A stretch of DNA of 42,329 nucleotides, taken from Bacteroidota bacterium (GTDB lineage: Bacteria > Bacteroidota > Bacteroidia > Bacteroidales > FEN-979). Positions 1 to 42,329 of the stretch are shown one piece after another. The position numbers were made by a program, and so were the translations under genes. How positions within the stretch are numbered: position 1 is the stretch's first letter; each line of letters starts with the position of its first letter. A model generated the notes under the pieces. The model searched no databases and was not told where the DNA came from. It saw only the letters and a list, made by a program, of their open reading frames with translations. Location of the stretch: the NCBI GenBank assembly GCA_026391845.1, contig JAPLDG010000205.1:19477-61805 (forward strand). The letters run 5' to 3'.

Positions 1-51
1 GTTTTGATCCCACTGCTGTGCCTTGTCATCAAATTCATTCATGGTTCAACA

Positions 52-1332
52 TTATTTTATTACGAGTTTGCCGACCAACAATTGGTTATCTGTCTGGACT
101 TTGACCAGATAAAGACCCTGTGGATTTCCCGACAAATCAAACTGCTCCGACCGGTTAACTGATGTAACTGATTCACGCTGAGTGATCGTTCTTCCTGTAA
201 TATCCGAAATCGTGATAACAGCTTCCTTATTGTCAAAACCACTCATCCTGATTTTGAAAAGCCCTGTGCAGGGATTCGGTGAAATACTCATGCCGATTTG
301 CGTGCCTGGCGTATCCTGCATACCGGTTGGACTGTCGAAATAAAAAGGAGACGCCGTGAGGGTAAGTGTAACATTTCCGGCAGCTTTATCCGCTTCACTG
401 GGTACATAATAGCCTGAAAGTGCATCGGCAGCCGTGAAAATTCCGGTACCATCCGAGGACCACAGTACCGTGGAATAACTGGTCGCAACACCGTTCACCG
501 GCACGGTGGTGGTGATGTAGGCACAGGTCGTGTCATTGCCTGCCGCAGCTGTTGCTGGCTGATTAACGACAACATCCGTTGTTGCTTCTGCCGAAGATGT
601 TCCATCCGATACTTGCACCATATACATGGTTAACACGGTGGGAGAAACCTGCGGATTTTGCAGGGATGAGGTGAACCCGGCCGGATTAGAGGTCCAGGAG
701 TAGGTGTATGTTCCACTTCCTCCGGTGGCAGCAGCATTGAGCTGGGATGTTTGACCGGCACAGATCGTTGACGGTGTTGCATTCGCCGATGCAGTGAGCG
801 GAACAACAAGATATTCGTTCACTATCAATTTTGTTAATTTGGTATTGGATTTAGCGACAGTAATTGCGCTGTAGAAAGTAACTGTTCCGGTGCCGGCAGC
901 TGGAGCCGTCCATGAGAATGACCACACGGAAGTGCCTGTTGAGGATCCGGCAGAAGTGTGGGTCACATATTTTGTTCCTCCCACCAGTTTACTGCCCGTT
1001 CCGGCAGCAAGAACTCCCAGTTGGGTTCCTGAGGCATTCTGGGGGGATAACTCAAATCCTTTTCGGCCTGTTCCTGTAGCGGTTACTGTAATGGTGTAAG
1101 TAGAACCGGCGGTATATCCCTGGGCCGGAATATTGGAGGTAATCCAGCCGGTAACAGTCAACGCGGAGCCTCCATGGCAGCTGACGCAATTGCGCGTATC
1201 CCCGGGAGATCCGGTATAGTTGTAAGGAGAGGGAACCCCGGAAGGATTGGCATTTAATACTGTGCTGAATATCAGACTGATAAATGCTACGCCGATCATC
1301 ATGGCAAGAAAACGTACGGATTGTTTTTTCAT
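52..1332 (-). CDS. T9SS-sorted secreted protein with CxxCH motif (choice-of-anchor V type)
   Basis: A 426-aa protein exported by Sec and probably passed through the type IX secretion system. Residues 1-28 form a signal peptide. Just after it lies C49-V-S-C52-H53 followed by GG, the form of a c-type haem attachment site. Residues 70-170 resemble the beta-sandwich of Reeler-like, 'choice-of-anchor V' proteins, with an ITVTATGTGRKGFEL stretch. A PKD/Ig-like segment follows (about 180-260). The last ~75 residues (SISPNPCTGLFKI ... GLYLVKVQT ... LVIK) are a type A T9SS sorting domain. It stands alone, and a weak -7-like TACTTTTA occurs on the minus strand at 1385-1392. Domain layout is clear; function is unknown, and whether haem is bound is inference. 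Confidence 0.85.
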   Translation of the reverse strand: MKKQSVRFLAMMIGVAFISLIFSTVLNANPSGVPSPYNYTGSPGDTRNCVSCHGGSALTVTGWITSNIPAQGYTAGSTYTITVTATGTGRKGFELSPQNASGTQLGVLAAGTGSKLVGGTKYVTHTSAGSSTGTSVWSFSWTAPAAGTGTVTFYSAITVAKSNTKLTKLIVNEYLVVPLTASANATPSTICAGQTSQLNAAATGGSGTYTYSWTSNPAGFTSSLQNPQVSPTVLTMYMVQVSDGTSSAEATTDVVVNQPATAAAGNDTTCAYITTTVPVNGVATSYSTVLWSSDGTGIFTAADALSGYYVPSEADKAAGNVTLTLTASPFYFDSPTGMQDTPGTQIGMSISPNPCTGLFKIRMSGFDNKEAVITISDITGRTITQRESVTSVNRSEQFDLSGNPQGLYLVKVQTDNQLLVGKLVIK

Positions 1333-1515
1333 GGTTTTAAAAATTGTTTAAATGAATTGTGATGCAACCTTACTAATTAAGACATAAAAGTACTAAATAG
1401 TTGCTTACACCACCTATATATATGTACTTCAAGGACATTCGTGCCTGGTTAAAAGATGCGACATGCTGCGTGCCTGTGGCGATAATGAAGGCGGTGTTTA
1501 GACTCCTTCTAAATT

Positions 1516-2064
1516 TTATTCCGGATGCGGTTTTCGCATTTCAACAATGCCTGTCCGCCTGAATCCCTTTGGAACGATCCATCCGATAAATGTTCCGATC
1601 ATAATTCCTGCAAGGACATCACTGGGATAATGCACTCCCAGCGCCATTCTTGAATAGGCCACCAATATCGCCCACAGATAAACCGGAATGAAGATTTTTT
1701 TCCCTGCAAACAACAGAGATATGGCCGCTGCCATAGCAAATGCTTCCAGGGTATGCCCGGAGGGAAAGGAAGAGTCACCTCCCGAAGATAATTTTTCAAT
1801 GTCGGGGTAAGTGGTGAACGGCCGGTCTCTGTCGATAAGACCTTTCAAACCCTGGGTAACCACAAGAACTATAAGTAATACGGCAACGAGTATGAAAAAC
1901 TGCATGAGCAGAACCCTCGACTTTTTGAGTAAGGAACTGATGCCAACCATTAATGCCATTGCCAGACTGACATAGGTAGTGGTATCTGAAATGAACTGCA
2001 GAACAGGAACGGAACGCGGTATCAGATGATTGTGCAACCAGGTTAACAAGGTGATATCAAACAT
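1516..2064 (-). CDS. PAP2-family membrane phosphatase
   Basis: A small multi-pass membrane protein (182 aa) of the type 2 phosphatidic acid phosphatase family. It has all three catalytic motifs: K-x6-RP (KGLIDRDRP), PSGH, and SR-x5-H-x3-D (SRMALGVHYPSD). Members dephosphorylate lipid phosphates at the outer face of the membrane; undecaprenyl pyrophosphate or phosphatidylglycerol phosphate are typical substrates. I chose the ATG at 2064; the frame is open to a TTG at 2076. It is the last gene of the operon that carries PBP1C, and recycling of the peptidoglycan lipid carrier would fit that context. This role is inference from neighbours, as the substrate cannot be read from sequence. Confidence 0.88.
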   Translation of the reverse strand: MFDITLLTWLHNHLIPRSVPVLQFISDTTTYVSLAMALMVGISSLLKKSRVLLMQFFILVAVLLIVLVVTQGLKGLIDRDRPFTTYPDIEKLSSGGDSSFPSGHTLEAFAMAAAISLLFAGKKIFIPVYLWAILVAYSRMALGVHYPSDVLAGIMIGTFIGWIVPKGFRRTGIVEMRKPHPE

Positions 2065-2088
2065 TGAAAATTCCAAACTTAATGTTTT

Positions 2089-2907
2089 TTAGTGTGTAAG
2101 AATGGAGAAAACGTCCCACCCGTTTTCCTTCGCCATTTGCATGGCAGGCTGGTTTTGCATGATGGCCCCTCCCCAGTGATTGTGGTCATATACATGCGGG
2201 TTTTCAAACCATTTTTCGATGTTCATCGTCAGCGGGAAGGTGATATTCTGCTTATCTGCCAGCTGAAAGGATGAACCTGGCAAATGCACGGTAAAACAAT
2301 TCTGCACAAACGCATAAATCGAGTCAACATTGTAGCTGTTTCCTTTATACAGTTGCCCGATCCCAAGATGGAAATTGAATGGCATGACAACTCCCATTGT
2401 ATCCTTCCATTTTCCATTCATCATCATATAATGGTAACCTCCGCCAAGTATTTCAGGCCAGCCCATGATGGCTTCCGGGGGGTTCACATACATGAACGAT
2501 TTGTTTTTCGCTTCCGTTATTCCAAAGATAAAAGTGATTGAATCATAGGTTCCTGCAGGGATCTTGTCGAAGAACCGAATGACTTTTGTTTCGGGCATGG
2601 CCTCATCAATGTAAAAGATATCCTTCCACTCCCTGATCGTCATGGCGGCACCGCCATCTCTGTAAAAAGTGATATCTGAAATGAAATACATCAGATCCGT
2701 GATCAGATATTCATTTCCGGCGGCATTGGTATAAATCAGTTCATTTTTCTTCAGTGGCTGACCATTTACCCGGTGTTCAATTGAAAATGATACGGTCCCT
2801 GAAGGAACCTCAGCAGGCAAATCATCATTTTTTGTGCATGAGGCAGCAATGGTCAACAGGGTCAGTAACGCAACAGGCCAGATCAAAAAATGATCATTCT
2901 TCTTCAT
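2089..2907 (-). CDS. MbnP-like periplasmic lipoprotein
   Basis: A 272-aa lipoprotein. The signal peptide ends in a lipobox-like TIAASC, and the mature protein starts with a charged CTKNDD segment. The body resembles the MbnP domain (SFSIEHRVNG ... LITDLMYFISDITFYRDGG ... GTYDSITFIFGI ... HYMMMNGKW), a beta-rich fold of periplasmic proteins found beside MbnH-type di-haem enzymes or copper systems. No such partner or methanobactin gene is present here. The frame is open upstream to 2961, but the ATG at 2907 begins MKKN and gives a clean signal peptide, leaving 25 bp after the pbpC stop, so it is probably cotranscribed. The metal-linked role is known only for some relatives and should not be assumed. 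Confidence 0.8.
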   Translation of the reverse strand: MKKNDHFLIWPVALLTLLTIAASCTKNDDLPAEVPSGTVSFSIEHRVNGQPLKKNELIYTNAAGNEYLITDLMYFISDITFYRDGGAAMTIREWKDIFYIDEAMPETKVIRFFDKIPAGTYDSITFIFGITEAKNKSFMYVNPPEAIMGWPEILGGGYHYMMMNGKWKDTMGVVMPFNFHLGIGQLYKGNSYNVDSIYAFVQNCFTVHLPGSSFQLADKQNITFPLTMNIEKWFENPHVYDHNHWGGAIMQNQPAMQMAKENGWDVFSILTH

Positions 2908-2932
2908 GAACCATGATGTTAGGTTTGCAAAG

Positions 2933-5350
2933 TTAATAAGTAATGCCATTGAATGTCTCATTGATTACCTCAAATACGATGCGTAGCGTCTCCCCGGTCT
3001 GATCAACCAGCGTAAGCCTGTGAATGCCACGGTCGGGCGACAGGGCCATCTGATGCATCTGAACTGTTGTACCGATGAAACGATCGTCGAGGTGCCAGAA
3101 CACCCGGATTTCAGTATTCCGGTGGGCAACCTTGAATACCGTACTTCCTGGTTTTCCGTCGAGATCGACCGGAATATAAATTTTGCTGTTGTTTTTCGGA
3201 TAGATGATCTCCATGTTTCGCCGGTCGGTATTTCCACCACAATCCTTCCGAAACGGGGGCAATACTTTATAAAACGGGTTCTTGTTGCGAAAATACCATT
3301 CCTGCACCGGCGGAAGGACAAACCACGAAACATGCTGCATGTTCTCCTGCGACTCACAGGTTGAATTTACCTGCCACAGACCGGTTTTATCGAGGTGGAT
3401 GAGTTGATGAAATGGGCAGGGGGTCGTTTTGGAACCCGACTTCTGAACCCACAAGGTATCAACAAATTCACACAAGGAGGTGGCCAGATAGCCACTGTAA
3501 CGGCAAACCGCTGCCGGCATGAGTGCGCCTTCAGGTGTTTTGAACCAGGTGGCTGGCGGCAGGGCTTTAAAAATATCAAACAATACCGGCGCGGCAACGG
3601 CAACACCGGTCAGCCCGGGTCTCCCTTCGCCTGAAGCATTTCCGGCCCACACCGCCACGACATATTCCGGTGTAACACCCACAGACCAGGCATCGCGGTT
3701 TCCAAAACTTGTTCCGGTTTTCCAGGCGATTTTATGCGACGACGAGAATTGCTGCCACTGCAGCTCAGCATCCGGGCGCGAAACCTCTACCATGGCTTCG
3801 AAGGTCAACCAGATTGATCCTGCATCGAACCAGGATGACTGATCGTTGAAAGATTGACTCATCCGGTTTTCACTGGCCAGATAACCGGGTGGATGAAAAT
3901 CCGATCTGCTGTACTTCGGGTTGGTTCCGGAATAGTGGTTCAGGGTACGTGCCATGGAAGCATAAATCCCGGCCAGATCCCACAGATTGGCTTCGGCTCC
4001 GCCCAGGATGATCGACAGTCCATAATGGTCTGCCGGTTTCGACAGTGTTGTCATGCCCAACTTTCGGAGAAGAGCATAAAATTGCTCATATCCGTAAGTT
4101 TGAAGCATTTTTACCGCCGGAATGTTCAGCGACCTCGACAGCGCCATTTTTGCCGGTACGGCGCCGTCATAGGTCAGGTTATAGTTTTCGGGAATGAATC
4201 CGCCAACCTGCATGGGAATGTCAGGGACCAGTGTGTTGGGCAGTAAAAGTCCTTCACTCAGCATGGCTGCATAGAGAAATGGCTTCAGGATGCTGCCTGT
4301 ACTCCTCGGAGCCGTGATGATATCCACATTGTTTCCATGGTCCCTGGCAGTCTCTCCCGGGATGTTTCCAACATATGCCAGTACATTTCCACTATTTACG
4401 TCAAGAACCAGTGCAGCTGCATTGTGGATTTCATTGGCTCTGAGCTGAATACTATGCAGGTCTAGAATGTCGCTGACCCGATTTTGCACGTTGATATCAA
4501 TCGTGGTGCAGACCCGGGTTCCACTGTTTCCTTCCCTTACAATACGGTCGAGCAAATGAGGTGCCCGCTGTGGCAAAGGAAATGGTTTTTCCGGAATTTT
4601 TTCACTCTTTGCAAGGGTACAGGTTGATGCATCAATCACACCCCTGGCATAAAGAATATCCAGGAGTTTATTGCGCCTGGTCAACAGCGAATGAGGATTG
4701 CGACCGGGATAGATAAGTCCCGGACTGTTTGGCAGCACTGCAAGCGTTGCAGCTTCTGCCCAGGAGAGCGATCCGGCATCGGCTCCGAAATAACGCCAGG
4801 CGGCGGCATCCAGCCCTACAACATTGCCGCCAAACGGTGCATGTGAGACATAAAGCCTCAGGATATCGGCCTTGCTGTGCGAAACTTCGAGCCGAAAAGC
4901 CAAAAAGATCTCTTTGAATTTTTCCAGGTAGGTCCGCTCCCTGTTTTTTCGCATCAGACGGATTACCTGCATGCTGATGGTACTTCCTCCGCTGATAATC
5001 CTGCCGTGCTTCATGTTGAGATAAGCCGCCCTGAAAAGCGCAGCAGGATTAAATCCCGGATGATACCTGAAAAACCGGTCTTCATAATGGGTGATGGCAA
5101 GTCTGAATTTCTCCGGCACGGTAACGCTTTCAGGAAAACGCCATTGCTGGTCAGCCGAAATTTTTGCGCCAAGCAAATTCCCGGCACGATCAAGTAAAAC
5201 GGTAGAAACGGGATCCTGGAACAATGGCCGCGGGAGAGAAAACCAAAACAGGAGAGCCATGAACAGCAGCAATATACAAGCCACGTAACGCCTGATACGC
5301 CTGTTTTTCAAAACCCTGTGAATCTGATGCAAGCGAGATTCTTCCGTCAT
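2933..5350 (-). CDS. pbpC: Penicillin-binding protein 1C (bifunctional class A-like PBP)
   Basis: An 805-aa inner-membrane enzyme that polymerises and can cross-link peptidoglycan. A single membrane anchor lies at about residues 22-44. The GT51 glycosyltransferase domain follows, with E90 in EDRFFRYHPG and then GGSTISMQV. The transpeptidase domain has SxxK (S353 in STGSILKPF), SRSLN and KTGTS. The last ~90 residues are the C-terminal PBP1C domain (IIYPKNNSKIYIPVDLDG...). Only 11 bp separate it from the alpha-2-macroglobulin gene upstream; pbpC next to a bacterial A2M gene (yfhM in E. coli) is a well-known pair, thought to couple wall repair with protease trapping. Motifs are intact and full length. 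Confidence 0.96.
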   Translation of the reverse strand: MTEESRLHQIHRVLKNRRIRRYVACILLLFMALLFWFSLPRPLFQDPVSTVLLDRAGNLLGAKISADQQWRFPESVTVPEKFRLAITHYEDRFFRYHPGFNPAALFRAAYLNMKHGRIISGGSTISMQVIRLMRKNRERTYLEKFKEIFLAFRLEVSHSKADILRLYVSHAPFGGNVVGLDAAAWRYFGADAGSLSWAEAATLAVLPNSPGLIYPGRNPHSLLTRRNKLLDILYARGVIDASTCTLAKSEKIPEKPFPLPQRAPHLLDRIVREGNSGTRVCTTIDINVQNRVSDILDLHSIQLRANEIHNAAALVLDVNSGNVLAYVGNIPGETARDHGNNVDIITAPRSTGSILKPFLYAAMLSEGLLLPNTLVPDIPMQVGGFIPENYNLTYDGAVPAKMALSRSLNIPAVKMLQTYGYEQFYALLRKLGMTTLSKPADHYGLSIILGGAEANLWDLAGIYASMARTLNHYSGTNPKYSRSDFHPPGYLASENRMSQSFNDQSSWFDAGSIWLTFEAMVEVSRPDAELQWQQFSSSHKIAWKTGTSFGNRDAWSVGVTPEYVVAVWAGNASGEGRPGLTGVAVAAPVLFDIFKALPPATWFKTPEGALMPAAVCRYSGYLATSLCEFVDTLWVQKSGSKTTPCPFHQLIHLDKTGLWQVNSTCESQENMQHVSWFVLPPVQEWYFRNKNPFYKVLPPFRKDCGGNTDRRNMEIIYPKNNSKIYIPVDLDGKPGSTVFKVAHRNTEIRVFWHLDDRFIGTTVQMHQMALSPDRGIHRLTLVDQTGETLRIVFEVINETFNGITY

Positions 5351-5361
5351 TTCCCGCTTCG

Positions 5362-8300
5362 TTATTTTGAAGCCGGAACCACCTCAACCCAACATCCCGG
5401 AACCCTTGCGCTGATGGTATTGTCATACATGGCTTCACAAACGGTTGCCGGAAGATAAAACCTGCCAAGATAGGCGGCCATCATCATCACCCTGAACGTT
5501 TTCGTTTGACCGGGGTTGAGGTCAAAGAAGGTATTGACACGATCATCCCGCACATCCTGGTAAGTAAAAGCAGAAGCAGTTGCTACGGATTGCGCCAGAT
5601 CGCCGGAACGGGCATTGATCACTTCCCATCCGGAAGGAAAAACCTGCGAAAGAGCAAGTTGCTGGTAGGATCCACGCATTCCGGGATTTGTTACAGAAAC
5701 CTCTGCTACAAAGTTGGTCCCCTGCTGAAGAGCCGCTGGCTTTATAACCGATCCTGCCATGGATTTAAAGACCATGGATATCTTCAGGCTGTTTGACGAA
5801 GAGGTGTTATCTCCCTGCGCCGGGATTCCGGTAAGAATGAGCCGGCTAAAAAGGATGTTTTTTCCCTGGTTGACCAATTGAATGACTCCCTTTTTACCAG
5901 GCTGAACATCGATTTTCCGGGTAAGTATCGGTTTCATCGATTCGATCGTTACAGGCTGATCGTTATTTATCCGGAGGGATGCAAGGATGCCGCTGCCTCC
6001 ACTACTCCCCATAAAGCTGGCAATGGCACGAAGGGCGAATGAGGTTGACTGGGTACTTAGCCATTCGTTGTTTCCCAATGAAGCCGAAATTTCCTTAACC
6101 AGTGGAGCTGCCCTGGTTTTCATGTTTAACAGACACAGGGCCTCAACGATCATCGCTTTGTCGCGCAGGTCGGAGCCGTAGGTATCATTGCTTTCATGGT
6201 AAGGCGGAACCGATGTTGACAAGGTGTTGACGAGTTGCTTTGCAACTTCCTGTTTTCCGGCAATCTGGTAGGCTGCAGCAAGCTGCCACCGGGCAGATAC
6301 CGCAAGGTTTTTCTTCTCCAGCAGCTTGTTCATGGCTCCCAGCTCCGGCGCTTTGGCCAGGGCCAGGGTATATAAACGATACGCCTGCATCAGGTCGTTG
6401 TTGTAAAAGGATGCATCGACGTTCCAGGAAACCGCTTTCTGGCGCTGAAATTCCTTCCATGCATGCAGGAGGTTGACAGGAAGGGCATATCCCATTTGCG
6501 CTGCCTCCAGCAGGAAATGGCCGGCATAGTTTGTTCCCCAATCATCCGCATATTGCGCTCCGGGCCAATAAGCGAATCCGCCATTTGGCATCTGAAATGA
6601 TTTCAAACGTTGAATCGCAGACCGGATATTCTGTTCCGTCTCCTTTTTTGAAGATTCCGAAAGTTCAACGAAACCATTGAGATAGAGTTGTGGAAAAGCT
6701 GCAGAGACGGTTTGTTCAATGCATCCATAGGGGTAATGAATGAGATACGACAGCCTCTTTTCCAGGTTCAGCGGCGGAATGGCCGAAACTTCAAGGGTTC
6801 CCTTGTTTGTACCGGGTATTCCCGGCGCGTGAAAATCGGTCGTCCAGGTACTTCCCGGTTGAATAATCTTTTCCAATACATCCGTCACCGGAGAATTCGG
6901 GTTGCGGATCCCGATCTCTATCATGTGTTCCGCCTTCAGATTGCCACTGACAGCTACTATCCGAACTTTGCCGATACCCACCTTCTGGTCAACCGTGAGA
7001 TCAAAAGTGACCAACTGATCACCGGTTCCATGGAACGAAAGTTGCCGTGAATTTGCTCCGCCGATGATGAACATTTCATTGACAATCACCTCCACTTTCA
7101 CGTTTTTTACGGCGTTGTTCATGGCAAACACGCTCACCGGTAGTTTGACCGTTTCTCCGGGACCCAATACCCGTGGGAGAGTTCCCAACACCATCAGCGG
7201 CTTTTTCACAGCAACAGTCTTTTCATCCCTGCCGTATGCCCCATCCTGTCCGGCAACCACCATTACCCGAACGGAACCGATATACTCGGGCATGATGAAT
7301 GAATGTGTTGTTCCCTGCCCTTTTTTCAATGTAAACGGACCCAGAAATTTAACCATAGGTTTGAACCGGTTTGCTTTCAATCCGCCTTTGTTCAGAACAT
7401 CCTGGTCACCCCCGATGCTGAGAATTCGCTGCAACTCCCCTCCGAATGACCCCATTACCTGGTCGAACAGATCCCAGGTTTTAACTCCAAGCGCTTCCCG
7501 CGCATAAAAAACGCTCCACGGATCGGGCGTTTTAAAGCGGGTGAGATCAAGCAAACCATCATCCACCATGGCAAGGGTGTAGGTCATTGCCTTGCCGCTT
7601 GCCTCCGTAACATGAATGGAGACCTCCTTTCCCGGTTCAAGTTCATTACGCATGGAAATCAATGGTTTGAGGTGGGTATTCGGATTTTCAACCGGTACCG
7701 CAATTACACCATACAGTCTGATCGGAAGGTCATTTTTTGTCTGGGCATGAGGCTGCAGTAAGGTCACATATGCATAGCAATTGGGCGACATGGCTTCAGT
7801 GGCGTCAAAGGAGATATCGGTGGTTCCTTTGGTGGTGGGCACCCAGAAAGATTTCAGAATTCCCGAACCGGTTTCTATGGTAATGAGCGCCCTTCCATCG
7901 GGTGAGGCTGGCAGGGTTAGTTTAACCTTGTCGCCTACCTTGTACTGACTTTTATCGGTTGTAAGGGTAAGCATGGCGGCGGCCTGTTTTTCGCCTCCCG
8001 GCATGCGGAAATAACCAGGCCAGTCAACATAAACAACCTGACCCGCGGCATGGCCCGAAGTTTTATCGGTTACTTTGATGAGATATCTTCCCCAATCGTT
8101 ATAAGCTGTACTAAAAGTATAGACAGCTTTTCCGTTCACGGTTTTCAAGGTTGCTGAATCTGATGGCCTGATGTACGCTGTTGAGATAAAGTCGGCTGAT
8201 CCAGCCTCGGAATCATCCCACCACCATCGCCATTCAAGTTTGAACACCTCCACTTTCAGTTGGTTTGAAGGAACCAACACACCCAGTGCATCCACATTCA

Positions 8301-10935
8301 GCAGGCTGATATTATATGTTTTATCGGTGTACAATACCCTGTCGCCATCCGATCCTTTGGGGATGCTCAGACCGGCATAGGATTGATACGGATAATATGG
8401 AATGGTAAACCGGTCAACGCTGAAATCCCCGCCATCTTCAAAGACCATTGTCTCGAAACTAGCTTTGAGTGCCCCCGGAGCAATATTGGTCACATGAATC
8501 TTCGGTACAACCATCGTGCGGCCGGTGGCATCAAGTCGGCCATCGAACACAGTGATATTTTCAGCGGCAAAACCTGCCGTTGGATTGTCAAATACATAAC
8601 CGGGGAAGTTCTTGAAAGCAGTCACTGATTTCGACAAAGTTAACATCACCCTCGCCTTCAGGTTGCGTGCTTCAGCCCCCGTAAGCCAGGCAGCCTGAAG
8701 CATCGCGGCCGGAATCTTGTCCCTGACAAGCCTGTCCGTTTTGAAATCGAAAGTGATTTTAAGTCGGTTTGGCTTCACCGTCTCAATTTTCAATGTTTTC
8801 TGGAATTCAACACCCCCTGCATCTACTTTTGCAAGCCAGTTTCCGGTAGGAGCATCAGCGGCAGTGGCTGTACTGAAGTTATAGAAACCATTGAGAGAAT
8901 TTGTTCTGACCATTCGGGTGATCAGCTGCCCGTTCGGGTTGAAAAGCGACATCCCCACTGGATGGTGCAATGGCAGCTGACCTGTTTTATCATCCAGAAT
9001 AAAAGTCAGGTAAATCGAATCACCCGGCCTCCATACACCACGTTCTCCATAAATAAATCCTTTCAGCCCTTTCTGAACAGGCTCGCCCGCTACATCGAAC
9101 ATACTGAGCGACAGTGTATTTCCGTCCGTCAGTTTCAGATATCCGGTTTGTGTTCCACTTTTTGCGACCAGAATAAACGGGCGTTTCTTCATGGCAACGA
9201 TCGTCATGCCATTTGCATCGGAGGAGGCCTTTCCCAGGCTTTGCAACTGGAAATTAAAAAACTCAACAGAAACTCCGGAAAGGGGTTTAGCCGTGATCAG
9301 ATCGGTAACGAAAACATGAAAATTACCGTCGCTCCCCGCTTTTGCTATTATCCCCAGATCGGAGGAAAGTACATTCCGGCTGACCGATCGGTTGAAAAAG
9401 TAGGAAGGCTTACATGGATTTTCGCGCTCCTCCCAATGATAATTTTTCCAGCCTCCGTCGCGATAATCATTCTCTTCATAGCTGCTGTAATAATCCCAGT
9501 TTTGGTCATTCTCACTATCCGGGTCTCCTTCAACGAACAAATTGTCTGAACTGGAATTGAGTGTATCCGAATCTTCACAGGGGTAGGTTGAATAAGCTTT
9601 TTTAAACCGGATGATGACCGAATAGATAGCTCCGGGCTCTGTTTTCATCAGGGTTGAAAGATCTATGGAATAACGGTTCCATTTGCTGTAGTCTGTCACT
9701 CCGGTGAGTGGTATCGTTTTTTTCAGTACGACCCGTCCGACACGCGCGAGTTGAGAATTATCATTCAACTCGTTGACCTGCAGAAATTGCAGGATGTTGG
9801 TGGCGAAAATCCGCACGACTTTCACATCCACGGCATTCAGATTGACTGCTTCAAACGGCAGCAGCATGCCATTGGAACCAGGCAGGATCACCCCGTCGCC
9901 AAAAAAACGAACATTTGGTTTTGTATTCACTACTTCAACCTGTTCAACCACTCTTTTCCCAAGCAGAATCTGGTTGATGTTGCGAATGGATGGTTCGAGT
10001 GTCAAAAGCACCTTTTCATTTTCAGTTTCCGGAAGATAAATCAAAAGCAGATTATCTTCAATACTGTAGCGGAGATTGTTATACTGGCCGATTTTAAACA
10101 GCCCGTCAAGATTCTGATCTGTTTTCAGCGGATCAGAAAACTGAACCCTTACACATTGTTGAGCATTGGGAAGACTACCCGCCGAAATAACGGTAAAATT
10201 ACCCAGGGCGGGGATTTCAACAGCCATGCTACCGGCTGATTTTGAATCGATGGGCGATCCATTCCAGGTAAGTTTAACCTCTCCGGCTTCACGTCCCCTG
10301 CTGACAGAATCAGCCTGGAAGAGATGGGTGCGGGTTTTCCGGTCATGTGTCCATGTAACCGGCAGATTTCTACCGCCCTGTGAAGCCGTGAGAATTTTCT
10401 CCACCTGTGTTTCGTCGGCAATGTCGGAGGTTTGCAGGATTCCGTTGAGATGCTCTTTTGAAAGATCGTTGTGAAAATAGGCCTTATGGTTATCAATTTC
10501 AACCGACACCTCCTGCGACATCGTATGGAATTGGAAGACCATTGTCTTCAGAGAATCGGGCAGGGTTAACAATCGTGAAAGATAAAATTCAGCGGTGTAA
10601 TACTGGTCCTGGGGAAGGCGTTCGTCTGGTAAAAACTCCAGGGTCCGGCTGTCGCTCCAGAAAGTTTTCCCCTTGATATCCGGTGTGAATTTGAAATAAG
10701 CCGTTGCAAGAGGTGTATTAAAAGAGACCGTATCGGCAAAATCATCGGCCAGCCGAACCTTGATGGTTCCATGCGTGGATATTGTACCGGAAGTAAAAGC
10801 CTGCACATATTGCCGAAATGCCGGGTTCACCCGGACCAGTCCGTGCCGGCCTGTTCCACCATGGGCTAAAAAAAGCATGGCACCGCTGAAACCAACGATG
10901 CCTGCTAAAATCAGGTAAACATAGATCTTCTTCAT
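5362..10935 (-). CDS. Bacterial alpha-2-macroglobulin (thioester type)
   Basis: A 1857-aa periplasmic protease trap. The N-terminus (residues 1-25) is a signal or membrane anchor; there is no lipobox cysteine, unlike the lipoprotein YfhM of E. coli. It is followed by many macroglobulin-type beta domains, including the A2M_N segment (FIYGERGVWRPGDSIYLTFIL). The thioester motif CIEQ is intact at C1405, within YPYGCIEQTVSAAFPQLYL, and is followed by the alpha-toroid region and a C-terminal receptor-like beta domain. In this family, cleavage of the bait region by a protease exposes the thioester, which traps the attacker. It is the first gene of the pbpC operon. Its promoter is unclear: only a TAAATTCG box at 10959-10966 (minus strand) was seen. 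Confidence 0.95.
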   Translation of the reverse strand: MKKIYVYLILAGIVGFSGAMLFLAHGGTGRHGLVRVNPAFRQYVQAFTSGTISTHGTIKVRLADDFADTVSFNTPLATAYFKFTPDIKGKTFWSDSRTLEFLPDERLPQDQYYTAEFYLSRLLTLPDSLKTMVFQFHTMSQEVSVEIDNHKAYFHNDLSKEHLNGILQTSDIADETQVEKILTASQGGRNLPVTWTHDRKTRTHLFQADSVSRGREAGEVKLTWNGSPIDSKSAGSMAVEIPALGNFTVISAGSLPNAQQCVRVQFSDPLKTDQNLDGLFKIGQYNNLRYSIEDNLLLIYLPETENEKVLLTLEPSIRNINQILLGKRVVEQVEVVNTKPNVRFFGDGVILPGSNGMLLPFEAVNLNAVDVKVVRIFATNILQFLQVNELNDNSQLARVGRVVLKKTIPLTGVTDYSKWNRYSIDLSTLMKTEPGAIYSVIIRFKKAYSTYPCEDSDTLNSSSDNLFVEGDPDSENDQNWDYYSSYEENDYRDGGWKNYHWEERENPCKPSYFFNRSVSRNVLSSDLGIIAKAGSDGNFHVFVTDLITAKPLSGVSVEFFNFQLQSLGKASSDANGMTIVAMKKRPFILVAKSGTQTGYLKLTDGNTLSLSMFDVAGEPVQKGLKGFIYGERGVWRPGDSIYLTFILDDKTGQLPLHHPVGMSLFNPNGQLITRMVRTNSLNGFYNFSTATAADAPTGNWLAKVDAGGVEFQKTLKIETVKPNRLKITFDFKTDRLVRDKIPAAMLQAAWLTGAEARNLKARVMLTLSKSVTAFKNFPGYVFDNPTAGFAAENITVFDGRLDATGRTMVVPKIHVTNIAPGALKASFETMVFEDGGDFSVDRFTIPYYPYQSYAGLSIPKGSDGDRVLYTDKTYNISLLNVDALGVLVPSNQLKVEVFKLEWRWWWDDSEAGSADFISTAYIRPSDSATLKTVNGKAVYTFSTAYNDWGRYLIKVTDKTSGHAAGQVVYVDWPGYFRMPGGEKQAAAMLTLTTDKSQYKVGDKVKLTLPASPDGRALITIETGSGILKSFWVPTTKGTTDISFDATEAMSPNCYAYVTLLQPHAQTKNDLPIRLYGVIAVPVENPNTHLKPLISMRNELEPGKEVSIHVTEASGKAMTYTLAMVDDGLLDLTRFKTPDPWSVFYAREALGVKTWDLFDQVMGSFGGELQRILSIGGDQDVLNKGGLKANRFKPMVKFLGPFTLKKGQGTTHSFIMPEYIGSVRVMVVAGQDGAYGRDEKTVAVKKPLMVLGTLPRVLGPGETVKLPVSVFAMNNAVKNVKVEVIVNEMFIIGGANSRQLSFHGTGDQLVTFDLTVDQKVGIGKVRIVAVSGNLKAEHMIEIGIRNPNSPVTDVLEKIIQPGSTWTTDFHAPGIPGTNKGTLEVSAIPPLNLEKRLSYLIHYPYGCIEQTVSAAFPQLYLNGFVELSESSKKETEQNIRSAIQRLKSFQMPNGGFAYWPGAQYADDWGTNYAGHFLLEAAQMGYALPVNLLHAWKEFQRQKAVSWNVDASFYNNDLMQAYRLYTLALAKAPELGAMNKLLEKKNLAVSARWQLAAAYQIAGKQEVAKQLVNTLSTSVPPYHESNDTYGSDLRDKAMIVEALCLLNMKTRAAPLVKEISASLGNNEWLSTQSTSFALRAIASFMGSSGGSGILASLRINNDQPVTIESMKPILTRKIDVQPGKKGVIQLVNQGKNILFSRLILTGIPAQGDNTSSSNSLKISMVFKSMAGSVIKPAALQQGTNFVAEVSVTNPGMRGSYQQLALSQVFPSGWEVINARSGDLAQSVATASAFTYQDVRDDRVNTFFDLNPGQTKTFRVMMMAAYLGRFYLPATVCEAMYDNTISARVPGCWVEVVPASK

Positions 10936-10986
10936 GAGGTAAATCTTGAAGTGATCTACGAATTTAGGTAAAAAAGTAACCGGGTC

Positions 10987-11391
10987 TTAAAATCTTTTTT
11001 TGAAGCCTCCGCGAGCGCCACTATCTCTGCCGCCACTGTCTATGCTGCCGCCGCCAAATCCGCCGCTGCCGCCACGTGAGCCGCCGCCGCCAAATCCGCC
11101 GCCACCACCACCGCGCGAATCGCTGAAACCACCTGGTTTGCTGTTTGTTTTAGGGCGAGCTTCCGAAACTGTCATCACTTTACCGTCGAATTCGGCATTG
11201 TTTAATTCTTCGATGGCCTTGGCAGCCTCTTCATCATTGGTCATTTCCACGAAACCAAAACCCCTTGATCTTCCCGAAAAATTGTCTTTAATCACCTTGG
11301 CTGATGTTACGGCGCCATAGTCAGCAAATGCCTGTTTCAGATCCTCATCATTGATCCTGAAACTCAAATTTGATACAAAAATGTTTTTCAT
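10987..11391 (-). CDS. Glycine-rich RRM RNA-binding protein
   Basis: A 134-aa protein with one RNA recognition motif (residues 3-80) and a glycine/serine/arginine-rich tail (about 95-130). RNP2 is IFVSNL (4-9) and RNP1 is RSRGFGFVEM (41-50), with the aromatic residues used for RNA stacking present. Such small RRM-Gly proteins are common in Bacteroidota and cyanobacteria and are often cold-induced; their RNA targets are poorly known. The gene stands alone between two divergent or unrelated units, and its leader is about 140 nt long with unusual content (see separate entry), suggesting control at the RNA level, possibly by its own product. The latter is inference. Confidence 0.93.
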   Translation of the reverse strand: MKNIFVSNLSFRINDEDLKQAFADYGAVTSAKVIKDNFSGRSRGFGFVEMTNDEEAAKAIEELNNAEFDGKVMTVSEARPKTNSKPGGFSDSRGGGGGGFGGGGSRGGSGGFGGGSIDSGGRDSGARGGFKKRF

Positions 11392-11533
11392 GTACTTTTT
11401 TTGTGAATGAATACTGGATGGCTGGTGATTTTAAGCTTCAATCACGAGAAGAAACCGGCGGCGATATAACTTCTAGGAGGTGATAACGACTGGAGGGCTT
11501 GCTTGTGGATCTCTGAATATTCAAAAGCCGGTG
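11392..11533 (-). promoter_or_regulatory. Structured leader of the RRM gene with an anti-Shine-Dalgarno sequence
   Basis: Between the -7 box and the start codon lie ~140 transcribed bases. On the minus strand, 11484-11475 reads ATCACCTCCT, identical to the conserved 3' tail of bacterial 16S rRNA. The arms ATCAC (11484-11480) and GTGAT (11445-11441), and AGAAG (11474-11470) and CTTCT (11451-11447), can pair. This makes a hairpin with CTCCT in an internal loop and an 18-base apical loop. That loop contains GCCGGT (11459-11454), complementary to ACCGGC at 11532-11527 near the likely 5' end. The pairing is seen in the sequence; a regulatory role is inference. Confidence 0.45.
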
Positions 11534-11541
11534 CAAAGATA
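11534..11541 (-). promoter_or_regulatory. -7 box of the RRM gene promoter
   Basis: Minus-strand TATCTTTG, a perfect match to the Bacteroidota TAnnTTTG -7 element. A good -33 TTG at the usual 19-bp spacing was not seen. Transcription would begin near 11530, giving a leader of about 140 nt. Confidence 0.5.
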
Positions 11542-11586
11542 CGTAATTAAACCAAGTGATTCACGTATGATTGTAAATAATAAGCA

Positions 11587-11617
11587 TTTGGCAATAAAAG
11601 AAAAAACACGATCTTTG
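11587..11617 (+). promoter_or_regulatory. Promoter of the OB-fold lipoprotein operon
   Basis: TTTG at 11587-11590, a 19-bp spacer, then GATCTTTG at 11610-11617 (one mismatch to TAnnTTTG). Spacing is ideal for the Bacteroidota primary sigma factor, and the predicted leader is only about 20 nt before the ATG at 11641. Confidence 0.55.
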
Positions 11618-11640
11618 CACCATAAACCAAACCAAACCCC

Positions 11641-12195
11641 ATGTCAAAGAAACTTTTTCCGCTGTTGATCTTCATCCTTTTTGCGATCGCCGCCTGCAAC
11701 CAGGGAACCAAAGATTCTGCCGGTGCCATTAAAAATGACACGACCGTGATCAAGATCCTTACTTTTGAAAAACAGGCCGATAGCTGCATAGATAAACCGG
11801 TCATCATCGAAGGCACTGCTCTTCACATATGCAAACATGGTGGAAAAAGAATGTTCCTTGTTGACGAAACAGACAGCGTACGCGTGGAGATCACGACAGG
11901 CCCGAAAATCGCCAAGTTTGAAGATGCACTCCTTGGCAGCCGGGTACGTGTATTCGGAACGCTGAAGGAGGAACGCATCGATGCCAAATATCTGAACGAA
12001 TGGGAAGCCGAAGTGAAGAAACCCGAGGGAAGCCATAACGTTGGCGTTCATACCGGCGCCAAAGGCCACGAGGACCAGGGGGTACAAGATAAACTCGACC
12101 AGATCAATGCGTTGCGCGAAGATTTGAAAAACAGCGGGAAGGACCATTTGTCAAATTTCTCCATCGAAGCCGATCATTTCATCGAACTGAAATAA
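11641..12195 (+). CDS. OB-fold-like periplasmic lipoprotein
   Basis: A 184-aa lipoprotein: the signal peptide ends with lipobox AIAAC, lipidated C19. The body (about residues 35-130) has the alternating beta pattern of a small OB-fold: CIDKPVIIEGTALHIC, KRMFLVDETDSVRVEITTG, LGSRVRVFGTLKEERIDAKYLNEWEAEV. An H-x-C-K-H-G-G-K sequence sits in the second strand region and could bind a metal. The C-terminal 50 residues are charged and probably helical. It is followed after 2 bp by a PepSY-type membrane protein, so the two are very likely cotranslated and may work together at the inner membrane. I do not recognise a named family, and the metal idea is inference. Confidence 0.8.
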   Translation: MSKKLFPLLIFILFAIAACNQGTKDSAGAIKNDTTVIKILTFEKQADSCIDKPVIIEGTALHICKHGGKRMFLVDETDSVRVEITTGPKIAKFEDALLGSRVRVFGTLKEERIDAKYLNEWEAEVKKPEGSHNVGVHTGAKGHEDQGVQDKLDQINALREDLKNSGKDHLSNFSIEADHFIELK

Positions 12196-12197
12196 CG

Positions 12198-12764
12198 ATG
12201 CAAGCTAAAACCCTCCGCAGGTGGAACAATGTGCTTCACCGAGATATCGGCTATTTATGCGTTGGCATGACCCTTATCTACGCCATCTCCGGAATTGTAC
12301 TCAACCACTTCAAATCCGGCGATTTTCAGCATCCCGACTACGGGAAATCTTACACCGAACTTAAAGTGCCTCTGCCAAAAGATGGCCAGGTCAACCAGGC
12401 ATATATCAACTCTGTGCTTGACCAAGTACACGAAAAAGACAATTTTAAAAGTTTTATCACCGGAGAAGGTTATGTACAGATTTTTCTCACGAAAGGATTT
12501 GTTTATGTTGACCTGACGAACGGAGAAGCGGAGATGGAACGAAAAACCACACGTTATGGCATCAAGGAGATGAATCTGCTCCACTACAACAACCTGAAAA
12601 AGTGGTATACATGGTTCTCCGATCTCTATGCTGTCGGGCTGATCGTGCTGGCCATCACCGGACTATTCGTGCTAAGGGGCAAGAACGGCATCCTCGGCCG
12701 CGGCGCATGGCTCACAGCTATCGGCATTATACTCCCGGCAGTGTTCCTGCTTCTCTATTCGTAA
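12198..12764 (+). CDS. PepSY-associated transmembrane protein
   Basis: A 188-aa membrane protein. It starts with RRWNNVLHRDIGYLCVGMTLIYAISGIVLNH, the first-helix signature of PepSY-TM proteins, with H14 before the helix and a conserved histidine at its end. A periplasmic segment of about 100 residues follows, then a second conserved histidine (LLHYNNLKKWYTWFSDLYA) and two more helices (about 143-162 and 170-187). Relatives are often tied to iron or haem uptake and to periplasmic electron transfer, because the helix histidines can ligate haem; this is family knowledge and not shown for this short form. It is translationally close to the upstream lipoprotein. Confidence 0.82.
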   Translation: MQAKTLRRWNNVLHRDIGYLCVGMTLIYAISGIVLNHFKSGDFQHPDYGKSYTELKVPLPKDGQVNQAYINSVLDQVHEKDNFKSFITGEGYVQIFLTKGFVYVDLTNGEAEMERKTTRYGIKEMNLLHYNNLKKWYTWFSDLYAVGLIVLAITGLFVLRGKNGILGRGAWLTAIGIILPAVFLLLYS

Positions 12765-12791
12765 TGTTCTTCGGATTTCAAAGTGAGAGGT

Positions 12792-12807
12792 ACTGACAAC
12801 AGTCAGT
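12792..12807. terminator. Possible bidirectional terminator hairpin
   Basis: ACTGAC-AACA-GTCAGT forms a perfect 6-bp stem with a 4-base loop between two convergent genes. There is no clear T-run on either side, so termination is only suggested by position. Confidence 0.3.
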
Positions 12808-12820
12808 CGCCATTACACAA

Positions 12821-14233
12821 CTATCGGCATATCAATATTTTTCCTGAGACAACCCCATCCCTCCCACTGATCCTGATCAGGTATATTCCAGCCCGGAAAT
12901 CTGAAAGATTTACAACCGTGTTCGTACCATCCAACGCAGTGCACCAATGTAAACGTCCATCCGCAGAATACAGTTCGGCCTTGGTATATCCTCTGTTTCC
13001 ACCGGAGATATACAATACCTCGTTTGCCGGATTCGGGTAAAATAACGCCGGTTGACCATGACGTCCGGCCATTCCTGTTGATACATCCGGATTGATGTCA
13101 ACGATTGCGCCTTCAATCACAGTGAGCCCATAGGGAATCTCGTCGGGAAGAAGGTACCATCCGTTGTATGAACCTCCCCACCCGAAGTTCAGATGGTAAT
13201 ACTTGTCGGTGTTGTAACCGTCAACCACCACATTATGTCCCATGCTCCATGCCGGATCGACAATGGCCAGATGGACCGGCAGGGTATCTTTCACATTCTG
13301 GGCCATCCTTGGATAAAGGAGAAGATCGCCATCAACCAGCAAACTCACTTCTTCGAAGTTGAATTTAAGATAGGCATCAAAGGCCTGGCTGACTCCGAAA
13401 GTGCCTGACGACGAAGATGTGAACACCTGTTTTGCCGCCACACCACATGCAAAAGTAAGAGCCGCCTTGTCAGTGTTTGTCGGTGGAATACCGTTGCTGT
13501 ATCTGCCCTGAAGCGACTCGAGATCGTCGTTCAGCATCGGGAAAGAGGGAAAGCCGACCGTTAAATAGTCATCATCGATCATGTAATTTCGTCCTGCGTA
13601 ATTGTGGTGATAATCATCCGTATCTCTGAATTTGACCCCATTGATGGTCTGGTGGAAATTTAAAATCTGTGCCATGGCTACAGCCGGGCAGCCGGCTATA
13701 CTTCGTACGCCGGTAACAAGGTCCATCGGACAAAGCAGATTATAGGGAGAATTCTGTGTCCAGTTCGTTTCCAGCCATCCTCCGGTTAAAGTTGTGCCAG
13801 GTTCAGGCCATTGCTGAAATGGCGATAAACGATTTTGTATTTCACCGACCTTCTCCCATGCCAACCTGTTATTGTTCTTTACAGTTTCCGGCTGATGTTT
13901 CAACCGTAAAGTCAGGTCCGACACTGCAAGACTGAGGAGCCTCCCTTCAGGATCGGGACTGTCGGTATAAGAATAGGCAAGCACCAAAGGAAGTTCCATA
14001 TTCCCGGGAACAATCATATACCCCTTGGGTGAAAGCTCAAATAGGAAAAACAGGGTTAAGCCAGCCGAATCCCGGTAAACAACATGACCCAGGATGTTGC
14101 GTTGGCCATCCATCCCGGATACATTCAACCTTGCATGCACAGCTGTTTCAGCTTCCGGCAGACTCACAGGCTGAGAAAAAGACTGAAAACAAAAAATCAG
14201 CCATAAAATTGAGGTAAAAAGCAGCTTTTTCAT
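12821..14233 (-). CDS. C10 (streptopain-like) cysteine protease with T9SS sorting domain
   Basis: A 470-aa secreted protease. The signal peptide spans about residues 1-21 from the ATG at 14233 (MKKLLF); an upstream in-frame ATG at 14245 would add only four residues ahead of it. The propeptide (about 22-130) precedes a papain-like C10 domain. The nucleophile is C182 in SIAGCPAVAMAQILNFH and the catalytic histidine is H333 in SMGHNVVVDGY, followed by the family's HLNFGWGG. The C-terminal ~80 residues (FYPNPANEVLYISG ... GIYLIRISGRDG ... ILICR) form a T9SS type A sorting domain. The family includes SpeB of streptococci and interpain of Prevotella. It is divergent from a second T9SS-exported protease. 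Confidence 0.93.
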   Translation of the reverse strand: MKKLLFTSILWLIFCFQSFSQPVSLPEAETAVHARLNVSGMDGQRNILGHVVYRDSAGLTLFFLFELSPKGYMIVPGNMELPLVLAYSYTDSPDPEGRLLSLAVSDLTLRLKHQPETVKNNNRLAWEKVGEIQNRLSPFQQWPEPGTTLTGGWLETNWTQNSPYNLLCPMDLVTGVRSIAGCPAVAMAQILNFHQTINGVKFRDTDDYHHNYAGRNYMIDDDYLTVGFPSFPMLNDDLESLQGRYSNGIPPTNTDKAALTFACGVAAKQVFTSSSSGTFGVSQAFDAYLKFNFEEVSLLVDGDLLLYPRMAQNVKDTLPVHLAIVDPAWSMGHNVVVDGYNTDKYYHLNFGWGGSYNGWYLLPDEIPYGLTVIEGAIVDINPDVSTGMAGRHGQPALFYPNPANEVLYISGGNRGYTKAELYSADGRLHWCTALDGTNTVVNLSDFRAGIYLIRISGRDGVVSGKILICR

Positions 14234-14282
14234 AGGAAAGATCATTTATCAGAGGAATATGCAATAAAACACACCGGTATGA

Positions 14283-14290
14283 CAAATATA
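14283..14290 (-). promoter_or_regulatory. -7 box for the C10 protease gene
   Basis: Minus-strand TATATTTG, a perfect TAnnTTTG match about 50 bp upstream of the start at 14233. The -33 region is poor. It lies back to back with the promoter of the divergent S8 protease. Confidence 0.45.
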
Positions 14291-14294
14291 GCGC

Positions 14295-14323
14295 ATTTTT
14301 TTACTCGTTAATCCTTACTTTTG
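14295..14323 (+). promoter_or_regulatory. Promoter of the S8 protease gene
   Basis: TACTTTTG at 14316-14323 is a perfect -7 element; the -33 region is only a T-run near 14296. The leader would be about 28 nt. Confidence 0.5.
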
Positions 14324-14354
14324 TAAAAAATCTCAATTTTAATACCACATATTC

Positions 14355-16034
14355 ATGAAACAAATAGCCCTGATAGCTTCAATCATGCTCTTATCATTCA
14401 CCCTGTTTGCCCAGGAGCAGAAGCATGTTGTTTTTCTGAAGGATAAAGATAACAACCCCTACTCACTTTCAAATCCCTCGGAATTTTTAACCCAACGATC
14501 CCTCGATCGCCGCTCAAAATCCAACATTTCGCTCGATATCCGCGATTTGCCCGTAACCCCATCCTATGTTACGCAGATTGCAGCAACCGGAGCAACGGTG
14601 GTTTTTTGGCTAAAATGGTTCAATGCGGTGGTTATAAACACCGATGATCTGATGATTTTAAATGACATTGCAGCATTTCCGTTTGTTGATCATATTGACA
14701 TGGTTATGAAGGGTCAACCCAAGAACTCAGACAGCAAAACCGGATTTCAGTCGACCGGCGGAATCCCTCCTTACACCATGATCAAAGCGGGTCCTGTTGC
14801 CAATGTTAAATCATCCAATGTCATCAACTATGGCATGGCTTACAACCAGGCCCACATGATCGCAGTTGACGGATTGCACAACCTGGGATATACCGGCCAG
14901 GGAATGATGATTGCCATCCTGGATGCCGGATTTTACCATGTTGACCAGATTTCAGCATTCGACAGTCTCTGGCTCAACAACCGAATCCTCGGAACCCGCG
15001 ATTTCAGCATCCCGGGTAACAATGTTTTCGGCGACGACATGCATACCCATGGCACCAGCGTTCTTTCGACCATGGGCGCCAATCTCCCCGGAGAAATGGT
15101 CGGAACCGCCCCGCACGCATCCTTCTGGCTCATCAGGACCGAAGTCGGGGAGACCGAATCGCTGGTGGAAGAGTACAACTGGGCCGGTGGCGCTGAATTC
15201 GCAGACAGCCTTGGAGCAGATGTGATCAATTCCTCCCTTGGATATACCATGTTCGACAATTCTGTATTCGACCACACCTACAGTGATTTGGATGGCAACA
15301 CCACTCCTGTTACAAGGGCTGCTGACCTGGCCGCAAGCCGGGGCATCCTGGTCGTCAACAGCGCCGGAAACGAAGGTGGGTCAGCATGGCAATATGTTGG
15401 CGCCCCGGCTGATGGCGATAGTGTATTTTCGATAGGCGCAGTGGATGCTTCGGGTTATTATGCATCCTTCAGCTCAACCGGCCCGACCGCCGATGGCCGG
15501 ACCAAACCAGATGTAGTGGCACAAGGTCAGGGAACAACGATTGTAGCCGGGTGGGGCGGAGTGACCCAGGGAAGCGGAACATCCTTTTCGTCTCCGGTCA
15601 TGGCCGGTGCGCTGGCCTGTTTATGGCAATCGACTCCTGCATTTTCTGCTGAACAAATCCGCGTCGCCGTCCGGAATACCGCTTCAAAAGCAAATTCACC
15701 GGATCAGCTCTACGGATGGGGAATCCCAAACCTGATGAACACCAGAACAATGCTTACTACACCCGATTCACATGCTGCCTCGCAGAATCAATTCATGCTT
15801 TACCCGGTACCCTTTACTACAGCCCCAATACTCTCGGGCTTTCTGAAAGAAACGGAAACAGTTAAAGTTGAAATCCTCTCCGTCACAGGTCAGTTGTTAG
15901 TTTCAAAAGACTTGCTGTTTAATCAGTCTTCAGCCTTCAGGATGGACACGTTTAACACATTGTCGCCGGGAATCTATTTCCTGCGCATCTCAACCGGCGT
16001 GTCTCAGCAGGTAATCCGGGCGGTGAAAATATAA
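14355..16034 (+). CDS. Subtilisin-like (S8) serine protease with T9SS sorting domain
   Basis: A 559-aa secreted protease. The signal peptide ends near residue 19 (LFAQEQ). A propeptide-like region (20-150) is followed by the S8 domain with triad D190 (MIAILDAGF), H232 (THGTSVLSTM) and S410 (GTSFSSPVMAG). The oxyanion asparagine is in NSAGNEGG. The last ~80 residues (LYPVPFTTAPILSG ... GIYFLRISTG ... RAVKI) are a T9SS sorting domain. All catalytic residues are present, so it should be active outside the cell or on its surface. The C10 protease is divergent on the other side of a shared ~110-bp promoter region. Confidence 0.95.
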   Translation: MKQIALIASIMLLSFTLFAQEQKHVVFLKDKDNNPYSLSNPSEFLTQRSLDRRSKSNISLDIRDLPVTPSYVTQIAATGATVVFWLKWFNAVVINTDDLMILNDIAAFPFVDHIDMVMKGQPKNSDSKTGFQSTGGIPPYTMIKAGPVANVKSSNVINYGMAYNQAHMIAVDGLHNLGYTGQGMMIAILDAGFYHVDQISAFDSLWLNNRILGTRDFSIPGNNVFGDDMHTHGTSVLSTMGANLPGEMVGTAPHASFWLIRTEVGETESLVEEYNWAGGAEFADSLGADVINSSLGYTMFDNSVFDHTYSDLDGNTTPVTRAADLAASRGILVVNSAGNEGGSAWQYVGAPADGDSVFSIGAVDASGYYASFSSTGPTADGRTKPDVVAQGQGTTIVAGWGGVTQGSGTSFSSPVMAGALACLWQSTPAFSAEQIRVAVRNTASKANSPDQLYGWGIPNLMNTRTMLTTPDSHAASQNQFMLYPVPFTTAPILSGFLKETETVKVEILSVTGQLLVSKDLLFNQSSAFRMDTFNTLSPGIYFLRISTGVSQQVIRAVKI

Positions 16035-16085
16035 CTTTTGGCGGATCTGCCTTCTGCCTAAGGAGCACAAAACAACTATTATCCG

Positions 16086-17768
16086 ATGAAATCGCCAAAA
16101 AATAAAGTCAGAAACGCCGAAAAGCAGCAACCGGCGGGCTTTATGGGCTGGTTTAACAACACACTATTCTCGGTGATGACCCTGGCATCCATTACATTCA
16201 TGGTGTATGCCAGAAGTTTGAGCCTTGAATACACAAAGCTGGATGATTCCATTTTTATCGTCGAAAACGCCCCATATAACGCTGATGCAAAAAACATCGG
16301 CGTTTCATTTCAGAGAGGCCTCTTCAATCCGACGAAGGATGCATATTACCGCCCCCTCTTCCTGGTCGATTTCATCCTCGAATCGCGCATCTTTGGTGTT
16401 AAACCGGCAGGTTATCACTTCACAAATCTTCTCTTTCATATCATTTCAGTTATTTTATTGTTCCTGTTTCTCAAAAGAATAAAAATTCCCCCGATCGATT
16501 CTTTTCTCCTTTCCCTTATTTTCGCGGTGCATCCGGTCCTTACACAGGCTGTTGCCTGGATCCCGGGGAGAAACGACATGTTGCTGATGATTTTCTTTCT
16601 GTCATCATTTATCCTCCTATTTAAATACCTTGAAAAGCCAGCCCCGCTAACACTGTTCCTTCATTCGATCTTGCTGCTGGCGGCGCTTTTCACCAAAGAA
16701 ACTGCCATCATTATCCCGGTAATCATGGGCGGAGTTACCTTTTTCTATCTGAAAAACGGGTGGAAAAAACTGGTTTTTCCGGTAATCAGCTGGATAACGG
16801 CAGTTGCCATCTGGCTGCTTGTCAGATCAACTGCCACCCTGGCAAAAAACTGGGTTTCTCCCGCTGAAATGGCTCAGGCAGGCATGGAGAGGCTGGGCGT
16901 TATCCTGCAGTATCTCGGTAAAATTTTCTTCCCGGTAAACCTCACTGTTTTCCCCATGGCGGAAGATATTACATTGATCTGGGGCATCATTGCTTTGGCC
17001 GGACTCATTGCGCTGGTGGTCTATTCTAAAAGTTACTCCCGCCCTTTGACCTACCTGGGCATGTTCTGGTTTATCATTTTCCTGATCCCGGTTCTGATCG
17101 TACCAAAATCACTGAATGACCAGGTTTTTGAGCACCGTTTGTACCTGCCGGTGATCGGAATCCTGATCATGCTCAGCCAGGCTGTTCCCTTCAGCGGCAA
17201 CTTCAACCCGAAAATAAAAGTTGGAATCGTAGCCGGCATTGCACTGATCTTTGCCATCCAAAGTATCGTTCGGTCGGGTTACTTCAACGACCCCATTACC
17301 TTTTGGACCCATGCTGTAAACGGGTCTCCGCACTCTGCCTACGCAAAAACCCTTCTGGGAACCAAAATGGAAGATCCGGCCGAACGGGAGAAACTTTTTC
17401 GGGATGCATATGCCATTGACCCAAACCTCAAAAATCTGAATTATTACCTCGGAAAGGTTCTCTTCGACCGGAAAGAGCCCGATACTGCAGAACACTACCT
17501 GAGAAAGGAGATTGCAAACAACCCCATCCCCGATGCCTACTTTTTACTGGCTCAGATTGAGTTTTCCAGGAATAACCTCGACAGCGCCGGAGTGAACCTT
17601 GAGAAAGTCATTGATCTTGACCCCCTTAACCCTCAGGCCAACCACAACCTGGTGTTACTCTATTTTCAGCAGGGACATCCCGAAAAATCCCGGAAAATCA
17701 TGCAGGATATGCAGCAAAAAGGGATGGAGGTCGGGAATGATCTGATTCAGATGGTCAACGGCAAGTAG
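16086..17768 (+). CDS. TMTC-like multi-pass membrane protein with TPR tail
   Basis: A 560-aa protein with about ten membrane helices (residues ~28-390) and a C-terminal tetratricopeptide region (about 405-545). The first extracytoplasmic loop has KLDDSIFIVENAPY and then YYRPLF and GYHFTNLLFHI, the pattern of GT-C fold proteins related to TMTC and dolichyl-phosphate-mannose mannosyltransferases, with the paired acidic residues expected at the catalytic site. TPR units are LKNLNYYLGKVLFDRKEPDTAEHYL-like repeats. It begins 51 bp after the S8 protease without its own recognisable promoter, so it may be cotranscribed. Glycosylation of secreted proteins is plausible by homology; donor and acceptor are unknown. 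Confidence 0.78.
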   Translation: MKSPKNKVRNAEKQQPAGFMGWFNNTLFSVMTLASITFMVYARSLSLEYTKLDDSIFIVENAPYNADAKNIGVSFQRGLFNPTKDAYYRPLFLVDFILESRIFGVKPAGYHFTNLLFHIISVILLFLFLKRIKIPPIDSFLLSLIFAVHPVLTQAVAWIPGRNDMLLMIFFLSSFILLFKYLEKPAPLTLFLHSILLLAALFTKETAIIIPVIMGGVTFFYLKNGWKKLVFPVISWITAVAIWLLVRSTATLAKNWVSPAEMAQAGMERLGVILQYLGKIFFPVNLTVFPMAEDITLIWGIIALAGLIALVVYSKSYSRPLTYLGMFWFIIFLIPVLIVPKSLNDQVFEHRLYLPVIGILIMLSQAVPFSGNFNPKIKVGIVAGIALIFAIQSIVRSGYFNDPITFWTHAVNGSPHSAYAKTLLGTKMEDPAEREKLFRDAYAIDPNLKNLNYYLGKVLFDRKEPDTAEHYLRKEIANNPIPDAYFLLAQIEFSRNNLDSAGVNLEKVIDLDPLNPQANHNLVLLYFQQGHPEKSRKIMQDMQQKGMEVGNDLIQMVNGK

Positions 17769-17770
17769 CT

Positions 17771-19045
17771 TCACCTTGTTTTTCTCCGGCTGAGTAAATC
17801 CTCCACAATATCCTCAACCACCACAATCCCTTCCATCTCCCGGCTTTTATTGATAACCGGAACGGCAAGCAGGTTGTATCTGGATACAAGATCGGCAAGG
17901 GAATCTACCTTATCGTCATCGAAAACGCTCACTGCATGCTTGTTCATGATCTCTTTCAGTTGTTTGGAAGGATCGGCTACCACCAGTTCCCCCAGTGAAA
18001 CAGATGAGAGAAAATGCTCGTGTTTATCGGTGACAATGATGGTATATATATGGGCAGGCTCCGGGTTTAGTCGGCGCAGTTCATCCAGCGTTTGGGTTAC
18101 GGTAAGGTTTTCATTGAATGTGTAATAGTCGGTCGTCATGAGTGAGCCGACAAATTTATTCGGATATTCCAGTAACTCCCTTACCTCCTCGGAAGATTCT
18201 TTCTCCATCTCCTCCAGGAGTTTTTCAGCTTTGTCCTCAGCCAATGCATCCAGCAAATCAGCCACCTCATCGGCAGGCATTTTTTCAAGAACATCGGCTA
18301 CTTTTTCTACCGGAAGGCTCTCCACGATGTGAATCTGGGCATGCGGTTCCATTTCTTCAAGCACATCAGCCGCCTGCTCCTCGTCGAGGGAGGCGAAAAT
18401 ATAGGTGCGTGAAGCTTTGTCAAGCTCTTCGATAATATCAGCCAGATCAGAAGGATGCAAAGTATTCAGCCTCGAAATTGACTTCGATAGTTTGATGTTG
18501 GTATTTGAAAAATCAACTGCCGCAATATCATCCCATAAGATAAACTTCCCCGGGATATCCGCCTTGAAGGGATCAAGCATCGTTTGGATTGGTTTATCAA
18601 TACCGATCCGACGCAGCAAGCCTTCCATCCCCACGTCTACTGCAATGGCATAGGTACCCGCCGGGATCATCACCATCCTGATATCATTTACCCGGACCAG
18701 TTTACGCCCGTTGATATCAACGATCTGCTTATCCAGAATATTTTCAGCGAGCCATAAACAATTGGAAAAGTTTTCAGGACTGATATCATGAACCTCAAGA
18801 CAGGTGATTTTCAACTTGCGTTTGAATTTTTTTATCTCGAAGGATGAAAAATCAAGTATTCTCAGCTCATTCCCTTTTTTTACTTTGATTGCCACCACAC
18901 GGGCACGCACAGGCTCAGTCTCTTTCCCCGGCAGTGACCCCTGGTCAATCAGGAAATCCTTGATCTTCCCAAGCGCGGCTCCATCATCGGAAATATAGTA
19001 TTTTCCAAGTATCTGGCTTAAATAGAAGGTAATTTGAGAGGTCAT
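17771..19045 (-). CDS. Soluble MgtE-N / CBS domain protein with PRC-barrel-like N-terminus
   Basis: A 424-aa cytoplasmic protein. Residues 1-170 look like two PRC-barrel-like segments (YISDDGAALGKIKDFLID; VDINGRKLVRVNDIRMV). Residues ~185-295 are the right-handed superhelix of the Mg2+ channel MgtE (LHPSDLADIIEELD, LDEEQAADVLEEM, MPADEVADLLDALAEDKAEKLLEEME). Residues ~297-420 are a CBS pair (VGSLMTTDYYTF ... EGIVVVEDIVEDLLSRR). The MgtE membrane domain is missing, and the reading frame ends cleanly, 2 bp from the convergent TPR gene, so this is not a truncation by visible damage. In relatives such proteins are annotated as magnesium or metal transporter regulators. It could sense Mg2+ or nucleotides and act on a partner encoded elsewhere. 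Confidence 0.88.
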   Translation of the reverse strand: MTSQITFYLSQILGKYYISDDGAALGKIKDFLIDQGSLPGKETEPVRARVVAIKVKKGNELRILDFSSFEIKKFKRKLKITCLEVHDISPENFSNCLWLAENILDKQIVDINGRKLVRVNDIRMVMIPAGTYAIAVDVGMEGLLRRIGIDKPIQTMLDPFKADIPGKFILWDDIAAVDFSNTNIKLSKSISRLNTLHPSDLADIIEELDKASRTYIFASLDEEQAADVLEEMEPHAQIHIVESLPVEKVADVLEKMPADEVADLLDALAEDKAEKLLEEMEKESSEEVRELLEYPNKFVGSLMTTDYYTFNENLTVTQTLDELRRLNPEPAHIYTIIVTDKHEHFLSSVSLGELVVADPSKQLKEIMNKHAVSVFDDDKVDSLADLVSRYNLLAVPVINKSREMEGIVVVEDIVEDLLSRRKTR

Positions 19046-19095
19046 AATTCAGTATGCTTCGCGCAGGTAAGTCGTCCATCGGATGGTTCATGAAA

Positions 19096-19130
19096 TTGCA
19101 CTGCAAAGATAACAAATCTTGCTATTTTTG
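19096..19130 (+). promoter_or_regulatory. Promoter of the threonine dehydrogenase gene
   Basis: TTGC at 19096-19099 and TATTTTTG at 19123-19130 (perfect -7) with a somewhat long 23-bp spacer. The position supports the downstream start at 19156. Confidence 0.45.
19104..19111 (-). promoter_or_regulatory. -7 box for the MgtE-N/CBS gene
   Basis: Minus-strand TATCTTTG, a perfect TAnnTTTG match ~60 bp upstream of the start at 19045. It overlaps the -33 to -7 spacer of the divergent dehydrogenase promoter, so the two promoters may compete. Confidence 0.45.
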
Positions 19131-19155
19131 CATAAACTCTAATTCAACCATTTCC

Positions 19156-20103
19156 ATGGAAAAAATTCTTGTCATCGGATGTTCCGGCCAGATTGGCTCA
19201 GAACTGACTCTCGAACTGCGTAAAATTTATGGTGAATCAAAAGTGATCGCGACCGATATCCGCCCTGCTCCGGCGGAAGTAGCTGGTACAGGACCATTTG
19301 AAATCCTCGATGTACTGGATGCATCAAGGCTCCACATCATTCTGGAACACGAAAAGATTACCCAGGTTTATCATCTCGCCGCCATATTGTCGGGGAATGC
19401 GGAAAAACGCCCGCTGGCATCCTGGGACATCAACATGCGCAGCCTGATGAACGTGCTGGAGCTGGCCCGGGAACTGAAAATTCCTAAGATTTTCTGGCCC
19501 TCTTCCATTGCAGTGTTTGGCCCGTCAACACCGCGAAACGGGACCCCTCAGTACACCATTATGGAACCCAATACAGTATATGGCATCAGCAAACTGGCAG
19601 GTGAACGCTGGATTGAATATTACTTCAACAAATATGGAGTCGATACCCGCAGTTTACGTTATCCGGGTTTGATCAGCTACAAAACCGAAGCTGGCGGAGG
19701 AACGACCGATTACGCCGTTGAAATTTTCTATGAAGCCATTAAACATCAGAAATACGAGTGCTTTCTTGGCCCTGATTCCGCCCTTCCCATGATGTTCATG
19801 CCCGATGCCATCCGGGCCACCATCGAAGTGATGCAGGCCGATGCATCTAAACTCTCCCTGCGTTCAAGCTACAATGTGGCAGGCATGTGCTTTACTCCGC
19901 GAATTCTTGCTGAGGAGATCAGGAAACATATTCCCGGTTTCGAAATCACCTACAAACCCGACTTCCGCCAGGCCATCGCCGACTCCTGGCCGGCATCCAT
20001 CAACGATGACGTAGCAAAGAAAGACTGGGGGCTGCACTACGAATATGACCTTGCAAAAATGACGGAAGTGATGCTCACCGAAATCGGAAAAAAACTTTCG
20101 TGA
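19156..20103 (+). CDS. tdh: L-threonine 3-dehydrogenase, GalE/SDR type
   Basis: A 315-aa cytoplasmic NAD-dependent enzyme of the extended short-chain dehydrogenase family. The Rossmann motif is GCSGQIG (residues 8-14), followed by DVLD and YHLAAILSG. The active site is the serine pair in WPSSIAVFG plus Y142-x3-K146 (YGISK). The RSLRYPGLISY and PDFRQAIADSWPASINDDVAKKDWG stretches are typical of epimerase-type threonine dehydrogenases, which oxidise L-threonine to 2-amino-3-oxobutyrate on the way to glycine. The open frame extends to 19054, but the start at 19156 (MEKILVIG) fits the family N-terminus and the promoter at 19123. The partner gene kbl is not in the window. UDP-sugar epimerase is the less likely alternative. 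Confidence 0.88.
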   Translation: MEKILVIGCSGQIGSELTLELRKIYGESKVIATDIRPAPAEVAGTGPFEILDVLDASRLHIILEHEKITQVYHLAAILSGNAEKRPLASWDINMRSLMNVLELARELKIPKIFWPSSIAVFGPSTPRNGTPQYTIMEPNTVYGISKLAGERWIEYYFNKYGVDTRSLRYPGLISYKTEAGGGTTDYAVEIFYEAIKHQKYECFLGPDSALPMMFMPDAIRATIEVMQADASKLSLRSSYNVAGMCFTPRILAEEIRKHIPGFEITYKPDFRQAIADSWPASINDDVAKKDWGLHYEYDLAKMTEVMLTEIGKKLS

Positions 20104-20128
20104 ACATTTACACGATATCTACTGCATG

Positions 20129-20158
20129 TTTGAAAAGTCATTTTTTTAAGTAACTTTG
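20129..20158 (+). promoter_or_regulatory. Promoter of the toxin-antitoxin operon
   Basis: TTTG at 20129-20132, 18-bp spacer, TAACTTTG at 20151-20158: both boxes match the Bacteroidota consensus exactly. The leader is about 10 nt, which favours the ATG at 20173 over the GTG at 20170. Confidence 0.65.
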
Positions 20159-20172
20159 TCAAAACAAATGTG

Positions 20173-20403
20173 ATGTCAACGGTTGAATTGCAAAATAAAT
20201 TAATTCGTAAAATTCTCGGAATCAGGAATCAGGACCTACTTGAGTACTTATTCAGCATTGCTGGAAATGAGAAAGGCCCTCCCTATCAGCCAACACCTTT
20301 CGAACTGCGGTTCATTAAGGAAAGCATGAAGGATTATCCGGTTGGAAAGGTAATTTCAAACGAAGACGTGTTTACCAAGACCGATCAATGGTTAAAAGAA
20401 TAA
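20173..20403 (+). CDS. Antitoxin-like small protein
   Basis: A 76-aa acidic-to-neutral protein encoded just before a RelE/ParE-like toxin, with which it overlaps by 16 bp. The N-terminus (VELQNKLIRKILGIRNQDLLEYLFSI) is a predicted helix pair like those in many short Bacteroidota antitoxins, and the C-terminus (GKVISNEDVFTKTDQWLKE) has the ISNE-D-V-WL pattern common in that group. No ribbon-helix-helix or HTH motif is obvious. Its role is inferred from order (antitoxin first), overlap and partner. Such antitoxins usually repress their own promoter, here 20129-20158. Confidence 0.75.
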   Translation: MSTVELQNKLIRKILGIRNQDLLEYLFSIAGNEKGPPYQPTPFELRFIKESMKDYPVGKVISNEDVFTKTDQWLKE

Positions 20404-20681
20404 TCTGGTCTGATAAGGCGGTCTCTGTTTTCAACAGCATACTCGAATTCTATTATCAAAGAAATGGAACAAAGGCCTATTGTTTTGCGATAACCAAAGA
20501 GATTAAAGAGACCATCAATCTTTTTAAAAAATTCCCTGGCATTGGTCGAAAAACAGCCATCACCAATGTACGCGTGTTAATCAAAGGGGATATGAAAATT
20601 TTCTACCAGATTACTCAAAACGAAATCATTATTTTAATGATTTGGGATTGCAGACAAGACCCTGCGGCTTTCCCGTTCTGA
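20388..20681 (+). CDS. RelE/ParE-family toxin
   Basis: A 97-aa protein of the RelE/ParE superfamily. The N-terminus IIWSDKAVSVFNSILEFYYQRN is the family's first strand and long helices. The middle has LFKKFPGIGRKT, and the C-terminus has the strand series VRVLIKGDMKIFYQIT-EIIILMIWDCRQDP, which matches the conserved R...Y...I..I.WD.RQ.P ending of ParE-like toxins in Bacteroidota. ParE types poison DNA gyrase and RelE types cut mRNA on the ribosome; which applies cannot be decided here. The start ATG lies inside the antitoxin gene, so translation is probably coupled. Confidence 0.88.
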   Translation: MVKRIIWSDKAVSVFNSILEFYYQRNGTKAYCFAITKEIKETINLFKKFPGIGRKTAITNVRVLIKGDMKIFYQITQNEIIILMIWDCRQDPAAFPF

Positions 20682-20725
20682 AAAAGACAAGTTGATTATT
20701 TTCATCTTTTTTTGAAATCAATCCC

Positions 20726-21763
20726 ATGAAAAGAATTGCAATCTTTTGTGACGGAACCTGGAATACCCCCGACGAACAGGAAAACGGCAAACCCTGTCAG
20801 ACCAATGTCGTAAAGCTGGCCAATGCGCTGAGTGCCAAATCTTCAGACGGTACCATACAAAAACTCTATTACGATCTTGGAATCGGCTCTGAGGGAAACT
20901 TGTTTAAAAAGGTTTTTGATGGCGCAACAGGCACCGGTATTTCTGAAAATATCCTCCAGGCATACCGGTTCATTATGAACAACTACGAGCTTGGAGATGA
21001 GCTCTTTTTGTTCGGATTCAGCCGGGGAGCTTTTACCGTGAGGAGTTTATCCGGACTGATCAGAAACTCTGGCATCCTCGATGTCAGGAATGCCGACAAA
21101 ATTGAAAAGGCCTATGCACTCTATCGTTCAAGGCATCCTGCATATCATCCAAAATCTGAAGAGGCCACACTCTTCCGGAAAACCTATGCGGTTGAAGAGT
21201 CAACAAAAATAAAATTTATCGGGGTCTGGGATACTGTGGGAGCGTTGGGAAACCCGCTTTTCGTCCATGGAATTTTAAACGGGCGCAATGAATTTCACGA
21301 TACCGAATTATCTTCAAAAATTGAAAACGCTTTTCATGCGCTGGCCATAGACGAGAAAAGGAAAAGTTTTCCGGCTACCCTATGGCATCAGCAGAAAGAT
21401 GTAAAAAACCAGGTGCTGGAGCAGGTATGGTTTGTGGGTGTACACTCCGACGTGGGAGGCGGTTATCCTGAAAGCGCTTTGTCGGATATTCCATTGCAGT
21501 GGATGCTCGAAAAAGCGCGGGGTTGCCATCTGAGCTTTGAACCACTTGAACTACACCCCGACCCGCTGGGATTGAAACATGAATCGATGAAATGGTACTA
21601 CAGGTTAAAAGGTATCCTTTACCGGCCGATTGGGGTAAAGAATTCCGACACTGCAAATACAAATGAGAAGCTGCATCCCTCTGTGCTTGAACGACTCAAA
21701 AAAGACTCCTCTTACCGGCCACACAACCTGGTTCACCTTTTCGCATCACTGAAACGGTGCTGA
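20726..21763 (+). CDS. DUF2235 alpha/beta-hydrolase (Tle1-like fold)
   Basis: A 345-aa protein of the DUF2235 family. It opens with RIAIFCDGTWNTPD, the usual start of the family. The nucleophile is S99 in GFSRGAF (GxSxG), the acid is probably D169 in GVWDTVGALG, and the histidine is H240 in GVHSDVGGGYPE. The fold is shared with type VI secretion phospholipase effectors of the Tle1 group, but there is no signal peptide, no VgrG/PAAR and no immunity gene in this window. It follows the toxin-antitoxin pair by 44 bp. A cytoplasmic esterase or lipase of unknown substrate is the safest reading. Confidence 0.87.
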   Translation: MKRIAIFCDGTWNTPDEQENGKPCQTNVVKLANALSAKSSDGTIQKLYYDLGIGSEGNLFKKVFDGATGTGISENILQAYRFIMNNYELGDELFLFGFSRGAFTVRSLSGLIRNSGILDVRNADKIEKAYALYRSRHPAYHPKSEEATLFRKTYAVEESTKIKFIGVWDTVGALGNPLFVHGILNGRNEFHDTELSSKIENAFHALAIDEKRKSFPATLWHQQKDVKNQVLEQVWFVGVHSDVGGGYPESALSDIPLQWMLEKARGCHLSFEPLELHPDPLGLKHESMKWYYRLKGILYRPIGVKNSDTANTNEKLHPSVLERLKKDSSYRPHNLVHLFASLKRC

Positions 21764-21798
21764 TATTGTGCATGATAGCCGATTTCATACTACGGAGG

Positions 21799-21829
21799 GT
21801 TGTCAATTAAAAAAAATAGCATATTTTTG
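21799..21829 (+). promoter_or_regulatory. Promoter of the first MBOAT/SGNH pair
   Basis: GTTG at 21799-21802, a 19-bp spacer, TATTTTTG at 21822-21829: a strong Bacteroidota-type promoter. The leader is about 42 nt to the ATG at 21876. Confidence 0.6.
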
Positions 21830-21875
21830 AAAACTCTCTGTTCAGATTCCAGGGTAAAATTATAATTTATACTGC

Positions 21876-23363
21876 ATGCTTTTCACTTCTATCCCATTTG
21901 CACTGTTTTTTTTAATAGTATTCATACTGCACTGGATTGTTTTTAACGGAAAACCTTCCTGGCAGAATGCTGTTTTGCTCATCAGCAGCTATATTTTCTA
22001 TGGATTGTTCGGATGGAAATTTGCATTGCTTTTGTTTCTAATTTCATCTGTTAACTATTCTCTTGCCCTGCTCATCCAGAGATCTGAAATCAAAACCACG
22101 AGGAAATTATTCCTCCTTACAGGTTTGATCCTGAACGTTGGAACCCTGGTTATTTTCAAATACTATAACTTTTTTATCGAAACTTTTAGTGATGTGATTT
22201 CGTGGGTTGGACTGCAACCGAACCTGCTAACACTGAACCTTGTCCTCCCGGTTGGAATCAGCTTCTATTTATTTCTTTCACTGAGTTACATTCTCGATGT
22301 GTATCAAAAAAAACTGGTCGCAGTAAGCAAAGCAGCAGATGTTATGCTTGCGCTTAGTTTCTTCCCGATTATCCTTGCCGGTCCGATCCACAGACCAGCC
22401 GGGTTACTTCCCCAGATTCAAAAAAATCGTTCATTCAGTTTTCTGCTGGCTACTGATGGTCTTAAACAGATACTGTGGGGCTTATTTATGAAAGCACTCA
22501 TTGCAGATTCATGCGCGGGTTATGTCAATACGATATTCGCCAATACGAGCACCTACCCTGGAAGTACGCTGGCAATCGGAATCATGCTTTTTACCGTTCA
22601 GATCTATGCTGACTTTGCCGGATATTCAAACCTCGCCATCGGTATCTCAAAATTACTCGGGTTCAGCATCATGCAGAATTTCGCCTACCCATATTACGCC
22701 CGGGATATCAGGGAATTCTGGAAAAGATGGAACATATCGCTTACCACATGGTTCAGGGATTATGTTTTCCTACCCATTGCTTATTCCACTTCAAGAAAGC
22801 TCAAATCGGACAATTTTTTGTGGATGAAATCAGAAACGGTTATCTACCTGGTCGGGATAACGATTACCTGGATGCTGACCGGTCTCTGGCATGGGGCAAA
22901 TTTCACATTCATCATCTGGGGTGTGATCCATGGATTTTTTCTGTTCCTCTATCATATCGGCATGAAGCCCAGGAAAAAGCTCATGTCAAAACTGGGGATC
23001 AGCCTGAACAATAAAATATTTGTCTTTTTTGAAACTTGCTTCACATTAATTATTGTCATGGTGTCATGGGTTTTTTTCAGGGCCGACAGCACCTCTGCTG
23101 CGTTCGATTATCTGTCAAAAATTGCCTCACGATCATTCTTTGCCGTTCCCAGGTTAACACAATTGACCGGTTTTTATACAACCATGGCATTTGTTTTATT
23201 CTTTTTTATTGTGGAGTGGTTTGGTAAAAAGGACGAATACGGACTTGCCCGTCTCGGCTCCCGCTGGCCAAAGGTGTTAAGGCTGACTATGTATTACGCA
23301 ATAATCGTTGTGGTTTTTTGGTTTTCAGGTGAACAACAACAATTTATTTATTTTCAATTTTAA
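21876..23363 (+). CDS. MBOAT O-acyltransferase (AlgI-like), copy 1
   Basis: A 495-aa polytopic membrane protein of the membrane-bound O-acyltransferase family. Conserved features are LILNVGTLVIFKYYNFF, GISFYLFLSLSYILDVY, FWKRWNISLTTWFRDYVFLP and the active-site stretch GLWHGANFTFIIWGVIHGFFL with H339 and H352. The C-terminus FIYFQF is typical of the AlgI group. These proteins move acyl groups (usually acetyl) across the membrane to be attached to exported polysaccharides with the help of an SGNH/AlgJ-type partner. The partner gene begins 4 bp downstream. It is a close relative of copy 3 at 33376-34860, in which the two histidines have the same residue numbers. Confidence 0.95.
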   Translation: MLFTSIPFALFFLIVFILHWIVFNGKPSWQNAVLLISSYIFYGLFGWKFALLLFLISSVNYSLALLIQRSEIKTTRKLFLLTGLILNVGTLVIFKYYNFFIETFSDVISWVGLQPNLLTLNLVLPVGISFYLFLSLSYILDVYQKKLVAVSKAADVMLALSFFPIILAGPIHRPAGLLPQIQKNRSFSFLLATDGLKQILWGLFMKALIADSCAGYVNTIFANTSTYPGSTLAIGIMLFTVQIYADFAGYSNLAIGISKLLGFSIMQNFAYPYYARDIREFWKRWNISLTTWFRDYVFLPIAYSTSRKLKSDNFLWMKSETVIYLVGITITWMLTGLWHGANFTFIIWGVIHGFFLFLYHIGMKPRKKLMSKLGISLNNKIFVFFETCFTLIIVMVSWVFFRADSTSAAFDYLSKIASRSFFAVPRLTQLTGFYTTMAFVLFFFIVEWFGKKDEYGLARLGSRWPKVLRLTMYYAIIVVVFWFSGEQQQFIYFQF

Positions 23364-23367
23364 TCGG

Positions 23368-25656
23368 GTGAGCGAACTTCAAAAATTTCTCAGGGTATTT
23401 CTCAAAAGATCAGTTATTCTGCTTCTGATTTTTTCCCCCCTTCTGTTCTATAATATTGTCCTTGACCCTTATGGCATATTCTTTTACCTCAGTGGCCCTT
23501 CCAGAATGGAACCCAATAAACGATTCATGAAACTGAGGTATGTTTTGAAAAACCCTGACAAATTTGATTCCTTTATTTTTGGATCTTCCAGGGCAAATTC
23601 GATTGATCCTCAAAACATCCGGAACGGAAAGTATTTTAACATGACTTACTCGAATGGCGTTCCGCGGGACCACTACAGGGATGTCAAACTGATGATTCGA
23701 AATGGTGTACAGATAAAAAACCTGCTGATCGGGATTGACTTTTTATCGCTGCTGGAAAACCCGAAGATCGTCGAAAACGATCTTCTGCGACAACCGTACC
23801 CCATTTCATTGAAAGATAAATTCAATTTTTTCAAAAGCTATATCCTCTTCCGGCCGGCAAAACGGGTAATCGACCTGACACTTTCAAAAAAGAAAAACGT
23901 TGATGAGACGAAACTGTATACATCCGGAATTGTTTTTGACACGACTGCCGATTATTATGCCCGTTTTGAACCCCAAAACCATGTAAATTCAAAAACTTTT
24001 TTAATTCCATTCGGCAACTACCAGGATTTTCCTGATGTTGAATCAGCAATCTGCGAAATCGACAGCCTGGTACGGTTTGCACGGGCCCATAAGATTAACA
24101 TCAATATTTACGTCAACCCCACCCATGTTTCAAGCTATATCAACATCAACCTGGATGCTTTTTATGATGCACTCTCACGCCTGGCATCAGTAACGGATTA
24201 TTACGATTTCAGCGGGATAAATTCAGTTACCATCAACAATCTTTATTACCACGAAACATCCCATTTCTATCTCAACGTAGGCGACATGATCATCGACAGG
24301 GTTTGTGGCCAAAAAACCGTTACCGTACCGGATGATTTCGGATACATGGTCAATAAATCAAATATAGAAAAACATATTGTAAGTCAAAGAAAGATGGTTG
24401 CGCGCTATTTCGAAGGCACTGATCCGACATTGCGCTACCATCGCCCGGTAGATTTGTACTCGCTGCGGAAGTCTGAAAAACAACCTGAACTTTTTTTAGA
24501 CAAGATCAACGGATTGCCCGTTTCACCCTCTGCAGAAACCATGCTCATTCCAACACCACTGATCCGGGTCGAAGGAAGGATGGTTGCTGAAAAGTCCGGT
24601 TCTCCGTCGGGCAAGATATTTGTAAAGATCGGAGAAAAGCTTTTCGAGGTTACCCCGAATAAAGCAACGAAACAACTCAATACATCTGGTGATGGAAATG
24701 ATTTTAAATACAAAGGCTGGAGAGTGTTTATTCCATCCCGGTTTGTTAAGGAAGGGGAGCAGGACCTGTCCTTGGTTCAGATGAATCCAAACAACAGGGA
24801 ATATGCGGTTACAGGGAATTTTAAAAAAGTGAAAGTAATTCTTCAAAAAAAGGTTGTACGTCTTGAATCTCTGACACCACTGGACCAGAAAGCCAGCCTT
24901 TATGTTGACTTTATCAACGGAAGAAGCCCTGGCAAATTCAACGTTCTTTTCGACAATCAGCACTTCATCAATTTAAAAGGATGGGCTATTGACCTTCAGG
25001 CAAAACAACACAGCGGGGGCGTTATAGTCTATCTGGATGAAAAGCCTTTTATTTCACAGTTCATTTTCGAGCGGCAGGATTTGGCAAGAAAAATGAAACC
25101 CGATGAAAAGATTGGCGCCGGATGGGGAATTGTTATTCCGGTCGATAGCCTGGAAGAAGGCATACATGACCTCACCTTTACAGTATTGAATGCTGACCTT
25201 AACGGATATTTTTCTTCTGATTTGAAATATCAATTTCAGTACGTCAAAACAGAAGGAGAGGACCTTTTAAAGGGCGCTACTGCTTCAGATGAAACGACTG
25301 CCTATTCGGTCGATTTTATCAATGAAACAGGGGTGGGAAAAGCAAGACAACCTATTGTTGCTGCTGAACCGACCATCAGGCTGTCGGGTTGGGCGGTAGA
25401 TCGTCCCGGGAACAACGTTGCAAAGGCTGTCAGTCTTGAAATTGACGGAAAATCATTCAAGGCGTTTTATGGATTCGACCGCAAGGATGTTGCCAGGTAT
25501 CTGAAAAGCGAAATTTATCGCAATTCCGGATGGAAGGCTGAAATACCAGCATCTTCTATTGGTAAGGGAGAACATAAACTTCTTCTGAAAATACTGGCAA
25601 ACAACAAGATGGTTTATTATTCCACGATAAAACCGGTTGTTTTCACCGTGAAATGA
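23368..25656 (+). CDS. SGNH-like acyltransferase partner with three beta-sandwich modules
   Basis: A 762-aa protein read from a GTG at 23368, 4 bp after the MBOAT stop; no ATG precedes the membrane helix (FLRVFLKRSVILLLIFSPLLFY, about residues 5-30). Residues ~55-310 are a DltD/SGNH-like domain with FGSSRANSID (S73/S74) and, at the other end, ETSHFYLNVGDMIIDRV (H299), where glutamate 296 stands at the acidic position. Three beta-rich modules follow (about 379-490, 509-626, 647-761), each with a GW/GR start, an R-x-D-[VL]-A or equivalent, a GW turn, and an L..G.H.L end. The same module occurs in the proteins at 27581 and 31324. Its place beside an MBOAT suggests O-acylation of an exported glycan; the modules may hold that glycan (inference). 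Confidence 0.85.
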   Translation: MSELQKFLRVFLKRSVILLLIFSPLLFYNIVLDPYGIFFYLSGPSRMEPNKRFMKLRYVLKNPDKFDSFIFGSSRANSIDPQNIRNGKYFNMTYSNGVPRDHYRDVKLMIRNGVQIKNLLIGIDFLSLLENPKIVENDLLRQPYPISLKDKFNFFKSYILFRPAKRVIDLTLSKKKNVDETKLYTSGIVFDTTADYYARFEPQNHVNSKTFLIPFGNYQDFPDVESAICEIDSLVRFARAHKININIYVNPTHVSSYININLDAFYDALSRLASVTDYYDFSGINSVTINNLYYHETSHFYLNVGDMIIDRVCGQKTVTVPDDFGYMVNKSNIEKHIVSQRKMVARYFEGTDPTLRYHRPVDLYSLRKSEKQPELFLDKINGLPVSPSAETMLIPTPLIRVEGRMVAEKSGSPSGKIFVKIGEKLFEVTPNKATKQLNTSGDGNDFKYKGWRVFIPSRFVKEGEQDLSLVQMNPNNREYAVTGNFKKVKVILQKKVVRLESLTPLDQKASLYVDFINGRSPGKFNVLFDNQHFINLKGWAIDLQAKQHSGGVIVYLDEKPFISQFIFERQDLARKMKPDEKIGAGWGIVIPVDSLEEGIHDLTFTVLNADLNGYFSSDLKYQFQYVKTEGEDLLKGATASDETTAYSVDFINETGVGKARQPIVAAEPTIRLSGWAVDRPGNNVAKAVSLEIDGKSFKAFYGFDRKDVARYLKSEIYRNSGWKAEIPASSIGKGEHKLLLKILANNKMVYYSTIKPVVFTVK

Positions 25657-25672
25657 ATCAATCTTTTCTCGT

Positions 25673-26911
25673 TCACTTCTTCGCTTCGGCTGAATAGCAA
25701 TACACCCACCCGTCATATCCTGCAACAACCAGGTTGTTGCCATCCAGGGCTGGTGCGCCAAAAATTCCACCAAGCTTTCGGTACATTGTATGCATGTCGA
25801 GGGGTGTAACGATTAACTTGACAATGTCGTCTCGGAAAGCATCATTGGGTTTTAGCCAGTCAAGATGGTTTGCCTTGTAACTGTCCAGTTCTGCTGTCCA
25901 TTTGATTTCGCCATTCGTAAGGTCAACTCCATGAACCTTGCCTCCCAGGGTTCCGAAATAACCCATTTTTTTACCGATCGCACAACCTCCGGAAACAATA
26001 AACCCGGCCGGAGCCTGCCATAATTGTCTGCCGGTGCGGATATCGAATGCAAATAATGAACGATCATCGGCAGTGCCCACATAGATCACCGTATCATTGG
26101 CGGTAACCGGCAATGACCAACCCGACGAGAACTGTTTCATCCAGTTACAAAACCCACCTCTCATGTCAATCGCGTATAGATTGTAGTCTCTCGCACCTGT
26201 AAAAACCATCCCGGCTGCAATGACCGGACTGCCGGTTACCTCTCCTGTTGGAAAAGAATATTTTCCGGTAGTTTTGAATTTCCAGGCCAGGGTGCCTGTT
26301 TTCCGATCAATGGCATATAAATTTCCGTCGAATGAACCGGCATAAAGCCAGTTTTTGCTGATCGCCGGCCGTGAATGAACCAATCCTCCGGTTTTATAAG
26401 TCCACCTGAGGTAACCATCCGTGATGGAAAGTGCATATACGTATTCTCCTGAGCCAAAATAGATCGTTGAATCAACAATCACCGGCGTGGAATTATAATA
26501 ATCGGCATAATCGTGCTGGAGGTCGCCTAAATATCCCGTCATCGTCTGAAAAATACCATCAACCCTTCCGGAATCCTTATCCATCCTGTATAGATAGCCA
26601 TCGCTGCTCAGCAGGAACAAACGCTGCGTGGCAATACAGGCCGAAGAACGGATTGGTCCGCCTGTCAGTAATTTCCATTTCAACTTTCCTGTTGCCAGAT
26701 CCAATGCATATAACGCGCTGTCCAGACTGCCAATAAAGGCGGTCCCCCCGTCAATAACAGGTGTACCGACAATCGGTCCGTTTGTTTTAAATTTCCAGAG
26801 AAGATCGGGTTTTGCCGTAATATCGACCGGCAAAGGGTTAGGATTTTCAATGAGTTGGCTGTTTGCATGATTAACAACCAATAACAGCAATATAAGGATC
26901 TTAATTTTCAT
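25673..26911 (-). CDS. Secreted PQQ-type beta-propeller protein (BamB-like)
   Basis: A 412-aa protein with a signal peptide (MKIKILILLLLVVNHANSQ) and PQQ-like repeats filling the rest. Blade signatures recur: DLLWKFKTNGPIVGTPVIDGG, ALYALDLATGKLKWKLLTGGPI, GYLRWTYKTGGLVHSRPAIS, NLYAIDRKTGTLAWKFKTTGKY, SLFAFDIRTGRQLWQAP, KVHGVDLTNGEIKWTAEL. The fold is shared by BamB and quinoprotein dehydrogenases; residues needed for PQQ binding cannot be judged here, and no dehydrogenase domain is present. I chose the ATG at 26911 since the frame's earlier ATG at 26932 lies between the -7 box and the signal peptide. It sits inside the glycan locus but has its own promoter. Confidence 0.85.
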   Translation of the reverse strand: MKIKILILLLLVVNHANSQLIENPNPLPVDITAKPDLLWKFKTNGPIVGTPVIDGGTAFIGSLDSALYALDLATGKLKWKLLTGGPIRSSACIATQRLFLLSSDGYLYRMDKDSGRVDGIFQTMTGYLGDLQHDYADYYNSTPVIVDSTIYFGSGEYVYALSITDGYLRWTYKTGGLVHSRPAISKNWLYAGSFDGNLYAIDRKTGTLAWKFKTTGKYSFPTGEVTGSPVIAAGMVFTGARDYNLYAIDMRGGFCNWMKQFSSGWSLPVTANDTVIYVGTADDRSLFAFDIRTGRQLWQAPAGFIVSGGCAIGKKMGYFGTLGGKVHGVDLTNGEIKWTAELDSYKANHLDWLKPNDAFRDDIVKLIVTPLDMHTMYRKLGGIFGAPALDGNNLVVAGYDGWVYCYSAEAKK

Positions 26912-26929
26912 ATGCGTGATTGTTTGATG

Positions 26930-26960
26930 CAAAGATACAACTAATTAAAAACCGGACAAG
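26930..26960 (-). promoter_or_regulatory. Promoter of the beta-propeller gene
   Basis: Minus strand: CTTG (26960-26957), 19-bp spacer, TATCTTTG (26937-26930). Both boxes and the spacing match the consensus; the leader is about 15 nt to the ATG at 26911. Confidence 0.65.
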
Positions 26961-27003
26961 TCACGTGTACCTGTCACCATTTTTGTCACGCGTCACCTGT
27001 CAC
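26960..27003. repeat. Five GTCAC pentamers
   Basis: GTCAC begins at 26960, 26973, 26985, 26992 and 26999, around the stop codon of the small membrane protein and just upstream of the beta-propeller promoter. Spacing is irregular, so it is not a simple tandem repeat. Confidence 0.5.
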
Positions 27004-27370
27004 GCACCACCCTCTTCAATGTCCCTTGCCTGCGTTTTCTAACCCCCCAGATGGCGGTTGCAGGAATCACGAAAATAGCTGTCGGGATTGTCGATTCAAC
27101 CGGTTTTGGAGTGCCCTTCATGCTGTGAACGCCATAAGTCAGCCCGATGGAAACAGCCGAAGGGATGACCATTGCTGCCACCAAAGCAAGCGTTCGTCTG
27201 CCGATCCTTGTTGCCAGGTACTCGCATCCGCGCATGATGGCACCCCCGAACAGAAAAGTATAACTTCCCTGTTTCAAAGCGGCAGTTGATGCTCCAACCA
27301 AATCATCGGTATCATGGTAATTTATTCCAAAAACAATGCAACTCAACACACCAGCCCCGATAAATCCCAT
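26993..27370 (-). CDS. Small membrane protein of unknown function
   Basis: A 125-aa protein with about four hydrophobic segments: GFIGAGVLSCIVFGI, YTFLFGGAIMRG, TLALVAAMVIPSAVSIGLTYGV and STIPTAIFVIPATAIWGV, then a basic tail GVRKRRQGTLKRVVRDR. I do not recognise the family. The start is uncertain: the same frame stays open upstream of the ATG at 27370 all the way to the stop of the previous gene at 27581, about 70 codons without ATG, GTG or TTG, and that stretch reads like plausible protein (FKRITVFGNRFVDYK just before the Met). It follows the beta-module protein by ~210 bp, and no promoter was seen. Confidence is moderate that it is expressed. Confidence 0.6.
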   Translation of the reverse strand: MGFIGAGVLSCIVFGINYHDTDDLVGASTAALKQGSYTFLFGGAIMRGCEYLATRIGRRTLALVAAMVIPSAVSIGLTYGVHSMKGTPKPVESTIPTAIFVIPATAIWGVRKRRQGTLKRVVRDR

Positions 27371-27580
27371 TTTATAATCGACAAACCGGTTACCAAAAAC
27401 AGTGATTCGTTTAAAAAGGGTGGAATTGTTGGTTCGCTTTCTGTAGATGTTGGGTTTCAGATAAGATATGTTTTTGATAACATTAGGGTTTGTGAAAGGA
27501 TTTAAGGATGTCGAAGTGAAAAGAATTAACTCATTAACCTCATCCTGTTCCTGTTGAAAATCCTTATCAAAAAACAGAAT

Positions 27581-28504
27581 CTATTTGCCAATATCGATAA
27601 ACTTTTGGCTATACACAAGAGTAACGTATAACCCTAACTGATAATTGCCTGCTTCTAAATTTTCCGATGAAATGGTTGCTTTAAAACCAGTCGAATCCAG
27701 GTTGAATCCATATTTGTTAAAAGCCTTGGTAATATCCTTCCTTTCCCGAATGTTAACACTAAAAATATATTTCTTCCCGGGTTTCTTTAAAAGTATATAC
27801 GATTTGAGGGATCCTGCATCCAAACCTGTTAAAAAGGCCCATCCGACGATTGTTGAAATCTTTCCGGTGCTTTCAACTTTATCGAAAAAATAACTGATCT
27901 TTTTTGTCGGCTTTTGAATATCTAAAGATACCTGATGTGACACTGGTTCTGTTCCAACCTCAGTTTCTGGCTTTGATCCTGCATTAAGTAAAAAAGCCTT
28001 TCCGCCTGATATTTTTAACGTTTCGTTGGTAAGGGAATAATATTTCCCCGTTTCATCCTCAACAACAAATCCAATCTGATAAGCAAATTCTTTGAGCTGG
28101 TATAAAGGCAAAAACAACTCAAATCCATGATTGTCAATTCCTCCAACCAACTGAAAGGTTCGCGAAACATCAGGTCGGCTAAGGTCGTCTTTTACAATAT
28201 CAAAAATGAGGGTTTCACCTTTAGACTTAAGTACGAAATACAAATTTCTATTTCCCTTTTTTAGGTTTTTGTTAAAGACCCAACCGCTGATGCACAAAGC
28301 ATCTTTATCATTCAATGTCATCGGTGTTAACCTGTCAATTTGAAAACTAGGATTATCTGTTTTTATCGGTAAGCTGATATCAACCAATCTTGCCTCTCCT
28401 TCAGCATCATTAGATCCATTGAAAACGGTATGGTTAAAAAAAAGATATAGAATCACCAATATTGGTGGGATTATAATCATGGCAATCCGCTTCCCGTTTT
28501 TCAT
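27581..28504 (-). CDS. Membrane-anchored two-module beta-sandwich protein, copy A
   Basis: A 307-aa protein with an N-terminal anchor helix (residues ~7-27, IAMIIIPPILVILYLFF) and a periplasmic part. After a juxtamembrane EARLVDISLP sequence come two related modules: A (about 55-165: ALCISGWVFN ... LSRPDVSRTF ... DNHGFELFLPLYQL ... YQIGFVV) and B (about 190-305: TIVGWAFLTG ... ERKDITKAF ... DSTGFKATISSENLEAGNYQLGLYV). The protein at 31324 has the same layout. Order in the operon is MBOAT 2, AlgJ-like protein, then this gene 46 bp later, so it probably serves that acyltransferase. No enzyme motif is visible; a binding or scaffold role is inference. I recognise no named family. Confidence 0.78.
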   Translation of the reverse strand: MKNGKRIAMIIIPPILVILYLFFNHTVFNGSNDAEGEARLVDISLPIKTDNPSFQIDRLTPMTLNDKDALCISGWVFNKNLKKGNRNLYFVLKSKGETLIFDIVKDDLSRPDVSRTFQLVGGIDNHGFELFLPLYQLKEFAYQIGFVVEDETGKYYSLTNETLKISGGKAFLLNAGSKPETEVGTEPVSHQVSLDIQKPTKKISYFFDKVESTGKISTIVGWAFLTGLDAGSLKSYILLKKPGKKYIFSVNIRERKDITKAFNKYGFNLDSTGFKATISSENLEAGNYQLGLYVTLVYSQKFIDIGK

Positions 28505-28550
28505 TTAATTCCCTCCAGCATTGAAAAAGTATCCCACGGACTCATTAGAA

Positions 28551-29690
28551 TTAATACAAATTAACAAAATAATCGAGCTCACGTTCAACCGTTTCACTAA
28601 TCACTATATCGGGCTGTTCGATAGCTATAACATCCTTATTTACTTTACTGTAAACAAATATTGTTTCACCAAAACTCTCAGCAATATATCGAACTAAACT
28701 AGCAAGGAAAGAATCGCCAAAAACCAATACTTTTAACGGTTTCCCTGTACAAGTAAAACGACGTTCATATGTTGATGGTTCACCGAAATGATCTTTGGGC
28801 ATAGGTAATTGCTGTTTGCCTTCGACTGCCTGTGGCATTTCTAAAGGACAAAGCCGTATATCGTATTCGATCAAATTCGTTTGCAGCGTTTTACAAAAAT
28901 CTTTCTGCCCACTTTCTGCGGTGTCAATTCTGAAATTATTGAGACTCAGAGGTGAAACTTGGGGAAAATCCAACTTAATCCATTTGATTAGCGTATAATA
29001 TCCAAGATAGGCCCCTGCCTGGTTCCAATGGCTGTCTGTCTTATGATACAGCCTTACATGAGGCAATAGCACGAAATCTTCCTTCAAATCAATGACCCGG
29101 ATATTCCTTTTTGCCAATTCCTCTGTAATCTGCTCTAATTTGGTAGGTCTTGGGGACTTCTCAATTGGTAAAAACTGCCCATAGACAGTTGCTTTCCCCG
29201 GTGCGACAGCAAAATAGAATTTAATCCCTTTTTTAAAGAGGTATGAGTTATAATAAGCAATGTTATCTGCACATTGTTTCAATTCGTCTGGTCCAAATAC
29301 TTTTATTCCTTTTGATTCCTTTATAGCATCACTGTTAATGTCGCCAATAAAAAACCAACCTTTTTCTCCAATAACAACTCTGTCGGGAACAGGGCTGACG
29401 TTAAAAATATGCATTTTAATGTCTCGATACAATCGGAATAAAACATTTCGAAAAGGCATGTTATCATTAACATATTTGTTGAACCCTGCTAAAAAGTCAG
29501 AGGCCTCATGATACGATTCAATTCCATCTTTCAATTTTAAAGCAGGCATTTTAGGCATAAGCGCCATTGGCCTGTTTTCAAAATTCTGCGTATTTTTATA
29601 CAATCCAGTGATCAGGAAAAATGACGGGGAGATAATCAACACCAAAAAGATGCATATCAGAAGGATGTATATGAATGATTTATTCTTCAT
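28551..29690 (-). CDS. AlgJ/AlgX-like SGNH acetyltransferase
   Basis: A 379-aa periplasmic enzyme anchored by an N-terminal helix (YILLICIFLVLIISPSFFLI). The ALGX/SGNH-like domain has D219-S-H221 in KTDSHWNQAGAYLGYY and the nucleophile S327 in VLVFGDSFLASLV, which together make the Ser-His-Asp triad of AlgJ and AlgX. GEKGWFFIGD near residue 105 is another hallmark. In alginate and similar systems this protein takes the acetyl group delivered by the MBOAT protein and puts it on the exported sugar chain. The MBOAT gene ends 2 bp upstream, so the pair is translationally coupled. Confidence 0.92.
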   Translation of the reverse strand: MKNKSFIYILLICIFLVLIISPSFFLITGLYKNTQNFENRPMALMPKMPALKLKDGIESYHEASDFLAGFNKYVNDNMPFRNVLFRLYRDIKMHIFNVSPVPDRVVIGEKGWFFIGDINSDAIKESKGIKVFGPDELKQCADNIAYYNSYLFKKGIKFYFAVAPGKATVYGQFLPIEKSPRPTKLEQITEELAKRNIRVIDLKEDFVLLPHVRLYHKTDSHWNQAGAYLGYYTLIKWIKLDFPQVSPLSLNNFRIDTAESGQKDFCKTLQTNLIEYDIRLCPLEMPQAVEGKQQLPMPKDHFGEPSTYERRFTCTGKPLKVLVFGDSFLASLVRYIAESFGETIFVYSKVNKDVIAIEQPDIVISETVERELDYFVNLY

Positions 29691-29692
29691 TG

Positions 29693-31171
29693 CTAAAATC
29701 TTGCGTAGATAAAAGCATTATAGGTGCCCACTATGATATGCGATATGGAAACAATAAAAAGGAGTGATAAAAAAATCACCCCGGCAAACGAAATCAAATT
29801 TCTGTAATATGAATTCATCTTCATGAACATCGCAGCTTTTTCTCTCATCATGGGATAAACCGGAGTAGAAAATATAATTGCAATCAACGTCATGAACAGG
29901 ATTTCATGATTAAGATAAAAAAACCGCAGGTAGCTGTTTAGAGAAACATCTCCATGTGAAAAAGAGAACAACTTTACAAAATAGTTTGCTGCCTGATGCA
30001 GGTTTTCTGTTCTGAATATAACCCAGCCAAACACGATAACCAACAGTGTGTAAAGATGCTGAAGGGGTATAGGACCACGTTTCAGGATCCTGCCGAACCC
30101 GATATGTTCAATGGAAATGAAAATTCCGTACCATAGTCCCCAGGCAACGAAATTCCAGGAAGCACCATGCCAGATTCCGCAAGTAAGAAAAGTGATGAAG
30201 ATCGCTAAAAGATAAATAATGTGATCTGTTCGGACGGTCAGATAAGATTCCTTTTTCAACTTCCTTGAGACGGAATATGCCATGGGCAGGAACAGGTAAT
30301 CTCTTAACCACGAAGATAAGGTGATGTGCCATCTCTTCCAGAACTCCTGTATATTTCTCGAAATATATGGATAATTAAAATTTTCCGGGAAGTCAAATCC
30401 AAACATCTTGCCTAACCCGATTGCCATGTCAGAATACCCCGAGAAATCAAAGTAAATCTGAAAAGTATAGGCGATAATCCCGCCCCAGGCCATTGATGTT
30501 GATAATTCCGATAACGGTGTGCTAAAAACACTATCGGCTGCAATCGCAAAGGTGTTGGCCACTATCATTTTTTTTGCCAGCCCGATAATAAACCGCTCAA
30601 TTCCTTTAGAGAAATTGGTGATACTGATATTTTTTTTTGTAAGCTGTTGCTGAATATCAATATATCGCACAATCGGCCCGGCGATCAATGGAGGAAACAT
30701 AGCAACATACGTGGCAAACTCAATGAAATTACGGCTGGCTTTTACTTTCGAATGATATACATCCAGCGTGTAGGAGATTGTTTTAAAAGTAAAGAAGCTA
30801 ATTCCAAGCGGGGCTGCCAAACCAGGAAGTGCTTTCAAATATGAAAATTCTATGCCAAAAAAGGTCAGAAAATCATGGAACGCCGTAAATGTAAAATTAT
30901 AATACTTGAAGAATCCCAGTAACAGCAAGTTAATAAGAAGAGAAAGAATCAGTCCCAACTTCCTTTTCCCATCTTCAATCAACAGCCCGCAATTATAATT
31001 TGCAACTGCCGAGTATAAAAGAATCAACACAAATACCTGATCACCCCAGGTGTATAAGGCCAGGCTGAAAAGCAAAAGAGAAAAGTTTTTTAATTTCCCG
31101 GGAACAAAATAAAATAATCCAAGGGCCAATGGCAAAAACAGAAACAGAAAAATAATACTGTTGAACTGCAT
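29693..31171 (-). CDS. MBOAT O-acyltransferase (AlgI-like), copy 2
   Basis: A 492-aa polytopic membrane acyltransferase paired with the AlgJ-like gene that follows. Core motifs: LGFFKYYNFTF, GISFFTFKTISYTLDVY, EFWKRWHITLSSWLRDYLFLP and GIWHGASWNFVAWGLWYGIFI. H335 is present, but the second histidine of the usual WHG...HG pair is a tyrosine (Y348) here, while both are kept in copies 1 and 3. Otherwise length and helices are normal. It starts 152 bp after the upstream beta-module gene, and no promoter box was recognised there, so read-through from 32332-32362 is likely. Confidence 0.94.
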   Translation of the reverse strand: MQFNSIIFLFLFLPLALGLFYFVPGKLKNFSLLLFSLALYTWGDQVFVLILLYSAVANYNCGLLIEDGKRKLGLILSLLINLLLLGFFKYYNFTFTAFHDFLTFFGIEFSYLKALPGLAAPLGISFFTFKTISYTLDVYHSKVKASRNFIEFATYVAMFPPLIAGPIVRYIDIQQQLTKKNISITNFSKGIERFIIGLAKKMIVANTFAIAADSVFSTPLSELSTSMAWGGIIAYTFQIYFDFSGYSDMAIGLGKMFGFDFPENFNYPYISRNIQEFWKRWHITLSSWLRDYLFLPMAYSVSRKLKKESYLTVRTDHIIYLLAIFITFLTCGIWHGASWNFVAWGLWYGIFISIEHIGFGRILKRGPIPLQHLYTLLVIVFGWVIFRTENLHQAANYFVKLFSFSHGDVSLNSYLRFFYLNHEILFMTLIAIIFSTPVYPMMREKAAMFMKMNSYYRNLISFAGVIFLSLLFIVSISHIIVGTYNAFIYARF

Positions 31172-31323
31172 GAAACAAAAAGCATTATTTAGTGGTTAAC
31201 ACTCTATTCTTCTGTACACTCCAGATTAATCAGTTATTCACCATCTACTCTTTCAGAAGCATGCTGCATGCCATCAGGAATAAAAATGGAAGAGCAAAGA
31301 AGGTATCTGCCAAAACAGATCAT

Positions 31324-32253
31324 CTATTTTTCGATAGTGATCGGTTTTTTGTTGTAAACGATTCCGGCCTGGTTTCCATTGATGATGTACAAACCTACCT
31401 CATAATTTCCACTTTCCAGATTTGATATTGGAATTGAAGATGTAAAACCGGATGAATCAAGGTTAAGCTTCTCTTTAATTAAAACTCTTGTTACGTCGGC
31501 TCTGAGAATTAAACTAACATCATAAACGGTCACCTTTTTATCTTTCTTCAACAGGATAAAGGTGTTTTTTGAGCCGGCATTCATCCCCTTTAAAAATCCC
31601 CATCCGGTAACGTTGATATAGTCACCAGACTGCTTAACCTTATCGAAACAACAGGTTATTTCACGGGTTGGTTGAACAAATTTCAAATCCACTTTATGCG
31701 CAATTGTTCCGGGATCTGATCCTGCTTCAACTTTTAGGGGAGAACCATCGTCAGGGATGATTAAATTTTTATTTGCACTTACATAATATTTTCCTGTCCC
31801 ATCCATGATGACAAAACCAACTTTATAAGAGTCACCTTTAATCAGCTCTTTCGCCGGAAATGTAACAACAAATCCGTGGCTGTCAACAAGGCTGTCAAGG
31901 TGCAATGCCGCCGAAACGTCAGGTCTGGACAGACTGCTCTTTGTTATTTTATAAATGAAGGAGTTGTTTTTCGAACTAAGGACCAGGTACATGTCTCTTT
32001 TCTCCTGGGCCGCGTTTTCTTTACAAACCCAACCGCGAATAGAGATAGCATCTTTCCATCTCAGCTTGGTTCTTTCAACGATGTCCAGGACATTTTTCAT
32101 TTTTCTTGTCTCTGTAGGAATTTGGATATCTGCTATTCTTGCCTCATCGTCTGATACCATTTTGACATTATAATAATAAAGTCCGGAAATCAGAACAACA
32201 ACTAACACTACGGCTGCAATAATATTGGTGGTCATTTTTTTACTCACTGCCAT
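31324..32253 (-). CDS. Membrane-anchored two-module beta-sandwich protein, copy B
   Basis: A 309-aa paralogue of the protein at 27581. The anchor helix spans about residues 9-28 (TNIIAAVVLVVVLISGLYYY), then EARIADIQIP, then module A (AISIRGWVCK ... LSRPDVSAAL ... DSHGFVVTFPAKELIKGDSYKVGFVI) and module B (INVTGWGFLKG ... LRADVTRVL ... DSSGFTSSIPISNLESGNYEVGLYI). Both paralogues stop within a few residues of the same point. It has its own promoter and, unusually for this phylum, a full AAGGAGG Shine-Dalgarno, so it is probably well expressed. Function is unknown; position between two MBOAT/SGNH pairs points to a part in glycan acylation or display. Confidence 0.78.
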   Translation of the reverse strand: MAVSKKMTTNIIAAVVLVVVLISGLYYYNVKMVSDDEARIADIQIPTETRKMKNVLDIVERTKLRWKDAISIRGWVCKENAAQEKRDMYLVLSSKNNSFIYKITKSSLSRPDVSAALHLDSLVDSHGFVVTFPAKELIKGDSYKVGFVIMDGTGKYYVSANKNLIIPDDGSPLKVEAGSDPGTIAHKVDLKFVQPTREITCCFDKVKQSGDYINVTGWGFLKGMNAGSKNTFILLKKDKKVTVYDVSLILRADVTRVLIKEKLNLDSSGFTSSIPISNLESGNYEVGLYIINGNQAGIVYNKKPITIEK

Positions 32254-32260
32254 TTTTTAT

Positions 32261-32267
32261 CCTCCTT
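32261..32267 (-). promoter_or_regulatory. Perfect Shine-Dalgarno sequence
   Basis: AAGGAGG on the minus strand, 7 nt before the ATG at 32253. Most Bacteroidota genes, and nearly all others in this window, lack such a site. Confidence 0.7.
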
Positions 32268-32331
32268 GTTTTATTTTGCTTTTTAATCCTGGTTTGTTAT
32301 AAATCCAGACGGCTGTCTGTCAATTTTTTTG

Positions 32332-32362
32332 CAAAGGTATCAGAAGTTTTCTCAAAAACCAA
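32332..32362 (-). promoter_or_regulatory. Internal promoter of the glycan operon
   Basis: Minus strand: TTGG (32362-32359), 19-bp spacer, TACCTTTG (32339-32332), a perfect -7 box. It should drive copy B of the beta-module protein and the genes after it, with a ~70-nt leader. Confidence 0.6.
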
Positions 32363-32432
32363 CTGAACCCTGAAAATGACCTCTTATTGCATGCCAGGAT
32401 GTGAATGGGTTTATTCATTTCAGGCGCAATGC

Positions 32433-33370
32433 TTAATCCAGATACCGCCTGATCTTGATAATATTTAAAACCAATTGATTGAATTGCATCACACCATTTA
32501 TATTCAAATGATCCCTGTCGTAAAAACAGCCATATGAACTTCCTATTCTGCTGGTATTTGTATTATAATAGTCAATGCCATACGATTGAAAAAAGTGATC
32601 AATCTCCTTGTTATTCTCAAAGGAATGATGAACAACATCTGTGACGGGAGCCTGGATAAGTATGGTTTGGTAATTCTGCTTTTTCAGAAATGCAATCGTC
32701 CGGTCAAAGGCCGCTACCTGGTCACTTCTTAACACCCAATGGAAAAGGTTGCCCTTCTGTTCCCCTTTAAAGCATAAAGGGTGCGTTTTCTCAACAAATC
32801 CGCCCAGGATGTAACACTCGCCATTTCGACATGCCGGTTCTTCAAAATTATCTTTAAAAAACCATTTCCTGTAAACATGGAATAAAACGCGTTGTACGTT
32901 ATCAGATTGTTGATCCTCAACGTCATCATAACAGTACCAATATTAATATCACTGTTTGTTATTAGATCCAATGAACTTTCAACGCCATCATTGGTAAACA
33001 CTCCCGGAAAAACCTCGAAAATCACCAGCTTTGGCTTCAACCTGTCAATATGTTCTTTCACCAGTATTTCCGTCTGTATCGGTGTTTGTGCGCTTGAACC
33101 AAGGTTAAATATTTTAATCCCTTTACTGGCAAAGATCCTTGGATCGAACCCCCTGTATGCATGTGAAGAACCGATCACAAGAATATCAACATGGCCGATG
33201 GTCTTCATCTCCTTCATCCTGGTATGTGTATACCCGCCCTCTCCCGTCTTGGTTAAGATGTTTTTATCAAATGCCTTCTGAGCCACAGTCCCCATTGTAC
33301 CGATAACGATGAATAAAACAAGCAGAAAAAACAGGGAAAACAAGATCAGGTGGAAAAGCAATTGCTTCAT
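32433..33370 (-). pseudogene. SGNH/DltD-like acyltransferase partner, split by a -1 frameshift
   Basis: Two frames make one protein. The first part (start 33370) has a membrane helix and VDILVIGSSHAYRGFDP (S68/S69), the nucleophile block of SGNH/DltD-like proteins, and runs into a stop at 32729. The second part, in the -1 frame to 32433, has GCFYDRDHLNINGVMQFNQLV, the D-x-x-H block. Sliding back one base at A-AAG-GGG (32768-32762) joins them into a 312-aa protein of normal shape with catalytic blocks at both ends. The cause may be a lost base in the G4 run, a sequencing error, or programmed frameshifting. It starts 5 bp after MBOAT copy 3, its likely partner. Confidence 0.82.
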
Positions 33371-33375
33371 CTTGC

Positions 33376-34860
33376 TTAAAATTTAAAATAGAGAAATTCT
33401 GTTGACTGGGTTTGGGCAAATAAAAAAATGAAGCAGATAAACAGGGTGTAAAAAGCCCATCGAAATATCCTGGGCCAATGAATACCTGTTTTTTCAATGG
33501 CAAACCTGTTGCCTCTTCCATACCACTCCAAGATAAAAAACATCAGAATCAGATACGTATTTGTAAGCTGTTTCATGAGCTGAAGCGGAAATTGAAATAC
33601 CGAGGAAGTGAAAACTTTATTAATCATCACCATGGCACCTTCAATGCTGTCGGCGCGAAAAAAGACCCAGGCAAAAGCCACAACCACCAAGGTCAGAATT
33701 GATTCTGTCCATAAAACGATTGGATTGTCATGACCTAATTTGAGAAACCTGAACAACCGTTTCCTTGGTTTTTTTTGCACCTGGTAAAGAATTAAAAAGA
33801 ACCCGTGAATCAACCCCCAAATAAGAAAGGTTGATCTGGCGCCATGCCAGATTCCCGTAATAAACCAAGTAACTGAAATCCCGATGGAATAAATTATATA
33901 ATCTGATTTTATAAAGAGAACATATTCGCTTCTGATCCTTTTTGAAACAGCATATACCATTGGTAAAAACAGGTAGTCTCTGAACCAGGTGGTCAGCGAT
34001 ATATGCCACCGTTTCCAAAACTCGCCAATGTTGCCGGCGAAATAAGGAAATGCAAAATTCCGCATCAGATCAAATCCGAGCAGCCTCCCTAACCCAATGG
34101 CAATATCTGAATAGGCAGAGAAATCTGCATAAATCTGAACCGTGAAAAACAATATTCCCAACAATACGGTCGCGCCATCCTGACTGCCCGGATCTTCAAA
34201 AATCTTATTGACAACCGGGGCAAGATTATCTGCAATCACAAGCTTGGTAACCAAACCCCACAGGATCTGTCTTAATCCAAGCACCATATTGGCGTAATCG
34301 AAAACTCTCGCCCTTTTTATTTCCGGGAGTAACATCGAAGGTCTTTGGATCGGACCGGAAAATATGATGGGGAAAAAACTCAGCGTCAATAAAACGTTTA
34401 CGGGATTCTGCTCAGGATTGATCGTCCTTCTGTAAATATCAACCAGATAGCTGACCGATAGAAAAGTATAGAAACTGATGCCAAGGAGAACGATGAGGGA
34501 CAGGGAAACTTTTTGAACCGCTATATCTAAAAAAGAACAAAATGCAACGAACTCTTCAACGAAGAAATTGAAATATTTGAAAACAATCAGATTTCCAAGG
34601 TTGATCACCAGCCCGGCGATCAACCAGGCTCTTCGATCAATTTTCTTTTCAGTACGCCCGATAGCTATTCCGATCAGATAATTACCCAGTGAAATGGCAA
34701 ATAACAGGAGCAGAAATTTCCAGCTCCAGAAAGCATAAAAAAAATAGCTCGCCAATAAGAGAAAAGCGTTTTGAAATCGAAGGGAAAACCTGTTTATCAG
34801 CCAGTAAACAAAAAAAAACAAAGTGAAAAACAGGGCAAAATAGAAGGATATAAAAGACAT
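33376..34860 (-). CDS. MBOAT O-acyltransferase (AlgI-like), copy 3
   Basis: A 494-aa polytopic membrane acyltransferase, close in sequence to copy 1 along its whole length (LVINLGNLIVFKYFNFF, GISFYTFLSVSYLVDIY, LSFFPIIFSGPIQRP, FWKRWHISLTTWFRDYLFLP). The active-site histidines are H339 (GIWHGARSTF) and H352 (LIHGFFL), the same numbers as in copy 1. The C-terminus FLYFKF is typical of the family. It lies 21 bp after the epimerase gene and 5 bp before the SGNH partner, inside the operon that starts with the giant transferase. Expected role: passing acyl groups across the membrane for O-acylation of the glycan made by the neighbours. Confidence 0.95.
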   Translation of the reverse strand: MSFISFYFALFFTLFFFVYWLINRFSLRFQNAFLLLASYFFYAFWSWKFLLLLFAISLGNYLIGIAIGRTEKKIDRRAWLIAGLVINLGNLIVFKYFNFFVEEFVAFCSFLDIAVQKVSLSLIVLLGISFYTFLSVSYLVDIYRRTINPEQNPVNVLLTLSFFPIIFSGPIQRPSMLLPEIKRARVFDYANMVLGLRQILWGLVTKLVIADNLAPVVNKIFEDPGSQDGATVLLGILFFTVQIYADFSAYSDIAIGLGRLLGFDLMRNFAFPYFAGNIGEFWKRWHISLTTWFRDYLFLPMVYAVSKRIRSEYVLFIKSDYIIYSIGISVTWFITGIWHGARSTFLIWGLIHGFFLILYQVQKKPRKRLFRFLKLGHDNPIVLWTESILTLVVVAFAWVFFRADSIEGAMVMINKVFTSSVFQFPLQLMKQLTNTYLILMFFILEWYGRGNRFAIEKTGIHWPRIFRWAFYTLFICFIFLFAQTQSTEFLYFKF

Positions 34861-34881
34861 ATTTAACGGTATTATTCTTAA

Positions 34882-35811
34882 TTACTCAAGGCTTTTCATC
34901 CATTTAATGGTTCTGTCGATCCCGTCATATACAGAAATCTTTGGTTCCCATTGAAGCTTTTCTCTGGCAAAAGAGATATCAAGCTCGCTGATGGGAACAT
35001 CAAATGCTCTTGCCTTTGAATAATTCCGGTCAACATTTTTCCCGGTTACCTGTTCGATATATCCAACTATTTCATTGAGGCTTAATGCGCTACCACTTCC
35101 AATGTTTATTTCGCAGCCGCTGACGGGAGCATCGATCAGTTTTATAAAGGCATCCATGACATCAGAAATGTAAATAAAATCGCGTTTAACTCTGCCATCT
35201 CCCCAAATGTTTATTTGCTGCCCGGTAATTGCTTTGTGACAAAACGCCGCGATGACGCCCTGAATAGAATCAACCCGCTGATATTCTCCGTAGGGGTTCG
35301 ACAACCGGATGGAACAAGTGTTCAGGCCGTGCATCTGGAAATAGAGTCTCAGATATTTTTCAATGGTCAGCTTGGTAATCCCATAGGAACAGGTTGGATT
35401 GGTCGGATGATTTTCGGGAATCGGAATGACAGATGGAATCCCATAAACGGTGCCACCGGATGATATAAAAATGAACCTTTTCACGTTGGCTTTAACAGCT
35501 TCATTCAACATTCTGATAGTACCCAAAACATTGGATGACACGTCAAAATCCGGATCTTCGTTCGATGTTTGAGGCAGGGTCGTGCACGCCAGATGAAAGA
35601 TCAAATCACATCCCTTGATTGCATCTGCTATCAGATGAGTTGCCGAAAAATCACCTTCGATAAATTCAACTTTTTCCTGCAACTTCCATCCGGGTTTATA
35701 CCGGTCAAGGCAACGAACACTATATCCAAGTGTAAGCAAACTCTTGGTAAGATGATATCCCTGGAAGCCGTTACCTCCTGTAATCAGGCAGCGTGCCGTG
35801 TTATTCGTCAT
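34882..35811 (-). CDS. NAD-dependent nucleotide-sugar epimerase/dehydratase
   Basis: A 309-aa cytoplasmic extended-SDR enzyme. The Rossmann motif is GGNGFQG (residues 12-18), then IEGDF and FHLACTTLP. The active site is FISSGGTVYG with Y143-x3-K147 (YGITK). Further family marks are RLSNPYGEYQ and WGDGRVKRDFIYISDV, as in UDP-glucose 4-epimerases and related dehydratases. It probably supplies a modified nucleotide sugar to the transferases; which sugar cannot be said. Its ATG overlaps the TGA of the giant glycosyltransferase (ATGA at 35811-35808), so translation is coupled. Confidence 0.92.
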   Translation of the reverse strand: MTNNTARCLITGGNGFQGYHLTKSLLTLGYSVRCLDRYKPGWKLQEKVEFIEGDFSATHLIADAIKGCDLIFHLACTTLPQTSNEDPDFDVSSNVLGTIRMLNEAVKANVKRFIFISSGGTVYGIPSVIPIPENHPTNPTCSYGITKLTIEKYLRLYFQMHGLNTCSIRLSNPYGEYQRVDSIQGVIAAFCHKAITGQQINIWGDGRVKRDFIYISDVMDAFIKLIDAPVSGCEINIGSGSALSLNEIVGYIEQVTGKNVDRNYSKARAFDVPISELDISFAREKLQWEPKISVYDGIDRTIKWMKSLE

Positions 35812-38800
35812 TCTTCAATACTTTTTTTTGTTGAAAGCGGCATAATTTTGGTGATGAAATCATCTACAGGATCATTGGAAGGAAGATATGATAAAATTCT
35901 TTCCCTTGACTTTTTGCCGATTTGCTCCCATTCCGAAGATCTCTGATAAGCTCTTTCAAGCGCATCGTCCAACGATTCAATGGTTGGCACTTTTGCAATG
36001 AAACCATTGATGTTGTCCTCCACAACTTCACAATGCCCCCCGATATCAGTCAGAATAGGAACCCTGGCACAAATCATGGCGCCAACCAGCACGATCGGCA
36101 ACCCCTCCATAAATGAGGGCAGAAAAATGGCATGATTATCACGCCAAATGGTCAGAAGATCGGGTGTACGCTGATGAAAAAAAACATTTTTCAGATTAAA
36201 TTGAGCGGCCATTTCTTTCAGGATCTCTTCATCCCTTCCCTTCCCGTATAAATGGAGTTCAACGGAACGATCTTTCCATTTTTTTGAATTGAAAATTTCA
36301 ATGGCCAGATGCTGCCCTTTATGAATCCGTAACAGGTTAGCCGGAATTGCAATCCTCAAACCATTTTCCATGGACGGAAAAGCAACAAAACTGTCCCTGT
36401 CAAAATGAAACGGGTTGAAATGGATTCTGGCATTTGGAATTTTACAGTCAAGTCTCTTTTCCATCACCCGGTGGTTGTTATGACAGGTGAAAAAAACCTT
36501 CTCCGCCCGCAGGTATCCGTTTTTGACCAAAGGTGTTATATCCTTTCGAATCGGCCAGTATTTTGGTTCCTTGGTCAGTTGGTTAATGATGATGTAAGGA
36601 ATATGGTTCTTTTGGCATTGATCGTACCACTCAGTGCCCTCATCCTGGTCACCAATTGAAATAACCATCAGGTCAGGGTTAAAAACAACCACCTCCGTGA
36701 AGTCAATTTCCTCCTTAAAAAGTATTTTTATACCAAGATCGTGGAACTCCTGAAAAAAAGCCGGGGCCGGATCCCATTTTTTAATCACAACCATAACATC
36801 GTGGTTCTGTCTCCGGGTTTGAATAGCAGTCTCAATCCATAGCTGCTCACTTCCTCCATAGTATGAACCAATATTGGTTGTGAGAAATACCAGCCTTTTA
36901 CGTTCCTCGGTCTGAACCTTGATTTCCCTGAAAAAGTTCGCTGCAGATTCATGATCTGTGTTTTTCTCCAATCCGTTGATCTTGAAATCCTGGTTTAAAA
37001 ATCCAGCCATTTTTTCAATCTGGGATGCATGGATCGGAAATTTACATACGATAAACTTCTTTATTTTAATCAGTTCCCTTAAATAGGCGTCCGACTTGCT
37101 CTTGATCCGGGTAATACTACCACTGTGTCTCCTAAACTTGTTGAGTGGTTCGGAAATATAGGAGATGAAGCCTTTCGAAAGCAAATGGCAATAAAGGAAC
37201 CAATCACCGATAAACTGATAACTCGTGAATTCCTCCGGGATATCCGACAGGAATGATTTGTTAAACAGGCAGGCGCTTACATTGGGTATTGAATTCCGGT
37301 AAACAAGATAGTCAACAACTTCCCTTAAACCAATTTCGGTAAAATCATGTTTCCATCGTTCCCTGCTCAGATCATCCGTATGGTGAAGGTTATGAGGAGC
37401 AAGGATGGAGTCCGATTCATCCATTCTCTGGGATTGAGAATAGACCATCACGGCATTTTTGGAAACAATTCTGTTAAAGAGTTTCTCCAGGAACAATTCA
37501 GAACAGGAATCATCGGCCTCAGCAATCCAGATATATTCACCGGTTGCCTCTGCAATACCTTTCAGCCATTGCCTGTAAGTGCCTTGATTGATAGGATTTA
37601 CAATTATCTTAAAAGGGATCATGGTTTTACTCAGAATTTCCCGGGCAACAGCAACACTATCATCCGCGGATGCATCATCGAGAAAAATTATTTCAGCCGG
37701 TGAGACAGACTGGTTGATAATGCTTGAAATCCTTTCCTGAAGAAATCCTGAATAATTATAATTAGGGATCACAACGGAAACGTTTACTCTTTCCTTTTTC
37801 GGTTTATTTCTCAAAGGCCATTGTGTTAAGATATCATTCAAGACCTTTCCCATGGTTTGATCATAAATATCCTTGCTGTAACGCCTTATTGCGATTTCCC
37901 TTCCATGTTCCCCCATTGAAATTATTTTATGGGGATTGTTGCACAATTCTTCGATTTTTTCAGCAACAGCAGCTACATCTTTGAACGGTACCAGGTATCC
38001 ATTTCCTCCCTCTTCAATGAGTTCAGAAATTGCCCCGAAATCGTAGGCAACAACAGGTCTTCTGGCTGCCATGGCTTCCAGGACTGTCCGGCCGAATGAT
38101 TCCGAAAACAACGACAGGTTAACCACAATATTGGCCTTGGAAACAGCATCTACAGGACTAGTGGAATAACCGGCGTAATAAACATTGTCAGGCACTCCAT
38201 TTTCCTTTCTTCTGGCCATCAAATCTTTCATGTAATCGTTTTCTTCCCCTATAAAGAGAAACCTGACATATTGCAACTTTTTTTCACATATTCTGGCAAC
38301 TTCGATAAATTCATAAATGCCTTTTTTAGGAACATTGCTGCTGATCAAGGCTACCGTTATATTTTTAATGTCAATCCGGTTTTTAATATCAAAATTCCTG
38401 ACATCTATTGTGTTCGGAATAATAAAAGTCGCATCGCTTTTTTGAAAGAACTTTGCCGTTGCCTGTGAATTGGCAATGATAAAGTCGCTTCGTTTAAGAA
38501 CTTTCTGCTTAATTTCATCGATGGATTTATTAATCTCACCCGCCAGCACCTCATCGCCGGAAATCAACTCCCTGACATGGATTAATCCAGGTATTCCTTT
38601 AATTTTTGCTGCTTTCAGAGGTTCCCTTATCATGATCGTATTTACATAGACCAGCGAAATTTTTTCAAGTTCAATAATTTTGATTAATTTTTGTACGAGT
38701 GTTTTGTTTTCGTCTGAAACACCCCAGAATTTATACGGTACATAATAAAATTTATGAACGATACTGGATAAAGCATTAACATACTCCTTGTTATACTTTG

Positions 38801-41800
38801 GTAAAATAACGATGATATTGAACCCGTTGTTTTTCAGTCCGTGGGCCATGTCCAAAAAACTCACCTCACCGCCGGCAAGGTAACAGCCGGCAGCATGTGC
38901 ACAAAGCATCACCGTCTGACCGTTCGGATCCTTCTTGCTTCCACCTGGAAGTGCCTGTTCTTTTACCTGTTCCGAGGTTCCGGGACTGGCATAAGCCCGG
39001 GAATACATTTCATTGATACGCAATAACGATCTTTCCGGAGTTTCCAGAGAAGGAATGCCGGGAGCAGCGACGACCTGTAAATACCTTGACCGGGTGATGG
39101 CAAGTTCATTGCCCACCAGTCCTATTTTCGCACCTTCACGCATGGCAATAGCGCCGACCATACGCTCAACAGCATGAGCCAATTGTCCGTCAATATTCAA
39201 ACGCTCCTGCTCAAATTTGAAATGCTCATGAATTACCCTGGCTAAAGGAAGGAATGTTTTGGTCCGTCCCCAAAACATGGTGCCTGCAAAAAACCCCCAG
39301 TCATCAGGCAGTTCTTCGCCCGGGTAAAGTATCGCATATAACTGCTCTAATATGGCACGGTTATTATATTCATGAAATTTTGCTGATTTGTACAATAATT
39401 CCGACCCTGCAATTGCAAGATCCGGATCTGAATCAAATGCGTTCAGTATGTTTATTACTATGGGTTCACTTCCAAGAACGCCGGATAACAATACATTTCT
39501 CCAAAGATCCCCATAATTGGTTATCCCTCTTTTTGTGTGTATTTTGCAAAAAATTGTGTGACCGGCAAGGGAAATTTCTTCCAGAAAAATCATGAAAGGA
39601 TAAACATCACCACCGACATTTTTAACAATTTTAATATGTGCTTGGGGAAAATCCAACAGTATCTTTTTCCTGATTTCTTCAGCATTCTTCTCAGGCAGGG
39701 AAATATATAACTCATAGCTGATTGGGATGTTCCTGATGCTGATAGATAGTTCCTCCCAAAGCTCAGGGTAGTAAACATGACAGACGACTGCAACCGACTG
39801 AATGTTTTTTAAGGTAAGTTTTGCCGGAATATCCGGTTTGAGGATGTTTCGCTTTTCAGGGGCACCAAAATTCAGGTAATGCGCAAGCGGGTTGATACCA
39901 GCCTTCGCCACATCACGATTTTGATCCAGGTACCATTTACTGCTAAAAACAGGATTGGGATCGTGCCCTTCAACTGTGCAATTGTTTATATAATGAATGA
40001 GAGGGTTGATTCCTGCGTCAGCAACCTCCGGATGCTTCGACACATACCATTTTGTATCGAAGAGTGGATTTGGCATCCTCCCCTCCCGAAATCCATGATT
40101 TGCAAAATGGTTGAGTGGGTCAGCGCCGGCTTTTTTAATGTCGGGATGATTTTCCAGGTACCATTTTGGATCAAAAAGTTTCGATTTGCTGATGATGGCT
40201 ATCGCGCTATTCTCTTTGTTCGGTTTTTGATTCTCTTTTTTTACAACGACGGGCTCCTTCACCGGTGTTTTTTCGGGGATGATGTCATCAGTTTTATCTT
40301 TCCTCGCCGGAGGGGTTGAGTGCATTACCAATTTCCCATGATTTGATTTATCAGGGAATAGACCATGACTGATCTTAAGAACCAGCGCATGAGACCAGCG
40401 GAGTGGTTTGGTGATTTTCCAGGAATATGAATTATACATGGAATTTAACGAGCGATCCCTGTTCTCAATGATTCTTTCGTTCACGTTAATTTTGTGCAAA
40501 GCATTCAGGAGTTTCTGGCTTGTCGTAAAATTCAGGGCATCTTTTTCCTTTATTGAATTTTCCATACCAAGAATGACCGCCTCTTTCTCAAGGATCAACC
40601 GATCTTTCATACGGTTCATTTCATCCTTTTCAGTCAAAGAGATATCACGGGCCTGAATAATGTGATCCCTTGCATCCAGCTCATTCGTTAATTGTTCAAG
40701 CCTGGCAATCATTTCCTTTATCTGAAGATCGTTTTGAATAACCCGGCTCTCCAACTCCCTGATCTGGTCACCAAGAATTAAATTCTGGTTAATTTGTTCA
40801 TTCAGCTGCAGCTCTTTTTCTTGTACCTGTAACTCAATATCACGGATCTGGTTATCCCTCCCCTGGATATGGTTATCCCTCTCCCGGATTTGATTGTCCT
40901 TCTCCCGGATATACTCGTCTCTCTCCAGAATCTGGTTATCCCTCTCCCGGATATGGTTATCCCTCTCGCGGATATGCTCGTCCCTCTCGCGGATTCGATC
41001 CTCCCTGTCCTTAATTTGATTTTCCTTCTCCAGGATCAGATTCTCGTCCGCCTTGATTTGGGACTCCCTCTCCAGGATCAGCATTTCACCTAATTGAATT
41101 TGCTTTACTTTCTCCCGGATGATGTTGTCCTTCTCCTGAATCCGTGTTTCCCTCTCAAAGATTTCCGCATTTTTTACCCTGATTTGGTTATCCATGTCCA
41201 GGATCCTGTTCTCATTTTCAAGGATTTGCCTGTCCCTCTCCAGGATCTGGGCATATTTCTCCTGAATCTCCTTCTGTTTTTCCTGGATTAGATTGAACTT
41301 CTCCTGGATCAGGTTATCCCGCTCCCGGATCTGGTCATGCTTCTCCTGGATTTGATTGTGTTTTTCCTGGATTTGGTTGTCCCGATCCTGCACAAGCAGA
41401 TCCTTCTGGCCAAGAATATTGCCAAATTGCAAAATCTGGAGATCCTTTTCCTCTATTCTCCTGGTTAATGTTGATAACTGGTCGGCAAATTGAGTTTTTT
41501 GTGTCTCAATTAACTGATCCAGATTCCTGATCTTTTCCTCAGCCATTGCAATGTTACCGATCAATTGACCGGCAGCGGAAAAAACCTTCTTTGATTCGGC
41601 ATCCTTTACTTTAATTTCCTCCATAAGTAACTTATAATCACCTCCTTCAACAAGCGCTTCTTTGGTGGCTTCCAGGAAGCGTAATCCATACTTCTTGTCC
41701 GGTTCCAGGTGAGCCCCTTCAGCCCATTCATTCCAGGCATTGATAAAAATGAGTCGTTCATCTCCCGAATGTTCAGCCCTGGTCAATCCGATAATCGTCC

Positions 41801-42329
41801 TGAGGTAGAGTTTATAGAACTCAGGAGTTGAATTGATAAAAACAGCACTTGCATTTTGTCTTCTCGGGGTGTTATCCCAGGAAGGAAATACCCCTCTGAA
41901 AAAAGGATAGTTTGGTTTGGCAACTGAGACATATTGATTTACGGCACTCGGGTAATTAACAAAATGATTATTTTTAATATCCTCATCATCAACTTGATTC
42001 ATGGAGGCAAATAATCGGGTACCCACAAAGCAAACACCGCTTGCAGAGAGCGGGAACTGAACGGCTCCATCAAACCCAATGGTCGTCGGATCAAAATCCT
42101 TAATAAAATTATCGACGGTACACAAATAGAGCTCTTCGCCGACCTCCTCTCTGATAAAATTTCTCCAGATTTCAGAGGTTTTCTGAGGCTCCGGCATCAG
42201 GTCGGTGCGGTAAACAAGTACAAGCAATTTGTTATTTACCCGGATATACCTTTTATCATTTAAAACCGGGACCAGTTGCCGGATAAATTCGAGATCACTA
42301 TCCTGTGAGTGAACCTGCTCAATCAGGAT
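35808..42329 (-). CDS. Giant multi-module glycosyltransferase (partial at window edge)
   Basis: The frame is open from its stop at 35808 to the window edge, at least 2173 aa; the start is outside. Modules in order: WbsX-like domain (edge to ~41640; WNEWAEGAHLEP); heptad coiled coil (~41560-40480); three ~38-residue F-x-x-KWY...NPL-x-HY repeats (40178-~39833); RgpF-like domain (~39810-39100; KIHTKRG, WGFFAGTMFWGR); GT4 (~38930-37830; SESFGRTVLEAMAARRPVV); GT2 (~37785-36960; VVIPNYNYSGFL, LDDASADDS, EADDS); and a second GT4-like domain (~36905-35830; LRIHKGQHLAIEIF, FMEGLPIVLVGAM). There is no signal peptide in the part seen. Likely a cytoplasmic polymerising or backbone-building enzyme for a surface polysaccharide. 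In the last domain the second glutamate of E-x7-E is glycine. Confidence 0.92.
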   Translation of the reverse strand: MLIEQVHSQDSDLEFIRQLVPVLNDKRYIRVNNKLLVLVYRTDLMPEPQKTSEIWRNFIREEVGEELYLCTVDNFIKDFDPTTIGFDGAVQFPLSASGVCFVGTRLFASMNQVDDEDIKNNHFVNYPSAVNQYVSVAKPNYPFFRGVFPSWDNTPRRQNASAVFINSTPEFYKLYLRTIIGLTRAEHSGDERLIFINAWNEWAEGAHLEPDKKYGLRFLEATKEALVEGGDYKLLMEEIKVKDAESKKVFSAAGQLIGNIAMAEEKIRNLDQLIETQKTQFADQLSTLTRRIEEKDLQILQFGNILGQKDLLVQDRDNQIQEKHNQIQEKHDQIRERDNLIQEKFNLIQEKQKEIQEKYAQILERDRQILENENRILDMDNQIRVKNAEIFERETRIQEKDNIIREKVKQIQLGEMLILERESQIKADENLILEKENQIKDREDRIRERDEHIRERDNHIRERDNQILERDEYIREKDNQIRERDNHIQGRDNQIRDIELQVQEKELQLNEQINQNLILGDQIRELESRVIQNDLQIKEMIARLEQLTNELDARDHIIQARDISLTEKDEMNRMKDRLILEKEAVILGMENSIKEKDALNFTTSQKLLNALHKINVNERIIENRDRSLNSMYNSYSWKITKPLRWSHALVLKISHGLFPDKSNHGKLVMHSTPPARKDKTDDIIPEKTPVKEPVVVKKENQKPNKENSAIAIISKSKLFDPKWYLENHPDIKKAGADPLNHFANHGFREGRMPNPLFDTKWYVSKHPEVADAGINPLIHYINNCTVEGHDPNPVFSSKWYLDQNRDVAKAGINPLAHYLNFGAPEKRNILKPDIPAKLTLKNIQSVAVVCHVYYPELWEELSISIRNIPISYELYISLPEKNAEEIRKKILLDFPQAHIKIVKNVGGDVYPFMIFLEEISLAGHTIFCKIHTKRGITNYGDLWRNVLLSGVLGSEPIVINILNAFDSDPDLAIAGSELLYKSAKFHEYNNRAILEQLYAILYPGEELPDDWGFFAGTMFWGRTKTFLPLARVIHEHFKFEQERLNIDGQLAHAVERMVGAIAMREGAKIGLVGNELAITRSRYLQVVAAPGIPSLETPERSLLRINEMYSRAYASPGTSEQVKEQALPGGSKKDPNGQTVMLCAHAAGCYLAGGEVSFLDMAHGLKNNGFNIIVILPKYNKEYVNALSSIVHKFYYVPYKFWGVSDENKTLVQKLIKIIELEKISLVYVNTIMIREPLKAAKIKGIPGLIHVRELISGDEVLAGEINKSIDEIKQKVLKRSDFIIANSQATAKFFQKSDATFIIPNTIDVRNFDIKNRIDIKNITVALISSNVPKKGIYEFIEVARICEKKLQYVRFLFIGEENDYMKDLMARRKENGVPDNVYYAGYSTSPVDAVSKANIVVNLSLFSESFGRTVLEAMAARRPVVAYDFGAISELIEEGGNGYLVPFKDVAAVAEKIEELCNNPHKIISMGEHGREIAIRRYSKDIYDQTMGKVLNDILTQWPLRNKPKKERVNVSVVIPNYNYSGFLQERISSIINQSVSPAEIIFLDDASADDSVAVAREILSKTMIPFKIIVNPINQGTYRQWLKGIAEATGEYIWIAEADDSCSELFLEKLFNRIVSKNAVMVYSQSQRMDESDSILAPHNLHHTDDLSRERWKHDFTEIGLREVVDYLVYRNSIPNVSACLFNKSFLSDIPEEFTSYQFIGDWFLYCHLLSKGFISYISEPLNKFRRHSGSITRIKSKSDAYLRELIKIKKFIVCKFPIHASQIEKMAGFLNQDFKINGLEKNTDHESAANFFREIKVQTEERKRLVFLTTNIGSYYGGSEQLWIETAIQTRRQNHDVMVVIKKWDPAPAFFQEFHDLGIKILFKEEIDFTEVVVFNPDLMVISIGDQDEGTEWYDQCQKNHIPYIIINQLTKEPKYWPIRKDITPLVKNGYLRAEKVFFTCHNNHRVMEKRLDCKIPNARIHFNPFHFDRDSFVAFPSMENGLRIAIPANLLRIHKGQHLAIEIFNSKKWKDRSVELHLYGKGRDEEILKEMAAQFNLKNVFFHQRTPDLLTIWRDNHAIFLPSFMEGLPIVLVGAMICARVPILTDIGGHCEVVEDNINGFIAKVPTIESLDDALERAYQRSSEWEQIGKKSRERILSYLPSNDPVDDFITKIMPLSTKKSIEE
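39833..40178 (-). repeat. Three F-x-x-KWY / NPL-x-HY protein repeats
   Basis: Three tandem ~38-residue units in the giant transferase: LFDPKWYLENHPDIKKAGAD..., LFDTKWYVSKHPEVADAGIN..., VFSSKWYLDQNRDVAKAGIN.... Such units are found in other large bacterial glycosyltransferases, often next to RgpF or GT4 domains; their function is not established. Confidence 0.8.
40827..41372 (-). repeat. 26 in-frame 21-bp repeats coding for heptads
   Basis: Within the giant transferase gene, 26 consecutive 7-residue units each begin with isoleucine and follow I-x-[ED]-[KR]-x-x-x (for example IRERDNQ, IQEKHNQ, ILERDEY). Units at 40860-41000 are nearly identical in DNA, while outer units have drifted. Predicted to be one long coiled coil. 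Number of units may vary between strains. Confidence 0.85.

Follow-up and report, generated by a model that had tools for sequence, protein, structure and literature searches.

A recurring Ig/E-set-like beta-sandwich attached to, or encoded beside, surface-glycan enzymes: a possible mobile glycan-handling module

Gene content of the locus

The window, which is the whole 42,329-nucleotide stretch of Bacteroidota DNA that was analyzed, contains three MBOAT genes and three SGNH-type genes. On the plus strand, an MBOAT with WHG and EFWKRW motifs (positions 21876 to 23363), whose similarity to the other two follows from the retrieval of the same relatives by all three MBOAT queries, is the partner of an SGNH-type protein (P0003, 23368 to 25656). 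The translation of this protein has an N-terminal membrane anchor and three C-terminal copies of a beta-module; its first codon may be GTG at 23368 or TTG at 23308. The SGNH assignment was made by motif, a Pfam scan of the protein giving no match: in an alignment interpreted for three sequences, its GSSR and SHF motifs are conserved in L038, and L044 has G-S/N-S-R. The modules S1 (24460 to 24852), S2 (24868 to 25254), and S3 (25282 to 25650) are profile matches to residues 385 to 515, 521 to 649, and 659 to 781 of the 782-residue open reading frame that begins at 23308, with S1 being degenerate (GR instead of GW, and lacking R-x-D-V).

The remaining genes lie on the minus strand. An MBOAT at 29693 to 31171 (PF03062, E = 4.1e-24) is the partner of a PatB1/AlgX-like SGNH protein (28551 to 29690; PF16822, E = 2.9e-15; B. 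cereus PatB1 5v8d, E = 2.3e-7) and of stand-alone protein A (27581 to 28504). The ALGX model covers only residues 105 to 268 of the PatB1/AlgX-like protein, which is module-free in that the module profile did not match it. Protein A and stand-alone protein B (31324 to 32253) are each predicted to have a single N-terminal transmembrane (TM) anchor followed by two modules, A1 (27992 to 28378, residues 43 to 171) and A2 (27590 to 27922, residues 195 to 305) in the first and B1 (31750 to 32127, residues 43 to 168) and B2 (31327 to 31680, residues 192 to 309) in the second. Upstream of protein B is a third SGNH-type gene (32433 to 33370) that is split across two reading frames, the first (32729 to 33370) containing GSS and the second (32433 to 32735) D-R-D-H; its DUF1574/DltD-type matches were weak and under the cutoff. 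The third MBOAT is at 33376 to 34860 (PF03062, E = 6.7e-9). All TM segments were called from hydropathy windows only.

Relationship among the seven copies

An earlier sequence-only reading had counted seven copies of one module in three proteins, three in the SGNH tail and two each in the proteins at 27581 and 31324, and both this count and the positions it gave for the three genes were correct. The marks of the module are G-W within the central strand, R-x-D-V beginning a short helix, and G-[FW] starting the next strand. Shared marks of this kind had been proposed for the copies. S1 lacks the W and R-x-D-V, and the proposed closing L-x-x-G-x-[YH] is not conserved in A1, the first copy of protein A. 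The E-A-R-x-x-D-I-x-[LI]-P motif that had been described as juxtamembrane in fact extends into module 1, where the profile match starts at residue 43. Across 10 stand-alone relatives, only its Pro is invariant, and the Glu occurs in at least 9. The stand-alone proteins also have a V-x-L...P-T stretch ahead of module 2.

Pairwise scores between copies were judged against 300 shuffles and expressed in standard deviations (SD). The four stand-alone copies scored 6.0 to 41.8 SD among themselves, with no shuffle reaching the real score in any of the six pairs, and the tail pairs scored 25.4 (S2-S3), 5.4 (S1-S2), and 7.1 SD (S1-S3). Between the tail and the stand-alone copies, the 12 pairs gave weak to moderate scores of 0.1 to 8.0 SD, S1 being near chance against three of the four; the kinship of these two groups therefore rests on profiles. 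For these, groups of copies were assembled by use of a profile that had all seven window copies as its seed, and a profile of one group was searched for the others (E < 1e-3). The profile of the other fused copies (16, including 2 duplicates, those of L051 with respect to L045) recovered 6 of 7 SGNH-tail, 12 of 12 N-terminal, and 13 of 13 C-terminal stand-alone copies. The SGNH-tail profile recovered 5 of 12, 10 of 13, and 8 of the 16 other fused copies, and the two stand-alone profiles each found only 2 of the 7 tail copies but 12 of the 16 fused ones. The hhalign probabilities for the six group pairs were 94.7 to 99.9%.

A profile of the seven window copies alone identified 27 further proteins in the fetched neighborhoods: 32 of 318 open reading frames matched at E < 1e-3, amounting to 30 distinct proteins of 315 with the three window proteins included, and none of 1,908 shuffled open reading frames did so. 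Since the presence of relatives was the reason for fetching these neighborhoods, the result is a check of specificity and gives no frequency. In the profile used for module boundaries, the rounds after the first contain their own training copies.

The statement that the stand-alone form has no named family was borne out, all Pfam and NCBIfam models falling under the cutoff on the window copies. A PHROG scan of these copies gave no match, and no Pfam model was listed for S2 or S3 up to E = 10, a range in which filters remove most matches above about 0.1. The best hit in a PDB sequence search with P0003 had an E value of 0.47. The 27581 protein found no relatives among 14 viral stretches, and two module queries matched nothing in plasmids.

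Predicted fold

A common beta-sandwich had also been anticipated, and the models agree in predicting the same Ig/E-set-like sandwich in the SGNH-tail and stand-alone settings. S3 modeled by itself had a mean pLDDT of 94.8, and the AF2 model and predicted topology of the stand-alone protein place two tandem beta-sandwich domains outside the cytoplasm. The top structural matches of S3 were the C-terminal domains of sulfite oxidases/dehydrogenases (Z = 10.0, root mean square deviation [rmsd] 2.3 over 96 to 97 residues), and that these were not carbohydrate-binding modules (CBMs) counts against a glycan-binding role. The model of A1 matched the TarS C1 domain with Z = 7.6, equal to its match to an interleukin (IL-12) receptor; TarS was not among the best 50 structural matches listed for S3.

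The C-terminal domain of sulfite oxidase has a role in dimerization. TarS C1/C2 is a trimerization domain made of stacked CBM-like modules (PMC5156392). These two matches suggest that the module could serve to oligomerize or position its enzymes as dimers or trimers. We consider this improbable, since sharing a fold as common as this one says little, no sequence match to the sulfite oxidase or TarS family was reported, and self-association alone would be of little benefit to a stand-alone copy.

Proteins that carry the module

The 19 fusions and 13 stand-alone proteins discussed here are those met in genome searches that sample the database and are not a census. The fusion partners were SGNH, PMT_2, DUF6311, AT3, unnamed multi-TM, LptA-like, and soluble glycosyltransferase proteins, and the module formed the C-terminal end in all 11 multi-TM fusions. 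The possibility that the module is strictly periplasmic was rejected, as two glycosyltransferase-type carriers have no TM-like segment (L039, 1709 to 4135, with RgpF, and L109, with GT2); in a third (L105), a single TM-like window was seen over a length of 2,290 residues. Literature searches on DUF6311 and on the combination of Bacteroidetes with glycan domains found nothing.

Ig-like domains are common, and a weaker match occurs in a T9SS-secreted protein (L107; E = 2.9e-5, or 0.031 with the seven window copies alone), whose segment had a best E value of 0.47 in a PDB search. The module might on these grounds be a generic spacer without a dedicated role that was acquired repeatedly by secreted and membrane proteins. 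This is very unlikely in our view: 18 of the 19 fusions involve surface-glycan-type, multi-TM, or LptA-like proteins, and the stand-alone genes repeatedly occupy the same place behind an enzyme gene. Another candidate carrier, L108 (TonB-type by eye), was rejected as a chance match (genome E = 9.7e-4, later 0.0072 and 0.0034). Weak module matches were also seen in two genomes, three in G677 and one in G165.

Gene neighborhood of the stand-alone form

All 13 stand-alone proteins have a single N-terminal TM-like segment with the more positive side toward the N terminus. Nine of their genes lie directly behind an SGNH or sulfatase-superfamily-like gene, compared to 7 of 107 other genes (P = 6e-7); without two self-defined cases, the sulfatase-like gene of L013 and the SGNH gene of L014, each of which acted as its own query, the count is 7 of 11 (P = 2e-5). 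Six follow a gene for a sulfatase-superfamily-like membrane enzyme and three an SGNH gene. One of these three, that of L014, is SGNH by eye only (E values of 1.4 and 4.3 with other SGNH queries and no Pfam match). By the test used, the remaining 4 of the 13 have no such gene directly upstream; one of these four lies behind the split SGNH gene. Four stand-alone genes begin at a 0-bp gap behind the enzyme gene.

The proposal of an accessory to MBOAT/SGNH acyltransferases is thus retained as regards an accessory to an enzyme and abandoned as regards the specific partner; a subunit specific to MBOAT/SGNH was rejected on the stand-alone neighbors and on the fusions, 16 of 19 of which are not to SGNH. 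The module gene is not universal behind MBOAT-SGNH pairs, one of the two pairs in L015 having none directly behind it. Three relatives (G069, G089, and G105) have a sulfatase-like gene with no adjoining module gene, and so this pairing is not obligate either; in G008, the contig stops at the sulfatase-like gene. In a tree of the stand-alone proteins other than one-module L026 (12 of the 13), with 7 of its 9 inner branches left open, partner classes did not cluster: there were 6 changes, compared to a shuffled mean of 6.4, and a value as low was reached in 104 of 200 shuffles.

The tight placement of the stand-alone genes behind an enzyme gene is what would be expected of an AlgF-like scaffold, in which the module would bind proteins rather than sugar and the anchored two-module protein would link the SGNH or sulfatase-like enzyme to its membrane partner and to the polymerase or export machinery. 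We regard this as a serious rival, if on balance an unlikely one. No AlgF family was among the Pfam matches listed for either stand-alone protein up to E = 0.5 (filters remove most above about 0.1), and one module family occurs on unrelated enzyme folds and phage lysins, whose common object is glycan and not one protein.

Homology to enterococcal phage lysin tails

The module is homologous by sequence and structure to the C-terminal domain of EfAmi1-type lysins of enterococcal phages and prophages. A 46-copy profile matched EfAmi1 (8c4d_A, residues 197 to 300) with E = 3.1e-4, the sole match below 0.01 among 177,635 PDB sequences; TarS was absent from the 13 PDB sequences reported for the module profile at E values up to 10. 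The lysin of phage EF1 was matched with E = 3.6e-6 by the seven window copies alone and with E = 5.2e-11 (whole sequence) and 5.3e-8 (best stretch) by the 46-copy profile. Of eight lysins tried with the latter, EF1 and phiSHEF14 were significant, two were borderline (E = 0.004 and 0.027), and four had no significant match (E = 0.95 to 3.5). When the profile was limited to the seven window copies, EF1 was the one lysin of the eight that it matched (phiSHEF14, 0.53; DELF1, 7.9). In the reciprocal direction, a lysin-tail profile found four module carriers at E < 1e-3 (best, 9.7e-5). The profile-profile probability was 96%, whereas none of 20 column shuffles exceeded 0.42% and the amidase part gave 0.44%; the probability was very weak (7.6%) when the SGNH-tail profile was used alone. 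In Foldseek, the SGNH-tail module model ranked the endolysin of Enterococcus phage Zip second in the viral library (E = 3.1e-4, probability 1.00, TMq 0.61, rmsd 7.9 over 142 columns). PHROG 35916, of unknown function, and endolysin PHROGs matched the lysins and not the window proteins.

A possible role in glycan handling

We propose that this unnamed Ig/E-set-like beta-sandwich is a mobile glycan-handling module for glycan-tailoring enzymes, working in cis or in trans, and give this reading a probability of about 0.48. Bacteria would attach the module to enzymes, most of them in the membrane, for the synthesis or decoration of surface polysaccharides. In cis, it would form the C-terminal end of SGNH, GT-C-like, or AT3 proteins. 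In trans, it would be supplied by a two-module protein with a membrane anchor, encoded directly behind the gene for an SGNH or sulfatase-superfamily-like enzyme, with which we infer that it pairs physically. The module most likely helps its carrier enzymes to grip the sugar polymer or one another. By analogy to the C-terminal CBM of AlgX, it would most likely bind glycan, present the polymer, and keep it close to the active site; that CBM may explain why AlgX binds alginate oligomers while AlgJ does not, according to a review (PMC9487903). Counting against such a role is the report that no binding to its polymer occurs in the case of AlgF, the closest parallel in function (PMC10641220).

A broader reading, which we advance only tentatively, is that one domain family constitutes a general, interchangeable polymer clamp that acts in cis and in trans for unrelated envelope enzymes and that phage lysins employ as well for locating the wall. 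If so, the membrane enzymes that it serves would be those for acylation, phospho-substitution, or glycosylation of surface glycans, and the anchored stand-alone protein would represent a new type of substrate-binding subunit, one that works in trans and is compatible with different enzyme chemistries. To our knowledge, there are few answers to the question of how membrane acyltransferases and similar tailoring enzymes locate their polymer on the far side of the membrane. If MBOAT-SGNH, AT3, GT-C-like, and sulfatase-like enzymes share one separable domain with lysin tails, this would offer an answer that is common to them and can be tested. The module profile also makes it possible to recognize proteins of surface-glycan loci that lack annotation, as well as a lysin domain that is so far unclassified.

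Comparison with known systems

The likeness to the sulfite oxidase C-terminal domain is a match of fold only, the pathway being unrelated and no Pfam match being listed for S2 or S3. TarS is comparable in that it has two stacked Ig-like domains on an enzyme that tailors a wall polymer and differs in forming a trimer. AlgX likewise has a C-terminal beta-sandwich on an SGNH acyltransferase; however, this is one jelly-roll CBM, whereas the window SGNH protein has three Ig/E-set-like modules. AlgF, of the alginate acetylation complex, has two periplasmic beta-sandwich domains and works with MBOAT and SGNH proteins (PMC10641220), and the window stand-alone proteins are also predicted to have two tandem beta-sandwich domains. 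As to gene context, the upstream neighbors of the 13 stand-alone genes are divided among SGNH genes (three, one of them by eye, and the split one) and sulfatase-like genes (six). Unlike AlgF, the module family has sulfatase-like enzymes among its partners and occurs in fusions with other enzymes.

In the EfAmi1, EF1, and Zip lysins, GW, R-x-D-V, and GF of the C-terminal domain are conserved and the predicted structures match. Inspection of the alignment by eye shows two tandem copies in the EF1 lysin, which also has two stretches in PHROG 35916. The EfAmi1 authors suggested that this tail, an unclassified domain, is a new carbohydrate-binding module (PMC10167349); no binding data from work on an enterococcal lysin (PMC12406537) or on LysEFm5 are used here. 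The lysin tails differ in being fused to Amidase_2 in phages of Gram-positive hosts, where the binding function is only suggested, whereas the module described here occurs on, or is encoded next to, glycan-related enzymes other than peptidoglycan hydrolases.

Seven related copies of one module

The sequence-only reading had proposed that one beta-module recurs seven times in the window: three copies (S1 to S3) in the tail of the SGNH protein at 23368-25656 and two in each of two membrane-anchored proteins, stand-alone A (27581..28504, minus strand) and stand-alone B (31324..32253, minus strand). The GW, R-x-D-V and G-[FW] marks do align in most of the seven copies, and shuffle tests related the copies decisively within the stand-alone pair, well within the SGNH tail, and weakly to moderately across the groups. 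A profile built from the seven copies only, searched against open reading frames (ORFs) collected around module relatives, matched the three window proteins and 27 distinct further proteins, whereas 1,908 shuffled ORFs gave no match. Group profiles also recovered each other, most clearly through the group of other fusions. The window copies matched no Pfam or NCBIfam model at cut-off and no PHROG at E 0.01; the module is without a name in these libraries.

Gene order in the window

The minus strand encodes, in order, a large glycosyltransferase protein, a sugar-nucleotide enzyme (assigned by eye), an MBOAT protein, a split SGNH gene, stand-alone B, a second MBOAT protein, a PatB1/AlgX-like SGNH protein and stand-alone A. 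The plus strand carries a divergent cassette in which an MBOAT gene is followed by that of the SGNH protein with three modules. This order gives three MBOAT-SGNH pairs, each with one module gene or fusion. We infer that stand-alone B belongs with the split SGNH pair that precedes it, not with the pair that follows. The split gene (32433-33370, minus strand), a third of SGNH type, carries its nucleophile part and its D..H part in separate ORFs in two frames and is either a pseudogene or an assembly error. The glycosyltransferase protein (35808-42227, minus strand; 2139 residues) has WbsX, RgpF, GT1 and GT2 domains; inspection by eye also shows a long repetitive region of charged residues at about residues 230 to 560. 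A PQQ/BamB-like beta-propeller protein (25673-26932, minus strand) lies between the divergent cassettes, and a protein with a T6SS Tle1-like catalytic domain (20726-21763, plus strand; PF09994, E 6.8e-87) directly precedes an MBOAT gene.

Genes next to the stand-alone genes

The gene directly upstream on the same strand was compared between 13 stand-alone proteins and 107 other genes. It encoded an SGNH protein in 3 of the 13 cases (one, at locus L014, recognized by eye), a split SGNH protein in 1, a sulfatase-superfamily-like protein in 6 (with a gap of exactly 0 in four) and none of these classes in 3. Such an SGNH or sulfatase-like neighbor preceded only 7 of the 107 other genes (Fisher p 6e-7), and when two cases that set their own class were omitted, 7 of 11 stand-alone genes still had one (p 2e-5). 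The anchor is positive on its N side, which suggests a periplasmic location of the modules in all 13 proteins. A YidC-type insertase gene lies near stand-alone genes in two genomes (L013 12548-13306, PF02096; L014 13092-13826, 78% identity).

Among the sulfatase-like proteins, those of L012 (E 6.8e-9) and L022 (E 1.1e-5) passed the PF00884 cut-off and those of L013 and L024 matched below it; those of L014 and L026 had no PF00884 match and were assigned by BLAST to the L013 protein (E 1.9e-131 and 6e-71). All six retain an S/N-D-H-G motif and, in the column of the presumed nucleophile, a Thr; by analogy with LtaS and EptA, this suggests transfer of a phospho-group rather than sulfate hydrolysis. 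A conserved methyltransferase-like protein (~458 residues; Pfam match below cut-off) is encoded beside or near the enzyme in L121 to L124 and near it in L012, L013, L014 and L026. In three other genomes, relatives of the enzyme lie beside a methyltransferase-like gene with no module present. The two proteins are perhaps an unnamed pair of their own.

Fusions and distribution

Nineteen module fusions were encountered in all. The module is fused to SGNH domains in three proteins (the 23368 protein, L038, and L041, where the tail is cut by the contig end), to PMT_2 in three (L024, L027, L037), to DUF6311 in two (L017, L104), to AT3 in one (L039), to multi-transmembrane proteins with no Pfam match above cut-off in five (L013, L025, L038, L040, L106), to an LptA/OstA-like protein in one (L027), to glycosyltransferase-type proteins in three (L039, with RgpF; L105; L109) and to a T9SS-secreted protein in one (L107). 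It forms the C-terminal end of all 11 multi-transmembrane proteins. The AT3 acyltransferase with a C-terminal module (L039 6901-9918) has ~17 transmembrane segments predicted by hydropathy. The OstA/LptA-like protein with a terminal module (L027 8333-10309) is an unusual tie to lipopolysaccharide transport. In L109 (6274-10119), the second module copy, judged by eye, cuts into a GT2 domain, perhaps through recombination or as a chimera of the assembly.

In genome searches with the module profile, with the window's own genome included in each count, matches came from 7 of 43 genomes in the family, 6 of 295 in the order (a weak one among them) and 7 of 395 in the phylum, of which one was dismissed and another was weak. 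With stand-alone A as the query, 7 of 149 relatives matched, again including the own genome, one of them (G141) through a fusion. Of 393 genomes from the order, 8 were matched by a stand-alone profile, and of these only the own genome and G020 have the stand-alone form itself. A further scan gave 10 loci; five appeared to lie on contigs already covered, and the five new ones were on contigs titled Desulfoarculaceae, PVC group, Bacteroidia, Chloroflexi and Flavobacteriaceae.

Fold and the link to phage lysins

The AlphaFold2 model of stand-alone A (13 sequences; mean pLDDT 79.3, pTM 0.49) has a transmembrane helix and two beta modules, and S3 modeled alone (46 sequences) reached a pLDDT of 94.8. 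In all three modeled copies, GW is predicted to lie in a long strand, R-x-D-V to start a short helix and G-[FW] to start the next strand. The stand-alone A model had no structural match with Z of at least 8; FnIII domains and TarS C1 stood at Z 7.6. The single module S3 matched C-terminal domains of sulfite oxidase/dehydrogenase at Z 10.0; modules of Fn3-like or CBM-like type from glycoside-active enzymes followed at Z ~8.4 to 9.8. As modeled, the fold is Ig/E-set-like and leaves the function undecided.

A profile of 46 collected copies had a sole match below 0.01 among PDB sequences, the C-terminal region of the enterococcal lysin EfAmi1 (PDB 8c4d; E 3.1e-4), a domain present in 57 phage records, 52 of them named Enterococcus. 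The seven-copy window profile alone matched the lysin of phage EF1 (E 3.6e-6), an Amidase_2 protein by Pfam that its record annotates as a muramidase. Four of the eight lysins tried had no significant module-profile match, and a lysin-tail profile recovered 4 carriers at E<1e-3, among which there was no SGNH tail. Because the SGNH-tail profile alone gives a weak sequence link to lysins, it matters that a search of a viral structure library with the SGNH-tail module model gave an endolysin of Enterococcus phage Zip as the second-ranked match. The authors of the EfAmi1 structure describe the tail, missing from the crystal, as unclassified and regard it as a probable new carbohydrate-binding module (PMC10167349).

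Glycan handling or protein scaffold

Nearly all carriers have a glycan as their common object, either a surface polysaccharide (the membrane and soluble enzymes) or the wall (the lysins), and this favors a role in glycan handling, to which we give a probability of just under one half (about 0.48). Glycan enzymes that bear accessory binding modules are already known. Counting against this role, the folds closest to the modeled module are dimer domains. That the module instead serves as a protein-binding scaffold, as AlgF does, seems to us less likely but is a serious rival. For glycan handling, the precedent is the carbohydrate-binding module of the alginate acetylation protein AlgX (PMC9487903). 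AlgF, the two-domain protein that comes closest as a companion of MBOAT-SGNH enzymes, also counts against glycan handling: it binds proteins and not alginate (PMC10641220).
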